From Deltaproteobacteria bacterium (GTDB lineage: Bacteria > Desulfobacterota > RBG-13-43-22), in NCBI GenBank assembly GCA_016219225.1, contig JACRBX010000093.1, positions 1 through 58,044 of the forward strand: a stretch of DNA of 58,044 bases, read 5' to 3'. The translations under genes and the position numbers were made by a program. This document shows positions 1-58,044 of this stretch, piece by piece. Under the pieces are notes generated by a model that saw only the letters and a list, made by a program, of their open reading frames with translations, did no database searches and was not told where the DNA came from. The stretch's first letter is position 1. Each line of letters begins with the position of its first letter.

Positions 1-47
1 CCTTTTCTTTAAAGCGACTTTGCCGTCATTCTGAAGAACCTTTACAG

Positions 48-1904
48 GTGGAATGTGTTCTGGCCCCCCATTCGCCTCATGAAGCCCCGATGACCACTGA
101 AGCCTTTTGGGGCAGCGGCGTCCGACTTGAACCATTGGCCGTCTTGCGAAGTTTGAAAAAAACAGAATTCCGCTTTATTCCTCCAGACCTGCCTGCCCAT
201 CGGGCTAAAACCGGTCTCGGCAACTCCTGGTTGTTTCTTCTGGGCTATGGAGCAGACATACAAGGCCATGTTCGGACCGATGATTTTGATTTCAATGATC
301 CTTTTTTCCGTCTCAGCCGATTTCATTCACTGTTCTCCAACAAGGCCCGGGTAACTGATCCGGTCGAATTCCTGAGCAGAATACACTACCGGGCCGTCAA
401 CTATAAGCGCCGGGCACCGACCCAGGCACTGGAGCGTCTCTCTCTGTTATCCAGGGCCTATCTGGCCATAGACACCTCCTGTTGGATGGAAAAAAATTGC
501 GATTTCAAGCTGCAATGGTCTTATATGTCATCATGGCAGAAGCAAGCAATGCTCCCGATTCTTGATGCGGTACGGCATCTGCTCGGGGCCTTTCCAACCT
601 GTGCCAAGCCCTTAGATCTTCCGGGACTGATCCTGTTCGACCGCCCAGATCGAGTTTGCAACTGGAGACATTTCTCTCGTTGGATCGAATTTATGGATGA
701 GCTGTTTCCTGAAATGCAATTTCTGATGACCGTGGGAGACCAGGCACGCATTCTCTTCCCCGGCCGGCTGCTGACCAAACACTGCCAGATCCCGAAAAGA
801 CCTGAGCCGAAGGAGAAAAAGCCTGCAAGATTATCGAAAGGGACCATCCTGCTCCTGGACGTGGACAGCCGGTTGCCAAACCTGGCACTTATGAAATTAA
901 GCCGATACTTCAAAGAACAGGGAAAACGCGTGGTCCTGGAGCGGCACAACGCATTCCGGAAAGGAGTTGAAGCCGTTTATGCCAGCGTTGTCTTCTATCG
1001 GCCCCTCTCACAGGCCCGTCTGAAAAAACTAAGGCAGTATTACGGAGATGCACTCCTGGCCGGCGGTTCAGGTGTTGATGTTCATAAGCGTCTTCCGGCG
1101 GAGGTGGAAAAACTGCCGGCAGATTACAGCCTCTATCCGGAATTGGGAGATTGTGCGATCGGTTTCCTTACCCGCGGCTGCCCTTTTCACTGCCCTTTTT
1201 GCATCGTTCCCGCCAAGGAAGGCAAGATCCGCCAAGTCGCCCGTCTGGACGAGCTTCTGCAGAAGGGCAGACAAAAACTGATCCTCCTGGATGACAATAT
1301 CCTGGCGCACCCTGAGGCCGGTGCGTTGCTCGAAGAAATGGCTTCGCGCCGGTTGAAGGTCAACTTTAACCAAACCCTGGATTTGCGTCTGCTGGATCAG
1401 GAGAAAGCCCGGTTGTTAAAACGTGTCCATTGTTCCAATCTTAGATTTACCCGCCGGGTCTATCACTTCAGTTTGAACGATAACCGTAACCTGATTGAAA
1501 TGGGTCAAAAATATCAACACCTTCATTTTACCGGCAAAGACAATGTCGAATTCATTTGTATGTACGGATTTAATACCACGCTGGCTGATGATTTGGAACG
1601 ATTTCGATTTTTACGTTCCCTGCCGGGTGCCTATGTATTCATGCAGAAATACCAGCCTGTTCCAGGCGGCCCGCCTTCTCAGGTGACAGAATTTTTTGAC
1701 GAAAGGGCGGACGAACGGATCGACGAACTGACCCGTATTATTTTTACTCAAAATATGAAAAGTATGGAGAAGTACTACCTCTGGGTCAGCAGGCAGTATG
1801 CCCAAACCTTCGGCAGACCCCATCAGGGGCTTGTGGATACCATCTTTAGATATAATCACCGCCAGGAACGGGGACGTTATCTGACCACCCTGGCACACTC
1901 TTAA
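48..1904 (+). CDS. Radical SAM protein with long unassigned N-terminal region
   Basis: A radical SAM protein. The CxxxCxxC cluster motif (RGCPFHCPFC) lies near residues 376-385 and should bind the 4Fe-4S cluster that cleaves S-adenosylmethionine. Residues about 270-360 look like a degenerate B12-binding-type Rossmann region, starting with a hydrophobic strand (TILLLDVDSRLPN). The first 250 residues match nothing I recognise. The GTG at 48 is only the first start codon in the window: the frame stays open to the left edge, so the true start may lie upstream, or at the ATG at 90. It stands alone before a 560-base gap. The substrate is unknown. Its style matches the B12-type radical SAM proteins of the lipid cluster downstream, but membership in that pathway is only a guess. 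Confidence 0.75.
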   Translation: MECVLAPHSPHEAPMTTEAFWGSGVRLEPLAVLRSLKKTEFRFIPPDLPAHRAKTGLGNSWLFLLGYGADIQGHVRTDDFDFNDPFFRLSRFHSLFSNKARVTDPVEFLSRIHYRAVNYKRRAPTQALERLSLLSRAYLAIDTSCWMEKNCDFKLQWSYMSSWQKQAMLPILDAVRHLLGAFPTCAKPLDLPGLILFDRPDRVCNWRHFSRWIEFMDELFPEMQFLMTVGDQARILFPGRLLTKHCQIPKRPEPKEKKPARLSKGTILLLDVDSRLPNLALMKLSRYFKEQGKRVVLERHNAFRKGVEAVYASVVFYRPLSQARLKKLRQYYGDALLAGGSGVDVHKRLPAEVEKLPADYSLYPELGDCAIGFLTRGCPFHCPFCIVPAKEGKIRQVARLDELLQKGRQKLILLDDNILAHPEAGALLEEMASRRLKVNFNQTLDLRLLDQEKARLLKRVHCSNLRFTRRVYHFSLNDNRNLIEMGQKYQHLHFTGKDNVEFICMYGFNTTLADDLERFRFLRSLPGAYVFMQKYQPVPGGPPSQVTEFFDERADERIDELTRIIFTQNMKSMEKYYLWVSRQYAQTFGRPHQGLVDTIFRYNHRQERGRYLTTLAHS

Positions 1905-2271
1905 GCGGCTTGAGGTTCTGCTCTGCGTCTGGCGAGACACTGTTCATGGCCGGGTTCGTGCCGGCGGTAGTCCTTGCCCTATTGAGGTTTGTTGAAATGT
2001 TTTCAGAGGGTTGGAAGGGACTTCCCTTTCGCTTTTATCGGTCCTGGTCTAAACCCCGCCCTTTTTTCTTCCCTCTTTGGAGGCCGATCAGTCGGCTATC
2101 TCGCCTTTTTTCTAAATTATTCAATAGTTACAATTGACCCGCACGATTTATTATAAAATGGTGTCGTTATCACGGGGTAGATTGTAAACAAAATAGAGAA
2201 TGCGAACATTAAAGAGACTATTCTTCTGAAACGGCAGACAACAGAGGGCTTGAGATTAACAAACAAAGGCT
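1905..2271. other. Gap without a recognisable gene
   Basis: The stretch after the radical SAM gene holds no convincing gene. A short stem (GCCGA/TCGGC) near 2082-2096 is followed, about nine bases later, by a T-run and might end transcription of the upstream gene, but it is weak. The rest is AT-richer sequence leading to the promoter of the toxin-antitoxin pair. Confidence 0.4.
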
Positions 2272-2301
2272 TTGCTCTTTTCAAAAGAGGAATGCTATAA
2301 T
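2272..2301 (+). promoter_or_regulatory. Sigma70-type promoter for the toxin-antitoxin module
   Basis: TTGCTC at 2272-2277 and a perfect TATAAT at 2296-2301 are separated by 18 bases. It points toward the antitoxin remnant and the intact module that begins at 2467. Confidence 0.5.
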
Positions 2302-2346
2302 TAAGCTAAGAATAAAACGGGAGTGTTATCTGATTTTAAATGTATT

Positions 2347-2415
2347 ATGGCCGGTGAAGAAGATTTCAAGGCGGGCCGGGTCAAAAAATGGTCTGAGGTT
2401 AAAGAGGATGTTTGA
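2347..2415 (+). pseudogene. Possible remnant of a second antitoxin (C-terminal tail)
   Basis: A 22-codon frame ends in a phrase (KAGRVKKWSEVKEDV) typical of the C-terminus of RelB/ribbon-helix-helix antitoxins, which often end in AGRV..W.EVK. An in-frame GTG at 2323 could extend it by eight codons; a stop lies just upstream. It sits between the promoter and the intact antitoxin, so it is probably the tail of a lost antitoxin gene, or less likely a tiny leader peptide. The match is by eye only. Confidence 0.35.
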
Positions 2416-2466
2416 AAGTTCTGGTCTCCTGCGAGGCCGATAAATTATTACAGGAAGGGAAGAAAA

Positions 2467-2697
2467 ATGACACTTTATGAAGAAACAGTAACAAAACTTA
2501 GACAAATGCCAGAAGGTCTTATCGAGGAAGTGAACGACTTCATTAATTTTATACTGATGAGACACGATAGTAATCGTTGGCAATTGTGGAATCAATTTTC
2601 TGAAGGTTTGGGAATAGCTGAAATAGACTTCCCAGACTATTTATCAAATCTTCAAGATTATGAGGACCGTTTGGCTCTTGGAGAAATAAAATGGTAA
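2467..2697 (+). CDS. VapB/DUF2281-like antitoxin
   Basis: A small acidic protein of 76 residues, most likely the antitoxin that neutralises the MazF-like toxin encoded next. The N-terminal part (LRQMPEGLIEEVNDFINFIL, residues about 11-30) has the LPE..EV.DFI.FL pattern of this antitoxin family. The C-terminus (DYLSNLQDYEDRLALGEIKW) is the toxin-facing tail often seen next to MazF proteins. A good ribosome site (AGGAAGGGA) lies just before the ATG. Its stop overlaps the toxin start as ATGGTAA, so translation is coupled. By analogy the pair should repress its own promoter. Confidence 0.8.
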   Translation: MTLYEETVTKLRQMPEGLIEEVNDFINFILMRHDSNRWQLWNQFSEGLGIAEIDFPDYLSNLQDYEDRLALGEIKW

Positions 2698-3074
2698 CTT
2701 TTACCCGAGGTGATGTCATCCAATGCGATCTTAACCCTGTGATGGGAACAGAACAGGCCGGAATACGACCTTGCGTTATCGTTCAAATTGATCGTGCTAA
2801 TATTGCCAGCCCCCACACGATAATTGTGCCGTTTACAACAAAAATACGACGTGCTCTTTTGTCTTCTCATGCATTTATTCCCGCAGGTATAGGTGGATTA
2901 CTCCAAGACTCTGTAGCTCTTTGCGAACAAGTTCGGGTGATCGACAAACGAAGAGTAATAAAGGTGTTTGGGCATCTTGAGGATTCTTACATTCTAAAAA
3001 TAGGGGAAGCGTTATCTGTAATTCTTGGATTGGAAGGTCTCGACACGGCGTCTAACCACAGGCCGAAAGAATAA
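2691..3074 (+). CDS. mazF: MazF/PemK-family endoribonuclease toxin
   Basis: A MazF/PemK-type toxin, expected to cleave mRNA at short sequence motifs. The N-terminus carries the family pattern GDVIQCDLNPVMGTEQAGIR followed by PCVIVQ, with the conserved G..Q.G.RP loop, and the second half contains the typical DSVALCEQVRVIDKRR segment. At 127 residues it is slightly longer than a usual MazF; the last ten or so residues are a basic tail. The ATG at 2691 overlaps the antitoxin stop. The local base composition is lower in GC than the neighbours, which fits a mobile module. Confidence 0.9.
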   Translation: MVTFTRGDVIQCDLNPVMGTEQAGIRPCVIVQIDRANIASPHTIIVPFTTKIRRALLSSHAFIPAGIGGLLQDSVALCEQVRVIDKRRVIKVFGHLEDSYILKIGEALSVILGLEGLDTASNHRPKE

Positions 3075-3282
3075 CTTCCGACTTTTTTATCTATTGTTCA
3101 GATGCGGCCTGACCGCCAACGATAAGATCAACTCACCTCCTTGAGGGCCTGGGCCTTATCCGTCAACTCCCAGGGAAGGCCCATATCCATAGTGAAAAAA
3201 ATCCGATAAAGAATTAAGGGAGATATGGTATGGTTGGATAGCTCGGGCGGTTTGATAAAGAAAAGATCCGGGGATCGAATGG

Positions 3283-4542
3283 ATGCAGCGGAAAAAATTT
3301 GACTGGTGGTTGACTGGAATCTGTGTCTCAAGGGTCTTTAACGGCCTCATTTTCATGACCTATGCCGTGGCCCTGCCGGTCCTTCAACAGCAATGGGTTA
3401 TGTCGGCCACCCAGGCCGGCTCCATCGCCAGCGGATTCCAGTTGGGGTACGCGGTCTCTCTGGTGGTTTTCTCCAGCCTGGCCGACCGGATCAGCGCCCG
3501 CACGGTCTACCTCGGCTCTCTGTTTGCCTCCGGGGTCTGCTCTATGGCCTTTGCTTTCCTGGCCCGGGATTTCCTCTCCGGTTTGATCCTGCACACAGTG
3601 TTAGGGCTTTCCCTTGGCGGAACCTATACCACCGGGGTGATGATCATCGCGGATCAATATGCGCCTGTCCGCAGAGGCATGGCCGTGGGGTTATTTATTG
3701 CCAGCACATCTTGCGGCTACGCCCTGTCCCTGATCATCAGCGGCATCGCGCTTCCCAAAGGCGGTTACCCGCTTTCCTTTTTCCTTACCTGCCTCGGTCC
3801 GGTGCTGGCCTGGCTTCTGGCCTTGATCACCTTGCAGCACACCGTAATAGCCGTACCGGAGCGGCGCAAAGGACAGAAGTTCACCCGGGAAGTCCTGGGC
3901 AACCGGAAGGCCATGCTCCTCATCTGGGGGTACATCTTCCATAATTGGGAGCTTCAGGGCATGTGGTCCTGGACACCGGCCTTTATGGCCGCCTGTCTGG
4001 GGGTGGCCGGCGCGGCTGGTGTCCAGGCTGCCGGAGCCGGGGCGAATATCGTGGCCCTGTTTCACATCATGGGTTTGATCGCTTCCCTCTCCATGGGGAT
4101 CTTGTCGGACCGGTACGCTCGCGCCCGGGTGATGCTGGTGCTGGCCGCGGTCAGCATGATCTGCTCTTTCACTTTCGGTTGGACCATCGGGTTGCCCCTC
4201 TCCGTGATCATCGGGATCGGGGTGATCTACGCCTTTTCTTCCCTGGGTGATTCTCCCATCCTCTCCGTCGCTCTGACCGAGGTCATGGAGCCCTCCTATC
4301 TGGGGGTGGCCCTGGGGTTGCGTTCCCTCCTCGGGTTTGGCGGTGCGGCCATCGCCCCTCTGGCTTTCGGAGCGGTCCTGGACTTAAGCAACCCCTTAAT
4401 CAATGGGCAGAGGTCGTACGAAACCTGGGGTTGGGCCTTTAGCTTACTGGGAGTGGGCGGACTCGGGGCGGTCTGGACTATTTACTGGTACGGCGATAAG
4501 CGGAAAGCAAAGTCTGAAATGCCGCCAGCGACGATGCTTTGA
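3283..4542 (+). CDS. Major facilitator superfamily transporter
   Basis: An inner-membrane permease of 419 residues with about 12 hydrophobic segments. The loop after the second helix (SSLADRISARTVY, near residues 64-76) is the MFS signature G..aDR.gRr in modified form, and a related loop (GILSDRYARARVM) follows helix eight, as expected from the duplicated six-helix fold. Nothing identifies the substrate. It stands alone. The 208-base gap upstream includes, on the opposite strand, a short frame ending MGLPWELTDKAQALKEVS that may be the tail of a lost gene. Confidence 0.85.
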   Translation: MQRKKFDWWLTGICVSRVFNGLIFMTYAVALPVLQQQWVMSATQAGSIASGFQLGYAVSLVVFSSLADRISARTVYLGSLFASGVCSMAFAFLARDFLSGLILHTVLGLSLGGTYTTGVMIIADQYAPVRRGMAVGLFIASTSCGYALSLIISGIALPKGGYPLSFFLTCLGPVLAWLLALITLQHTVIAVPERRKGQKFTREVLGNRKAMLLIWGYIFHNWELQGMWSWTPAFMAACLGVAGAAGVQAAGAGANIVALFHIMGLIASLSMGILSDRYARARVMLVLAAVSMICSFTFGWTIGLPLSVIIGIGVIYAFSSLGDSPILSVALTEVMEPSYLGVALGLRSLLGFGGAAIAPLAFGAVLDLSNPLINGQRSYETWGWAFSLLGVGGLGAVWTIYWYGDKRKAKSEMPPATML

Positions 4543-4800
4543 TGTCGTATTCGCTCGAGCAGGCCAAGACCATGAAGTTACTATGCGGTCTGACGCGCCT
4601 TACGACTATGATAAGATCTAAATCAGTTTCCCGTTTAAGGCCGAACCCAAAAAAACGTCCTTGCGAAAGGAAGTGAAAAATCATAAGATGTGATCTTTCC
4701 TGAGACCCTAAAATCCGCAAGGAAGTAACATAAATTTGATACCAATAGGAACCATAATCCCTACGAGGAGAGTACCTCGTCCCTCAGGGGCTCCCCGATC

Positions 4801-5517
4801 ATGATTGCCCCGCATTCTTTTGCCATTGTCATCCCCACATTCAATCACGGGGGACAGGTCCGTGGAGTAGTCGAGAAGGCCCTTCGGCTTGGGAAGCCTG
4901 TTATTGTAGTGGATGATGGATCTACCGATTCCACCCCACAGATCCTGGCTTCCCTTTCCGGTATAACCCTTATACGCCATAAGGAGAATCAAGGCAAAGG
5001 GGCCGCCTTGCTGACAGGATTTACCGAGGCTTCTCGGCTGGCAGACTGGGCTGTCACCATAGATGCCGACGGCCAGCATGCTCCGGAGGATATTCCTTTC
5101 CTGATCAAGGCCATTCCCGAGGGTCAACGTCTTCTAGTGATAGGGAAACGCCTGGGAATGGAGCAAAATCATGTTCCCTGGACCAGCCTTTGGGGCCGGA
5201 AATTTTCGAACTTCTGGGTCTGGGCTTCTTGCGGGAAATGGTTTTCGGATTCCCAATCGGGATTTCGGGTGTACCCCCTCCCGGAGATTCTGCACCTTAG
5301 AAGCCGGGCCAGGAGATACCAGTTCGAAGTTGAAATTATGGTTTTGGCGGTCTGGAGCGGTCTGCCCATCATCGAAGTGCCCGTGTCTGTCCTCTACGGC
5401 CCTGCTCAAGAGAGGGTCTCCCACTTCAGACCCTGGCAGGATTTCTGGCGTAATACCCGAACCTTTTCCCGGCTGATCGCCGCCAGAATACTGATACCCT
5501 CAAGGCGTCGAAAATGA
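4801..5517 (+). CDS. Family 2 glycosyltransferase (dolichyl-phosphate mannose synthase type)
   Basis: A cytoplasmic GT-A fold glycosyltransferase of 238 residues, without the membrane helices of the longer family members. The nucleotide-sugar site is visible as VIPTFN (residues 10-15), VVDDGSTDST (36-45) and the metal-binding DADGQH (88-93). Its stop overlaps the start of the methyltransferase (ATGAAAT with TGA), so the two are translated together. Aryl polyene clusters usually carry a GT2 enzyme fused or adjacent to an acyltransferase. This one could therefore glycosylate the lipid made downstream, though 3.5 kb of other genes separates it from the first synthase gene. Acceptor and donor are unknown. 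Confidence 0.85.
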   Translation: MIAPHSFAIVIPTFNHGGQVRGVVEKALRLGKPVIVVDDGSTDSTPQILASLSGITLIRHKENQGKGAALLTGFTEASRLADWAVTIDADGQHAPEDIPFLIKAIPEGQRLLVIGKRLGMEQNHVPWTSLWGRKFSNFWVWASCGKWFSDSQSGFRVYPLPEILHLRSRARRYQFEVEIMVLAVWSGLPIIEVPVSVLYGPAQERVSHFRPWQDFWRNTRTFSRLIAARILIPSRRRK

Positions 5518-6188
5518 AATCCACTTTAATTATTTCCGAACAGGTCGGATCAAAGGAACATCTTCAAGCGGCCCTCCTGCCCTACAGGCACCTGAAACCC
5601 TATCCCCGCCACTTCGCCCGGTTCAAGATCCTCATGGATCCCATGTTTCCCCGCCTGGCCGATTTTGTCCAACCGGGTTGGAAAGTGATTGATGTGGGCT
5701 GCGGCTATGGGGTTCCGGCAGCCTGGCTCCTGGCCGCTTATCCTGACCTGAAGTTTCTGGCCTGTGAACCCAATGGTGAGCGGGCCGGTGTGACCAGCCG
5801 GGTCCTGGCTGACCGAGGCCGGGTTGTTCAATGCAGCGCCATGGACCTGCCCCTGGATAATGAAAAAGCCGATGCGGTCCTTTGCCTTGATATGCTGCAC
5901 TATCTTTCCGACCAGGAACTCGGGGAATTTCTGGTTCGGATCCGATCGGTGCTTTCATTGGAAGGAAAACTGATTATTCGGGCAACCGTTCCGAAACCCG
6001 GATTCCATTTTCTTCGATTAGTTGAATGGATGAAATTAAAGGTTAAAGGAATTCCCTATTATTATCGGGGAACCGGGGAGCTTTCCCGGATAATAGAACA
6101 AAAGGGTTTTCATCTGGATCTGGTGGAGCTTTCCGCACCCCAAAGAGAGGAAATTTGGTTTATATCAAGTGCATCGTTCGACGATTGA
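5514..6188 (+). CDS. SAM-dependent class I methyltransferase
   Basis: A Rossmann-fold methyltransferase of 224 residues. Motif I is VIDVGCGYGVPA (residues 58-69), followed by an acidic residue at the end of strand two (ACEPNGE) and a motif IV-like DAVLCLDMLHYLSD. The sequence is closest in style to Methyltransf_11/25 enzymes acting on small molecules or lipids. It starts inside the end of the glycosyltransferase gene and overlaps the MipA gene. The target is unknown; with the neighbouring glycosyltransferase it may decorate a lipid head group. Confidence 0.85.
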   Translation: MKSTLIISEQVGSKEHLQAALLPYRHLKPYPRHFARFKILMDPMFPRLADFVQPGWKVIDVGCGYGVPAAWLLAAYPDLKFLACEPNGERAGVTSRVLADRGRVVQCSAMDLPLDNEKADAVLCLDMLHYLSDQELGEFLVRIRSVLSLEGKLIIRATVPKPGFHFLRLVEWMKLKVKGIPYYYRGTGELSRIIEQKGFHLDLVELSAPQREEIWFISSASFDD

Positions 6189-7045
6189 GAAATCGAAATG
6201 GATTCAAGCATCCCTGGTGGGCCATCATTTTGGGGACGCTCCTTTTATTCTCTCTTCCGGTAATTTCTTACGGTGGTCAATACCCCCTTTGGGAAGCAGG
6301 GCTTGGGGCGACGGGGCTAACCATGCCGGATTACCGGGGGTCCGATGAATCCCGATATTATGTCTTTCCCTATCCCTATATCATTTATCGAGGGGATATG
6401 CTCAAAATCGATGGAGAAGATATCCGCGGATTTTTACTAAAGACCGACCGGCTTAATCTGGACGTAAGTGGGAACGGATCCGCCCCGGTAAAAAGTACTG
6501 ACAACAAGGCCCGCCGGGGCATGTCCGACCTGGACCCGACTTTTGAAATTGGTCCTTCTCTGGAAGTCTTGGTTAGCCAAAATAAGGAGAAAACCTATAA
6601 GATATCCTTGAGTTTTCCGGCCAGGGCACTCTTCTCTACTAATTTTTCTGAGGTGATTTATCAAGGCTGGATCTTCAACCCCCGTCTTAATATGGAAATG
6701 ATTAAGAGAGTCCCCGGGGGAGACTGGAATTGGGGGATTGAATTAGGACCCGTCTGGGGAGATCAGGGCTATCATGACTATTATTATCGTGTTGACCCGG
6801 CCTTTGCCATACCCGGTCGCCCGGCCTATTCGCCCCAGGGTGGATATAGCGGGCTGCAAATGACCACCTATATAGGAAAAAGGTTCAAGGGGTGGAAGTT
6901 GAGCATGTTCGCCCGGACTGATTTTTTAAATGGAGCCGTTTTCTCCGACAGTCCCCTGGTCAAAACCAACACCTCCATCCTGGCCGGTTTTGCCATCTCT
7001 TATTTATTCTGGACATCCTCCACTATGGTCGAGGCGGATAAATAA
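6155..7045 (+). CDS. MipA/OmpV-family outer-membrane protein
   Basis: A predicted outer-membrane beta barrel. After a signal peptide whose hydrophobic core is WWAIILGTLLLFSLPVISYG, the mature start has the family pattern: LWEAGLGATGLTMPDYRGSD followed by RYYVFPYPYIIYRG. The protein ends in short amphipathic strands and F-W-rich segments. The TTG at 6155 has a good ribosome site (GAGAGG five bases upstream). A second TTG at 6185 overlaps the methyltransferase stop (TTGA) and would give a signal peptide of more normal length. MipA/OmpV proteins act in envelope maintenance or permeation; coupling to a glycosyltransferase and methyltransferase suggests an envelope role. Confidence 0.85.
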   Translation: MVYIKCIVRRLRNRNGFKHPWWAIILGTLLLFSLPVISYGGQYPLWEAGLGATGLTMPDYRGSDESRYYVFPYPYIIYRGDMLKIDGEDIRGFLLKTDRLNLDVSGNGSAPVKSTDNKARRGMSDLDPTFEIGPSLEVLVSQNKEKTYKISLSFPARALFSTNFSEVIYQGWIFNPRLNMEMIKRVPGGDWNWGIELGPVWGDQGYHDYYYRVDPAFAIPGRPAYSPQGGYSGLQMTTYIGKRFKGWKLSMFARTDFLNGAVFSDSPLVKTNTSILAGFAISYLFWTSSTMVEADK

Positions 7046-7309
7046 TTTTTTAAATTATATTGTGACCTGAAAGATATTTGACCTGACAAACAGTGTCAAC
7101 ATATCTCGGATGTTGAGTACCTCCTACAAACAAATGACTTTGAAAAGTTTTAAATTTGTGAATTACGATTTGAAATATGCGGTGGCTACTCCCCGAATTT
7201 CATCACCCTCTTTTGATGGCAGGATGGGCAAAATTGTCGGCGTTTGCAGGAAAAACCCAAGAGGTATTCTTGGCCGCAGGTTTATCTTCGATGTTACTAC
7301 GAAATAGGA

Positions 7310-7735
7310 CTATTTAGGTGGGAATATATCGGTTATTTCTAAAGCCAATGTAGCTGCTATTTGCTTAATCTTTGGTCTTGGCACATCGTGAAGGTATACA
7401 ATATTGCCGTGATATGGATTATCTCGATTATCTTGTGATATTTTCCTCTCATATTTCAAGGAATTTGTTGATTGAGGTTTCTCATTCACAAGATCAATAG
7501 CTTTGCGTGGAAGTCTAAGAGCGCCGAATTTGGCGATAGGTTGCCTAAGGGTGTAACTGACTGCTTGGTCATTGTCCTCCCAATTGATAGACGTTTCATA
7601 TCCACGATCATCTCTTTGGTCACATGTTCTAAAATCTGGTTCAAATACCAATGAAGAGATAATACCATCGACTATCCATTCTGCTTTTCGTACACCTCTA
7701 ATACAAGTGTCAGCATAATCATTTTTCATTGTCAT
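7310..7735 (-). CDS. Hypothetical protein of an AT-rich three-gene cassette
   Basis: A 141-residue protein I do not recognise. It is soluble, with no signal peptide or membrane segment, and ends in NIVYLHDVPRPKIKQIAATL, a compact basic segment. It lies four bases downstream of the 208-residue gene in the same direction and is the last member of the cassette. The AT-rich base composition matches its two partners and differs sharply from the GC-richer genes on both sides. Function unknown. Confidence 0.6.
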   Translation of the reverse strand: MTMKNDYADTCIRGVRKAEWIVDGIISSLVFEPDFRTCDQRDDRGYETSINWEDNDQAVSYTLRQPIAKFGALRLPRKAIDLVNEKPQSTNSLKYERKISQDNRDNPYHGNIVYLHDVPRPKIKQIAATLALEITDIFPPK

Positions 7736-7739
7736 TATA

Positions 7740-8366
7740 TTAACAAGGTCTCCTTTTTAACCAATCGAGAATCCATAGAAGATCTATAGAGATTAAATCG
7801 CCATAGGCTTGTACGTTTCCGGTTACACTATCAGAAGCAAGAAACCAAGATGAGTCTTCTTGATTCTGTTCAAAGGAAAAGCCGATTCTCCAATGTGGAT
7901 AAATCCATTCGAATAAAATGGATTCTTCACCTTCAAAAGCTCTAAGAGGTTTCAAATTACTAACGTTAATGTCATGCTTCATTAAGGCATAATAAAATTT
8001 GTTTAAAAAGTCATTCGCAATGGGTAGTAATAATTGCTTATCAATAAAACCTATTATACTATTTTTTGCGAGCTGTAAAACAGACTTGACTTGTTTTGAT
8101 CTGGCCAATAAATCAATTGGTCTTTGTTGTAATACGAATCCTCCCGTTCCAGCAATCAAAGGAGATGGACCTATGACCATTGAAACAAGGTCGGTAGTAG
8201 CAGATGAAGTCGTTACTGTAACAAGACTTGAAATAATGCCAGCATGCGTAGGAAAACCATAATCTCTTTCAGGGTGTTCAATATCCTTTAGGCTAATGAT
8301 GGGATATGATGGTTCAGTATTACCCTCGGATAATAAGTTATCTTGAAATTTAGATTGAATTTTCAT
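7740..8366 (-). CDS. Hypothetical protein of an AT-rich three-gene cassette
   Basis: A 208-residue protein without a family I can name. Residues about 45-85 are rich in small and hydrophobic residues (VTVTTSSATTDLVSMVIGP) but not clearly a membrane helix. The second half contains an aromatic segment (SILFEWIYPHWRIGFSFEQ), and the N-terminus has a short charged stretch. Its ATG overlaps the stop of the TIGR04255-like gene (ATGA), so the two are co-translated. The pairing with a TIGR04255-like protein is the only hint about its role. Confidence 0.6.
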   Translation of the reverse strand: MKIQSKFQDNLLSEGNTEPSYPIISLKDIEHPERDYGFPTHAGIISSLVTVTTSSATTDLVSMVIGPSPLIAGTGGFVLQQRPIDLLARSKQVKSVLQLAKNSIIGFIDKQLLLPIANDFLNKFYYALMKHDINVSNLKPLRAFEGEESILFEWIYPHWRIGFSFEQNQEDSSWFLASDSVTGNVQAYGDLISIDLLWILDWLKRRPC

Positions 8367-9136
8367 GCTATATCACCATTAATCATTATTTCTTTAGCCA
8401 ATCCAACACATTCGAAATAAATCGAACTAATTTTGTCTTGTGGTAAAGCGCCAGCGTATTCGGTAGAAGTATTCAAATCTAATTCTAATCGCGAGAAGGA
8501 ATTCTCGGGATTGCTAAACTCAAAACCGCCAGAGGATAGTGCGAACCGTTTTACTACGCCAACTGACCATTTCATAAGTCTATTTATGCTCAAGTTAGCT
8601 ATGCCTGTAGTTGTATTCCTGGGTCTGTTAATTTGATACATAAAATCTGAAGATTTGTCGACATCAATTTTTACGCTGGGCAATAATTCTGCAAGAAATT
8701 CGTACCCCTCTTTTCTACTATTAACTGGTACTTGCAAGATATAACCGACCGCAAATCTATTTATTGGAGGGAAAGTCTTATACAACTTAGGCATCAATTC
8801 AGAAAACACTTCTTGTGAATCTAAAAAAGAATCTATGTAAAATTCGCCTTCTATAGGAATATAAAGCCAATCGACTTTATTAAGATGAACGGATAGGACC
8901 AATCTGCCTTTACAATAGTTACCTTGTTCTTGATATAAATTTTGTTTTGGAAGAATTGATTTCTGTTCAGAAGGCTCGCCGATAACTGCTTCCCACCATT
9001 TACTCACGGCAGATTCTTCAATTTTATCAGAAAAAAATGTAATCCTGATTTGCACGGCGCGCCAACGAGAATATTTTTCTATTTCAGTTATATTCGTGTC
9101 CAAAGCAGATGCCTCTAAATGAAAGGTTTTTATCAA
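8363..9136 (-). CDS. TIGR04255-like family protein
   Basis: A 257-residue soluble protein whose overall pattern resembles the sporadically distributed TIGR04255 family: a mixed alpha/beta body, a mid-protein segment with RFAVGYILQVPV, and a late strand SRLELDLNTSTE followed by a helix and an aromatic-Cys segment (SIYFECVGLAKEIM). The function of that family is not established. It is first in an operon of three, transcribed from a good promoter about 85 bases upstream. The region is AT-rich and looks horizontally acquired. The family call is by pattern only and could be wrong. Confidence 0.5.
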   Translation of the reverse strand: MIKTFHLEASALDTNITEIEKYSRWRAVQIRITFFSDKIEESAVSKWWEAVIGEPSEQKSILPKQNLYQEQGNYCKGRLVLSVHLNKVDWLYIPIEGEFYIDSFLDSQEVFSELMPKLYKTFPPINRFAVGYILQVPVNSRKEGYEFLAELLPSVKIDVDKSSDFMYQINRPRNTTTGIANLSINRLMKWSVGVVKRFALSSGGFEFSNPENSFSRLELDLNTSTEYAGALPQDKISSIYFECVGLAKEIMINGDIA

Positions 9137-9220
9137 TTAAAATAATAAGTTGATTCCAATATAAATAATCAATAATTTAACCATCTTATGAAAAATTGCA
9201 AAGAAAAACAATACAATTTT

Positions 9221-9249
9221 ACTATAATAATTCTTTTTAGGACTTGCAA
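9221..9249 (-). promoter_or_regulatory. Promoter of the AT-rich cassette
   Basis: On the minus strand TTGCAA (9249-9244) and TATAGT (9226-9221) are separated by 17 bases. They lie about 85 bases upstream of the TIGR04255-like start codon in a very AT-rich stretch. Confidence 0.5.
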
Positions 9250-9618
9250 CTAATAATATACTTAGAATTCAACTTATTTTGGAAAGGCAACTCCCGAATT
9301 GCCCTGCCCCAATAAGTTGTACCAGCTTTTATGGGGACCAACTAATGGAAGTTATCGTCAACGATTATTGTTTGAACTGTGGCATTTTTATTGCATTTGG
9401 ACCCTGCGGACTACAGGAAGGAACCATCAAACTCCCAAGAAAATTTATTATCCTCCCTCTTTTTACCGATGTCACCTCCTACAAATATTCAAAAGACATC
9501 ATTCCGAATGATAATGAATCGGCCAGGCACATCGACTGCCTTTTTTTAACAACCGCATCAGTCATTCCCTCTGTCTACTACAGTGGTGTCCCCGCAGCAA
9601 GCTACGGGAAATTGCGAG

Positions 9619-9745
9619 TTAAACCGTCATGCCCCGCAGTGGGCGTGACACCACGAAGCATGAGAGGGGATTCAAGGGGTCCAGGGGCCAAGGATTCAAG
9701 TGAAAGGCTTGGAATTTAAAACCCATGAACCCTATTTTCGTATTA
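9619..9745 (-). repeat. Long intergenic repeat, copy A (inverted relative to copy B)
   Basis: Read on the minus strand, it begins with taatacgaaaatagggttca, passes through 'cctttcacttgaatccttgg' and ends with 'catgcttcg...gggcatgacggttta'. Copy B at 10801-10938 carries the same sequence on the plus strand at high identity, so the two form an inverted repeat around the metallo-beta-lactamase-fold gene. The internal ATTCAAGG/CCTTGAAT phrases allow hairpins. The open frame that crosses it (9279-9719) shows no protein-like character and I do not call it a gene. Confidence 0.8.
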
Positions 9746-9795
9746 AACTCGATTTTTTATTTGAACGCTATTTTTCCTCGTGATAAGGTTACTAT

Positions 9796-10704
9796 ATGGA
9801 TCAAATTTTAAAAGGACTTTATCGCTTGGGAGGTCCCAAGTTTCCTGCTTTTCTCGTGGTGGGGAGCCATCGTGTTGTCCAAGTCGATGCCGGGCCCGCC
9901 TTTGTGGGGCCGGAGGTTCTGCAGGACATCCCCAAAGTGCTGGGGAAAGGAAGAGGACCGGACTTTCTTTTCCATACCCATTCCCACTTCGACCATGTGG
10001 GCAGCACCCCCTTTTTGCAGCGGCACTTTCCGGATATAAAAGCAGGCGGCAGCGAAATGTTCGCCAGGCGGCTCTCGCAGACAAAGACCGGGAAAGCCAT
10101 GGCGAATCTCAACCGCGCGCTTGTCCGGCAAAGTAATATGGACAGGGCCTTTATCCCCGGGGATTTTGACTACAGCCTTCTGACCGTTGAACAGATCCTT
10201 AAAAACGGGGATTTTGTCGATCTGGGCGGCGGGGCATCGCTTGAGGTCATCGCCACCCCCGGCCACACCAGCGACAGTCTGAGTTTCTTTTTGCCCCATC
10301 TGGAGGCCGTGCTGGCAGGCGATGCGCTCGGAATCATGCCGGGAGATGATTTTTGGGTGGCGCCCCAGTTTCTATCCGGCTATGAGGACTATCTCGACTC
10401 CATCGAGCGGATCCGGAAGAGAGCGCCGAAAACCATCCTGTTGGGTCATCACTCCGTAGTGCACCAAGGGGAATGCGAAAGATTTTTCAATGCCGCTGTA
10501 GCCGACTGCCGGGCCTTCCGGGAGATGATCGAACAATACCTGAAAGAATCCCAGATGCAGGAAGAAATGGTCGTCCAGCGTATCCACGCGGACGAGTATC
10601 ATACGCTTCGCAAGGGCAAACAGCCCGAGGCGGCTTTTCTTTTAAACCTCACCGCCCAGGTTCGCTTGATCGCCATAGGGTTGAAAAGGGACCGGGTGGT
10701 CTAG
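9796..10704 (+). CDS. Metallo-beta-lactamase-fold hydrolase
   Basis: A 302-residue MBL-fold enzyme with an intact two-metal site: HTHSHFDHVG (residues 60-69), a further metal-ligand loop TPGHTSDS (154-161), an Asp in LAGDALG, and the late HHS motif (LLGHHS). The family includes thioesterase-like and glyoxalase-II-like hydrolases. The helical C-terminal extension with a conserved H/E-rich segment (RIHADEYHTLRKG) resembles LACTB2/RNase-Z-like relatives, and the substrate cannot be read. It stands alone and is flanked on both sides by inverted copies of a 130-base repeat, which suggests it arrived or moves as a cassette. Confidence 0.85.
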   Translation: MDQILKGLYRLGGPKFPAFLVVGSHRVVQVDAGPAFVGPEVLQDIPKVLGKGRGPDFLFHTHSHFDHVGSTPFLQRHFPDIKAGGSEMFARRLSQTKTGKAMANLNRALVRQSNMDRAFIPGDFDYSLLTVEQILKNGDFVDLGGGASLEVIATPGHTSDSLSFFLPHLEAVLAGDALGIMPGDDFWVAPQFLSGYEDYLDSIERIRKRAPKTILLGHHSVVHQGECERFFNAAVADCRAFREMIEQYLKESQMQEEMVVQRIHADEYHTLRKGKQPEAAFLLNLTAQVRLIAIGLKRDRVV

Positions 10705-10800
10705 TTTTTTTTATTGCTGGTTACGCGTTGCTCGTTTCTGGTTTAAACCCGGGGAACAGGAATAAAAAAAAGATTGTCAGGCAAGATGCCTGACCTATTT

Positions 10801-10938
10801 TAACACGAAAATAGGGTTCAAGGATTCCAAGATTCAAGGGTTTTGAATTCCATGCCTTTCACTTGAATCCTTGGCCCCTCGACCCCTTGAATCCTTTTTT
10901 CATGCTTCGCGGCGCCCCAGAGGGGCATGAGGGTTTAA
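10801..10938 (+). repeat. Long intergenic repeat, copy B
   Basis: It has the same termini as copy A ('taacacgaaaatagg' and 'gggcatgagggttta'). The inner arms, ggttcaaggattccaagatt and the reverse-complementary cacttgaatccttggcccct, can pair as a long hairpin. It occupies the gap between two convergent genes and may act as a bidirectional terminator. Confidence 0.8.
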
Positions 10939-10981
10939 TTTGAATTTCGCCGCGCCCAGACCCCTTAAGATCCTTTTTTAA

Positions 10982-12505
10982 CTAATCCGTCTTTTCGAGA
11001 CCTTTCTTAAGCTCCCTTTTCAGTATTTTACCGGCACTGTTGCGGGGAAATTCTTTTACAAAAACGACGTTTTTGGGAATCTTAAAGTGCGCAATCTTTT
11101 CAAGAAGGACTGATCGAAGTCCTTCTTCAGTCAGCGCAGCGCTCTCGTTCAGCAAAACAAAGGCCGCCACCACTTCGCCCCTCTGGGGATCCGGCATCCC
11201 GATCGCTGCGGCCTCCGCTACTTGAGGAATCGATTCGATGGCCCGCTCCACTTCGGCGGCATAGATATTCTCGCCTGAACTGATAATCATATCGACCTTT
11301 CGGCCGACAATATAAAAAAACCCCTCTGGGTCCTGTTTCCCCAGATCGCCGGTGTGAAACCATCCATCGCGGAAAGCATCCCGCGTCTCCTGCGCCTTAT
11401 TCCAGTATTTTAATAAGACGGTAGGGCCCTTGACCACAATCTCTCCAACTTCGCCCGGCGGCACATCCCGGCCGCTGTCGTCTACGATTCGCAAATGGGT
11501 GTGGAATACCTCTTTGCCGACCGAGCCGGCTTTGCGGATAGAGTCTTCGAGATCCAGGGAGGTCAGTCGCAGGGTTTCGGTCATGGCATACCCCTGGGCG
11601 AACCGGATGCCCTTTCCCTGATATTTGCGGATCAGGGAAACAGGCATGGGAGCCCCGCCGGTAATGAAGAAATTGACATGGGAAAAATCGGCTCTTTCCC
11701 AGACGTCGGTTTTGGCCATCAGGTCAAACATCACCGGCACCGCAAACATGTAGTTGATTTTTTCAGCGCAGATAAGCTGAACCACTTCCGAAGGGTTGTC
11801 GAAACTTTTCAGGACCAGCGAGCCCCCGGCATAAATGACCGGGGTTGCCGAAGCGACCAGGGCTCCGATGTGAAAAAGGGGAGCAACTACAAGGGATTTG
11901 CAGTTGGAGTTGATGCCGTAGCCGATCAGGGAATGGATGGCCCCAAAAAGAAAATTTTCATGGGAAAGCACGGCCCCTTTGGGATCGCCGGTCGTCCCGG
12001 AGGTATACATGATGACTAAGGGATCTTTCAGGGTCACTTCCTCCGCGGGAATCGGTTCTTCTTCCGGAAATGAGGCCGTAAAATCCGAAAGAGAAGGATC
12101 GCCGGAAAATTGGTCGCCGCCATGGTGGAGATAATGTTCAACCGCTGTGGAGGCCGTCTTAAGCCCCTCGGCCTTGCCTACGAATTCAGCAGAATAAATC
12201 AGGGCCCGGGGGGCGGCATCTTTAATGATATAACCCATTTCCGGCAGCGCCAGTTTTAAATTAATGGGGACGATCATGGCCCCGGTTTTGGCGCAGGCAA
12301 AAAAGACTTCCAGAAATTCGCAGGAGTTGACCATCAGGGTGGCCACCCGTTCACCCTTTTTGACGCCAAGGGCTGTCAGCGCGCGGGCGGTTTGGTTCAC
12401 CCGCGCATTGAACTGGCGGTTGGTGAAGGCCCGGTCTTCCTGTTTTAGAAAAGGCCGTTGCGGATAAGTGAGGGCGCGCTTGTAAATCCACTCCCCTATG
12501 TTCAT
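10982..12505 (-). CDS. AMP-forming acyl/aryl ligase
   Basis: An adenylate-forming enzyme of 507 residues that should activate a carboxylic acid with ATP and pass it to CoA or a carrier protein. Core motifs are intact: P-loop MYTSGTTGDPKG (167-178), GYAMTETL near 300, the hinge region GRKVDMIISSGENIY, and NSAGKILKREL with the catalytic lysine close to the C-terminus. It is the third gene of a unit with the ketosynthase and chain-length-factor-like genes, 12 bases after the latter. Aryl polyene clusters have an equivalent ligase that loads the starter, so this enzyme is a candidate for starter activation. Which acid it uses is unknown. Confidence 0.85.
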   Translation of the reverse strand: MNIGEWIYKRALTYPQRPFLKQEDRAFTNRQFNARVNQTARALTALGVKKGERVATLMVNSCEFLEVFFACAKTGAMIVPINLKLALPEMGYIIKDAAPRALIYSAEFVGKAEGLKTASTAVEHYLHHGGDQFSGDPSLSDFTASFPEEEPIPAEEVTLKDPLVIMYTSGTTGDPKGAVLSHENFLFGAIHSLIGYGINSNCKSLVVAPLFHIGALVASATPVIYAGGSLVLKSFDNPSEVVQLICAEKINYMFAVPVMFDLMAKTDVWERADFSHVNFFITGGAPMPVSLIRKYQGKGIRFAQGYAMTETLRLTSLDLEDSIRKAGSVGKEVFHTHLRIVDDSGRDVPPGEVGEIVVKGPTVLLKYWNKAQETRDAFRDGWFHTGDLGKQDPEGFFYIVGRKVDMIISSGENIYAAEVERAIESIPQVAEAAAIGMPDPQRGEVVAAFVLLNESAALTEEGLRSVLLEKIAHFKIPKNVVFVKEFPRNSAGKILKRELKKGLEKTD

Positions 12506-12517
12506 CGAGATTACTCC

Positions 12518-13762
12518 TTAGGTAATGTTCTTCAGCACCAGAGAAACAAAGGTCCCCCCGGATGAAAACCCGTTGATTAAGCCGTAATTAATGGGCAGGT
12601 CCATCTTTTTGTCCATGACAAACCGCAGCGGTCGTATCGGATCTTTTAGACCGACCGTGGGGGGAATGCTTCCCGCCTTTATCGATAGGGCCATGGCCGC
12701 CACCCTTATCCCCCCGGAGGAGAAGCTCTCACCGACAGCCCCTTTAAGGGCGCTGATATAGGGTCGATCGGCAGCGCTTCCAAATACGATGGACAGCGCC
12801 TCGGCCTCAAGGGCGTCCAGTCTGCTGCCGCCACTGGCGGCGGCCGAGACATAATCGATATGGCTGGGGGCGATCCCTGCCGAATTCAGCGCCCGTGTGA
12901 TCGCCAGGACCGGCCCCCGGGGATCTGAAGGCCAGTCGGTGGGCGGGGCCGGCGCTGAGCTCAGGCCCCATCCGGCGATTTCACAATAGGGTCTGACCCC
13001 GCGGGCCTCGGCCTGCGATAAGGTTTCAAGGCAGACCATCCCCGCCCCCTCGCCGACTACCGGTCCGTTTCGCCGGAGGTCAAAGGGACGCGCTCCCTCC
13101 GGCCCCCCGTTTGTCGGGGAAAGGGCCTTAAAATGGGTCAGCACTCTAAAAAAAAATTCTGAAATAATATCTACGCCACCGGCAAACATTACATCGGCCC
13201 GACCTTGTTTAATCGCAGAAGCGGCGTAGACGATGGCGGTCTCGGCCGAAGCCTCACGGTGATTGATGGTTGAGTTGACCCCCCTGAAGCCAAGCTCGAT
13301 GGAAGTATGGCCGGCTGGTGCGTTCATCACGGTATTCGGCACCAGAAACGGACTGGCCATCCCCGGGCCTTCGCTGAAAAGCACTCCGGCAAACTGGGCG
13401 GCCACGTCGGAGCTGCCGACGGCGGTCCCCAGGATAATCCCCGTCCGATCTCGGTTGGAGACGTTTATGCTGACCCCGGCATCCTCCAGGGCCATCCTGG
13501 CTGAAGCGGAGGCCAGAGAGGAAGTCCGGTCCATCTTGCGAAGATTTTTCGCGGAGATTAACGCTCTGGGGTTAAAGTCCGTTACGGCCGCCCCCAGTTT
13601 GGAAGCAAAAGGGGACGTATTAAAAGTCGTAATCGGGGCGATGCCGCAGTCTCCCCTGGAAAGTTTCTGCGTAAAAGCATCCTTGCCAACCCCTAAGGGA
13701 GTGACCAGGCCGACCCCGGACAGGACCACACGATTACACTTTGTACCCGACGGGTTACTCAT
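12518..13762 (-). CDS. Chain-length-factor-like ketosynthase (catalytic residues lost)
   Basis: It has the full-length FabF fold (414 residues from the ATG at 13762) but the active site is gone. The nucleophilic Cys is Glu170 (HREASAETAI where TACxSGxxAI is expected). The first His is replaced (YVSAAASGG instead of NAHGT) and the second His is Glu (ALKGAVGES), while the Lys remains. This is the state of KS-beta/chain length factors, which pair with an active KS to set chain length. An upstream in-frame start at 13825 lies inside the partner gene; I prefer 13762, whose ATG overlaps the partner stop (ATGAGTAA), a classic KS/CLF coupling. Confidence 0.85.
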   Translation of the reverse strand: MSNPSGTKCNRVVLSGVGLVTPLGVGKDAFTQKLSRGDCGIAPITTFNTSPFASKLGAAVTDFNPRALISAKNLRKMDRTSSLASASARMALEDAGVSINVSNRDRTGIILGTAVGSSDVAAQFAGVLFSEGPGMASPFLVPNTVMNAPAGHTSIELGFRGVNSTINHREASAETAIVYAASAIKQGRADVMFAGGVDIISEFFFRVLTHFKALSPTNGGPEGARPFDLRRNGPVVGEGAGMVCLETLSQAEARGVRPYCEIAGWGLSSAPAPPTDWPSDPRGPVLAITRALNSAGIAPSHIDYVSAAASGGSRLDALEAEALSIVFGSAADRPYISALKGAVGESFSSGGIRVAAMALSIKAGSIPPTVGLKDPIRPLRFVMDKKMDLPINYGLINGFSSGGTFVSLVLKNIT

Positions 13763-15083
13763 GGGCAATCCCTCTCGGGGTATACCTTCCCAAAACGATG
13801 GCGGTGTTGTTTCCGCCGAAGGCAAAAGAATTGGAAAGAACGATATTCACCTCCAACTCCCGGCAGCCTTCAGTAACATAGTCCAGATCACATTCGGGGT
13901 CGGGTTCGGTCAGATGGATCGTCGGCGGAATAAAATGCTGAGAAATCCCCAGAACGCAAACCACGGCTTCGATGGCGCCGGCCGCGCCCAAGGTGTGGCC
14001 CGTCATGGATTTTGTGGAACTTACCGGGATGTGATAGGCCCGTTGGCCGAAAACCGTCTTGATCGCCCTGGTTTCTATAGGATCGTTGGCAGGGGTGGCC
14101 GTGCCATGGGCGTTGATATAGTCCAATTGCTCAGGGGCGACGCCGCTGTCCTGCAAGGCGGCTTCAATACAGCGCACGGCCCCGGAAGCCTGGGGATCCG
14201 GAGCGGTCATATGAAAGCTGTCGCAACTCACCCCGTACCCGAGGACCTCCCCGTAGATGCGCACTCCCCGCCTTTGCGCCTGGCTCAAGGCCTCCAGGAT
14301 CATGATGCCGGCACCTTCACCGAGAGAGAGCCCCTGCCGGTTTTTATCGAAAGGCTTGCAATATTCGAGGTCCACCGCCTTCAGCGCGTTAAAAGCGCCG
14401 TAAGTAATCCGGCAAAGGGGTTCGGCGCCGCCGGCGATAACAGCGGTTGCCGACCCCTCCCGGATCAGATCCCTGGCATACCCGATGGCCGTGGCGCCGG
14501 ATGAACAGGCGGTCATAAAAGTGGTTTTGGGTCCCATGAGCCCTAAGTTTGAGGCGATCTGGTCCGCGGAAGAGGCGCAGCAAAAGGCCGAAAAGGACGA
14601 ATAATGGACGCCCTTACCGCTGCCCTGGAGATATTGGCGATAGGCCTCCTCGCCTTCCAGCATGCCGCCGGCCCCGCCGCCGATAACCACGCCGGTATCC
14701 GCCTGCAGGACTTCCGGAAAAGGGAATAGTCCCGCATCGCTCAAGGCCTCCAGCGCAGCCGCCATGGCCATGCGGTCCGAACGAGACATCCGCTTTAATG
14801 AGAATTCCGGCGGGATCCTCTCGGAGGGGACAAAATTTTTAACTTCCCCGCCGGTCCGGGTCCTGAAGTCGGTCGTATCAAAGACCGTGACCGGTCCGAT
14901 GCCGCAGACCCCTTGCCTCAGAGCTGCGCTGAATTGAGACGCACTCCCGGCGATGGCATTGATGGTTCCCAGTCCGGTGATGACAACTCTTTCTTTTTCT
15001 ATTTTTTTCTTAAAAAAGTTTTTCCCATGGGTCACCACGGCCTCGGCCTGAAACTGTTTATCCGTCAGGTACAGCAATTTCAC
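13755..15083 (-). CDS. Beta-ketoacyl-ACP synthase (FabF type), partner of the chain-length factor
   Basis: An active condensing enzyme with the complete Cys-His-His-Lys set: TACSSGATAI with Cys193, NAHGTATPAND, and STKSMTGHTLGAAGA. It should elongate ACP-bound chains with malonyl-ACP. From the GTG at 15083 it has about 30 extra N-terminal residues before the usual KS start (ERVVITGLG); the true start may be internal. It is the first gene of the KS-CLF-ligase unit and is transcribed divergently from the PPTase gene, from a promoter at 15160-15188. Confidence 0.9.
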   Translation of the reverse strand: MKLLYLTDKQFQAEAVVTHGKNFFKKKIEKERVVITGLGTINAIAGSASQFSAALRQGVCGIGPVTVFDTTDFRTRTGGEVKNFVPSERIPPEFSLKRMSRSDRMAMAAALEALSDAGLFPFPEVLQADTGVVIGGGAGGMLEGEEAYRQYLQGSGKGVHYSSFSAFCCASSADQIASNLGLMGPKTTFMTACSSGATAIGYARDLIREGSATAVIAGGAEPLCRITYGAFNALKAVDLEYCKPFDKNRQGLSLGEGAGIMILEALSQAQRRGVRIYGEVLGYGVSCDSFHMTAPDPQASGAVRCIEAALQDSGVAPEQLDYINAHGTATPANDPIETRAIKTVFGQRAYHIPVSSTKSMTGHTLGAAGAIEAVVCVLGISQHFIPPTIHLTEPDPECDLDYVTEGCRELEVNIVLSNSFAFGGNNTAIVLGRYTPRGIAHE

Positions 15084-15159
15084 CTCTTCGACAAGTATTG
15101 TCCCTCTTGACTTTAAACTCTTTTTTCCAAGAGAGAAAATTCCACGAGCTTCCGATAAA

Positions 15160-15188
15160 CTTTTAATGGATGGTCATGATAATGTCAA
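15160..15188 (-). promoter_or_regulatory. Promoter for the KS-CLF-ligase unit
   Basis: On the minus strand TTGACA (15188-15183) and TAAAAG (15165-15160) are separated by 17 bases. The -10 box is imperfect; TTTATC just downstream is an alternative. Confidence 0.45.
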
Positions 15189-15202
15189 GTCATGTTTGGT
15201 TG

Positions 15203-15231
15203 TTGACAGGTTCTCCCTTTCCCCCTAATAT
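15203..15231 (+). promoter_or_regulatory. Promoter for the phosphopantetheinyl transferase gene
   Basis: TTGACA (15203-15208) and TAATAT (15226-15231) with a 17-base spacer, about 45 bases before the ATG. It is back to back with the opposite-strand promoter, so one regulator could control both units. Confidence 0.6.
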
Positions 15232-15275
15232 TGGTTAACCCGTAATCAAAGAGAATAATACCTTTATCAAAAAAA

Positions 15276-15968
15276 ATGATTTCCGGTTTGGATTCTTCCA
15301 ATCGCAGAGAGACGTCCGGTCCCTGGTCGGGAATCGGTCAGCTTCAGTCGGCCTGTCTCGGAATGGTTCTTCTCCCTATAGGTACGGTGTTCCCCGTTGA
15401 AGAGAGTCTCCTTACCCATCGGGAAAGATTAAGGCTTGAAAGGATGGGACCCAGAAGACGGAAGAGCTTCATTGCCGCCCGGGTGGCCTTGAAGAGGCTG
15501 GCCCGGCAGCTCGGCCTGGTAGAAAAAACTCAACCGGACCGGACCATTGAAACTTTTGGGCCTGATGACCAAAGGCCCTGTCTGGCGGAAAGTGGATTAT
15601 ATTGTTCTGTTTCCCATGACTCCCGGATGGTCGTAGCCGTGGCCCACAATCATCCGATTGGTGTGGATCTTGAAGTAATCTCAAATAAGGCTTTACGAGT
15701 CTTAAACTCCTTTTGGGTAGGGGGGGAAAAAGACCTGATTTCGGTTTCCCCTTTGGGCCCGGAACGAGCCGCCACCCTGGCCTGGACCGTCAAGGAGGCC
15801 GCGGCCAAGGCCTTGGGGCTTCATCTGGTTCAGGCCTTGCGAGAGATAGAAATAATCAGAGTGGGTGCGGAAGAGGGACAGTTCAGCTATCAAGGCAAGA
15901 TCTATCCGGTAAGGCAGGCCGGAGGGGACGGGCAGGTAATTGCCCTGATAACCTGCGACGATCACTAG
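15276..15968 (+). CDS. 4'-phosphopantetheinyl transferase (Sfp type)
   Basis: It transfers the phosphopantetheine arm of CoA to the serine of acyl carrier proteins. The two magnesium/CoA motifs are clear: GVDLEV (129-134) and WTVKEAAAKALG (170-181), with the P2 region VSHDSRMV before them. At 230 residues it is Sfp-sized, not the small AcpS type. The cluster encodes three ACPs that need this modification, so a dedicated enzyme makes sense. It is monocistronic, divergent from the KS gene and convergent with the CrtI-like gene. Confidence 0.9.
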   Translation: MISGLDSSNRRETSGPWSGIGQLQSACLGMVLLPIGTVFPVEESLLTHRERLRLERMGPRRRKSFIAARVALKRLARQLGLVEKTQPDRTIETFGPDDQRPCLAESGLYCSVSHDSRMVVAVAHNHPIGVDLEVISNKALRVLNSFWVGGEKDLISVSPLGPERAATLAWTVKEAAAKALGLHLVQALREIEIIRVGAEEGQFSYQGKIYPVRQAGGDGQVIALITCDDH

Positions 15969-15971
15969 TTT

Positions 15972-16172
15972 GAGAATAGGGTTCGAGGATTCCAGGATTC
16001 AGCCGCTCGGTCCGCTCGGCTTCGCCGAGCTCCTGAAGAGGCTCCCAGTCGGGAGCCGACCCGCCGAGCTAAAGAAAAGGCATCCTTCGGATGCCAGGGT
16101 TCAAGGGTTTTAAATTCCACGCCTTTCACTTGAATCCTTGACCCCTCGAATCCTGGAATCCTTTTTTTTATT
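15972..16172 (+). repeat. Long intergenic repeat, copy C, with three extra hairpins inside
   Basis: It starts 'gaatagggttcgaggattcc' and ends 'cacttgaatccttgacccct...ggaatcctttttttt', matching copies A and B. The middle contains three perfect hairpins not seen in the other copies: arms 16014-16020/16024-16030 (GCTCGGC), 16040-16046/16051-16057 (GGCTCCC) and 16079-16085/16089-16095 (GGCATCC). It fills the gap between two convergent genes. Confidence 0.75.
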
Positions 16173-17658
16173 ATATCCGCACCTCCTGCCGGAATCGCTC
16201 TGAGCCTACGATGAACTTCACTGTGGTGAAAGAACCCAAAATGGTCCCCAAAATACCCGGGGACAACACGCTTTGGCCGGCCAAAAAGAGGCCTCGCAAT
16301 GAAGTACGATTCAACAGCGCGGCCGAAAGCAACTGTTGGCTCGAGCGCATTACGCCGTAGGCCGATCCTTCGGGGCTGTTGACCCAATCCCGGATGGTCA
16401 AAGGCGTAAAGATGTCGAGGACCTGTAGCCCATGGAAAGGACCGATAATCTTTTCTGCCCTTTCGATCAGACTCTGGGCCAACACCAGCTTCTTTTGGAT
16501 GTAATCCGGCCCGCGCTGGCCGGAGCGGGTCTGCTGCCAGGCCTGCCATAATTCATTATGGCCGGAAGTGATCAGTGTCAGCAGGTTTTGTCCCGGCAGG
16601 TCGCTGGAGCGCAATTGCAGAAAGATCAGGTCCTGGAGGCCGCCGTTGGGATCGGCCTGTACTGCGTACAGGTTGTGTAAAATTTCGGGGTACCTCTCGG
16701 CCGGCACCAGGGCGTGGACCGCCATCATGCCGGGGGTATCCTTTAACCCCATGATCCGCCGACGATAGGAGGCCTTGACGACGTCGGGCCCCAGTAACGC
16801 AATCACCCCCTTGGGGTGGATGGCGCCAACAACGATGGAGGCGTCAAGGATTTCACCCGAATCCAGGGTGACACCCCGGACGTGGCCGTCGACCGTTCGG
16901 ATGCCGGATACCGTTTCTCCGGTACGCAAGCTTCCTCCCAGGGATGTCAGGCGTTGAGCGCAGACGTCAGCCATGGTCGCTCCCTGCCCCTTTAGTCGCC
17001 AGGCAGACATCAGGTAGCTGGCCAGAGTCATGGTGTGATAGAACTGGGGACAGACCGCGTGAGGGACACCGATCAGGACCGAGGGCAGTCCGAAAACCGT
17101 CCGCAGCCCGGGGGAACAGCCGATACGGTCGAAAATCGCCCCCAGCGGCTCGGCTTGATCAAACCAGTACTCAGTCGGTCGATCGGCATATAGAAAAGAC
17201 AGTCGGTCAAATTGATCGGCGCTGCGGCGCAACAGAGTCATCAAAGCGGCCACTTGTGTTCTTTGGGTTGGAAAGGCGGCGTTTAAACCGGCTTCGTAGG
17301 CTTCAAAACCGGTGGGCACATCGAAACGTTCGATCCCAAGATGGTTATCGGTGAAAAGATACCGATCCACCGGCCCGTCGATCCCCATCCGAATAAGCGG
17401 AAGCTGATCCGTAATGTCCAGAAAATCGAAACAACGGCGTAGAATTTGCCCTTGGTCCAGGGCGCCCATATAATGGAGACCGACATTGCACTGCACCCCT
17501 CGGCGGGCGTAACTGCGCATCATCCCGCCGGGTTGTTGATTCTTCTCGATGACGGTGACCTCGAACCCGAGCTTGGCTAAAATGATGCCCGTGCTCAGGC
17601 CGCCGATACCGGACCCGATGACCAGGACCTTTTCCTTGACCCCTTCGGGTGTAGGCAT
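16171..17658 (-). CDS. CrtI/phytoene-desaturase-family FAD oxidoreductase
   Basis: An FAD-dependent oxidoreductase of 495 residues. The dinucleotide-binding motif VIGSGIGGLSTG (residues 13-24), followed by the acidic end of strand two (VTVIEKNQQPGGMMRSY), is typical of the carotenoid desaturase/retinol saturase family. The C-terminal flavin motif appears as LFLAGQSVLSPG. These enzymes oxidise, reduce or isomerise conjugated double bonds. In this cluster it could introduce or shift double bonds in the acyl chain; homologues have also been proposed for ladderane formation. It is the last gene of the unit TE-ACP-KS-PlsC-CrtI. Confidence 0.85.
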   Translation of the reverse strand: MPTPEGVKEKVLVIGSGIGGLSTGIILAKLGFEVTVIEKNQQPGGMMRSYARRGVQCNVGLHYMGALDQGQILRRCFDFLDITDQLPLIRMGIDGPVDRYLFTDNHLGIERFDVPTGFEAYEAGLNAAFPTQRTQVAALMTLLRRSADQFDRLSFLYADRPTEYWFDQAEPLGAIFDRIGCSPGLRTVFGLPSVLIGVPHAVCPQFYHTMTLASYLMSAWRLKGQGATMADVCAQRLTSLGGSLRTGETVSGIRTVDGHVRGVTLDSGEILDASIVVGAIHPKGVIALLGPDVVKASYRRRIMGLKDTPGMMAVHALVPAERYPEILHNLYAVQADPNGGLQDLIFLQLRSSDLPGQNLLTLITSGHNELWQAWQQTRSGQRGPDYIQKKLVLAQSLIERAEKIIGPFHGLQVLDIFTPLTIRDWVNSPEGSAYGVMRSSQQLLSAALLNRTSLRGLFLAGQSVLSPGILGTILGSFTTVKFIVGSERFRQEVRI

Positions 17659-17707
17659 TGGATCGTTTCCTTTCTATAAAACTTCCGTGGTTGGTCGGGT
17701 GGAAAAA

Positions 17708-18475
17708 TCAGGTCTCACGCTGCTGTTCAAATGCCTGCCTGACTTGCTCGATCAGTGACTGAATCGAAAAGGTACCGCTGGCGTACTCCGGCTGAAGACT
17801 TAAAATCCGCTTTACTTCAATCGTATTGGGAGCACAGGTATTAAATAACCATTTTCCCGGCGCAAACAAGGTATTCGTATTCTTGATCATCAGCACCTCT
17901 ATCGGCGCACGACATCGTTTGGCAAGGGAAAAAGCGCCTTTGTTCAGCCGCCCGATCTTTCCATCCCGGCTTCTTGTCCCTTCCGGAAAGATAAATATAT
18001 TCTCCCCCGATACCAGGTAATTTTTAAGGTTCTCCACACCATCCAGCAAGAAGGTGGCGAAAGTTTCCTCCGTCGATGTAAATAAATAACCCGATGTTTT
18101 CAGCAGCCATCCGAAAACAGGCACCTTTAGAAATGTTTTTTTAATGATCGTTTTTTGTTGATCAAACAGAGAAATCAGAAGAATCGGGTCGAGGTAGGAG
18201 ATATGATTACAGACTATAACCGAAGATCGGATGGAATAAACGTCCTCGTCAATATGGATGGTTAAACGGGGGGTGATGATTCGCAGAACCCAAAAAAACG
18301 ATTTGAAAAATCGGTGATTTAATTTTTGAAAAGAAGTTTCGCGATTAATAGAGAACAGGAAGGAAAAGATGTAAAAGGGAGAGAATAAAATGAAATAGCC
18401 TAAGGTAAAATACATCCATAAAATAATGGTAACACTAAAATCAATGGAACGTTTAAGCCATTTGGGAATGGTCAT
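17708..18475 (-). CDS. PlsC-type 1-acylglycerol-phosphate acyltransferase
   Basis: A membrane-associated acyltransferase of 255 residues. Motif I NHISYLDP (90-97) and motif III FPEGTRS (163-169) are intact. One or two hydrophobic segments at residues 12-42 anchor it. It should put a second acyl chain on lysophosphatidate or a related acceptor. Placed between a ketosynthase and the desaturase-like gene, it probably uses the cluster's own acyl-ACP. Together with PlsY at the far end of the cluster it would complete a dedicated phosphatidate route. The low-GC, phenylalanine- and isoleucine-rich coding differs somewhat from its neighbours. Confidence 0.85.
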   Translation of the reverse strand: MTIPKWLKRSIDFSVTIILWMYFTLGYFILFSPFYIFSFLFSINRETSFQKLNHRFFKSFFWVLRIITPRLTIHIDEDVYSIRSSVIVCNHISYLDPILLISLFDQQKTIIKKTFLKVPVFGWLLKTSGYLFTSTEETFATFLLDGVENLKNYLVSGENIFIFPEGTRSRDGKIGRLNKGAFSLAKRCRAPIEVLMIKNTNTLFAPGKWLFNTCAPNTIEVKRILSLQPEYASGTFSIQSLIEQVRQAFEQQRET

Positions 18476-18527
18476 TTCTATTCTAGGCTTACACCATGTA
18501 ATCGGAGAATTTATTTCTAACGGTCTA

Positions 18528-19772
18528 TCAAATACCGTCGGCTAGATTTTTGATAATCAGGCAGGTATTGACTCCCCCGAAGGCAAAATTTTGGATAGCG
18601 GCAATTCGGATTTTGCCCTCCTGAAGTTTCAGGGAATGCCGAATCATATCACAACGGTCATCAACTTCCTCCAGATTCAACGTCGGAGCAATGAATTTCT
18701 CTTCCATCATGTAGCTGCAGAGAATCGTTTCGATGGCGCCGCAGGTTCCCATGGTATGTCCCATATAGCTTTTTAACCCGGCGACCCAGGGCGAATTCCC
18801 ATAGACCTTATGAATGGCCTGGGCCTCAATAATATCCCCCATTTTGGTTCCGGTGGCATGAGCGCTCACAAAATCGACCTGATCCGGGGAAATCCCGGCA
18901 TTCTCGAGTGCCAGCAGAAGCGTCTGGGTGATGCCCTCCAGATTGGGCAAAATCAAATCACCGCCGTTATTGTTACAGGCAAACCCAATGACTTCTGCCA
19001 GGATAGTAGCCCCCCGTTTCCGGGCGTGTTCATATTCTTCCAACAGGACTGCCCCGGCGCCTTCTCCAACGACCAGGCCGTCCCTTCTCGAGTCAAACGG
19101 ACGCGGGGTGAGATGCGGGGTCTCGTTAAAAGCGGTTGAACAGGCCAGCAGATTATCAAATACTGCAACAGTGGTGGTGTCGTATTCGTCGGCCCCGCCG
19201 CAAAGCATGGCCTCCTGCATCCCGAACTTAATCGATTCATATCCGAAACCGATGGACTGGCTGCCGGTAGTGCAGGCCGTTGAAGAAGAAATGACCCGCC
19301 CCGTAATTCCAAACATCTTGGTGATATTCACGGCTGTCGTATGGACCATGGACTTCAGGTATTCCACTGCGCCGATGTTTGAATATTCGGAAGAAGAGCC
19401 CCCGAAAAAGATTTTATAGATATCTCTCTGAACCGTAGGGCTGCCATGAGTGGATCCAAAGGCTACGCCTAAACGTCCTGAGGTGATAAACTTATTCTCT
19501 AACCCGGAAGCCTCAATAACCTCCTTGGCCACCTGACAGGCATAATAGGCCACCGGTCCCATGGTCTTGCGATGTTGGCGTTTGAAATCATACTCAAGCG
19601 GATAATCGACTGTCCCGAAAACTCCGGAATGGATATACCTTGACAGCAGATCATCCTGACGTAATCGTTTTACTCCGGAAATGCCATTAACCAGGCTATG
19701 GACAATTTCTTTTTTGGAATGGCCGATAGGGGTAATGGCCGAACCGGCAGTAATGACGACTCTTCTTTCCAT
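18528..19772 (-). CDS. Beta-ketoacyl-ACP synthase (FabF type)
   Basis: An active condensing enzyme of 414 residues: STACTTGSQSIG with Cys167, SAHATGTKMGD, and GLKSYMGHTMGTCGA carry Cys, both His and Lys. I use the ATG at 19772 (MERRVVITAG), 14 bases after the ACP stop; an upstream start at 19826 would run into the ACP gene. It has no degenerate partner of its own and probably works directly with the ACP encoded before it. It may start chains, or serve as an alternative partner for the chain-length factor. Confidence 0.9.
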   Translation of the reverse strand: MERRVVITAGSAITPIGHSKKEIVHSLVNGISGVKRLRQDDLLSRYIHSGVFGTVDYPLEYDFKRQHRKTMGPVAYYACQVAKEVIEASGLENKFITSGRLGVAFGSTHGSPTVQRDIYKIFFGGSSSEYSNIGAVEYLKSMVHTTAVNITKMFGITGRVISSSTACTTGSQSIGFGYESIKFGMQEAMLCGGADEYDTTTVAVFDNLLACSTAFNETPHLTPRPFDSRRDGLVVGEGAGAVLLEEYEHARKRGATILAEVIGFACNNNGGDLILPNLEGITQTLLLALENAGISPDQVDFVSAHATGTKMGDIIEAQAIHKVYGNSPWVAGLKSYMGHTMGTCGAIETILCSYMMEEKFIAPTLNLEEVDDRCDMIRHSLKLQEGKIRIAAIQNFAFGGVNTCLIIKNLADGI

Positions 19773-19786
19773 AAGGGACTCACATT

Positions 19787-20041
19787 TCAGGCTCTTGTTT
19801 TGGCCAAGGCTTCCACATAATCGCAAACATGATTAATGGTCCGAATATCCATCGCCTGCTTTTTTTCTTCCTGAGTCAGCTCTGTTTTTAATAACCTTTC
19901 AATCTCTACCAGAAGTTCTATGGCGTCGATACTGTCGAACTCATACTTCTCCCTTAAATCAGCATCCAAGTCGGGATTTTCGATTTCAAATTCCGTAGAT
20001 AGGATTTTTAATATTTCATTCTGTAGCTCTTCCCGTGTCAT
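19787..20041 (-). CDS. Acyl carrier protein
   Basis: A small acidic four-helix carrier of 84 residues with the phosphopantetheine site FDSIDAIEL (Ser37). The usual GxDSL is changed to EFDSID, which resembles carriers of aryl polyene and flexirubin clusters more than the housekeeping ACP. It lies between a thioesterase and a ketosynthase in the same unit. The dedicated PPTase should activate it. Confidence 0.9.
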   Translation of the reverse strand: MTREELQNEILKILSTEFEIENPDLDADLREKYEFDSIDAIELLVEIERLLKTELTQEEKKQAMDIRTINHVCDYVEALAKTRA

Positions 20042-20115
20042 AATGGTCGCCCTAATAGTGTCGTTTTATCGCTTCTTCTGCTTACCTCATCGTTGTTTAA
20101 ATCCTAAGTCGGGTT

Positions 20116-20535
20116 TTATGATCTCCCGCATAATGCTTCCCGGATGTCTTCAGGAATTTTAAAAGCCATCTCCATTTCGGGTAATTGAAGCGCCACTTGT
20201 TCGCTTTCGCCTTTGGCGCAGATCAATCCATTCGCGGCCAGCCTTACTTCAAAACCTAAAACGATCTTTATCTTCGCTTCTTTCAGATGGGCGGTACAAA
20301 TGAACTCATCGTTCACTCTTAAAGGTCGGATATGTTTGATCTTGGAGCGGATTACGGGGAAAACGATTTTTTTTTCTATCATGTAACTTCGCAAATCCAA
20401 TCCGCATTCCAAAAAGAGGGCTTGTCGAGCCCTTTCGAAGTACTTAAAATAATTTCCATTCCAAACGACATCCATAACGTCGACATCGTAATACGGAACG
20501 CGCAAAGTCACACTGGCCGAACAGAATTCCCCCAT
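20116..20535 (-). CDS. Hotdog-fold acyl thioesterase (4HBT type)
   Basis: A 139-residue single-hotdog enzyme with the YbgC/4HBT pattern YYDVDVMDVVWNGNYFKYFE at residues 15-34, including the catalytic Asp region and the helix that follows. It should release acyl chains from ACP or CoA, here perhaps the free acid that the cluster's fatty acid kinase can phosphorylate. It is the first gene of the TE-ACP-KS-PlsC-CrtI unit. A comparable thioesterase is a constant part of aryl polyene clusters. Confidence 0.85.
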   Translation of the reverse strand: MGEFCSASVTLRVPYYDVDVMDVVWNGNYFKYFERARQALFLECGLDLRSYMIEKKIVFPVIRSKIKHIRPLRVNDEFICTAHLKEAKIKIVLGFEVRLAANGLICAKGESEQVALQLPEMEMAFKIPEDIREALCGRS

Positions 20536-20550
20536 TGTATTTATTATACG

Positions 20551-20568
20551 ATTTCAGTCCTCTGAAAT
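20551..20568. promoter_or_regulatory. Perfect 7-bp dyad (ATTTCAG-tcct-CTGAAAT) in the leader
   Basis: It lies just downstream of the -10 box of the minus-strand promoter and 16 bases before the thioesterase start. It could be an operator or a small RNA hairpin that covers the start region. Confidence 0.4.
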
Positions 20569-20578
20569 AAAAAATTTA

Positions 20579-20607
20579 ATTTTAGAAGAAAATCACGGAA
20601 TTGTCAA
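20579..20607 (-). promoter_or_regulatory. Strong sigma70-type promoter for the TE-ACP-KS-PlsC-CrtI unit
   Basis: On the minus strand TTGACA (20607-20602) and TAAAAT (20584-20579) have a 17-base spacer. The match to consensus is the best in the cluster. Confidence 0.65.
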
Positions 20608-20668
20608 GAATAATGTTCGTTCCCCTCTTCCGCTTTTGATGCACTCACCGCTAATAAGTCCATGAAAA

Positions 20669-21325
20669 TCAAGGCCCTGATTGGACTAAGGTCATCTTAA
20701 GTGTATAGGAAACCGGTCTGAGTACTTGCAGTTCCATATCAGCCGCCAGACCCTGGACAAAGGGCCCTTTCAAGGAAACCTTTTTAGTCGCTCGGCCCTG
20801 ATCATCCCGGCGAAGGATTCCCCGGCCCTGGTCCGGCGTTTCCCTGGTTTCGGTTTGAAAACCGTCAGGATTACCCCAGCGGCAAACCCTGGTGCCATCC
20901 ATGGCTTTCCCCCAACTGACAGGACTGCCCAATGGAGAAAAAAAGAGGAAGGCCACATCCTCCATCATTCCTTTGGAAAAGGCTGGTGAATCAAAGGGGG
21001 GCACTGCTTTTCGGACGATAATTTCACCTTCCCGAAGATCTCCTTCAAAAAGGGTGAATCCCTCGGGGGTCAACAAAAGGCTGTGAAGCAGGCGCACCGA
21101 GGGGTCTCCCTTGGTGACCCCTATCATGGTGAAGGAGTTCCCTCCCCCGAAGAGGACCTCGATCTTATGGACACTCTCCCAGGGTCCGGGCGGAAAGAGG
21201 GTCAAACAATCCTGGAGGTCTTCGCCAGAGCCAGGGCTTAGGACCGTCCTGGCCGCGGGGACACACCCGGCCGAGAAAAGGAGAAATCCAAGGAAATAAA
21301 TACCAAGACTTATATTGCGAATCAT
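20669..21325 (-). CDS. DUF3261-like outer-membrane lipoprotein
   Basis: A lipoprotein of 218 residues. The signal peptide ends in the lipobox LFSAGC (Cys21). The body is rich in beta strands, and the segment near residues 75-100 (LHSLLLTPEGFTLFEGDL) fits the DUF3261 family, a regular member of aryl polyene clusters beside the LolA-like and exporter genes. It probably acts in the envelope, in moving or docking the lipid product. It is the last gene of the eight-gene unit that starts at 27745 and overlaps the LolA-like gene (ATGA). Confidence 0.75.
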   Translation of the reverse strand: MIRNISLGIYFLGFLLFSAGCVPAARTVLSPGSGEDLQDCLTLFPPGPWESVHKIEVLFGGGNSFTMIGVTKGDPSVRLLHSLLLTPEGFTLFEGDLREGEIIVRKAVPPFDSPAFSKGMMEDVAFLFFSPLGSPVSWGKAMDGTRVCRWGNPDGFQTETRETPDQGRGILRRDDQGRATKKVSLKGPFVQGLAADMELQVLRPVSYTLKMTLVQSGP

Positions 21326-21933
21326 GGGGTATCGAAAATCTCGGCTGGGATTTTGGAATTGGTTTCTACTTTTTTGAATTCCATCGAGGTCAGGGAACCC
21401 CCTGGTTCTTTTATCTCCACCCGATCAATCACTCCCGGCTTGGCAGAGAGGACAATCTCAATCCGCTGGATAAATTTGTCGATCCCCTCCCCGGGGGTCA
21501 AAATAACCCGGGCCGGAGGTCCAGGAGAATAGAGAGGTTTGAAGGCCTTACTTTCATCGAAACGACCTTGAAACCAACGGTTGATTTCGGCCAGCACCAT
21601 TCGTCTGGACTCAACTGCCGGTGTCGTTTCCGGTTTCCAGGCCCCTTCAGAGAAATGGTAAAGCTTAATGGTGTCCCCTTTCTGCAGCATAACGCTTCGA
21701 AGGGGGCTTAGGTACTCCCATCTCAGGGAACCGGGGAGGCAGAAAAAAAATCTGCCTTCAGAAAGAAGAGGTTTCGTGAGGATGGGAAGAAACCTCTTCT
21801 GAATAAAATCGGCCTTAATGGACTGGATATTTTTAGCGATTTCCTTTAGGGAAGCCAAATCCTGGGAAGCCCCTGCAACGGAAAGCTGAAGGCCGAGGGT
21901 CATTAAAACACAGAAAAACAGAATTCTTTTCAA
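21322..21933 (-). CDS. LolA-like periplasmic lipid carrier
   Basis: A secreted LolA-fold protein. The start is most likely the TTG at 21933, with ribosome site GAGGAAAGG just upstream, giving KRILFFCVLMTLGLQL as signal peptide. The ATG at 22008 lies inside the fabG-like gene and would give an unnatural N-terminus. The mature protein has the LolA opening (NIQSIKADFIQKRFL), an early strand pair (LLSEGRFFFCLPGSLRWEY) and the late DRVEIKEPGGSLTSMEF segment. LolA proteins carry acylated cargo across the periplasm; a LolA-like protein is a standard part of aryl polyene clusters. Confidence 0.85.
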   Translation of the reverse strand: MKRILFFCVLMTLGLQLSVAGASQDLASLKEIAKNIQSIKADFIQKRFLPILTKPLLSEGRFFFCLPGSLRWEYLSPLRSVMLQKGDTIKLYHFSEGAWKPETTPAVESRRMVLAEINRWFQGRFDESKAFKPLYSPGPPARVILTPGEGIDKFIQRIEIVLSAKPGVIDRVEIKEPGGSLTSMEFKKVETNSKIPAEIFDTP

Positions 21934-21955
21934 GTCGCGCCTTTCCTCGAAATTC

Positions 21956-22693
21956 CTAAACCATGCCACCATTGACCGAGATAACCTGGCCGGTAATGTA
22001 AGCGGCATCCTCGGAACAGAGGAACCGGACTACTTTGGCCACCTCTTCCGGGAGTCCCACCCGGGCCATAGGGATGATCTGTTTTATCAAGTCCCTGGGA
22101 ACGGCCTGAATCATCTCCGTTTCAATCAGACCGGGGGCAACGCAGTTAACCCGAATACCGAGACGGGCCACCTCGGAGGCCAGAGATCGGCAGGCCCCTT
22201 CCAAGCCGGCCTTGGCAGCCGAATAGTTGGTCTGACCGCGATGACCGAGTTTGGCTGAAACCGAAGAGATGGTCACAATGGCGCCATGTTTCCGGGTGAC
22301 CATCTTCTTGAGGACAGGCCTGGTGACATTGTAAAATCCATTTAAGGAGATGTTAAGAACCTTGGTCCATTCCTCGGAGGACATGAGGACAAAAAGACAG
22401 TCGGCGACCACACCGGCATTGTTTATAAGAATATCGATCGCCTCATGGCGGGATAGAAGGGCCTCCAGGTTTCTTTCAGTCTCTTCCTGATCGGCCACAT
22501 CGAAACAGACGGTCTCTCCCCGTCCTCCGGCTTGGTGAACCAGGGCCAGCGTCTCTTCCGCCGCCTGTGGGTTGGAACGAAAATTAACAATCACATAATG
22601 GCCGTTTCGGGCCAGTTCAAGACTGATGGCCCGCCCGATCCCCCGGCTCCCGCCCGTTACCAGGGCAACCTTCATTGGCAATAAAGGGTTCAT
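21956..22693 (-). CDS. 3-oxoacyl-ACP reductase (FabG-like)
   Basis: A short-chain dehydrogenase of 245 residues: TGGSRGIG (13-20) binds NADPH, NNAG (91-94) is in place, and the catalytic YSAAK is Tyr157/Lys161 with a Ser near 143. It should reduce the beta-keto group after each condensation. It is the only ketoreductase in the cluster, so it probably serves all the ketosynthases. It lies between the dehydratase and the LolA-like gene, the same order as in aryl polyene clusters. Confidence 0.9.
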   Translation of the reverse strand: MNPLLPMKVALVTGGSRGIGRAISLELARNGHYVIVNFRSNPQAAEETLALVHQAGGRGETVCFDVADQEETERNLEALLSRHEAIDILINNAGVVADCLFVLMSSEEWTKVLNISLNGFYNVTRPVLKKMVTRKHGAIVTISSVSAKLGHRGQTNYSAAKAGLEGACRSLASEVARLGIRVNCVAPGLIETEMIQAVPRDLIKQIIPMARVGLPEEVAKVVRFLCSEDAAYITGQVISVNGGMV

Positions 22694-22716
22694 GTCTAAA
22701 TTTCTTTCTCCCCGAG

Positions 22717-23178
22717 TTAGATCCTCTGACGGGTCTTAAGGTTGGAAAGGATTTCCTCCCCAGGTTCCATGACCTGGATCGTGGTTTTGCAGAAGAAGCC
22801 CGACTCAGAACTGACTTGGCCTTCATAGACGGCATATTCACCAAGATGGTACATCTCGGCAATTTGGATAACGAGTTTATTCCCCACCGAAAAGCTGGTC
22901 GCAGAAAAGTCCGCTTTTTTAACACCCACCAGGAATCCAAGTCGCTCTCCGGCCCCTTTTCCCGCACGCCAGGTTCTCAGGGCAGCGATAGTCTGGGCGA
23001 CAAGTTCGATACTGATCACCGAGTTCACCCTTCCGTCCTGGTGAAGAGGCCAGTTGGGGTTTACTGTGGCTTCCGCCAGAAGGGTTTTCTCTATGGGTCT
23101 CTTGACCCATTCCAAGAGTCTCATGCGACGTCTGTGCGGGATTAGCGGTTCAGCCGGAAAAAATTCATTCTGGTCCAT
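22717..23178 (-). CDS. 3-hydroxyacyl-ACP dehydratase, ApeP-like hotdog
   Basis: A 153-residue hotdog protein from the ATG at 23178, which has a good ribosome site (AGGAAGGG); the ATG at 23214 is less likely. The motif order LIPHRRRMRLLEWV near the start and NSVISIELVAQTIAA in the central helix matches the dehydratases of aryl polyene clusters, which differ from FabZ. The Glu in the central helix and the His near the start are plausible catalytic residues. It should remove water from the hydroxyacyl chain to give the conjugated double bonds. Confidence 0.8.
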   Translation of the reverse strand: MDQNEFFPAEPLIPHRRRMRLLEWVKRPIEKTLLAEATVNPNWPLHQDGRVNSVISIELVAQTIAALRTWRAGKGAGERLGFLVGVKKADFSATSFSVGNKLVIQIAEMYHLGEYAVYEGQVSSESGFFCKTTIQVMEPGEEILSNLKTRQRI

Positions 23179-23229
23179 TTTTCCCTTCCTGTCAACCCAG
23201 TCTATATTGTTCAAAATGTGAGGCCACGA

Positions 23230-24993
23230 TCAACGGACGTCCCCAGACAAACCGCTCCGTCGGTGATTGTTCGGGAGAAAGGCCAATCCCCAGGAACCCG
23301 GGCCCATATGAGCCGCAGAGGTCAGGGAGAGGAGTTGCATGTGGACCTTCACCTGAGGAAACCGGCGCTCTATCTCCGGCTTGATTTCCTTTTCCAGCCA
23401 GTCCTTGTTGTCCGAGTATTCCAAAAGCAGGGTGGTCTTTTGATCCTTGGGGAGTTCGTTTTCGAGACGACGGAAGGCGAATTGCACCTGGTCTTTGGTG
23501 CTTCTCACCACCCCCATCTTCCTGGCCCCTTCTGAAAAAGGGCTGATAATGGGTTTGATGCGAAGGGTATCACCAAAAAAGGCGCCAGTCTTTGACATGC
23601 GGCCGCCGGCTGCCAGGAAGTGCAGCTTGTCGAGGAATATGTATTCCTGCACATTTTGAATGGCCTCCCGGGCAAAGGCGACGACCTCTTCGGGATCGCT
23701 GGCGGTGAGGGCCAGTTCGGCCGCGGCCCTGCTTATCAGACCGAGTTTGCCGGAAGCCACCCCGGTATCCATGATGATCATCCGGTCTTCGGGGTCTTGC
23801 CCGGCCTTCCATTGTAAGGCCGCCTGGTAATTCCCGGTATAGAAGGAGCCCACACAGAGATAGAGAACCCGGTCGTACAGTTTTATGATGTTATTGTAGG
23901 TCTCATGGCGCTCAGCCGTTGAGGCCTGGCTTGTGGAAACCTTGGCCCCGGCCTTCATGGCCGTAAAGAGCCTGGCCGGGTCGATATAGGTTTCCGGAAG
24001 ACAAAGATTCTCCACCATGATGTAACTGTCAAGAAGGGTAATGCCTAAGGCCTGAGCCTGGTCTCTGGTCATGGAACCGGCGGCATCGGTCATGATATGG
24101 ATAATCTGGTTTTTGGGGGATTCGCTGAACCGGGATGTCTGTTCGGCAAGATCATCTTCAGCCCAGCTAAGTATGGCCCCAAGAGAGGACAGGCCCTGTC
24201 TTGCTTTGTCCTTGTCGGTGGTATGAAAGTGAACCTTAAGACAGCTCTCTCCGGTAATGGTGACCAAGGCTTCTTCTGCCTTTAGGACCTGTTTCATCCT
24301 TTCCGCCCCTTCCTCCTTAACCTTAAGGACCACATCAAGGCAATAGCCCTTATATCCCTGGTCAGGCCGGGTTTCGGAGAGGACAAGGGTTTCCTTCAGG
24401 TCATCCATGAAGAAGGACTGCCGGACCTGGCGACCGGCCAGGATATTCAGCAGGGGTTCCAGGAAGACCAGCATACCAAGGGCCCCGGCATCGACCACAC
24501 CGGCCTCCCTGAGCTGAGGTAATTGCTCCCTGGTCATTTTTACGGCCTCTTCCAGATCGCGGATGACTGCATCGGCCCACTGACCTGTCCTCTCAGGAGG
24601 GGTTTTTTTCAAAGAAGTCACCAGGGTATCATACAGAGAAAGCATGGTTCCCGGTTGAGGGTCGGAAACGGCCTGATAGGCGAGATTTCGGCCGGTCTCG
24701 GCCGATTGGGGCAGGGCCGCCAGATCTTTTGAATCGAGAAACCCGGCCAGGAAACGGGCAGCGATGTTTCCGGAATTGCCTCTGGCCGAGAGCAGAATAT
24801 CCTGATTGAATGCCCCGGGATCTAAGGGTCTATTCCTTAAGGCGCCCAGGGTTATAACGAGATTGCGACCCGTGTCCCCGTCCGGCACCGGATAGACATT
24901 GATCCGGTTAAGGATATCGGCCCAGACTACGATCCTTTCGTAGCCCGCGGTCAGGGCTTTGATGAGAGTGTCCTGCATAATTAATTCCATCAT
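23230..24993 (-). CDS. Fused fatty acid kinase: DAK2 (FakA-like) plus DegV (FakB-like)
   Basis: A two-part protein. Residues 1-200 are a DAK2 kinase domain with the signature NRINVYPVPDGDTGRN (29-44), a glycine loop SARGNSGN and GVVDAGALG. Residues about 200-290 match the FakA middle region (KVHFHTTD). Residues about 295-570 are a DegV fatty-acid-binding domain (HIMTDAAGSMT, STSQAS). In Gram-positive bacteria FakA and FakB are separate and make acyl-phosphate from free fatty acid. Here the fusion may phosphorylate the cluster's fatty acid for PlsY. The ATG at 24993 overlaps the radical SAM stop (ATGA); the ATG at 25011 lies inside that gene. Confidence 0.85.
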   Translation of the reverse strand: MMELIMQDTLIKALTAGYERIVVWADILNRINVYPVPDGDTGRNLVITLGALRNRPLDPGAFNQDILLSARGNSGNIAARFLAGFLDSKDLAALPQSAETGRNLAYQAVSDPQPGTMLSLYDTLVTSLKKTPPERTGQWADAVIRDLEEAVKMTREQLPQLREAGVVDAGALGMLVFLEPLLNILAGRQVRQSFFMDDLKETLVLSETRPDQGYKGYCLDVVLKVKEEGAERMKQVLKAEEALVTITGESCLKVHFHTTDKDKARQGLSSLGAILSWAEDDLAEQTSRFSESPKNQIIHIMTDAAGSMTRDQAQALGITLLDSYIMVENLCLPETYIDPARLFTAMKAGAKVSTSQASTAERHETYNNIIKLYDRVLYLCVGSFYTGNYQAALQWKAGQDPEDRMIIMDTGVASGKLGLISRAAAELALTASDPEEVVAFAREAIQNVQEYIFLDKLHFLAAGGRMSKTGAFFGDTLRIKPIISPFSEGARKMGVVRSTKDQVQFAFRRLENELPKDQKTTLLLEYSDNKDWLEKEIKPEIERRFPQVKVHMQLLSLTSAAHMGPGSWGLAFLPNNHRRSGLSGDVR

Positions 24994-26336
24994 CGAATCC
25001 TCTGCTCCCACAGGGGGCCGGTGATCCCTTTTTTATGAAGGCGTTCCATTAACCGTGCGGCATGGTTCCCCCCTGAACCAATGATCCAGTTCTCTCGACC
25101 CTCAGCCTTTTCTTCAACCAACCGTCGTATATCTTCGCTTGTAATTAAGCGGGACCGGTAGAACACCGGTTCAAGTAGATCGGCAGACTCCGTAATCTGG
25201 CCCTCTTGCAGGGCCAAATCATAAAGCTTGGTATGGGGATAAACCCTTATGCCGCAGAAAAAAAAGATGACGGTTCTGGCAAGCTTTTCGGCATTAAGTA
25301 GGGTCTCCCTGACGGTTTCTCGGGTCTCCCCCGGACCTCCCAGAAGGATATAATGGGCCACATGCAGGTCGGCATCCAGGGCTGACGTATGGGCCTCAAA
25401 AACCTGATCCACCCGGAAGGGCTTTTGGTAGGCGGTCAACATGGCATCGGAAAGCGACTCGGTCCCGAATTCGGCGTGGGTCATCCCGGCTTTATGAAGC
25501 CTTTGGTAATACCCTTGAGGCGCCTTGGTGGGTGTCAGGTAAGCCCCCCAAGGGATGGCTATCCCCCTTCGGGTGAAGGCCCCGGCCACCTCCAGGCTGT
25601 GGGTATAACTGCTGTTAAACACAGAATCGGTGACAAAAAGATACTCCGCACCGGCCTGCTCCAACTCTCTGGCCTGGTCCCCCACCTCGTCGGCTGAGAT
25701 AAACCGTAAATTCCTTCCGTCGATATGAGGATAGGTGCAGTAGATACACTGATAGGGACATCCCCGTTTCGTCTGCAGGTTCATCATGCCGCCGTGGGTT
25801 ATGTAAAATTGGGTCATCTCGTCGGATGCCCTGGCTCTCTTAAAAGGGATTTCCCAAGGGGGAGGAAAGGCTTCTGGGGTGTCCCCGGAAACAATGCCCG
25901 GAAGGTCGGAAACCCTTTCTCCTGATTCAAGGGCATCAAGAAGAAGAGACAACCGTTCTCCTTCACCGACAATTCCGTAGTCCGCCTTCAAGAGGTCCAT
26001 AATTTTTCCGGGGAAAATGGTGAATCCGCTTCCGCCGAGGACGATGGGTGCCCGGGAATGTTCCCGGATGGTATCGACCAGATCCTGATATTTTTTTAAA
26101 AAACTCCGGGTATTCGTTACTTCCACATTGTCAATGTTGCGGAGCGAGATACCAATCAGGTGAGGGGTAAAGTCCAAAATGATTTTTTTAAGCCTCTCGA
26201 CTTCCCTGACGATGTTGGTGTCAATGATCTTAACGGTGTGTCGCTTTGATATGGCGCCGGCCACATATTCAAGCCCCAAGGGATATACGAAGTAGGGGAC
26301 CCTAACCGTATTGGCTGAAATCAGGAGAACCTTCAT
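24990..26336 (-). CDS. B12-binding-type radical SAM protein of lipid clusters
   Basis: An N-terminal B12-binding-type Rossmann domain (residues 1-150, KVLLISANTVRVPYF, then GGSGFTIFP and GEGE) precedes the radical SAM domain with RGCPYQCIYC (Cys193, Cys197, Cys200). The arrangement resembles the B12/radical SAM proteins found in fatty-acid-type clusters proposed for ladderane lipids in anammox bacteria and present in some Desulfobacterota. Such enzymes can methylate, rearrange or cyclise unactivated carbon. It is third in the unit, co-translated with the kinase fusion and four bases after the LpxL-like gene. The reaction is unknown. Confidence 0.85.
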   Translation of the reverse strand: MKVLLISANTVRVPYFVYPLGLEYVAGAISKRHTVKIIDTNIVREVERLKKIILDFTPHLIGISLRNIDNVEVTNTRSFLKKYQDLVDTIREHSRAPIVLGGSGFTIFPGKIMDLLKADYGIVGEGERLSLLLDALESGERVSDLPGIVSGDTPEAFPPPWEIPFKRARASDEMTQFYITHGGMMNLQTKRGCPYQCIYCTYPHIDGRNLRFISADEVGDQARELEQAGAEYLFVTDSVFNSSYTHSLEVAGAFTRRGIAIPWGAYLTPTKAPQGYYQRLHKAGMTHAEFGTESLSDAMLTAYQKPFRVDQVFEAHTSALDADLHVAHYILLGGPGETRETVRETLLNAEKLARTVIFFFCGIRVYPHTKLYDLALQEGQITESADLLEPVFYRSRLITSEDIRRLVEEKAEGRENWIIGSGGNHAARLMERLHKKGITGPLWEQRIR

Positions 26337-26339
26337 GGG

Positions 26340-27293
26340 TTAGATGCCTTCCATCGTTTCCCGAGATCGGGGTCTCAAGGCCGGGCTTAAACTTCCCCGT
26401 GGCCCGGCAGGAGGTCGAAAGAAAGGCTCAAAGATATACCACTGAAAAGGGTGTTGCCGGACCATCTCTTCCAGGGCGGCGGCATAAATCTGAGCGCTAC
26501 CTTGAAGGGCTATTTTTCGTTCCGTACGGGAGAGGGCCTTGACCTCCAGAGGAGGAGAGATGATGACCCGCTGCCCTCCCCTCATGTCCCGAAAGGTAAA
26601 CAGAATGAAGAGGGGTGCCCCCGAGACCAGGGCCAGAAGATGGGGGCCTGAGGGCAGGGCCACTTCCCGGTCAAAGAACCTCACCGGCAGCAGGGATCGT
26701 TGCTGGGTCCAAACCAAATCACCGGCCAAGGACACGATTCCCCCTTCCCGGATAAACTTAATCGCCTCCAATCCGTCTAAAAGTGAATCATCCTTTCCTG
26801 TAGCAACCAGAATGGTGATCCCCCGGGCCTTGAGGGCTTCACGCTGATCACGGGCCACTTGTTTGGCCTCTTTTTCTCCCATGATCATGAGATGCTTAAG
26901 TCCAACCTCCTGGAAACCTCGCGCCGCAATCTCAAAACTACCCAGGTGAGACATTAGGATTATCCCTCCCCGGCCGCTTCGGGCGGCTTCGAGTACTCCT
27001 TCACTTCCTTGGGTTGAAATAGAACCCTTTTTCTTCCCGCCGAAATCGATCCGGTCCCCAAAGGTAGCGGCGAAGGAGTGGAACTGACGCCAGGCACAAA
27101 AAAGATAGTACCAGGCCCTTCTATCAGGAAAAATCCCCTGATAAAGGCGGATACTCGATCGCCTTTTGGAGGGATAAAACAGAAAGTATCCGGTGGCAAT
27201 CCACCAGGCAAAGAATCGGACAGGCCAGGAGCTCAAAAAAAGGGATATCTTTTTCAGCATCTTGAGAAAGGATGCCTTCATAACACCTCTCAA
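26340..27293 (-). CDS. LpxL/HtrB-like acyltransferase
   Basis: A 317-residue membrane-anchored acyltransferase. The HxxxxE catalytic motif is SHLGSFE (His116, Glu121) and a hydrophobic stretch at residues 18-40 anchors it. Lipid A late acyltransferases and the acyltransferases of aryl polyene clusters share this fold. It probably transfers the special acyl chain to a glycolipid or other acceptor at the inner membrane. The start may be the ATG at 27281 instead. Confidence 0.85.
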   Translation of the reverse strand: MRGVMKASFLKMLKKISLFLSSWPVRFFAWWIATGYFLFYPSKRRSSIRLYQGIFPDRRAWYYLFCAWRQFHSFAATFGDRIDFGGKKKGSISTQGSEGVLEAARSGRGGIILMSHLGSFEIAARGFQEVGLKHLMIMGEKEAKQVARDQREALKARGITILVATGKDDSLLDGLEAIKFIREGGIVSLAGDLVWTQQRSLLPVRFFDREVALPSGPHLLALVSGAPLFILFTFRDMRGGQRVIISPPLEVKALSRTERKIALQGSAQIYAAALEEMVRQHPFQWYIFEPFFRPPAGPRGSLSPALRPRSRETMEGI

Positions 27294-27358
27294 CGAACCT
27301 GGATCGCTTGTCTCAAGACTAATAGATCTCCGGCATTAAGGGGTTGTTCCATCCCGTC

Positions 27359-27745
27359 TTAGCCGGTCCCTTCTTCTTTGACTTTCAAATACCCCTGGAC
27401 AACGAGTTTGCCCTGACAGGTTATCTCAAAATCCAATTTGGCCTCAGAATCGCTTGGCATGGCAGCTACAGAAATACATAGTTCTTCATCCGGAAGAACC
27501 ACCAGTTTAAACCTTACTCTGGAAAAACCGAAAACCTCAAGAAGCCTTTCGTTTTCAACGGCTTGCCTTTTCACCATTTCAGACGCCAAGGCCAGGAGGG
27601 CCACCCCGGGTACCAAGGGGGTTTTTTCGAAGTGCCCAGAGAACCACCCCGAGAAGGGTTCGAATCGCGCCCTGGATTCCCACCGCCCTTCAGGGGTAAT
27701 CCAGGGTTTCTCAAGAGGTAACCAATCATCCGGGAAGGTAGACAT
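27359..27745 (-). CDS. FabZ/ApeI-like hotdog protein with altered active site
   Basis: A 128-residue hotdog with the FabZ-type loop SGHFEKTPLVPGVALL. The histidine is in place, but the acidic residue expected three or four positions after PGV (E in FabZ, D in ApeI-type enzymes) is replaced by hydrophobic residues (PGVALLALASE); a Glu appears only further along the helix. It may be a dehydratase with a shifted acid, an isomerase, or a non-catalytic partner. It is the first gene of the eight-gene minus-strand unit, behind a leader of about 200 bases. Confidence 0.75.
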   Translation of the reverse strand: MSTFPDDWLPLEKPWITPEGRWESRARFEPFSGWFSGHFEKTPLVPGVALLALASEMVKRQAVENERLLEVFGFSRVRFKLVVLPDEELCISVAAMPSDSEAKLDFEITCQGKLVVQGYLKVKEEGTG

Positions 27746-27784
27746 CGGGTTTCAAATTCTATGGCACGTAGTTTGCCATCATCT

Positions 27785-27832
27785 GGACAGGTCGGATCTT
27801 TGAAATTTTATTGTTTACAGAAAGACCTGTCC
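27785..27832 (-). promoter_or_regulatory. Perfect 9-bp dyad in the 5' leader of the minus-strand unit
   Basis: GGACAGGTC (27785-27793) and GACCTGTCC (27824-27832) are exact reverse complements separated by 30 bases. They lie between the promoter and the first gene, so they could form a leader hairpin or bind a dimeric regulator. Confidence 0.45.
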
Positions 27833-27958
27833 CGAATTCCCAAGCGGTGAACTACATCAAAGCGTCAAAGCTGCCCAAAACTAACTCTCTGATTTTCCGT
27901 CGTTTTCATTATTTATAGAAAATTCCCTAAATTTTTAATTCAGGATAAAAAGAAATAA

Positions 27959-27987
27959 ATCCTATCTATAACCATTGGCATTGTCAA
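27959..27987 (-). promoter_or_regulatory. Promoter for the eight-gene minus-strand unit
   Basis: TTGACA (27987-27982) and TAGGAT (27964-27959) on the minus strand with a 17-base spacer. Transcription would start about 200 bases before the first gene. The 400-base gap 27746-28146 thus holds divergent promoters and the leader dyad. Confidence 0.5.
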
Positions 27988-28016
27988 TATAAAATAAACA
28001 ATTTGCTTGTTTTCCC

Positions 28017-28046
28017 TTGACCCCGGTTTCCTTTCCATCTTATAAT
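28017..28046 (+). promoter_or_regulatory. Promoter for the nine-gene plus-strand unit
   Basis: TTGACC (28017-28022) and TATAAT (28041-28046) with an 18-base spacer, 100 bases before the ACP gene. Confidence 0.6.
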
Positions 28047-28146
28047 CCTCCTCAATTAAAAGAAGCCCACCTAAGATAATAATTAAAACCAGGCGATTCC
28101 CTGCCGATCCCTATAAAGAAGAACCAATAATAAAATAAGGAGGCTA

Positions 28147-28422
28147 ATGATGCCTAAACGCGATGAGATAGAAGGCATTATTGAAAGAGTAACCCAAGTC
28201 ATTATTTTTGAACTCAAGCTGGAAGACGTTACGGTAGAGACATTCAATCCCGATATGGACCTGATTGACGAACTTGGGATTGATAGTATGGACTTGGCTA
28301 CGGTAGCCTTGGTATTGCAGGATGAGTACAAAATTGTAATCGACGAAGATGATTATCCCAAATTGAAGACCATTCGCCTGATCGCCGAATATGTTGAAGA
28401 AAAAATGGCCGCCCGGAGTTAA
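28147..28422 (+). CDS. Acyl carrier protein
   Basis: A 91-residue acidic carrier with the phosphopantetheine site GIDSMDLATV (Ser47), preceded by a strong ribosome site AGGAGG. Two ATG codons in tandem (28147, 28150) give alternative starts. It opens the long plus-strand unit with two radical SAM proteins and two ketosynthases, so it may carry a different intermediate from the other two ACPs. Confidence 0.9.
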   Translation: MMPKRDEIEGIIERVTQVIIFELKLEDVTVETFNPDMDLIDELGIDSMDLATVALVLQDEYKIVIDEDDYPKLKTIRLIAEYVEEKMAARS

Positions 28423-28482
28423 TCTTCCAACAGCTCAATCCCGGTGTTGGCCCTTGGCCAATTAACGGGGAGGAACGCATTT

Positions 28483-29553
28483 ATGACCCTTACCCATACG
28501 GCATCCCTTGATCAAGGCAAACCGAAATTTTCCGAACTTCTCGCCCAGCCGGAAGTGAGGCAGCGGTGGGAAAAAGTCCGGAAATATTTTTTTCTCCGGG
28601 AATCCACCTACGACATGAGCAACCGCTGCAATCTCCGTTGTGACGGCTGCTATTATTATGAAGGTGAAAAACAATTCGCCGTGGAAAACAGCTCGGTCGA
28701 GGCCTGGCGGCAACTGATGAGAGACGAGAAAAAACGGGGCATCACCTACGTCGTCCTGGCCGGGGCCGAACCGTCGCTCGTGCCGGAGCGGTTGGAGGTT
28801 TGTTTTCAGGAAATCCCCTTGGGGAGCATTGCCACCAACGGCTTAAAAAAAATTCCGGAATCCGTGGGTTACAAGATCCACATTTCCGTCTGGGGCAATG
28901 ATGAGACCAGCTTCCGGGTGCGCAAGGCCAAGGACCTTTTAATAAAACAAATTGATAATTATCGCAATGACCCCCGGGCCGTTTTTGTCTATACCTTTAC
29001 CCGAAATAATATCGATGAAGTCCGGGAAGTTGCCGGGGGGCTGGTTGCCGAAGACTGCCGATTGACCTTTAATGTGTTTTCTTCTCCGGTAGGGTATGCC
29101 GGACCGCTGCGCCATGACGAAGAATCGCTTAAGCGCGTTCAAGCCGCCATGATGGCCCTTTTGGAGCACTATCCCCAAAATGTGCTTTTCTCGGCTTATA
29201 ATGCCATGGCCCATACGCATAAAAGCAGCTTGCATGATCTTTACACCTGTCTGTATCCCCGTCAGAACCGCTCCCAGGACCTGGGGCTGGGACGGTCTTT
29301 TCGGCAATACCGGGCGGATTTAAACTGGGACCGTTCGGCGGCCTGTTGCGTGCCGGACACCGACTGCGCCGACTGCCGTCATTATGCTTCCGGTTCGGCG
29401 GTCGTCACCGCCCGCCTTTTCCGCCATGCCCAGGAATCGGCCACGTTTAAATCCTGGCTGGATTATGTGGACACCTATTTGGCGGTCTGGGTGATGGGCT
29501 ATCCAAAAGGGGAGAATCTTTGCGCGGAGCCGGTGAGCCCCCCGGGGACTTAG
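28483..29553 (+). CDS. Radical SAM protein with C-terminal CC..C..C motif (paralogue 1)
   Basis: A 356-residue radical SAM enzyme from the ATG at 28483 (GGAGG upstream). The cluster motif NRCNLRCDGC has Cys49, Cys53 and Cys56. A second cysteine group near the C-terminus, ACCVPDTDCADC, resembles an abbreviated SPASM-like site and may bind an auxiliary iron-sulfur cluster. It has no B12 domain. It is clearly paralogous to the next radical SAM gene (same motif order, same C-terminal cysteines). It follows the ACP, so the substrate may be an ACP-bound chain. The reaction is unknown. Confidence 0.85.
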   Translation: MTLTHTASLDQGKPKFSELLAQPEVRQRWEKVRKYFFLRESTYDMSNRCNLRCDGCYYYEGEKQFAVENSSVEAWRQLMRDEKKRGITYVVLAGAEPSLVPERLEVCFQEIPLGSIATNGLKKIPESVGYKIHISVWGNDETSFRVRKAKDLLIKQIDNYRNDPRAVFVYTFTRNNIDEVREVAGGLVAEDCRLTFNVFSSPVGYAGPLRHDEESLKRVQAAMMALLEHYPQNVLFSAYNAMAHTHKSSLHDLYTCLYPRQNRSQDLGLGRSFRQYRADLNWDRSAACCVPDTDCADCRHYASGSAVVTARLFRHAQESATFKSWLDYVDTYLAVWVMGYPKGENLCAEPVSPPGT

Positions 29554-29579
29554 CTTGATAGTATAGGAAATTCCTTTTT

Positions 29580-29657
29580 GGACGCAGATGAACGCAGATT
29601 GCCAGGATTTTGAATATAAAGAGAGTTATCTGCGGGTATCGGCGAAAATCGGCGTCC
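29580..29657. repeat. Imperfect inverted repeat ('gacgcagatgaacgcagat' type)
   Basis: The left arm (29580-29599, ggacgcagatgaacgcagat) and right arm (29628-29657, atctgcgggtatcgg...ggcgtcc) are imperfect reverse complements. It lies between the two radical SAM paralogues inside the unit and could attenuate transcription. Confidence 0.6.
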
Positions 29658-29710
29658 TAATTTAAGGCGGAAAAAATAAAAATAAACGGACCCTGTAAAA
29701 GAAAAACTTC

Positions 29711-30709
29711 ATGAAGACCGTAAGTTCATTGCTGGATCACGAATGGCATGACCGATACAGACGGATCACCAATCTGAACATCCGCAGTTCCATATACGAT
29801 GTCACCAACCGGTGCAATTTGCGCTGTCAGGGCTGCTTTTTCTTTTCTTCCAACCAACACCAGGCCGCCCCGGAAGAAATGGACCTCACGAAGTGGGAAG
29901 CGTTTATCGACCGCGAAAAGGAACGGGGCGTAAATCTGGCCATACTGATTGGGGGCGAACCGACCCTTACCCTGGATCGGGTCGAGGCTTTTTATAAACG
30001 TCTTCCGACGTATTGCGCCACCAACGGCTTGATTAAAATCCCCCGCGATAAGTTTCCCGACCTGATGGTCGGTATTTCGCTCTGGGGCAGCGCCGAAGAC
30101 GAAAAGATCCTTCGCGGCCGCGACACCTTTGCTATATCGAGTACGCATTATGCCGGAGACGATTATACCTATTATCTGTACACCATTACGCCGCGGCAAG
30201 TGGGGAAGGTTGAAGCCACTGTTAAAAGAATTGCCGACGCGGGTCTGAAGGTCCATTTCCAGTTGTTATCCAATGACGAAGGCGCGGAAGGCTTTTACTG
30301 GAAGGAAAGGGAGTTGGAGGAACTGCGCCAGGAAATGGATGAGCTGTTGGATCAATACCCCCGGACGATCATTTCCAGTAAGTATTATCATAAGATCATC
30401 ACCACAGGAAGGATGATGGGGCGGCCCTTTGGCTGGGAGGAATGCCCTTCCGTGACCGAATCCCTGGACCATCGAAGCCCCCAACCTCGTCGCTTGATCC
30501 ATTTCGTCCGCTGGGCTTCCGATTTAAAGACCGTCCATCGCTGCTGCACTTCGGCCACACGGGATTGCACTACCTGCAAGGATGGCGCAGCGCACATGAG
30601 CTGGGTCATGGTCAATAAGCGGGAACACATCCGGTCGCCCCAAGACTTACAAAACTGGATCGAAGTTTATGAAATGTTTGCCAAGCTTTATCGCTTTATT
30701 CCCTGGTGA
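29711..30709 (+). CDS. Radical SAM protein with C-terminal CC..C..C motif (paralogue 2)
   Basis: A 332-residue relative of the preceding radical SAM protein. The cluster motif NRCNLRCQGC has Cys35, Cys39 and Cys42, and the C-terminal group is RCCTSATRDCTTC. The region GGEPTLTLDRVE matches the GGE motif that binds SAM; in paralogue 1 this is AGAEPSL. Tandem placement suggests gene duplication and successive steps or a heteromeric enzyme. Substrate unknown. Confidence 0.85.
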   Translation: MKTVSSLLDHEWHDRYRRITNLNIRSSIYDVTNRCNLRCQGCFFFSSNQHQAAPEEMDLTKWEAFIDREKERGVNLAILIGGEPTLTLDRVEAFYKRLPTYCATNGLIKIPRDKFPDLMVGISLWGSAEDEKILRGRDTFAISSTHYAGDDYTYYLYTITPRQVGKVEATVKRIADAGLKVHFQLLSNDEGAEGFYWKERELEELRQEMDELLDQYPRTIISSKYYHKIITTGRMMGRPFGWEECPSVTESLDHRSPQPRRLIHFVRWASDLKTVHRCCTSATRDCTTCKDGAAHMSWVMVNKREHIRSPQDLQNWIEVYEMFAKLYRFIPW

Positions 30710-30775
30710 ACGCCAAGGAGCCTCAGCAACCTGCCTTTGTCGGCACCGTCATAAACTTTCATCAGGGAACCCCAT

Positions 30776-32026
30776 ATGATTTCAAAAAAAGCCGTCATTA
30801 TAGGGTATGATGCCGTTTCTCCTTTAGGTCTTGATTGGGAAGTCCAGTGGGAACGGGCCGTCCGGGGGGAGTCCGGTATCGGACCATTGTCCCGATTTCC
30901 CCTGAGCCCCGATTTCCCGGTCCGGGTGGCCGGTGAGGTGGCACCCATCGATCCGAATCCTTATCCCTTTTTACGGCCCAGGGAAATGGTCCATTGGTCA
31001 TCTCCCATTTTCCCGTATGCCCTGCTGGTGGTGCACCGGGCCCTGCTTAAAAGCGGTATCGAGATTACGCCCGAAATCGCCCCGCGGGTGGCGGTCACCT
31101 TCAGCACCGCCGTGGGCGGGCTGGATGCGGTTTTACAAGCCGACCGACTGATGGTATCCGAAAGGAAAATGCCCCATCCCTTTACCAATCCCAATTCCTG
31201 CATTAATATGGTCGGTGGCCGGGTCTCCGTACTCACCGGCGCTACCGGGCCCATCTGTTCCACGATTACGGCTTGTGCCACTGGAATCCATTCCCTGATC
31301 ATGGGTGAACTCCTCCTGCAACGAGGTCTGGCCGATGTGGTTATCGCAGGGGCCGTTGATTTCCCTTTGGTTGAACCGATCGTCGCCGGATTTGCTACCA
31401 TGAACGGGGCCTACCGTCCCAAAGAAGGCCAGCCCCAGGAGGCGCCGGAAAAAACCAGCCGGCCTTTTTCAGCCCACAGAAGGGGCTTTGTCGTTTCCGA
31501 AGGGGCCGGATGCCTTATTTTGACCACGGCCGAATTTGCTAAAACCTACGGGCTCAAAGCACCGATTGAAATGGCCGGTTATGGAATGACCTCGGATGCC
31601 GCCCACTTTGTCTCTCCCAATTTGCAGACGGTCCAAAGGTGTATCGGGCAAGCCGTTGACAATGCCGGCTTGCAGCCCTCGGATATCGATGCCGTTAATG
31701 CCCACGCCACCTCCACTAAGGTGGGCGATAAAGTGGAGGCCGATGCTCTGCGCCAGGTCTTCGGCAAAACCCTGCCGCCGGTATCGGCCAATAAATCCCA
31801 GTTGGGCCATGCCATGGGGGCTTCCAGCGCCATCGAGGCTATCTTCGCCATAGAAGGATTGCTCCGGGAGACCCTGCTGCCTACCATTAATTACAATCCC
31901 GACCCGGCCATTGAAATCGATTGTGTGGCCGAGGGGGCCAGGAAGTTCAAGGGGGAATTTGTTTTGAAAAATGCCTTTGGTTTCGGCGGATGTAATGCCT
32001 CTCTGATTTTACGCCGGCTGATATAA
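30776..32026 (+). CDS. Beta-ketoacyl-ACP synthase (FabF type), first of a tandem pair
   Basis: An active condensing enzyme of 416 residues: ITACATGIHSL with Cys167, NAHATSTKVGD and ANKSQLGHAMGASSA hold Cys, both His and Lys. The N-terminal half is unusual for FabF (PFLRPREMVHWSSPIFPY) and is shared with the next gene, so the two are a tandem pair of related KSs, possibly a heterodimer. It lies 66 bases after the radical SAM gene. Confidence 0.9.
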   Translation: MISKKAVIIGYDAVSPLGLDWEVQWERAVRGESGIGPLSRFPLSPDFPVRVAGEVAPIDPNPYPFLRPREMVHWSSPIFPYALLVVHRALLKSGIEITPEIAPRVAVTFSTAVGGLDAVLQADRLMVSERKMPHPFTNPNSCINMVGGRVSVLTGATGPICSTITACATGIHSLIMGELLLQRGLADVVIAGAVDFPLVEPIVAGFATMNGAYRPKEGQPQEAPEKTSRPFSAHRRGFVVSEGAGCLILTTAEFAKTYGLKAPIEMAGYGMTSDAAHFVSPNLQTVQRCIGQAVDNAGLQPSDIDAVNAHATSTKVGDKVEADALRQVFGKTLPPVSANKSQLGHAMGASSAIEAIFAIEGLLRETLLPTINYNPDPAIEIDCVAEGARKFKGEFVLKNAFGFGGCNASLILRRLI

Positions 32027-32042
32027 GGATGAGCGGGAACAC

Positions 32043-33308
32043 ATGAAGCCACCCAAAAATAGAAAAGTATTTGTCGTCGGTTACGGGACGGCCACCCCCC
32101 TGGGGAGCACCTTTGAAAAGACCTGGAAGCGGGCCATCCGGGGAGAGGCCGGTTTCCGGAAGGTGACCCGTTGTCAGGTGGAATCCGCTTGCGACATTGT
32201 CGGTGAGATCCCGGACTGGAATCCTTTGGATCTTGACTTTATCGATGCCAAAGAAATCTACAATTGGAATGCCGCTTTTATCATCCTGACCATGGCGGTT
32301 TGCCAGGAGGCCCTGGAAAATTCAGGGATTACCATAGATGACCGGATTGCCCCGCGGATGGCCTGCCTCATCGGTTCGGCTTTAAACGGTCCGGATGCCT
32401 TTCGCCTGGCCATGCACGACTTGAAAGACCGGGGCCCGCTTCGGGTAAGCCCTTATCTGCTGCCTAATTTGTGCGCCAATGTGCCTTCCGGAAAGGCCGG
32501 GATGCTCCTGAAATTTACCGGACCGATTTTTTCACCTCAGGGCGCCTGTGCCTCGGGCAACCATGCCATCGGTCTCGGGGCCAGATTGATCCGGGATGGG
32601 GATTGCGATTTTGTCCTGGCCGGTGGCGTCGACGCCCCAATTTTGCCGGAATTGATCCACGGTTTTGCCAATATGAACGCCACCATCAAGGTGCATCCCG
32701 AAGACCGCGCTTATGCGGACCCGGCCCAGGCTTCCCGTCCTTTCAGCGGCGACCGCAAAGGCTTTGTTCTCTCGGAAGGGGCCGGCGTGGTGGTCCTGGC
32801 GGCCGAAGAACTGATCAAGGCTTACGGCCTAAAGGCCAGGGCCGAAGTTTTGGGGGTCGGCTGGAGTTCGGATGCTTATCATTACACCAGCCCCAATCCG
32901 GTAACCATAGTCCGGGCCATCCGGGAAACCATCGAAGACGCCGGCCTGCAACCAGCAGACATCCACTATATCAATGCCCACGGCACTTCCACCCCCAAGG
33001 GGGACCGTACGGAAATAAAGTGTCTGAGGGAGGTCTTTGGTAAAACAATCGAAAAAATCCCGGTTTCTTCCAATAAATCCCAGTTGGGACACACCCTGGG
33101 GGCCACGGCGGCCATTGAAGCCGCTTTGACCATCGAGGCCATGGGGAAAGGGCTCATTTTGCCGACCATCAATCATCTTCCCGACCCCGATTTTCCGGAT
33201 ATCGATGTGGTGCCCAATGTCCTCCGGAAAAAGAAGGTTGAGATTGCCCTTTCCAATGCCTTTGGTTTTGGCGGGACCAACTGCTGTGTGATTTTCAGGG
33301 GGGTGTGA
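32043..33308 (+). CDS. Beta-ketoacyl-ACP synthase (FabF type), second of a tandem pair
   Basis: 421 residues with a complete active site: QGACASGNHAIG with Cys169, NAHGTSTPKGD and SNKSQLGHTLGATAA. It shares N-terminal style with the preceding KS. Unlike the other pairs in the cluster, both members keep the nucleophile, so each could catalyse condensation. It ends two bases before the thioesterase start. Confidence 0.9.
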   Translation: MKPPKNRKVFVVGYGTATPLGSTFEKTWKRAIRGEAGFRKVTRCQVESACDIVGEIPDWNPLDLDFIDAKEIYNWNAAFIILTMAVCQEALENSGITIDDRIAPRMACLIGSALNGPDAFRLAMHDLKDRGPLRVSPYLLPNLCANVPSGKAGMLLKFTGPIFSPQGACASGNHAIGLGARLIRDGDCDFVLAGGVDAPILPELIHGFANMNATIKVHPEDRAYADPAQASRPFSGDRKGFVLSEGAGVVVLAAEELIKAYGLKARAEVLGVGWSSDAYHYTSPNPVTIVRAIRETIEDAGLQPADIHYINAHGTSTPKGDRTEIKCLREVFGKTIEKIPVSSNKSQLGHTLGATAAIEAALTIEAMGKGLILPTINHLPDPDFPDIDVVPNVLRKKKVEIALSNAFGFGGTNCCVIFRGV

Positions 33309-33309
33309 G

Positions 33310-33789
33310 TTGCGTCCCAAACCCTTCCGGCCGGAACCTTTCAATAATGATCCCCGTTATGTCCGGGACCAGACCACCGGGTTGATCTGGCACCGTACAA
33401 CCTATCGCACCCTGTATGCCGACACGGATCGGTCGGGGATGGTGTATCATTCCAATTACCTGCGCTATTTCGAATTCGGACGGACCTCTTTGATGCGCGA
33501 TGCGACTTACCCTTATAAGGAAATCGAAAAAAGCGGCTTTGTCTATCCCATTATCGATATGGGCGTTACCTATTATCATCCCCTGGTCTACGATGATCTG
33601 ATGCACATCCAGACCCGACCGACCCAGTTGGAGCGGGTGCGCCTGCAGTTTGACTATCTGATCACCCATGCCGAAAAAGGACAGATCATTTGCATGGGAT
33701 TTACGAAACACTGCGCTTTGAATTCAACCGGCACTCCCGTGGCCGTGGATACCAAGACGGTCCAGCTTTGGAAGACATTCCCCAGGTAG
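33310..33789 (+). CDS. YbgC-type acyl thioesterase
   Basis: A 159-residue hotdog thioesterase. The family motif YADTDRSGMVYHSNYLRYFE, with the catalytic Asp, lies near residues 36-55. The start is a TTG two bases after the KS stop, with a G-rich stretch (GGGGGG) upstream that may act as ribosome site; no better start is available. It is the second thioesterase in the cluster. Together they suggest that at least one free acid or a transfer step is part of the pathway. Confidence 0.8.
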   Translation: MRPKPFRPEPFNNDPRYVRDQTTGLIWHRTTYRTLYADTDRSGMVYHSNYLRYFEFGRTSLMRDATYPYKEIEKSGFVYPIIDMGVTYYHPLVYDDLMHIQTRPTQLERVRLQFDYLITHAEKGQIICMGFTKHCALNSTGTPVAVDTKTVQLWKTFPR

Positions 33790-33796
33790 ATCCCCA

Positions 33797-34621
33797 ATGC
33801 GCACTCCCTGGCCAATCGAAATTAATTCCTATCTGTTTGATCACCATATGGAAGGAAGATGCCTTTTCCCGGCCGTGGAAGCCCTGATCACCCTGGCCGC
33901 GGCTGTGAATCGGAATTTTCCTCAGGCCGACATGAGGTGCCTGACCAGGGCTCGATTTTCCCGTTTTTTAGTAATACCGCCTGAAACGCGTCAGGTAATG
34001 GCCCTGGTGGACTTTGAACAGGATCAAGCGGACCGGGTCAGCGCCAAACTGTTGACGCAGGTCAGGTCTAAAAGTGGAGGGATCGGACGTCATCTGGAGC
34101 ATGCCCGGGCGGAGTTTTTATTAACCGGATCCTGTAAAGGCGTTTCCCCCCAATGGGAATCCCCGGAAAATCCGGATAGGACCATACCGGTCGAATCCAT
34201 TTATAGTGAGCTGATTCCTTTCGGCCCTGCTTATCAAAATATTATTGGTCCGGCATCAGTTTCCCGCCCGGGGGCCTGGGCGGTTCTCTCCGGCGGAGAT
34301 CATCAGGCCGATGAGTCCCTGCTCGGCTCTCCTTTTCCGCTCGATGCCGCCTTTCATTTGGCCTGCGTTTGGGGGCAACGATTCAACGGCATCGTTCCCT
34401 TTCCGACAGGTTTTGAAAAAAGAACCATTCACCAAAAAACAAAAAATGGCGGCCGCTATATGGGCCGGGTTATTCCGGTGACCGTTAATGAGATGCCCTT
34501 GATATTTGATGCTCTGATTTTTGATTTAAAGAATACCCTCTGTGAAGAAATCCGGGGCATTCAGATGCAGGATGTCTCCCAGGGTCGCTTGCGTCCGCCC
34601 CGGTGGCTTAATGCCTTGTAA
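33797..34621 (+). CDS. Stand-alone polyketide-synthase-type dehydratase (double hotdog)
   Basis: A 274-residue protein with the two halves of a PKS dehydratase domain. The N-terminal hotdog has YLFDHHMEGRCLFPAVEAL (compare H..L.DH...G....PG.a), with His in DHH. The C-terminal half has SPFPLDAAFHLACVWGQ, matching the second-half motif with its catalytic Asp. Such domains normally sit inside large type I synthases; a free version beside FabF-type KSs is uncommon. It may form double bonds at steps the ApeP-like enzyme does not handle. Confidence 0.75.
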   Translation: MRTPWPIEINSYLFDHHMEGRCLFPAVEALITLAAAVNRNFPQADMRCLTRARFSRFLVIPPETRQVMALVDFEQDQADRVSAKLLTQVRSKSGGIGRHLEHARAEFLLTGSCKGVSPQWESPENPDRTIPVESIYSELIPFGPAYQNIIGPASVSRPGAWAVLSGGDHQADESLLGSPFPLDAAFHLACVWGQRFNGIVPFPTGFEKRTIHQKTKNGGRYMGRVIPVTVNEMPLIFDALIFDLKNTLCEEIRGIQMQDVSQGRLRPPRWLNAL

Positions 34622-34634
34622 TAAGCTGGAAAAG

Positions 34635-36098
34635 ATGGGAAATATGATAAAGCGCCGTATTGTTCTGGTGCATCCAAGAGGCTCGAACTGGTTTAAAGGG
34701 TCTAAAGATGTTATCGCTTCAGCAAACCGTATGATTCCTCATGGCCTTTTGTCCATTGCCGCCTGGCTGGAAAAAGAAGGTCATGAGGTTTTTGTCCATG
34801 ACTGTCTGGGTCCTCAGGCCTCATCGGATTTCAAAACCAATATTCAAGAAATCTTGAGTTATAAGGCTGAGTTGGTGGGATTTTCGGCCACCACATCCTC
34901 TTTTCCGGATTCAGCCAATATGGCCGCCGCACTCAAACAAGCCGTTCCAGCGCCGGTGACCATTTGCGGAGGCGTACACAGTTCCGCTTTAGGACCTCGG
35001 CTTTTAAAAGATTATCCGGCTTTTGATTATATGGTGAGGGGCGAGGGAGAAATTACCCTGGCTGAACTGGCTTCGGGTGTCGATCCCGCGCAGGTCAGAG
35101 GAATCGTCTGGCGCAAAGGCGATGAAATGATTGATAACGGGCCGCGCTCACCCATTGAAGATCTGGACAACCTTCCTTTTCCAGCTTATGAAAAACTCAA
35201 AGGCTTTCCAAAAGGTTATAACCTCCCTCTGTTTAGCTACGCTCAATTTCCGGGAACGTCTATGGTCACCAGCCGCGGTTGTCTGTTCCAGTGCTCTTAC
35301 TGCGACCGTTCAGTTTATAAGAAGGGATTCCGGTATAATTCAGCTAAATATGTTTATGACCATTTTAAGGTTTTGAATGAGAAATTTGGCGTCCGTCATG
35401 TGAATATTTATGACGATTTATTCACCACTGATGAAAAGCGGATTGTTGAATTATGCTGTATGCTCAGGAATAATCCCATCGATATTCAGTTTAACTGTGC
35501 GGTGCGCGTGGGGTATGCCTCGGATAAGCTTTTAAAGATGCTGAAGGAAGCCGGCTGTCTCATGGTGTCACTGGGCATTGAATCGGCCGACCCGGGTATG
35601 CTGGCTAAACACAAAGCAGGTGTGACTGTGGAAAAAGTGAAAGATACCGTTACCCGCATTCAGTCAGCGGGTCTAAGGGCCAAGGGCTTATTCATGATGG
35701 GGCTCCCCGGGGAAACGCAAGAGTCCATTCGCCGGACCAGCGATTTTGTCATGTCCCTGGGCCTGGATGATATGAATATGTCTAAATTTACCCCATTCCC
35801 CGGCGCTCCTTTGTGGGAGACGATCAGGGATGAAGGCGCATTTGAAGAAGATTGGAGCCAGATGAATTGTATTAATTTTGTCTTTATCCCCAAAACGATT
35901 GGTTCAAAAGAAATTCTGGACCAGATGTACAATGAGCATGTCAAGCGATTCTATACCAATAAAGAATGGCGCCGGAAGTTTAGGAAACGGTTCTGGCAGC
36001 ACCGTCATTCTCTCTGGCATATGTTCAAGAACCTGCCTGACTTTCTGGCGGCCAAGGCCCGATTTGAACCTAAGAAAAAGATCAAGACGATCAATTAG
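34635..36098 (+). CDS. B12-binding-type radical SAM protein
   Basis: About 487 residues from the ATG at 34635 (ATG 34644 is equally possible; starts further upstream overlap the dehydratase gene). A B12-binding-type domain (residues 1-150, with ICGGVHSSALG and RGEGE) precedes the radical SAM domain, cluster motif SRGCLFQCSYC (Cys216, Cys220, Cys223). A later GIESADPGMLAKHKAG segment is typical of the family. The C-terminal 70 residues are basic and aromatic. It may methylate or rearrange the lipid chain. Confidence 0.85.
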   Translation: MGNMIKRRIVLVHPRGSNWFKGSKDVIASANRMIPHGLLSIAAWLEKEGHEVFVHDCLGPQASSDFKTNIQEILSYKAELVGFSATTSSFPDSANMAAALKQAVPAPVTICGGVHSSALGPRLLKDYPAFDYMVRGEGEITLAELASGVDPAQVRGIVWRKGDEMIDNGPRSPIEDLDNLPFPAYEKLKGFPKGYNLPLFSYAQFPGTSMVTSRGCLFQCSYCDRSVYKKGFRYNSAKYVYDHFKVLNEKFGVRHVNIYDDLFTTDEKRIVELCCMLRNNPIDIQFNCAVRVGYASDKLLKMLKEAGCLMVSLGIESADPGMLAKHKAGVTVEKVKDTVTRIQSAGLRAKGLFMMGLPGETQESIRRTSDFVMSLGLDDMNMSKFTPFPGAPLWETIRDEGAFEEDWSQMNCINFVFIPKTIGSKEILDQMYNEHVKRFYTNKEWRRKFRKRFWQHRHSLWHMFKNLPDFLAAKARFEPKKKIKTIN

Positions 36099-36140
36099 TA
36101 ACTAATGGGTCAAATTCTTCTCAAAATGGCAAGAAATTTT

Positions 36141-36244
36141 TTACCACTAAGACACTAAGACATAAAGAAGGTCTTAATTTCATGAGGGTTAAACAAACAT
36201 GAAAGCTTTATGCATTTCTTCGTGCCTTCGTGTCTTCGTGGTAA
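36141..36244. repeat. Imperfect inverted repeat ('ccactaagacactaagac' type)
   Basis: Left arm ttaccactaagacactaaga... (36141-36170), right arm cttcgtgccttcgtgtcttcgtggtaa (36218-36244, quoted in two overlapping parts: cttcgtgccttcg and gtgtcttcgtggtaa). It separates the radical SAM gene from the deacetylase gene. The same kind of repeat is common in intergenic DNA of many Desulfobacterota and Planctomycetes. Confidence 0.65.
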
Positions 36245-36278
36245 GCTTTTGGTTCCGGCTTGTCCGGGTTAGGACTTT

Positions 36279-37490
36279 GTGAGCGGCTTTCAGACTACAA
36301 CCATCCTGTTGGTCATCACCACAGTGGGGCTGAGCTTAAGTCTTGGAGACCCTTTTCGCTGGATTGCTCTCGGGCTGTTATGGACCGGATATATACTCAT
36401 CTGCATTTTTGGAGTGGCCCTATTAAAACTCAATTTTTTTGTTACTGCCATCTGCAGGGGAGATTCAACAGAGAAACTTGTAGCGCTAACCTTTGATGAC
36501 GGGCCGGGCAGGGAGAGTACGCCAGCTCTTCTGGAGATCTTGAAACGGAACAAAATCAAGGCCGTTTTTTTTCCCATTGGAACAAAGATCAAAGTGCATC
36601 CCGAAATGATCAGACAGATAGACCAAGACGGTCATCTTATCGGAAACCATACCTACCGACACAACTGGTATACCAACTTCCTGATATCCAAGCCACTGAA
36701 TCGAGAAATACAAATGGCCCAGGAAACCATTGCGGCGGTGATCGGCAAGGTGCCGGCCTATTTTCGCCCTCCCATAGGCCTGACCAATCCGCATCTCAGG
36801 AAAGCGCTGAAGAAACAGGGCCTGTCGGTGGTAGGCTGGGATGTCCGGCCTTTCGATATCGGGACGAAGGCCGATAAGGTCTTAAAAAGGGTCCTCAAAA
36901 AAATACGACCTGGAAGCATCATTCTCCTCCACGATAAAGGGCGAACCCCGGCGGATTGGGCAGGCTTGGTTGATGAACTGGTGAACAAGATCAAAGCCAG
37001 GGGTTTCGGTTTCGCTGATCCGGAACGACTCATTGGGAAAAGGGCCTATCAGACACCGGAGGAAGGTAACAGGAAGGAAATTTTTTTATTCCTTCAGGGT
37101 TGTTTTGCCTCCGGGAGCGGCTGGCGGTGCTTATTGCGACCTTTTGCCTCAAAATTGGCCGCCAGTCCCTATGTCCAGCGGGCACTAAAGGAACCGGTAT
37201 CCTTGGATGTCTTCAAGGCCAGACCCTCTCCTAAATTTATTTTTGGTTTAGCGTTGATGCTGTTTAGTTATGTCCTGGGATGGCCAATGGTGGGGCTGTT
37301 TACTGTTTTGTCCGGCTATTTCCGGGACCCGGCATTATTGATTATAGGCCCTGCTTTTTATGGATTTTCTCATTTGGTATTTTTGTTAGGGATATTTCTG
37401 ACTGGACGAGATTGCCTTAAATATGGCGACATCCTGCTGAGATGGGGCCTGCATAAGATGGTGGAGAAGGCTTCGGGCCGAAAAACCTGA
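36279..37490 (+). CDS. Membrane-bound NodB-type polysaccharide deacetylase
   Basis: 403 residues starting with GTG. Two hydrophobic segments (residues 5-25 and 28-52) precede a NodB domain with ALTFDDGPG (metal Asp), GNHTYRH (metal His pair), RPPIG and LLHDKG. The C-terminal 130 residues add further hydrophobic segments (FIFGLALMLFSYVLGWPMV and a later one), which are not part of normal deacetylases. It may remove an acyl or acetyl group from a sugar of the lipid head group. A degraded copy of its 3' end lies at 44137-44275, upstream of plsY. Confidence 0.85.
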   Translation: MSGFQTTTILLVITTVGLSLSLGDPFRWIALGLLWTGYILICIFGVALLKLNFFVTAICRGDSTEKLVALTFDDGPGRESTPALLEILKRNKIKAVFFPIGTKIKVHPEMIRQIDQDGHLIGNHTYRHNWYTNFLISKPLNREIQMAQETIAAVIGKVPAYFRPPIGLTNPHLRKALKKQGLSVVGWDVRPFDIGTKADKVLKRVLKKIRPGSIILLHDKGRTPADWAGLVDELVNKIKARGFGFADPERLIGKRAYQTPEEGNRKEIFLFLQGCFASGSGWRCLLRPFASKLAASPYVQRALKEPVSLDVFKARPSPKFIFGLALMLFSYVLGWPMVGLFTVLSGYFRDPALLIIGPAFYGFSHLVFLLGIFLTGRDCLKYGDILLRWGLHKMVEKASGRKT

Positions 37491-37534
37491 GGCCCCACGG
37501 AGAAAATACCCTGCCCGGCCGTTCTAAATCAATT

Positions 37535-37624
37535 TTATCCCGCCTCGGCAATAATCCACCGATCCCTCCGGCGATTTACAGAAGACTCTGCCGGGATCAC
37601 AGCGAAACCCGCAGAAATCATCAT
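37535..37624 (-). pseudogene. Possible tail of a lost methyltransferase gene
   Basis: A 29-codon frame just beyond the MMPL stop encodes MMISAGFAVIPAESSV followed by NRRRDRWIIAEAG, which reads like the C-terminal end of a class I methyltransferase (LxxAGF...RDRWIIAE). The frame extends a few codons into the MMPL gene and then meets stops. If real, it is the remnant left by a deletion. The assignment is by style only. Confidence 0.3.
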
Positions 37625-37628
37625 GGTC

Positions 37629-40052
37629 TCAATATCCTCTACCCGTCGGTCTTTGGCGGATATTTTTTACTAAAGGCGGAACAAAGGCAACGGTTCCCAG
37701 GTAGGAATACCCGATACCCAGGGCCAGGACCAGCCCGGCGTTTTTTAAGAGGACATGGCTTGAAAAGGCCAGGACCCCGAAGCCGATAAAGGTCGTGGCA
37801 AAAGACAAGAATACGGACAGACGGATCAGACCCACAGAGGGGTGGTGCTCATCCCCATACCGTTGAAAGGCCCGGACCAGGTAAAGGGCATAATCCGTAC
37901 CCATGCCGATGACCACGGCCGCGGCCATGATGACGGGAATGCCGAGGGGCTGTTTTAAGAGACGGAGGGTCCCGATGGTACAGACCAGGGAGAACAAGGT
38001 CGGCATCAGGGCAATAAAGGTCAATCGCCAGCTAAGAAGATAAAGGAGAGAGACCAGGAAGGTTGTTACCCCCACGATCAATACCACACGGGAAAACCCC
38101 TTCAGGATCATCTCCCCCAAATGATCGCTAAACAGGAGGGGATCAAAAACCTTGGCCAGGTCCTTGGTAGTCAGGGTCTTATAAAAGACGGCCCCTTGAT
38201 AGGCCGAGCCTGGTTGGATAGTAGCGTAATGGGCCCAGTTTTTTCCCTGCTGTTTTACGATGCCCAGAAAGGGGAAGCAGGCCTCTGGGATCGGGGGAGC
38301 GGGGACTGTTTTTTCCTTAAGGGTCGCCAAGAAAGGGGCAAAGGCCCCAGGAGTAAAACCTAGTTTTGGCGCCAGGGATTCAATCTCCTGCCGCAGCCCG
38401 GTGATGCGCTCCTTGGTCCAGAAGGACTGCCAGGCCTGGAAATTCCGCCTGGCCCGTAGTTCCCCGGGAAAGAGCATCGCGGGAGAAAAGGCCGGGGCTA
38501 TAGTCCCTTTGGCCGTCTCCGCTTCTAAAAGGTCGGCCAGTCGGTCCTCTTTCTCCTGGAGTTCGGCCATGGTCCTACCTTCGACAGCCAGAAATACCCG
38601 GTTGAGGACATTGCCCCAGACGCCTTCGATCAGCTTTTCGGCGGCCAGGGTCGGGTCACCTACGGTATTCAGGGATTGAAGGTCCACCCGAAAATCGGGC
38701 CTGGCGAAAAAAAGCATCACCACCCCAAAAAGACCAACGGCCCAGACCGTCTTCTTCTTTCCCCGGACCAATCGATCGGACAGCCTCTGTAGAGGAAGGA
38801 TGCCCTGGCGCTTGGCCGGCAGTACCTTCGGAAAGAGAAAGGGGTAGACGGCGTGGACCAAAATATAGGTGAAAACGACCCCCAGGGCGGCAAACACACC
38901 AAGCTGAGAGAGGGCCGGGAAACCAGCCAGGAAAAGAAAGGCGAAGCTGATGGCGGTCGTTAACATAGCCAGCAGGCCAAGGGGCCAGACCTCCTTGGTC
39001 ACCTTCATACCCTGGGTTTCATAAGGACGGTCGAGAAACAGGAGGTAGGCAATGCCGTAATCGACGGTAAATGAAATAATCGCGCCGCCGAACCCGATAG
39101 CCAGAATGGAAATGGATTTTTGGAATAAGGAATAAACGAATAAAGCGATTATTGTCCCCCCAAAGGCCGGAAGGAGGGCCAACAGACCGATCCAGGGCCG
39201 CGGAAAACCCAATAGAAGCAGCAGGGCAATGACTATTGTGGAAACGAGAAGGGCTCGTTGGGTGTCCTTTTTGGCTGCCGTCTCGTTATCCAGGGCGGCC
39301 CGATAGGCCCCTACCGGTGTCAGGATAAAAGAATCAGGGCCGGAAGATTGCCGATTCAGCCGCAGGCTGATATCCTCTATAAGGGCAGTGACCTTCCGCG
39401 AAAAAGCGGTATCATAACCTGAGGTGAGGGGCTCGGCTATGATGAGGAGATGTCTTTTGTCCGCTGATAGAAGCTGTCCCTTGATCATGACAACATTCTG
39501 GGAAGACCCGAGCAGGGATAACCGCTTAAGGACAATATTTCGAAATTCGAGAGGGTCCCGGGCGATAAGGGAAGCCTGGCCGATCCCTTCCAGGCTGGTC
39601 AGGGTTGAGTAGGTATTGGTCAAGGTCCGACGAATATTTTCAGAAGAGAGGAGAGGCCCAACCTGCTCCTGGAGGTCCTGCTCGCTGAACAGGATGGGGA
39701 GATGGCCTGCCACATGGGCAATCAGGTCGGGGAAGAGTTTTTCATATTGGCGTAACCCCACGGTCTTAAAAAGGCCGCTTTCTCCCAAGACTTTCTCCAC
39801 CAACTCTCCGCCGCTGATGAGAAACTCGGGGTCGGTGCCCCGGTGGCCCAGATCGATAACTATCCTTTCCTGGATGGGGTGGTGGGAAATGACATAACGG
39901 CCGTCGGCGACGACCGGGTCATTCTGGGGAAGGGCGGCAACAATGTCCGTATCGATCGCCAGTCGGTATCGCCCGATGAGAAAAAGGAGTCCCAGGCCGA
40001 TGATAACGACCATGACCAGGGGCCAGGGGAAGCGCGGGCTATGCAGGGTCAT
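37629..40052 (-). CDS. MMPL/RND-family lipid exporter
   Basis: An 807-residue inner-membrane transporter with two repeats of an N-terminal helix, a periplasmic domain and a block of five helices. The second repeat contains MGTDYALYLVRAFQRYGDE, the typical proton-relay and loop motif of MMPL proteins; in the first repeat the matching segment is FTVDYGIAYLLFLD. Aryl polyene clusters carry the same type of exporter, thought to move the finished lipid out of the inner membrane toward a LolA-like carrier. It is the last gene of the PlsY-to-MMPL unit. Confidence 0.9.
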   Translation of the reverse strand: MTLHSPRFPWPLVMVVIIGLGLLFLIGRYRLAIDTDIVAALPQNDPVVADGRYVISHHPIQERIVIDLGHRGTDPEFLISGGELVEKVLGESGLFKTVGLRQYEKLFPDLIAHVAGHLPILFSEQDLQEQVGPLLSSENIRRTLTNTYSTLTSLEGIGQASLIARDPLEFRNIVLKRLSLLGSSQNVVMIKGQLLSADKRHLLIIAEPLTSGYDTAFSRKVTALIEDISLRLNRQSSGPDSFILTPVGAYRAALDNETAAKKDTQRALLVSTIVIALLLLLGFPRPWIGLLALLPAFGGTIIALFVYSLFQKSISILAIGFGGAIISFTVDYGIAYLLFLDRPYETQGMKVTKEVWPLGLLAMLTTAISFAFLFLAGFPALSQLGVFAALGVVFTYILVHAVYPFLFPKVLPAKRQGILPLQRLSDRLVRGKKKTVWAVGLFGVVMLFFARPDFRVDLQSLNTVGDPTLAAEKLIEGVWGNVLNRVFLAVEGRTMAELQEKEDRLADLLEAETAKGTIAPAFSPAMLFPGELRARRNFQAWQSFWTKERITGLRQEIESLAPKLGFTPGAFAPFLATLKEKTVPAPPIPEACFPFLGIVKQQGKNWAHYATIQPGSAYQGAVFYKTLTTKDLAKVFDPLLFSDHLGEMILKGFSRVVLIVGVTTFLVSLLYLLSWRLTFIALMPTLFSLVCTIGTLRLLKQPLGIPVIMAAAVVIGMGTDYALYLVRAFQRYGDEHHPSVGLIRLSVFLSFATTFIGFGVLAFSSHVLLKNAGLVLALGIGYSYLGTVAFVPPLVKNIRQRPTGRGY

Positions 40053-40083
40053 CTCCTTGATTACTCAAACCGGGTCTCTTCCG

Positions 40084-41343
40084 TTATCTTTCGACCCGCC
40101 CGAATTTTCGTTCTCTCGTGGGCCGCCAGCGCCGAAAGGTGCCATCGGCCATTTCCTTGGCGATGACCTGTTTGAACAGCTCGAACATGCGAAAAGACTG
40201 ATTTTTTTCCTGGTAAAAAGTCTTCCAGGCCCGGTCGTGCAGTTCCTGAAGACGCTGCGGGCTCATGTGCTTGGGCTGAAAGATGACCCTGTCGCAGGTA
40301 TAGTCGTTCCAATCATAAGACAGTATCCGTCCCGCCTGGTGGAGGTCGGTGAAGGCCCGCGAATGGGGGAAGGGAGTCAGGACCGTGAACTCGGCCAGGT
40401 CCAGCCCTATCTCGAGCAGAAAATCGGTCAGTCGGAGGATATCGTCATCGGTTTGGTGGTCCAACCCCAGGAGGATGGTCCCCTCCACGCCGATCCCGAA
40501 GTCGTGGTATTTTCTAATTCGTTTGCGGATGAGGTCGGAGGTGTCGAAGACCGCCTGATAGACATACCAGGCCCCGGCCTGGGCCGCCAGATCAAGGACC
40601 TCATCATCGTCCTCAATGGGATGGCAGCACCATTTTTTTTTCAAGGGGATCATCTCCCGGAAGAGCTGTTTTTCCCATTCCTTATCCTGGGCCAGGGTAT
40701 TGTCCACGATGAAAAGACGGTTGTTGTCGATGGCCGCCAGCTCTTCCACGACCTTGTCGATGGGACGGGGTCGGAAATGCCGTCCCCCGAGGAAGCTGAC
40801 ACAGCAGGGGTAACAGTTAAACCGGCAACCCCGGGAGGCATGGACCAAGTCGACCATTTGAATGCCTTTGTAGTTGTAGAGATCCCGTTTCAGGATGTCT
40901 CGCCGGGCCGGGCCGACGGTGGCGATGGGCGGGAAGTCGGTCAGAAAGTCGTAAACCCGGCGAAGCCGGTTATTCCGGAAATCATCCAGGACCTGTTCCA
41001 TACGTCCTTCCGATTCCCCAAGGAAGACGGCATCGGCGTGGTGCGAGGTCTCCTGGGCGTGAAGCATGGTCCCGATGCCGCCGCAGATGACCGGAATGCC
41101 TCGTTTGCGGTATTCATCGGCGATTTCCCATCCCCGCTTTACCTGACTGGTGAGCAATATGGAAATGCCGACCAGGTCGGCCGGGTCTCGAAAATCAATC
41201 GTCTCCAGATTCTCGTCCACAAATGCGATTTCGACATCTTCGGGCAGGGTGGCGGCAAAAACGACCGGCCCGTGGGGAGGGAGATGGAACTCCGTCTGGT
41301 TTTTGAGCTTTTTCCATTTCGGGTAGATCAGCTTGAATTTCAT
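40084..41343 (-). CDS. B12-binding-type radical SAM protein
   Basis: 419 residues: a short B12-binding-type domain (residues 1-115, PVICGGIGTMLH and GESEG) and a radical SAM domain with SRGCRFNCYPC (Cys173, Cys177, Cys180). The region GVEGTILLGLDHQTDDD is a family hallmark. It sits between an ACP and the MMPL gene. Its N-terminus (KFKLIYPKWKKL) resembles radical SAM proteins often found near flexirubin- and ladderane-like KS genes. The reaction is unknown. Confidence 0.85.
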   Translation of the reverse strand: MKFKLIYPKWKKLKNQTEFHLPPHGPVVFAATLPEDVEIAFVDENLETIDFRDPADLVGISILLTSQVKRGWEIADEYRKRGIPVICGGIGTMLHAQETSHHADAVFLGESEGRMEQVLDDFRNNRLRRVYDFLTDFPPIATVGPARRDILKRDLYNYKGIQMVDLVHASRGCRFNCYPCCVSFLGGRHFRPRPIDKVVEELAAIDNNRLFIVDNTLAQDKEWEKQLFREMIPLKKKWCCHPIEDDDEVLDLAAQAGAWYVYQAVFDTSDLIRKRIRKYHDFGIGVEGTILLGLDHQTDDDILRLTDFLLEIGLDLAEFTVLTPFPHSRAFTDLHQAGRILSYDWNDYTCDRVIFQPKHMSPQRLQELHDRAWKTFYQEKNQSFRMFELFKQVIAKEMADGTFRRWRPTRERKFGRVER

Positions 41344-41361
41344 CGGCCAAAAACCTTGCGG

Positions 41362-41625
41362 TTATTTCTTTTGCTGTTCCTGTATAAATTCAGCGAGAGT
41401 TCGGAGAGAATAGAATATCTTGGGCCCCTCTGCCTTGGGGTCTTCAATCGTAAGACCATAATTTTTCTCTAATAACACCATGATCTCCAGGGCATCGATG
41501 GAATCCAGCCCCAACCCGTCTCCGAAAAGAGGATCTTCCGGGCTTATATCTTCCGGGGTGAGGTCTCCCAGGTTCAGGATATCGATAATTTCTTCCTTTA
41601 GTTTGAGAATCAGATCTTCCATCAT
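41362..41625 (-). CDS. Acyl carrier protein
   Basis: An 87-residue acidic carrier with phosphopantetheine site GLDSIDALEI (Ser42). The ATG at 41625 overlaps the stop of the half-ketosynthase gene (ATGATGG with TGA), so I use it instead of an upstream start at 41649. This is the third ACP of the cluster and is tied to the KS/half-KS pair by position. Confidence 0.9.
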   Translation of the reverse strand: MMEDLILKLKEEIIDILNLGDLTPEDISPEDPLFGDGLGLDSIDALEIMVLLEKNYGLTIEDPKAEGPKIFYSLRTLAEFIQEQQKK

Positions 41626-42278
41626 AATGATTTTCCTTCTACAAAACATTTTTCCAAGTTCGAGGGGTCAAAGATAAACCATTCCTGAAATTTATTCAAT
41701 CTCTTTATCCGGTCTATCTGTTCAACAACGAACAATAAAGATCGATAACTATTTCCATAACATTCGATCCAGCCCGCGAGGCAGCAATGGACCCTTTGGT
41801 TACGAAATAATTCAGAAACATACTGAAAGATAAAGAATGGATCAAATTGTTCAAAGATCAGTACGGCATTTTCACCCTTTATTTTATGCCGGATAGCGAT
41901 CTCGCCAACCATGATATTGGGAAGGGTGTAGACGAAGACGGAGGGACTCGGGAAATAGTGGTTCGCGTCGCGGATCGATTCCTGATGTTTCTCGTCAGAG
42001 TCCAGGGAGGAACTGGCATTACTAAGGATGATCCCGATTTCTTCGCCGGGATAGTTCCGGAGGATATCCGTCCCTTGAAGCAGGATCTCGGCGCTTAGAA
42101 AACACAACCGGCAGAGGTTGTCCATTTTAAAAAATTTTGGGTAGCTGATGCCGTAGTGACGGTAGACAGAACGAAGGACCGCGGCGGCCGAGTTTGCATC
42201 CGCCGAATACTCGACGATTCCGTCGAGAATGACCCGGCCGTTTTGAAGCCGGATAGTTCTGGTAATCCCTAATTCCAT
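41622..42278 (-). CDS. Half-length ketosynthase-like protein with Cys-to-Gln change
   Basis: 218 residues corresponding to the N-terminal half of a KS. It has YPKFFKMDNLCRLCFLSAE and the strand IGIILSNASSSLDSD, then PSPSVFVYTLPN. Aligned with the adjacent KS (VVSNACISG), the nucleophile position is Gln144 (VLIFEQFDP). Gln at this site is the hallmark of classical chain length factors. The C-terminal half with the His/Lys residues is missing, and the family is known from Bacteroidetes flexirubin-type clusters. It is six bases after the active KS and probably pairs with it. Confidence 0.75.
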   Translation of the reverse strand: MELGITRTIRLQNGRVILDGIVEYSADANSAAAVLRSVYRHYGISYPKFFKMDNLCRLCFLSAEILLQGTDILRNYPGEEIGIILSNASSSLDSDEKHQESIRDANHYFPSPSVFVYTLPNIMVGEIAIRHKIKGENAVLIFEQFDPFFIFQYVSELFRNQRVHCCLAGWIECYGNSYRSLLFVVEQIDRIKRLNKFQEWFIFDPSNLEKCFVEGKSL

Positions 42279-42284
42279 ATTAAA

Positions 42285-43463
42285 TCACATCTTTTTGAAA
42301 ACGATCGCCCCATTGCAGCCCCCGAAACCTGAGGCTGTTTTTAGACAACACCCCACTTCTTTGGTCCCATGATCGGTCAGGACATTGAGTCTTTGGGAAG
42401 TCCCGGGGGTCTCAAACCCAGCCGACCGGAAGAGTTCGTTTTTCCGCAGGGACTCAATGGCCAGGGCCGATTCGATGACCCCGGCTGCTCCGAGGGTATG
42501 TCCGAAATAACCCTTGAAACTGTTGACGGGCACCGATTCCAGGCCTGACCGTGAAAAGGCCCTGGCTTCCATCTCATCATTGTACTCGGTGGCTGTTCCG
42601 TGGGCGGAAAGGTAATCGATGTCCGAAGGGGTCAGGGCCGCTTCGTTTAAGGCCCCGCGGATGGCCAGCACAAGCCCTTCGCCGGTGCGGGAAGGCCCGG
42701 AAATGTGATGGGCGTCGTTGCTGGAAGCCCCCCCGGCCACGATGATTTTCTCGGACAAACCATCGGCAGAAGGGTCCCGGCTCAGCGCTACCGTGGCGCA
42801 GCCTTCACCGAGAGACAGCCCATCCCGGGAGAGATCAAAAGGCTTGCAAGGCTTGGGGCTGAGGGCTCGAAAGGACTGAAAACCGGAGACCACGAATTCC
42901 GTTACCAGGTCGCCTCCGGTGACAATGACATGGTCAAACCGACCGGCCTGGATAAGCCGCGAACCGGTGATAAGGGCCAGCACACCGGAGATGCAGGCAT
43001 TCGAAACCACCAGGGGTTTGTTCGGATTGCCGAAGAAAGTCCGAAGGACCTCGGCTAATTTCCATAGATAAAGGCGTTCCGGACCGATTTCCGGATAGCG
43101 GTTCTTCTCCAGGAGATCGATGTTGCCCTTGGTTGTCGACAGAACCAGGAGGGTTCGGGAATCCCTTATGTTTATTCCGGAGTCTTTCAAGGCCTCTGAA
43201 ATCGATAAAATGTGCATCTTTTCCAGACGGGTGAAGGGACCCGGATGAAGACCGAGGCGATCCCGGTCAAGAGATACCTGGAAACGTTGCGCGAGTTGCC
43301 GGGTATCGATAAGAGACAGGGGAACGGAAAGGGATCCGGGATTCCCGCAAGAATGGATGCGGACCCCGGTTTGTCCGGCCTTTATGCGCCGACAGTGCCC
43401 GGAAGTGGAAAAGCCAAGTGATGAGATGATATTGGTGTTTCCTACGAAAATATCCATTTTCAA
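42285..43463 (-). CDS. Beta-ketoacyl-ACP synthase (flexirubin-cluster type)
   Basis: 392 residues with an intact active site: VSNACISGVLAL with Cys157, SAHGTATEYND and NSFKGYFGHTLGAAG. The N-terminus is shorter and more divergent than FabF and resembles KSs of Bacteroidetes flexirubin/dialkylresorcinol clusters. The ATG overlaps the plsY stop (ATGA). Paired with the half-KS protein it would form a second KS/CLF-like couple. Confidence 0.9.
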   Translation of the reverse strand: MKMDIFVGNTNIISSLGFSTSGHCRRIKAGQTGVRIHSCGNPGSLSVPLSLIDTRQLAQRFQVSLDRDRLGLHPGPFTRLEKMHILSISEALKDSGINIRDSRTLLVLSTTKGNIDLLEKNRYPEIGPERLYLWKLAEVLRTFFGNPNKPLVVSNACISGVLALITGSRLIQAGRFDHVIVTGGDLVTEFVVSGFQSFRALSPKPCKPFDLSRDGLSLGEGCATVALSRDPSADGLSEKIIVAGGASSNDAHHISGPSRTGEGLVLAIRGALNEAALTPSDIDYLSAHGTATEYNDEMEARAFSRSGLESVPVNSFKGYFGHTLGAAGVIESALAIESLRKNELFRSAGFETPGTSQRLNVLTDHGTKEVGCCLKTASGFGGCNGAIVFKKM

Positions 43464-44047
43464 GGGAGTTTTTTTTTGTTCATTTTTATTCGATAAGCCA
43501 CAAGATTAGGTTTGTGGGCTTTAAGGATTAAGGCCATGGTTAAACCTGTACCGATCATCACAGGCCAGGCCCAGGAGAAATGGATCATGGTTCCCAATCC
43601 CAAAACCGCGATCATAAAAAAAGACCCGATAAAGGGCTGACGAAAAAGTCCATAGGCTAAGAGCCAAGCCAAACAAGAAACTCCGGCCAAAACAGGAGAG
43701 ATGAAGATAGTAAATCCAAGAAAGCTGGCAACCCCCTTACCGCCTCGGAACCCGTGAAACAAGGGCTTTTGGTTCCCAGCCACGAGGACAAATCCTAAGA
43801 GGGGGACTAATGGACCAGGCAAAAACCAAACCCCGATTTGAGCGATGGTTCCGGCACGTCCCATATCCAGTACGAGGATCACCAGACCCCAAAATTTGCC
43901 GACCTGCCGGGAGACGTTGGTGGTCCCGGCGTTGCCGCTGTACTGGTCCCTGGGATCGCCTTTTCCAAGTAACTTAAACAGTATAATGGAAAAATTAATT
44001 GAAGCGGCCAGATAGGTGGCTACGCTCAACAATATCACGTTTCTCAT
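43460..44047 (-). CDS. plsY: PlsY-like glycerol-3-phosphate acyltransferase (divergent)
   Basis: A five-helix membrane protein of 195 residues. PlsY uses acyl-phosphate to acylate glycerol-3-phosphate. Motif 1 is present (YSGNAGTTNVSRQ) and the glycine-lysine motif 2 is FHGFRGGKGVAS, but the His that normally precedes motif 2 (GH) is Asn (GNQKP), and the C-terminal motif is degenerate (HKPNLVAYRIKMNKKK). It may therefore prefer an unusual acyl-phosphate or acceptor. It is the first gene of the minus-strand unit that ends in the MMPL exporter. With the FakA-FakB fusion it suggests a private acyl-phosphate pathway. Confidence 0.85.
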   Translation of the reverse strand: MRNVILLSVATYLAASINFSIILFKLLGKGDPRDQYSGNAGTTNVSRQVGKFWGLVILVLDMGRAGTIAQIGVWFLPGPLVPLLGFVLVAGNQKPLFHGFRGGKGVASFLGFTIFISPVLAGVSCLAWLLAYGLFRQPFIGSFFMIAVLGLGTMIHFSWAWPVMIGTGLTMALILKAHKPNLVAYRIKMNKKKLP

Positions 44048-44136
44048 TCGTCTATTAATCCGGAGGACCTGTGGGTTTCAGTGTTTAGCAGGTTACCGCT
44101 CTGTCCCGGCCGGGCAGGAGTTCTTCTCCGGGGTCT

Positions 44137-44275
44137 TCAGGTTTCTCGAGGCCACGTCTTCTCCACTGCCTTGCGCAGGCTCCATTTCAGCAGGATGTCG
44201 CCATAGGTAATACAACGAAATAGATAAAAAGGGAAGACCAAATTGAGCAGGTCGGGGGGAATTGAAATTCGCTTG
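44137..44275 (-). pseudogene. Degraded C-terminal fragment of a deacetylase paralogue
   Basis: On the minus strand this stretch reads, in one frame, LLNLVFPFYLFRCITYGD followed by ILLKWSLRKAVEKTWPRET and a stop. The intact deacetylase at 36279-37490 ends HLVFLLGIFLTGRDCLKYGD, ILLRWGLHKMVEKASGRKT, stop. DNA similarity continues past the stop for about 30 bases (GGAGAAgAAcTCCTGCCCGG against ggagaaaataccctgcccgg). No start or catalytic domain remains. The fragment sits directly upstream of plsY in the same direction. Confidence 0.75.
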
Positions 44276-44301
44276 ACAAGTTAATTTGGACTGGGTTATA
44301 T
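44273..44301 (+). promoter_or_regulatory. Sigma70-type promoter of the PadR gene
   Basis: TTGACA at 44273-44278 and TTATAT at 44296-44301 with a 17-base spacer. The likely start of transcription, near 44308, is just before the operator. Confidence 0.65.
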
Positions 44302-44313
44302 ATTAACTAACGT

Positions 44314-44335
44314 ATATATGAACTAATTCATATAT
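44314..44335. promoter_or_regulatory. Perfect 9-bp dyad operator (ATATATGAA-ctaa-TTCATATAT)
   Basis: Exact palindromic arms around a 4-base centre, right behind the PadR promoter. The form fits the AT-rich dyads bound by PadR dimers, so autoregulation is likely. It may also act on the divergent plsY unit. Confidence 0.7.
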
Positions 44336-44351
44336 TATGGGAGAATTAAAC

Positions 44352-44942
44352 ATGTCGCTGCCTCATGCCCTTTTGGGGCTGATCCGGTATCAACCGGCCA
44401 CCGGTTATGATTTGAAAAATACTTTCGGGAAGTCCATCCATTTTTTCTGGAATGCGGCTCTGCCCCATATTTACCGCACCCTTAAACAGATGGAAGGTCA
44501 GGGGTGGATTACCTCGACCGTTGAACACCAGGATGGGAAACCGAGCCGGAAGGTCTACCAGGTGACCAAGGTTGGAGAAAAAGAACTCCTCCGCTGGCTG
44601 GCCGAACCTACGGAAATGCCGGAACCACGCCAGCAGTTGCTGGTCAAGGTCTTCTTCGGAAACCAGATGCCGCCGGACCAATTCAAAAATCATCTAAGGG
44701 AATGGCGCGCTCACCATCTGGGGTTAATCAAAAAATATGAGGAGGAAGTCCTGCCGACCATCCAACATTGTTCGACCGTGCCCGGCTCTTCCGACGAAGC
44801 GTATTATTGGGGATTGACCCTTGATTTCGGCAGGCGCCAGGCCCGGATGGTCGTCGACTGGTGCGACCGGGCCTTGAAAGATCTGGAGAAGGTCAAGGGA
44901 AAGAAAAGGAAAAAATTGGTTAGACAGGATTTACAGGAATAA
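44352..44942 (+). CDS. PadR-family transcriptional regulator
   Basis: A winged-helix regulator. The N-terminal PadR domain (ALLGLIRYQPATGYDLKNTF then HIYRTLKQMEGQGWI) is followed by a C-terminal helical dimerisation domain (residues about 90-180). I choose the ATG at 44352 (MSLPHALLG), spaced properly from GGGAG; the ATG at 44337 lies against the operator. PadR proteins repress detoxification or metabolic genes until a small ligand binds. The ferredoxin gene follows and is probably the regulated partner. The last codons lie in the left arm of an inverted repeat. Confidence 0.9.
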   Translation: MSLPHALLGLIRYQPATGYDLKNTFGKSIHFFWNAALPHIYRTLKQMEGQGWITSTVEHQDGKPSRKVYQVTKVGEKELLRWLAEPTEMPEPRQQLLVKVFFGNQMPPDQFKNHLREWRAHHLGLIKKYEEEVLPTIQHCSTVPGSSDEAYYWGLTLDFGRRQARMVVDWCDRALKDLEKVKGKKRKKLVRQDLQE

Positions 44943-44971
44943 ATAATCCAAAATATCCTGTTGATCCTGTC
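44923..44971. repeat. Inverted repeat ('gacaggatttacaggat' type) overlapping the PadR 3' end
   Basis: The left arm gacaggatttacaggaat (44923-44940) encodes the last residues of the regulator (RQDLQE). The right arm atcctgttgatcctgtc (44955-44971) is its imperfect reverse complement. The repeat seems to have supplied the current C-terminus. Confidence 0.65.
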
Positions 44972-44998
44972 AAAAAAAAATATTAAAGGAGAAAAATC

Positions 44999-46084
44999 AT
45001 GGAAAAAGAAGCCTATTTGAAATTGGCCCGAGTCCTGGATACCTTGCCAAATGGATTCCCGGCAACGGAAAACGGCGTGGAACTCAAGTTACTCCAGAAA
45101 ATTTTTACCCCGGAACAAGCCGACCTTTTCTGCGATATGAGACTTTCCTTTGAAACGGCCGAACAGGTGGCCCAGAGGACCGGCCGCCCCCTGGAAGGCC
45201 TGGAAGAAAAGTTGAGAGAAATGGGCCGGGCCGGGCAGCTTTTCGCCATAGACTTCGGCGGCACCTGGGTCTTCAAGATGATGCCTTGGGTCTTTGGGAT
45301 TTATGAATTTCAAAATCCGCGGCTTGATAAGGAGTTCGCCGAACTCAATGAGGCCTTCGGGCCGGTCTATGGGAAGCAATTCTTTTCCAAGACGCCCCAA
45401 TTGATGCAGGTCCTGCCCATTGAAAAAGAGATCGTCGTGCAGCAGGAGGCCTTACCCTATGAGAGGGTTTCCAGTCTTATCGAACAGAATCAATCCTTTT
45501 GGGTCAACGACTGCATCTGCAAGAAAGAGCAAGGGCTGTTAGGCCATCCCTGCGACCGGCCCATGCAGGTCTGCCTGGCCCTGGCTCCGATACCCGGGAT
45601 CTTCGATAAGATGCCTTCTGGAAAGGTGCTTACCCGTGATGAAGCCTATGCCTTATTGAAGGAAACGGAAGAAAAAGGACTGGTGCACCTGACGGCCAAT
45701 CAGCAGGGGGGGCATATCTATATCTGTAACTGCTGCGGCTGCTGCTGCGGGGTCTTGGGGGCCATCAACCGGTTGGGCATTCCGGCCTCGAAGGTCATTA
45801 ATTCCCATTACTATGCCGAGATTGATGCGGAAAAATGTCTCAGTTGCGGGGTCTGCGCCGATGAACGCTGCCAGGTGAAGGCCATCGAAGAAGGGGAAGA
45901 AGCTTACCTGATCGATCCAGAAAGATGCATCGGTTGCGGTCTTTGCATCAGCACCTGCTCCGGCGAAGCCATTTCCCTGGTTCATAAAGATCCGGATCGG
46001 ATCACGATTCCTCCGGTCAGTGAAGAGGCCTGGTTTGAGGAACGGGGTCGGACACGGGGAGTGGATTTTTCGGCTTATAAATGA
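44999..46084 (+). CDS. Multi-cluster 4Fe-4S ferredoxin-like protein
   Basis: 361 residues. The C-terminal third has a two-cluster ferredoxin fold: CLSCGVCADERC (one residue longer than usual before the last Cys) and CIGCGLCISTCSG. Upstream lie further cysteines, NDCICKKEQG with HPCDRPMQVC, and the dense ICNCCGCCCGVLG, a family hallmark in anaerobes. The N-terminal 100 residues look like a winged-helix domain (FETAEQVAQRTGRPLEGLEE). It is soluble and probably shuttles electrons or senses redox state. It forms an operon with PadR. Confidence 0.85.
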   Translation: MEKEAYLKLARVLDTLPNGFPATENGVELKLLQKIFTPEQADLFCDMRLSFETAEQVAQRTGRPLEGLEEKLREMGRAGQLFAIDFGGTWVFKMMPWVFGIYEFQNPRLDKEFAELNEAFGPVYGKQFFSKTPQLMQVLPIEKEIVVQQEALPYERVSSLIEQNQSFWVNDCICKKEQGLLGHPCDRPMQVCLALAPIPGIFDKMPSGKVLTRDEAYALLKETEEKGLVHLTANQQGGHIYICNCCGCCCGVLGAINRLGIPASKVINSHYYAEIDAEKCLSCGVCADERCQVKAIEEGEEAYLIDPERCIGCGLCISTCSGEAISLVHKDPDRITIPPVSEEAWFEERGRTRGVDFSAYK

Positions 46085-46097
46085 AAGGAGAAAATTC

Positions 46098-47963
46098 TTA
46101 TTTAAAGGGAAGCGTGATGGTGACCGTAGTGCCTTGATTTAAGACACTTTGAATCCCTACCGTCCCTTTATGGGATTCGACGATGTGTTTGACTATGGAA
46201 AGACCCAGACCGGTTCCCCCTAATTCCCGGGACCGGGCCTTGTCTACCCGGTAAAATCTTTCAAAGATGCGGGAGAGGTGTTCCCTGGGAATGCCGATAC
46301 CGGTGTCTTCGATAGAAATTTTGATTGCAGATTGCGGAGTGCGGAATTCTTCTTGTATCGTTGGTCTGGATAGGTCAGTTTTCCCTGATTCCGAAATCCG
46401 AAATCCGAAATCCGAAATGATTTCCGCCGTCAATCGCACCTGTCCGCCCGGCGGGGTATATTTAACAGCGTTATCCAAAACATTAAACAGGGCTTGTAAA
46501 ACCCGGTCTTTTTCCCAAAAGGCCGTCAGGTTCTCGGGGATGGCGTCGATTTCTTTCGAGAAATTGATCTTTTTTTCTTTGGCTTGGTCCATGATCATCT
46601 GACCGGCGGCTTCCAGAACCTCTTTGACCGGGACTTGTTCCAGGGTAATCTTCGATTTTTCCTGAACATCCAGCTTGGCCAAATCCAATAAATCGGATAC
46701 CAGAAAATTCATCCGTTTGACATTCTTTTGCATGATGGATAAAAAACGTTTGATTTCAGGAGGATCCGGAGGGACCAGCGAAAGGAGTGTTTCAACATAC
46801 CCATTGATAGAGGTCAATGGGGTCCGGAGTTCATGGGAGGCATTGGCAACAAAATCTTGACGCACCTTTAAAAGGTATTGGAGTTCGGTCGTATCATGGA
46901 ATATGGCTACGGCCCGGGGATGCCGATAGTTCAACGTCAAGGGAACCACCTGAACTTCGAAATGCCGTGGAAGGTTTCGGCCAAAGGTCAGTTGCAATCT
47001 TTTAAAAGGGTTGCCTTTTAGAACAGTTTCCACAGAGTCCTGCAATTCACTGTTCATAAATACTTCCTGGACGGTGCGCTTCTTCCAGGAGATCTTTTCT
47101 CCCAGCACCAACGCCAGGAAGGGGTTCATTAAAATAATACGTCCCTTTTCATCGGTTATCATGACGCCTTCCTGCATGTTCGAAAGCAGGGTCTTTAACT
47201 GGCCGGTTTCCGTATCCAATAACTCCATTTTTTCGATCAGTTCATTGGCCATGCGTTCCAGGGAGGCGGTCAAATCACTGAATTCATTTTTTGGAAGGAG
47301 ATGGAAGGGCTGCTTGAGATCCCCTCCGGCCATTCTTTTTACCATGTCGGTAATTTCCCGCAGAGGACGGTTGATTCCCCAGGTTAAAAAGAAGCTGAGC
47401 AGGATCGCCAGCAACCCGGTCAATCCTCCGACCAGAGCGAGTTTCCAGCGCAAATCATCTATTAAGCCATCGAGCTGACTCAAAGGCAGGGCTAAGCGCA
47501 CATACCCCAATAACCGGTCTTTTTGGAAAATGGGTATGGCCCCGTATAAGGTATTGGCCTGCATGGTGGTGCTGAAACGGATACTTCGACCAAATCCTTT
47601 GGTTTTGGCCTCCAGGATTTCCGGACGGTAAGAATGGTCATCGACCTTGTCGATGACTTCCGGGCTCAGACCTGAATCGCCCAAGACGCGCCCATCTGTT
47701 GAAATGATAGTGACTCTTCTCTGGAGGCTAAGGCTGACCTGATTGGCCAGGGCCTGGATTTTGGATAGGCTGTATGGACCGGTAGTCATATGGTCCGAAA
47801 TCCTAAAAGCGGCCAATTTAAGCTCCCGTTTTAATTCTTCCTCCTTCTGGACCATCATGAAATGTTTAAGATTGGCTCCCAGGTAGATGGTGCTGGGAAT
47901 AACCACCACGGCAATGACTAAGATAAAGGCCGACAATATTTTCAGGTACCAGCGGAAGCTCAT
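46098..47963 (-). CDS. PhoR-like sensor histidine kinase with an inserted repeat
   Basis: A 621-residue membrane kinase: N-terminal helix, periplasmic sensor, second helix near residue 175-195, HAMP region (NRPLREITDMVKRMAGGDLK), PAS domain, phosphoacceptor FVANASHELRTPL near residue 375, and a HATPase domain with NVLDNAVKYTPPGG, DTGIGIP and GGTGLGLSIVKH. Between GGQVRLTAE and IKISIEDTGIG the sequence carries about 34 extra residues that derive from an intergenic-type repeat (46319-46425). The reading frame is kept, so the kinase may still work. It follows the PhoB-like regulator by five bases. Confidence 0.9.
   Translation of the reverse strand: MSFRWYLKILSAFILVIAVVVIPSTIYLGANLKHFMMVQKEEELKRELKLAAFRISDHMTTGPYSLSKIQALANQVSLSLQRRVTIISTDGRVLGDSGLSPEVIDKVDDHSYRPEILEAKTKGFGRSIRFSTTMQANTLYGAIPIFQKDRLLGYVRLALPLSQLDGLIDDLRWKLALVGGLTGLLAILLSFFLTWGINRPLREITDMVKRMAGGDLKQPFHLLPKNEFSDLTASLERMANELIEKMELLDTETGQLKTLLSNMQEGVMITDEKGRIILMNPFLALVLGEKISWKKRTVQEVFMNSELQDSVETVLKGNPFKRLQLTFGRNLPRHFEVQVVPLTLNYRHPRAVAIFHDTTELQYLLKVRQDFVANASHELRTPLTSINGYVETLLSLVPPDPPEIKRFLSIMQKNVKRMNFLVSDLLDLAKLDVQEKSKITLEQVPVKEVLEAAGQMIMDQAKEKKINFSKEIDAIPENLTAFWEKDRVLQALFNVLDNAVKYTPPGGQVRLTAEIISDFGFRISESGKTDLSRPTIQEEFRTPQSAIKISIEDTGIGIPREHLSRIFERFYRVDKARSRELGGTGLGLSIVKHIVESHKGTVGIQSVLNQGTTVTITLPFK
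46319..46425. repeat. Hairpin repeat inserted in frame in the kinase ATPase domain
   Basis: One arm is a tandem heptamer (on the minus strand TTTCGGA repeated four times, 46387-46418). The other arm is attgcagattgcggagtgcg at 46325-46344. The two arms match as inverted repeats at about 19 of 24 positions. The insert encodes phrases such as ISDFGFRISESG and EEFRTPQSAI, known repeat-derived peptides. Confidence 0.75.
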
Positions 47964-47968
47964 ATTCC

Positions 47969-48661
47969 TCAGACCTTGAAACGGTATCCGACGCCCCGGA
48001 CGGTTTCGATTAGATTTTGATAAGACTCCAATTTTTTGCGAATTCTACGGATATGGGTGTCAATAGTCCGCGAATAACCTTCAAAGGAATATCCCCAAAC
48101 TCTATCCAACAGGATTTCCCGGGTTTGGACCCTTCCCCGATTACGCATCAAATGGGCCAGCAGCCGAAATTCCGTGGCGGTCAAATCCAGGAATTTTTCT
48201 TCCAGTTTGACGGTATGCCCTTCCTGATCCAGGATCAGGGAATCGGCCTTCAGGAAAGAAGGGGCCCCTTGTTTCTCCCGACGGTCCAATAGTTTCTGGA
48301 TACGCAGGACAATTTCCCGGAGGCTGAAAGGCTTGACCACATAGTCGTCAGCGCCCAATTCCAGGCCCACGACCCGATCCATCTCGTCTCCTTTGGCCGT
48401 AACCATCATAATGGGAATATGTTGCAGGTCGGGGTTCCGTTTCAACTGGCGACAGACCTCCAATCCATTCAGCCCCGGAAGGAGAAGGTCCAAAAGGATC
48501 AGATCCGGCGTGTTTTTTTTGGCCAGGAGTATGGCCTGATCTCCATCCTCAGCCTGAAAGGTTTGATAACCGGCCTTTTCCAGGTTGAAATGGAGGAGTT
48601 CCCTGATATCCGGTTCGTCTTCCACAATAAGAATTTTGGGCTTGGCCATTCTGGGAATCAT
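47969..48661 (-). CDS. PhoB-like OmpR-family response regulator
   Basis: 230 residues: receiver domain with EDEPD acidic pocket, phosphorylated Asp58 (LILLDLLLPG) and switch Lys (VVKPFS), then a winged-helix domain with LTATEFRLLAHLM and the TIDTHIRRIRKKL recognition helix. The order regulator-kinase and the overall sequence fit PhoB/PhoR, but no pst or phoU genes are present. The ATG at 48649 (MAKPKILIVEDE) is a reasonable alternative start. Confidence 0.9.
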   Translation of the reverse strand: MIPRMAKPKILIVEDEPDIRELLHFNLEKAGYQTFQAEDGDQAILLAKKNTPDLILLDLLLPGLNGLEVCRQLKRNPDLQHIPIMMVTAKGDEMDRVVGLELGADDYVVKPFSLREIVLRIQKLLDRREKQGAPSFLKADSLILDQEGHTVKLEEKFLDLTATEFRLLAHLMRNRGRVQTREILLDRVWGYSFEGYSRTIDTHIRRIRKKLESYQNLIETVRGVGYRFKV

Positions 48662-49021
48662 TTTATAATGTGTTCTTTCTTATGTCTATGATTAAATGAC
48701 ATTTTATTTAAACCTTTTTTTGTTACGGGATGGTAACGAGATTGTTTTAATTCGGTTACCGGACCCTGGAAGGAAATTCTAACCCTAGATTTTTGAAATT
48801 CCTATCAATGAGGGTCTTGTTTTTCCTCCCATTGTATGTAATACCTTTAATCAGCGGATAGAATTTTAAAAAGTCCGGGAGATCCCAATTGCGTCATTCC
48901 CGTGAAAACTTGTCCTGGCCTGGATTTCCGCCTGCGCGGGAATGACGGTTTTAGGAGGTTGACATTTGTGCCTTTCCCAAGTCCGTCAACGATGACCATA
49001 CCTTATTAACAGGAGAAGCCG
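48662..49021. other. Gap between the regulator and the phospholipase-like gene
   Basis: No gene is visible. A dyad GTTAC-gggatg-GTAAC (48722-48737) lies about 65 bases upstream of the regulator start and could be its operator. The right half holds a repeat (48893-48946) listed separately. Confidence 0.4.
48893..48946. repeat. Inverted repeat (GTCATTCCCG...CGGGAATGAC)
   Basis: Exact 10-bp arms at 48893-48902 and 48937-48946, with 'cctggatttccgcctgcgcg' leading into the right arm. This is a widespread bacterial intergenic repeat type. It lies about 75 bases before the phospholipase-like gene. Confidence 0.75.
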
Positions 49022-50347
49022 ATGCGTTATAAAATTCCTTTCAGGATCTTGTGGATTACAATGGCCCTTCTGGCGGTTCTGCCGATTTCCGCCCAGGCCT
49101 GGTCCAATCATGCCTATCTGACCTATCCAGCCATGGGGGAAAACCGGGAATATCTGGCAGAAGTGTCCGCCGAGCCCCTGGATGCGTTTTTATTAAAAGA
49201 GAAGGATAAAATCGGAGAACTATTGAAAGCGGAAGAAACCTGGGCCCTTTCAAATATCCCGGCCTATCCGGCTACCCCGGCGTCGCTGAATTTCCTTACC
49301 AGCCAGGAAACCAACCTCCGGATCCGGTTTCTGAAGGCCCTGCGGCTGAATCCCAACATGGAACTCCCTCTGTTCGTCATGCTCTTGCCGGGCAGTCCGG
49401 CCCCCCAAAAAGAACCGTTACCCTGGTCGGCCCTAAGCATTTTAAAGAAAGATTCCAAGAATCTCACCTTCATCCCGCTCCGGCCTGGAGAAAAAATCAG
49501 CGCCCTTCAGGTACTTTCATCGGCTTCCGACGAGCCGGATTATGGATTGGATATCGGTCTCTTCGCAGATAACGATACCCTGTTCGGCAAGGAATACGGA
49601 TACGGCAAACAAGCTTTCGGCAACCCCAAGCTCGTCTATGGATCACAAGCCCCTTTCCACATGGGATTTTATCAGGAATCCGGGCTGGTTTTCGCGGCCG
49701 CACCGAGCCTTAAAAAAACATTTCCGGAACAAAGAACGCATCTGTTCCGTTCCCTGGCCAAACTCGCCTTTCAAACCGGCCATCCCTATTGGGGATACCG
49801 GTTTGCCGGTTGGGGGTTGCATTATTTGCAGGACATGACCATGCCCTACCACACCACCATTATGCCCGGTCGAAGCACCGCGACCATGCTCTTTATTGCC
49901 TTAGTGGATCTGGTCGGCATCCATGGACCGAAAACAGCGGCCGTCAGCGAGGTGTCCAGAGCCCATATCCTGATCGAAAAACTCCTCAACCAGGAGTTTG
50001 GGGGGGCTTTTCAGGAACATAATGAGGGTTTTGTAATGCTCAAGGCCCTGCGGGATACTTCCACTGATGCAACTTTTCCGGCTTTTTTTGACCATTTTCC
50101 AAGTCAGGTGGCTGCCAAAGAATCGCATGACGCCGCGTCGGCCTTGTCAACGGCTTTGAAGGCTATTGTGCAAAATCAGGAACTCTACCTGGATATAGAG
50201 AATATCAGCGCGGGAGAAGATTTTGACTATCGGAAAATGATCGCCGGTGCCTCGGAAACAGCTATCCGGACCTATAGCCGAATTATCGAAAAACAGATGC
50301 GTTCGGCCGGTGCCTTTTCGCGGATCTATATGGGGTCTTTGAAATAA
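49022..50347 (+). CDS. Secreted zinc-dependent phospholipase C/S1-P1 nuclease-like protein
   Basis: 441 residues with a signal peptide (ILWITMALLAVLPISAQA) that would leave Trp as the first mature residue, WSNHAYLT. Zinc phospholipases and P1 nucleases use such an N-terminal Trp as a metal ligand. The second hallmark, HxxxDxxxPxH, is present as HYLQDMTMPYH near residue 280. The protein is longer than bacterial phospholipase C and the middle part is unfamiliar. It is periplasmic or secreted, and stands alone. A role in phosphate scavenging beside PhoBR is possible but not shown. Confidence 0.7.
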   Translation: MRYKIPFRILWITMALLAVLPISAQAWSNHAYLTYPAMGENREYLAEVSAEPLDAFLLKEKDKIGELLKAEETWALSNIPAYPATPASLNFLTSQETNLRIRFLKALRLNPNMELPLFVMLLPGSPAPQKEPLPWSALSILKKDSKNLTFIPLRPGEKISALQVLSSASDEPDYGLDIGLFADNDTLFGKEYGYGKQAFGNPKLVYGSQAPFHMGFYQESGLVFAAAPSLKKTFPEQRTHLFRSLAKLAFQTGHPYWGYRFAGWGLHYLQDMTMPYHTTIMPGRSTATMLFIALVDLVGIHGPKTAAVSEVSRAHILIEKLLNQEFGGAFQEHNEGFVMLKALRDTSTDATFPAFFDHFPSQVAAKESHDAASALSTALKAIVQNQELYLDIENISAGEDFDYRKMIAGASETAIRTYSRIIEKQMRSAGAFSRIYMGSLK

Positions 50348-50351
50348 TAGA

Positions 50352-50536
50352 GCGGGGATCGGGGGTCAGGAGCACGAAGCATAAAAATAGGTTCGAAGCA
50401 CAAGGTAAAAGGTTCAAGGTTTTTTATGCTTGAAACTTGCATCTTGAAACTTTTTTTTCTTATTAACTCCACATGCCTCCTCCCTGATCCCCGATCCCAG
50501 ACCCCTGATCCCTGCCCACCGACCCCCGACCCCTGC
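50352..50536. repeat. Nested palindromic repeat in a convergent gap
   Basis: Outer arms: gcggggatcgggggtcagga (50352-50371) pairs with the run of 'tgatccccgatcc' phrases near 50483-50530. Inner arms: 'aaggttcaaggtttttt' pairs with 'gaaacttgcatcttgaaact'. It fills the entire space between two convergent genes and probably terminates both. Confidence 0.65.
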
Positions 50537-51697
50537 TCACATCAGCCGTCGATAAATGGCCCGCATGTCGGATTTGGTCATGGGTCTGGGGTTGTTGTCC
50601 AACAGCCGGGTTACCCTGGAGGCCGATTCCACCAGCTCCTCCAGATCGGCTTCCGTGACGCCCCAGTCGGTAATACCGGCGGGGATGTTCAGGTCTGCAT
50701 TCAGCGCATAGAGGTTTTCGATCATCCTTTCGGCGGCCTGCCGCGAGGCTAACCCGGAAACCGGAAGCCCCATGGCGAGGGCAAGGTCTTTGAATCGATC
50801 TTCGGTGGCGTCCAGGTTGAATTTCATGACATGGGGCAGCAAGACGGCGTTGGACAGGCCATGAGGAATCCGGTATCGGCCACCCAGGGGATAGGCCAGG
50901 GCGTGAACGGCCGTGGTCCCGGATGTGGCGATGCACAGCCCCCCGAACAGGGCGCCAAGCAGCATCTCCTCGCGGGCCTCGATGTCCTGGCCGTTTTTGT
51001 AAGCCCGGCGCAAGCCCTTGGAAATGAGGCTGACGGTTTTCAAGGCAAAGGTGTCGCTGAAGGGGTTGGCCTTTTTCGAGATGTAGCATTCGATGGCATG
51101 GGCCAGGGCATCCATGCCGGTAGCGGCGGTAATGGCCGGCGGGAGTTTGACGGTCAGCAGCGGATCGAGGATGACAACCTCCGGAACCAGTTTGCTGCTC
51201 ACGATGCCGACCTTCACCTGCTCCTCCGGGACCAGAACGATGGCGTTCTGGGTCACTTCGGAACCTGTTCCGGCAGTAGTGGGCACCATCAACGTGGGGA
51301 GACCCTGGCGGGTGATCTCCGCCCCGCCTATCAACTGTTCCAGCGAGAGGTCATTAGTCAGCAGGACCGAGACCAGCTTGGCCACGTCCATGACACTGCC
51401 GCCGCCGATGCCGATGATCATCTGACCGCCCTGTTCCTGCGCCTCCCGGAATATGGCCTTGACCTGATCGACAGCCGGTTCCGGAGGCGTCTGGTGGATG
51501 ATCTCCACGCCATATCCGGCGGATTCCAGGATCTCTTTTGGTTTTTCGATCAACCCGGCATCCCAGACCCCCTGATCGGTGATCATCAGGATCTTTCGAG
51601 CCCCGTAACTGGCGGGTATCTCGTGAACCCTGGAAAGACTGCCCGGACCGGCGATGATCCGGCGGACATTCAGAAGGGAATAGATGGGAGAGGACAT
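50537..51697 (-). CDS. Iron-containing alcohol dehydrogenase
   Basis: A group III metal-dependent alcohol dehydrogenase of 386 residues with NAD motif GGGSVMDVAK and metal ligands around MDALAHAIECYISKKANPF and a later His (YPLGGRYRIPHGLSNA). It oxidises alcohols or reduces aldehydes such as lactaldehyde or hydroxyaldehydes. It is the last gene of the acid-sugar operon, four bases after the hydroxyacid dehydrogenase, and likely handles an aldehyde made by the aldolase. Confidence 0.9.
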   Translation of the reverse strand: MSSPIYSLLNVRRIIAGPGSLSRVHEIPASYGARKILMITDQGVWDAGLIEKPKEILESAGYGVEIIHQTPPEPAVDQVKAIFREAQEQGGQMIIGIGGGSVMDVAKLVSVLLTNDLSLEQLIGGAEITRQGLPTLMVPTTAGTGSEVTQNAIVLVPEEQVKVGIVSSKLVPEVVILDPLLTVKLPPAITAATGMDALAHAIECYISKKANPFSDTFALKTVSLISKGLRRAYKNGQDIEAREEMLLGALFGGLCIATSGTTAVHALAYPLGGRYRIPHGLSNAVLLPHVMKFNLDATEDRFKDLALAMGLPVSGLASRQAAERMIENLYALNADLNIPAGITDWGVTEADLEELVESASRVTRLLDNNPRPMTKSDMRAIYRRLM

Positions 51698-51701
51698 CCG
51701 A

Positions 51702-52679
51702 TCACCGGTCTTTCCATTTGGGATGATTGTAGACTTCCTTATTGGCTACCTGGGGCCACTTTTGGCCGTCCAGGACGGCCAGCACCCCTTCGGCCGCCAT
51801 GACGGACACCCCTCCGGCTGCCTCCCGGGTAAGCCCGGCCATGTGGGGGGTGACGATCACGTTGTCTAATCCGGCCCAGGGATTGCCGGCCTGGAGCGGT
51901 TCGGAGGCGAAGACATCCAGTCCGGCTCCGTGTATCCGGCACCCCTGGAGGGCTTCCACCAGGGCCGTTTCATCGATGACGCCACCCCGGGCGCAGTTAA
52001 TCAGGACGGCCGATGGTTTCATCAGGCCCAATTCCTTCCGGCCGATCATGTTCCGGGTTTTATCGGTCAGGGGAACGTGCAGGGAGATGACATCGGCGCT
52101 CTGCAGGAGAGGCTCCAGGTCCTTGGCATGTCCATACCTCTGCCGCTCAAGGGTTTCGGCCGGGATGAACGGGTCATAAACCAGCACCCTCATCCCCAGG
52201 GCCGAACAGAGTTTGGCCAGTTCCTGTCCGATATGGCCGCAGCCGACCAGTCCGAGGATCTTCCCCGATACTTCAAAGGCCTTATAGCTGTTGCGCACCT
52301 GGAAGTCGCCGCTTTTGGTTTTCCGGTCGCTGTTCTGCAGGTCCTTGGATAGGGCCAGGATGAGGGTCAGTGCGTGTTCGGCCACGGAGCGCGTATTGGC
52401 CCCGGGGGCGATGACTACCGGAATGCCCAGTTCAGTGGCCGCCGTCAGGTCGACGTCATCCACCCCGACGCCTGGACGTCCGATGACCTTGAGATTTTTG
52501 GCTGCCTCCATCGTCTCTCTGTCGATGGATCCGATGCGAAGGATCAGCCCGTCGGCGTCAATCAGTTCGGGAAGCATTTCCTGCGGATTGCCTGTGTCGG
52601 TGATCCTGACAGCAACCTTGCCCTCGAGGATCTTCATGCCGGCTTCATAAAGCCGATGGGATAACACCACCTTTTTCAT
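51702..52679 (-). CDS. D-2-hydroxyacid dehydrogenase (SerA/GhrB type)
   Basis: 325 residues with NAD motif GLVGCGHIGQELAKL, catalytic Arg in NCARGGVIDE, then a Glu and His in VTPHMAGLTREA. It lacks the regulatory domain of full-length SerA. It reduces a 2-keto acid such as glyoxylate or hydroxypyruvate, or works in the opposite direction. In the operon it probably processes a keto or hydroxy acid from acid-sugar breakdown. Confidence 0.9.
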   Translation of the reverse strand: MKKVVLSHRLYEAGMKILEGKVAVRITDTGNPQEMLPELIDADGLILRIGSIDRETMEAAKNLKVIGRPGVGVDDVDLTAATELGIPVVIAPGANTRSVAEHALTLILALSKDLQNSDRKTKSGDFQVRNSYKAFEVSGKILGLVGCGHIGQELAKLCSALGMRVLVYDPFIPAETLERQRYGHAKDLEPLLQSADVISLHVPLTDKTRNMIGRKELGLMKPSAVLINCARGGVIDETALVEALQGCRIHGAGLDVFASEPLQAGNPWAGLDNVIVTPHMAGLTREAAGGVSVMAAEGVLAVLDGQKWPQVANKEVYNHPKWKDR

Positions 52680-52700
52680 GTCTCAATTTCCCATTTTCGG

Positions 52701-53576
52701 TTATTTATAAAACGCAAACGCCTTTTGCAACTCTTCGTCTATATCCCGGCTTATGCCTTTGACCGGTTCCCGGGCCGGCCCGACCGGATAACCCAGGAGA
52801 TTCATGGCCCTTTTGATGACGGAATTGGGATTCCCGAGTTTCATCACATCGCGAAGGGGCCGGAGTCTGGCTTGCAGTTGATTGGCTTCGGCGATTTTTC
52901 CGGCTTCCCATAATCGGTAAATCCCCAGGGCGATTTCCGGAAAGACATTGGCCGTTCCGGCGATGGCCCCGCTGCCTCCGGCCAGCAGGGTCCAGAGGAT
53001 GAGGGAATCGTTTCCGGCCAGAACGGATAACCTTCGATCCGTATCTTCAATGTATCTCAGGGTATTGTCAAAATTCCCGCTGCTGTCCTTGACGCCAACG
53101 ATGTTGGGATATTGGGCCAGCCGGCGGACTGTTTTATAGTCGATGTTGTTTCCCGTCCTGGCCGGCAGGTTATACAGAACGATGGGCAGATCGACCGATT
53201 CGGCGACCTGGCTGTAATGCCGATAAATATCTTCCTGAGATATGGCCACAAAATAGGGAGAGACAATCGATAAGGCATCCACTCCCAGTTCCTTGGCCCG
53301 GCCTGACAGAAAGATGGTCTCCCGGGTGCTGATGCCTCCCGTACCGGCATATACGGGGACCCTTCCACTGGTTTCCTCCACCACGATCCTGATGACTTCC
53401 AATTTCTCTTCCGTGGTTAAGGCATATCCCTCACCGTTGGTTCCCAGCGCAAAGATCCCGTTTATGCCGCAGGTTATTTGCCGGTTGACCTGAATGCGCA
53501 ACTCCTTTTCATTGATGTTCTCATCTTCTGTCATGGCCGTAACGATAGGGGTGATGATGCCTTGTGGTTTGAACAT
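52701..53576 (-). CDS. DapA-family (dihydrodipicolinate synthase-like) aldolase
   Basis: 291 residues, TIM barrel. Schiff-base lysine in VGVKDSSGNF, the catalytic Tyr in VLYNLPARTG, and the GTNGEG loop near residue 45 are all present. Family members include DapA, KDG aldolase and hydroxyacid aldolases. Given the transporter and dehydrogenases around it, a catabolic aldolase acting on a 2-keto-3-deoxy acid is more likely than lysine synthesis. Confidence 0.85.
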   Translation of the reverse strand: MFKPQGIITPIVTAMTEDENINEKELRIQVNRQITCGINGIFALGTNGEGYALTTEEKLEVIRIVVEETSGRVPVYAGTGGISTRETIFLSGRAKELGVDALSIVSPYFVAISQEDIYRHYSQVAESVDLPIVLYNLPARTGNNIDYKTVRRLAQYPNIVGVKDSSGNFDNTLRYIEDTDRRLSVLAGNDSLILWTLLAGGSGAIAGTANVFPEIALGIYRLWEAGKIAEANQLQARLRPLRDVMKLGNPNSVIKRAMNLLGYPVGPAREPVKGISRDIDEELQKAFAFYK

Positions 53577-53601
53577 GTTTTTTCCCTCCTAGTAGCTCAA
53601 C

Positions 53602-55113
53602 TCAACATTCTTTCAATCCCACCCCCGGCCGCTCCTTGCCAAAAAACTTTAAGGCCACTGGAGAAACCAGGAGTGCAAACGCGATCAGCAGAAAAGCGGC
53701 GGCAATGGGCCGGCTCAAAAAAATCAAGGGACTCCCGCCGGAAATGATCAGGGACTGACGTAAAGCATCCTCAAACATGGGGCCTAAGACAAAGGCCAGG
53801 ACAAGCGGGGCCGGTTCATAATCGTACTTTTTCATCAGGTACCCCAAGATCCCGAAAAAGATCATGATATAAACATCCTGAATATTGTTGCCCACCGTGT
53901 AAGCCCCGATGAGACAGAAGAGGACAATGAAGGGGAAGAGCAGGGAATAGGGGATCTTGAGCAGGCGGACCCAAAGACCGATCAGGGGCAGATTCAAGAT
54001 AAGCAGCATGAAATTCCCAACGTACATACTCCCCACCACCCCCCAGAATATCCGGGGATGCTCGATCAACAATCTCGGTCCCGGGGTGACCCCATGGATC
54101 ATCAGTGCACTTATCAAGATGGCCAGGACCACATTGCAGGGTATGCCCATGGTCAGCATGGGAATGAAAGCCCCCTGGGCGCCTGAGTTGTTCGCCGACT
54201 CCGGTCCGGCCACCCCGCGGATATCTCCCTGGCCGAAGGTCTCGGGGTGCCTGGCCAGCTTCTTTTCCATGGCGTAGGAAATAAATGCGGGAATCATTCC
54301 GCCGCCTCCCGGGATTATGCCCAAAAAGAATCCCATGATAGACCCCCGGGTAATCGGTCCGGTAGAGTCCTTCCAGTCCTTCTTAGTCGGCAAAAGGTCG
54401 CGCAACTTGGTCTGAAAGACATCCCCGCCGCCCTCCGGAGAGGCTAAATTCAATAAGACCTCGGATATACCGAATAATCCCATGACGATCGGGACCATAT
54501 CAAACCCCCCGGCCATGGTGGGTATTCCCAGGGTAAATCTTTCCCTGCCGGTGACGATGTCGGTGCCGATGAAGCTGATCAACAAGCCCACGACGGCCAT
54601 CATCAAGGCCTTGGCCATGGATCCGCTGGAGAGGTAGGTGACCATGATCAATCCCATAAAAACCAGGCCGACGAACTCGGGGGGACCGAATTTCAGGGCT
54701 ATCCCGGCCAGAGGCGGGGCCAGCAGCATGATCATGATGGTGGCAAAGGTTCCGGCGAGGAAGGAGCCAAAAGCAGCGATTCCCAGGGCCGGTCCGGCCC
54801 TCCCTTTTTTAGCCATCTGATAGCCGTCGAGACAGGTTACGACGGAGGCCGCCTCACCGGGGACATTGAGCAGTATGGAGGTCGTGGATCCGCCATACAT
54901 GGTTCCGTAATAGAGACCGCCCAACATGATGATGGCTGACTCGGGGGGGAGCTTGAAGGTCAGGGGAAGCAGCAGAGAGATGGAGGCCGCCGGTCCCAAC
55001 CCCGGAAGGACACCGACGAAAGTGCCTATGAGACAACCCACAAAGCATAGAAATATATTGGTAGGTTCCAGGGCTACTTGAAAAGCCAGGTAGACATGGG
55101 AAAAAAAATCCAT
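53602..55113 (-). CDS. tctA: Tripartite tricarboxylate transporter, large permease TctA
   Basis: 503 residues from the ATG at 55113 (ribosome site AAGGAGG) with about 12 hydrophobic segments. The family signature (GLGPAASISLLLPLTF near residue 32 and GSTTSILLNVPGEA) is clear. With TctB and TctC it takes up carboxylates driven by ion gradient. The upstream in-frame start at 55182 overlaps tctB and is not used. Confidence 0.9.
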   Translation of the reverse strand: MDFFSHVYLAFQVALEPTNIFLCFVGCLIGTFVGVLPGLGPAASISLLLPLTFKLPPESAIIMLGGLYYGTMYGGSTTSILLNVPGEAASVVTCLDGYQMAKKGRAGPALGIAAFGSFLAGTFATIMIMLLAPPLAGIALKFGPPEFVGLVFMGLIMVTYLSSGSMAKALMMAVVGLLISFIGTDIVTGRERFTLGIPTMAGGFDMVPIVMGLFGISEVLLNLASPEGGGDVFQTKLRDLLPTKKDWKDSTGPITRGSIMGFFLGIIPGGGGMIPAFISYAMEKKLARHPETFGQGDIRGVAGPESANNSGAQGAFIPMLTMGIPCNVVLAILISALMIHGVTPGPRLLIEHPRIFWGVVGSMYVGNFMLLILNLPLIGLWVRLLKIPYSLLFPFIVLFCLIGAYTVGNNIQDVYIMIFFGILGYLMKKYDYEPAPLVLAFVLGPMFEDALRQSLIISGGSPLIFLSRPIAAAFLLIAFALLVSPVALKFFGKERPGVGLKEC

Positions 55114-55132
55114 TCCATCCTCCTTGGACCGC

Positions 55133-55591
55133 TCAGAATCCAAGCGGCCCTGTAGGTAATTGCACTTCCAACAGTACCACAAAGAGCAGGTAAGACACGA
55201 CGGCCGTCAGGAGAGCCACCAGGGCGGTGATCCACCATCCCTTGGGTTCTATAAGCCGGGCCATTAAAAACATGAAGAGGAAGGTGGTGATCAGGTATCC
55301 CAAATAATTCAGGGCGACCCCGAAGGCCAGCAGGGCCACCAGGGCAAACACTAATTTCCTGAAGCTGCCGCTTTCCGGAAAGAAATCGCTGCCATTTTCC
55401 TTTTCTTTTTGAACCAACGCGGGAATCAGGACGAAAAGGGCAATAAAGATCAAGGCCATGCCTGATAAAAAGGGAAGGAATCCCGGTCCCGGCACGCCTT
55501 TTCTCATCAGGCCCTGGTGTAAGGCACCGCCCACAAACAGGCATCCCAGGGCCATCCAGACGATACTGCTGACCACGTCCCGATTCTTCAT
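55133..55591 (-). CDS. tctB: Tripartite tricarboxylate transporter, small permease TctB
   Basis: A four-helix membrane protein of 152 residues from the ATG at 55591, which follows AGGAGGAGG. Typical features are the N-terminal helix, GPGFLPFLSG after it, and two C-terminal helices. It is 19 bases upstream of tctA, and the start at 55642 seems too far upstream. Confidence 0.85.
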   Translation of the reverse strand: MKNRDVVSSIVWMALGCLFVGGALHQGLMRKGVPGPGFLPFLSGMALIFIALFVLIPALVQKEKENGSDFFPESGSFRKLVFALVALLAFGVALNYLGYLITTFLFMFLMARLIEPKGWWITALVALLTAVVSYLLFVVLLEVQLPTGPLGF

Positions 55592-55645
55592 GCCTCCTCC
55601 TGTTGAGACCGGCTTTTTCTCCGCCTGGAAGCTAAAAGCCAAGAT

Positions 55646-56608
55646 CTATTTGTTGATTTCCGCCAATTTCGGCCCGAATTCCTTATCGAATTTCAGCACA
55701 AAGGCCTTCACCTGTTCGGGCGATCGATAGTCCACGGTGTAGAGGAATTCATCCTGGGCGATCTTGATGAAGGCCGGATCTTTTGTGGCCTTTTCGATCA
55801 TCCTGGTGATTGTTTTGACCAGGGCGGGGGGCATATTGGGAGGTCCCCAGACACCGCGGATAATCGTATACATTTCCCCGCCCTTTAGTCCCAGTTCCTT
55901 GAAGGTGGGAACGTCCGTGAGGGCCTTCATCCTTTTATCCGTGGAAACCGCCAGCCCCCTGGATTTTCCGGCCCGGATCATGGCGATGGCTTCCGGCGGT
56001 TGACAGAGCCGAAAATCAACGTGTCCTCCGAGCATGGCGATTTTGGATTTGCCGCCTCCGGCAAAGGGTACATACCGTACATTGATGCCCGTTTGTTCGG
56101 TGATTTCCTTAAAGACGATATCCAACGGCGATCCGACCCCGGGGTTCCCGCAGGACAATTTGCCGGGATTCTCCTTGGCCGCCTTCACCAGGTCTCCCCA
56201 GGTTTTAAAGGGCGATTCGGCCCGGACCTCGACAAAGGCCAGGGGTTCGGAGGTGACATTGCCGATGGGCGTCATCTGTTCCCAGACCTTGGTATCGTAG
56301 GTCTTGGCGTAGTACCGGGAGATCCAGGCTTCATTGGAAAAGAGCAGGGTGTATCCGTCCGGTTTGGCCTTCAACAGCTCCATAGTGCCCACCTTGGTTG
56401 ATCCGGCGGGGATGTTTTCAATCAGCATTCTCTGACCCAGTTCTTTTTCAATGGCTGGCTGGAAAGCCCGGCACAGGACGTCACTTCCTCCCCCCGCACT
56501 CCAGGGGATGATCATGCGGATCGGTCTTTGCGGAAAATCCGCGGCCGTCCCGATAGTACACCAGGCAAAAAGAATTAGAAATCCGAAAATAAAAAATTTA
56601 GTTCTCAT
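55646..56608 (-). CDS. tctC: Tripartite tricarboxylate transporter substrate-binding protein TctC (Bug family)
   Basis: A periplasmic receptor of 320 residues: signal peptide FFIFGFLILFAWCTIGTAA, then the Bug pattern FPQRPIRMIIPWSAGGGSD and KPDGYTLLFSNE. It binds the carboxylate substrate and hands it to TctAB. Position in an acid-sugar operon suggests an aldonate as ligand. Its ATG overlaps the pdxA-like stop (ATGA). Confidence 0.9.
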   Translation of the reverse strand: MRTKFFIFGFLILFAWCTIGTAADFPQRPIRMIIPWSAGGGSDVLCRAFQPAIEKELGQRMLIENIPAGSTKVGTMELLKAKPDGYTLLFSNEAWISRYYAKTYDTKVWEQMTPIGNVTSEPLAFVEVRAESPFKTWGDLVKAAKENPGKLSCGNPGVGSPLDIVFKEITEQTGINVRYVPFAGGGKSKIAMLGGHVDFRLCQPPEAIAMIRAGKSRGLAVSTDKRMKALTDVPTFKELGLKGGEMYTIIRGVWGPPNMPPALVKTITRMIEKATKDPAFIKIAQDEFLYTVDYRSPEQVKAFVLKFDKEFGPKLAEINK

Positions 56609-57669
56609 CGTTCTTGCTCCTTTCGGGTTGAAAAAAGGTATTTCGAATTTTTCTTAGAACGGGCCATGGTGGCCGCCGTTCGTATGGCCTCCGTCATGCT
56701 TCGGTGGTCCGCCGTGCCTTTCCCGGCCAGATCGAAGGCCGTGCCATGGTCCACTGAAGTGCGGATGAAGGGCAACCCCACGGTCACATTCACACCGTCC
56801 TCAAAGCCTTGCAGCTTAAGCGGAATATGCCCCTGATCATGATACATGACCACTACTAGGTCGAAGTCGTGCTTCAGGGCCGTCCGGTAAAAGACGGTAT
56901 CCGGTGAAACGGGGCCTGTAACCCGGAGGCCCAAGGCCTGTGCCTCCGAGACCGCGGGAATAATTTCCTCGACTTCTTCCCTACCGAAAAGGCCTCCTTC
57001 TCCGGCATGTGGGTTTAGGCCGGCCACGGCAATTCGGGGTGAGGCCATTCCAAAATGCCGCAAGGCTTCGTCGGCCAGTTTAATGACCTGAATAATCCTC
57101 TCTTTTTTGACCAGGTCACAGGCCTGGCGAAGGGAAACATGGGTGGAGACATGGATGACTTTGAGGGATTTTGAAATCAGCATCATGGCGTAATTCTTGG
57201 TTCCGGAAAGGGAGCTGAGGATCTCGGTATGTCCGGGGAAAGGGCTGCCCCCGGCCGCCAGGGCCTCTTTGTTGATGGGGGCGGTAGCCATGGCCGAAAG
57301 TTCTTCTTTCAGGGCCAGTTGGACGGCCTTCTCGATGTACTCATAAGCCGCTTTCCCGGCCCGCCCGTCAACCTTGGCAAAAGGCAGGTCAGCTGATAAG
57401 TTTTTTAGGTCCAGAATATCCAGTGTTCCATAAACAAAATGGGCCTCATGGACCTGTTCGATTCCCCTTATCGTCACCGGGGCCTTTTCAATCAAGACCG
57501 CTCTTTCCATGATGCCCCGGTCGCCGATGATCAGGGGTTGGCAGATTTCATAAATCTTTTTATCCATCAGGGCCTTGACGATAATCTCGGGACCGATCCC
57601 GGCCCCGTCACCCATGGTGATTCCGATGACTGGTTTGTAAATGGCTCCACGTTTCATGGTCTGTTTCAT
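56605..57669 (-). CDS. pdxA: PdxA-family phosphohydroxyacid dehydrogenase (PdxA2-like)
   Basis: 354 residues with the PdxA pattern ITMGDGAGIGPEI, metal ligands in STHVSLRQACDL, GLNPHAGEGGLFGREE and YHDQGHIPLK. True PdxA works in vitamin B6 synthesis, but when next to a DUF1537 kinase, as here, the enzyme is usually PdxA2, which oxidises four-carbon acid-sugar phosphates such as D-threonate-4-phosphate and releases dihydroxyacetone phosphate. The ATG at 57657 is a plausible alternative start. Confidence 0.85.
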   Translation of the reverse strand: MKQTMKRGAIYKPVIGITMGDGAGIGPEIIVKALMDKKIYEICQPLIIGDRGIMERAVLIEKAPVTIRGIEQVHEAHFVYGTLDILDLKNLSADLPFAKVDGRAGKAAYEYIEKAVQLALKEELSAMATAPINKEALAAGGSPFPGHTEILSSLSGTKNYAMMLISKSLKVIHVSTHVSLRQACDLVKKERIIQVIKLADEALRHFGMASPRIAVAGLNPHAGEGGLFGREEVEEIIPAVSEAQALGLRVTGPVSPDTVFYRTALKHDFDLVVVMYHDQGHIPLKLQGFEDGVNVTVGLPFIRTSVDHGTAFDLAGKGTADHRSMTEAIRTAATMARSKKNSKYLFSTRKEQER

Positions 57670-57672
57670 TCC

Positions 57673-57785
57673 TTAATACGAAAATAGCTCAAAGCTCAAA
57701 GCAAACAAAAAAACAATTAAAATCAACGACAGGTAAAATCCTTTTTCATGCTTGTGATGCCCGCACCGGGTGTGAGGGTTTAAAA
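57673..57785 (+). repeat. Long intergenic repeat, copy D (ends only)
   Basis: It begins 'ttaatacgaaaatag' and ends 'aatcctttttcatgcttgtg...gtgagggttta', matching the termini of copies A and B while the middle is replaced by unrelated AT-rich sequence. Its right end contains the stop codon of the kinase gene. Confidence 0.6.
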
Positions 57786-58044
57786 CCGTTTCAGATAATC
57801 CACGGCTTGGCACAATGCATCTTCCGCACCGAAAGCGCCGGCCTTGGTGACCACTTTCAATCCATCACACAGGCCGCCTTTCAGCATTCCCAGGGGAATG
57901 CCAGGGGCCACTTCTTCGATGACCTTGATCCCGGTGGCCGAAAGGAGCCGGCAACTGCTCAGGGCGATATCTCCGCCTGTTAAAACCAAGCCGCCCAGCG
58001 TGACTTCCATGGCCATCTGTTGGCCTAAGAGGCCCAAAGCCCCG
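57780..58044 (-). CDS. Four-carbon acid-sugar kinase (DUF1537), C-terminal fragment at the window edge
   Basis: Only the last 88 residues are in the window; the gene continues beyond the right edge. The visible part has the family's C-terminal nucleotide-binding pattern: LVLTGGDIAL, PGIPLGML and VVTKAGAFGAEDAL. These kinases phosphorylate threonate, erythronate or related acids at C4, feeding PdxA2. It is the first visible gene of the operon. Confidence 0.85.
   Translation of the reverse strand, partial: GALGLLGQQMAMEVTLGGLVLTGGDIALSSCRLLSATGIKVIEEVAPGIPLGMLKGGLCDGLKVVTKAGAFGAEDALCQAVDYLKRF

Follow-up and report, generated by a model that had tools for sequence, protein, structure and literature searches.

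The canonical fatty acid kinase of Firmicutes, Fak, is a scavenging system (PMC12594616, PMC10146087). In S. aureus FakA, Asn32, Asp38, Asp40, Thr41, Asn82 and Asp185 serve nucleotide and Mg binding, and Cys240, His282 and His284 of the middle domain are catalytic; FakB docks on the C-terminal domain, without which FakA still has Fak activity (PMC9136124). In FakB, Thr62, Ser95, Ser171, His270 and Arg173 form the carboxylate network and latch (PMC8892158). FakAB drives PlsY in vitro without PlsX to yield lysophosphatidic acid (PMC13400652), and in E. faecalis a thioesterase feeds Fak (PMC12288450). Ladderane-type gene clusters are known from Kuenenia and Desulfotalea, and for these an acyl-CoA ligase was proposed to act in glycerol attachment (Rattray 2009, PMC2649909).

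The window (i.e., the whole 58,044-nucleotide stretch of deltaproteobacterial DNA that was analyzed) carries a cluster that, judged by its gene content, is of the ladderane type: it encodes a B12-binding radical SAM protein above the TIGR04072 cut-off, FabF copies (six ketosynthases) and a desaturase-like (CrtI-like) enzyme, together with a FabZ-like dehydratase, an AMP-ligase and further radical SAM proteins. A B12 radical SAM protein, a phytoene-desaturase-like protein, many FabF copies and a large membrane protein are shared with the Kuenenia and Desulfotalea clusters. In contrast, the main text of Rattray 2009 (PMC2649909) mentions no kinase, thioesterase or acyltransferase, while the window cluster has all three types. 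The cluster probably builds an unusual membrane lipid, with rSAM1 and rSAM2 probably being key pathway enzymes. The sequence-only reading had described a DAK2-DegV fusion accompanied by PlsY, PlsC and two thioesterases, and domain searches confirmed all of these genes (Table 1).

Table 1. Location of the fusion gene and of selected cluster genes in the window.
Feature	Position	Strand	Remarks
PlsC/LPAAT-type acyltransferase	17708..18475	-	PF01553 77.7 bits; TIGR00530 72.8, below cut-off 102.95
TE1, 4HBT thioesterase	20116..20535	-	immediately upstream of the fusion in most relatives
LolA-like lipid carrier	21322..22008	-	
FabG-type ketoreductase	21956..22693	-	
ApeP-like dehydratase	22717..23214	-	PF22817 23.8 bits, below cut-off 27; gap of 15 nt to the fusion gene's end
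Candidate single-chain fatty acid kinase (DAK2/FakA_N + FakA middle + FakB-type DegV)	23230..24993	-	587 aa; based on domains, catalytic residues, AlphaFold model and fold matches
B12-binding radical SAM protein, TIGR04072 ladderane-type	24990..26336	-	414 bits, cut-off 360; ATGA overlap with the fusion gene
LpxL/HtrB-like acyltransferase	26340..27293	-	often adjoins the fusion in relatives
rSAM1, radical SAM protein	28444..29553	+	
rSAM2, radical SAM protein	29711..30709	+	found only in fusion-carrying genomes
Two ketosynthases, KSd and KSe	30776..33308	+	
TE2, YbgC/FadM-type 4HBT thioesterase	33310..33789	+	TIGR00051 86.2 bits, cut-off 68.7
MMPL/HpnN-like lipid exporter	37629..40052	-	
Acyl carrier protein	41362..41649	-	
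Cluster-type PlsY	43460..44047	-	PF02660 105.6 bits; retains the G3P clamp; Asn in place of His92, His at position 98

The fusion gene was taken to start at the ATG at 24993, where it overlaps the radical SAM gene; an alternative GTG start at 25011 would give 593 aa. Pfam matches to Dak2 (62.5 bits), FakA-like_M (24.2 bits, cut-off 24.9) and DegV (147 bits) support the fusion, and fold matches agree with them. The FakA middle domain, which the sequence-only reading had not mentioned, retains its catalytic Cys and two His. Against NCBIfam, the DegV domain scored above cut-off, and the YloV, FakA and FakB1 models all scored below theirs. Dak2, FakA-like_M (PF21645) and DegV were all present in 55 of 55 aligned fusion relatives, none of which matched FakA-like_C (PF13684); DegV (PF02645) occupies the place of the FakA C-terminal domain. 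Because of this replacement, we regard the protein as a fused variant and not as a FakA orthologue. In a Foldseek search with an AlphaFold model (pLDDT 88.6, pTM 0.90), S. aureus FakA_N resembled the N-terminal domain (TM 0.74-0.79 at 30% identity), and structures of FakB/DegV proteins resembled the C-terminal half (TM 0.77-0.87). A degenerate FakA_C domain in place of the DegV half was ruled out by the absence of FakA-like_C from all 55 relatives, the full-length DegV match and the FakB-like structure. The window's genome yielded neither a second Dak2 gene nor, by tblastn with the fusion, a further homologue.

Residues N32, D38, D40, T41, N73, D168, C218, H255 and H257 of the fusion, which correspond to S. 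aureus FakA N32, D38, D40, T41, N82, D185, C240, H282 and H284, respectively, were invariant in 55 of 55 relatives. The DegV half was mapped to FakB by motif and not by full pairwise alignment; on this mapping, the Thr62 position is Thr in 51 sequences and Ser in 4, His270 and Arg173 are conserved, the Ser171 position is apparently Gly and Ser95 is ambiguous. Since its domains and catalytic residues are intact, the fusion looks like an active, self-contained fatty acid kinase with its fatty-acid carrier permanently attached. One fusion protein of the sample (G132; L192 / L018) reads DADTG in place of DGDTG, keeping both Asp.

Compared with the FakA-FakB system of Staphylococcus and Streptococcus, the fusion shares the DhaL/DAK2 kinase domain, the Cys-His-His middle domain and the fatty-acid-binding DegV domain of FakB; in contrast, it is a single chain, lacks the FakA C-terminal docking domain and lies in a biosynthetic cluster of a Gram-negative bacterium. 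Single-chain DAK2-DegV proteins with the same domain order also exist in Firmicutes (Listeria innocua WP_207577344.1, Acetoanaerobium and Enterococcus raffinosus), so the architecture itself is not new, and the idea that it is unique was discarded. However, the Firmicutes proteins are only ~25% identical to the fusion and also score for FakA-like_C, and the Listeria gene, unlike the fusion gene, is not surrounded by a lipid cluster. That gene (L217:4013-5746) is immediately followed by a DUF1295 gene. No description of the fusion was found in the literature searched, of which coverage was partial; as far as that literature shows, the dedicated cluster setting, the thioesterase coupling and the variant PlsY described below are new.

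The fusion is present in 30 members of a 395-genome sample of the phylum, and it was found only within ladderane-type clusters, whose genes make up its surroundings. This count includes a close relative (G004; L007 and L008) whose fusion reading frame is interrupted, by either a real break or an assembly error. Matches to rSAM2 came from 22 of 321 genomes, each of them a fusion carrier, and the protein is 70-84% identical across families. A genome scan with a single sequence found no relatives; public species genomes queried with an alignment yielded 308, the best 80 of which came from Deltaproteobacteria (Syntrophaceae, Smithella, Desulfobacterales) and some Spirochaetes metagenome-assembled genomes. 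A 4HBT thioesterase gene lay directly upstream of the fusion on the same strand at 58 of 74 loci drawn from these best 80, a sample biased to close relatives, with the spacing mostly between -8 and +3 nt (i.e., overlapping or separated by at most 3 nt). These spacings suggest that the fusion is usually translationally coupled to the thioesterase. In the window, TE1 belongs to the same gene run as the fusion with four genes in between. Another fusion subtype (~11 genomes) has an AMP-ligase-like gene in the thioesterase's place.

The PlsY of the window lies ~18.5 kb from the fusion, where it heads another minus-strand gene run and overlaps a ketosynthase neighbor by 4 nt. It scores 75.9 against the TIGR00023 equivalog, below the cut-off of 137.2. 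A profile of the cluster-type protein separated 16 of the 395 genomes (217-330 bits) from all others (at most 113 bits), and these sequences form one clade of their own (support 1.0). The contacts to glycerol-3-phosphate (the clamp and 2-OH contacts Ser35, Arg45, Lys104, Ser142, His177 and Asn180) were invariant in 12 of 12 sequences, and the clamp residues Ser, Arg, Lys, Ser, His and Asn are common to cluster PlsY and Aquifex PlsY (5xj5). By contrast, His92 and Phe98 of the Aquifex protein are replaced by Asn and His, a pair of changes seen in 16 of 16 cluster-type proteins, while His92 is kept in 13 of 13 canonical ones. His92 of Aquifex PlsY is one of two side chains touching the acyl-phosphate and is 97.8% conserved, and the H92N protein keeps ~7% of activity (PMC5700162). 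Because this pocket His is absent, we classify the cluster protein as a variant PlsY, in which Asn92 may reflect a donor pocket altered to suit a special chain or the use of a different donor.

The sequence-only reading had offered co-occurrence of the fusion with cluster-borne plsY as its own refutation test, and the association proved well above chance: 15 of the 16 genomes with a cluster-type PlsY carry the fusion (Fisher 4.6e-18 across genomes, 2.3e-7 across families), although these genomes are not independent, 7 of the 15 belonging to one family. Joint inheritance of the cluster may account for part of this signal. That co-occurrence reflects cluster membership only is an explanation weakened by two conditional tests. 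In genomes that lack a housekeeping PlsY, cluster PlsY is present in 12 of 13 fusion carriers versus 1 of 92 genomes with no fusion (8.6e-14); restricted to TIGR04072-positive genomes, the comparison gives 15 of 27 versus 0 of 129. Cluster PlsY is missing from 15 of the 30 fusion genomes, all 15 of which have PlsX and 14 a housekeeping PlsY.

Together, these observations suggest a route in which TE1 would release the acid from the cluster's acyl carrier protein, the DegV half of the fusion would hold the free fatty acid, and the FakA half would phosphorylate its carboxylate with ATP to form acyl-phosphate. Cluster PlsY would then take the acyl-phosphate to acylate glycerol-3-phosphate, the PlsC and LpxL-like acyltransferases of the cluster would complete the lipid, and the LolA and MMPL proteins would move the finished product. 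The outcome would be a dedicated loading branch for an unusual acyl chain made by the ladderane-type pathway. Domains, catalytic residues, operon coupling and co-occurrence were all read from sequence; we infer the substrate as well as the reactions and the order in which they occur. A dedicated channel is likely, and taken as a whole, the path from TE1 through the fused kinase to PlsY and PlsC is one that we consider reasonably probable. In E. faecalis, the TesE-Fak-PlsY path likewise begins with a thioesterase that frees the acid, which Fak phosphorylates to deliver acyl-phosphate to lipid synthesis; there, however, the genes are separate and the path serves bulk lipid, whereas here they share a single cluster and coupling is usual (PMC12288450). 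The thioesterase, fused fatty acid kinase and variant PlsY thus constitute a candidate route for attaching ladderane-type chains to glycerol with clean genomic support, in which the glycerol-loading step can be tested in vitro with few proteins. This also suggests that fatty acid kinases, besides their scavenging role in Firmicutes, perform a dedicated step of biosynthesis in deltaproteobacterial-type bacteria.

How closed such a branch might be depends on the other acyl-phosphate enzymes. The sequence-only reading had reserved the branch for the cluster's own fatty acid and set it apart from PlsX; the latter fits ten fusion genomes (95-100% completeness) that lack PlsX, have no PlsY other than the cluster type scoring above the family cut-off, and all have PlsB. 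In these ten genomes, which also have no housekeeping PlsY, no acyl-phosphate source other than the fusion was recognized, and bulk phospholipid can be made by PlsB. Such separation does not extend to the window's genome, in which PlsX and a housekeeping PlsY are encoded on other contigs and no PlsB was found; there, the branch need not be closed, and acyl-phosphate could leak either way. Absence of PlsX was also considered as proof of a fusion-PlsY link, but this argument was dropped because 49 genomes of the phylum sample have a canonical PlsY without a PlsX match, so that PlsX loss by itself is insufficient to prove that PlsY is fed by the fusion. We hold only tentatively the stricter version in which the line is closed, i.e., a PlsY subclass whose phosphate pocket has been rebuilt (Asn92 and the new His98) would accept acyl-phosphate from the fused kinase alone, and channeling instead of the common acyl carrier protein pool would set lipid identity.

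The claim that the fusion links the thioesterase to PlsY is favored by the catalytic residues, the usual thioesterase coupling and the 15 of 16 co-occurrence, and is strained by the His92 to Asn change and by the half of fusion clusters that lack PlsY. The latter, together with the PlsX found in all 15 of those genomes and the scavenging role of Fak in Firmicutes, would fit a salvage or repair function, in which the fusion reactivates free acids, whether lost from the pathway or of external origin, and passes acyl-phosphate to any cellular PlsY or PlsX without being a committed step. We consider this rather unlikely, given that a general scavenger is expected to be more widespread than a protein found only in these clusters, that rSAM2 occurs only in fusion genomes, and that ten fusion genomes have no PlsX. 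That same absence, and the way cluster PlsY tracks the fusion, make it improbable that acyl-phosphate is returned through PlsX to acyl-ACP and elongated further instead of going to glycerol-phosphate. Flow from Fak to acyl-ACP is nonetheless described for Enterococcus (PMC11586512), and one single-contig genome (G017; L034 / L083) has the fusion and PlsX with no PlsY or PlsB detected.

The fusion and PlsY could also be merely co-inherited in one cluster while serving separate branches, for example if the changed PlsY used acyl-ACP or another donor. Such a split would agree with the Asn92 and His98 of every cluster-type PlsY, with the placement of the window's PlsY and fusion in different gene runs, and with the sole cluster-type PlsY found without a fusion (G209; L110), which lies ~4.5 kb from plsB and outside any lipid cluster. 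We nevertheless judge it unlikely, as cluster PlsY occurs in TIGR04072-positive genomes only where the fusion does, and we favor the dedicated loading branch.

Elsewhere in the window, a ketosynthase gene (12518-13825) encodes a protein without the active-site Cys (NHREASAETA) and overlaps a ketosynthase gene of normal length (13755-15083), an arrangement that resembles a chain-length-factor pair.
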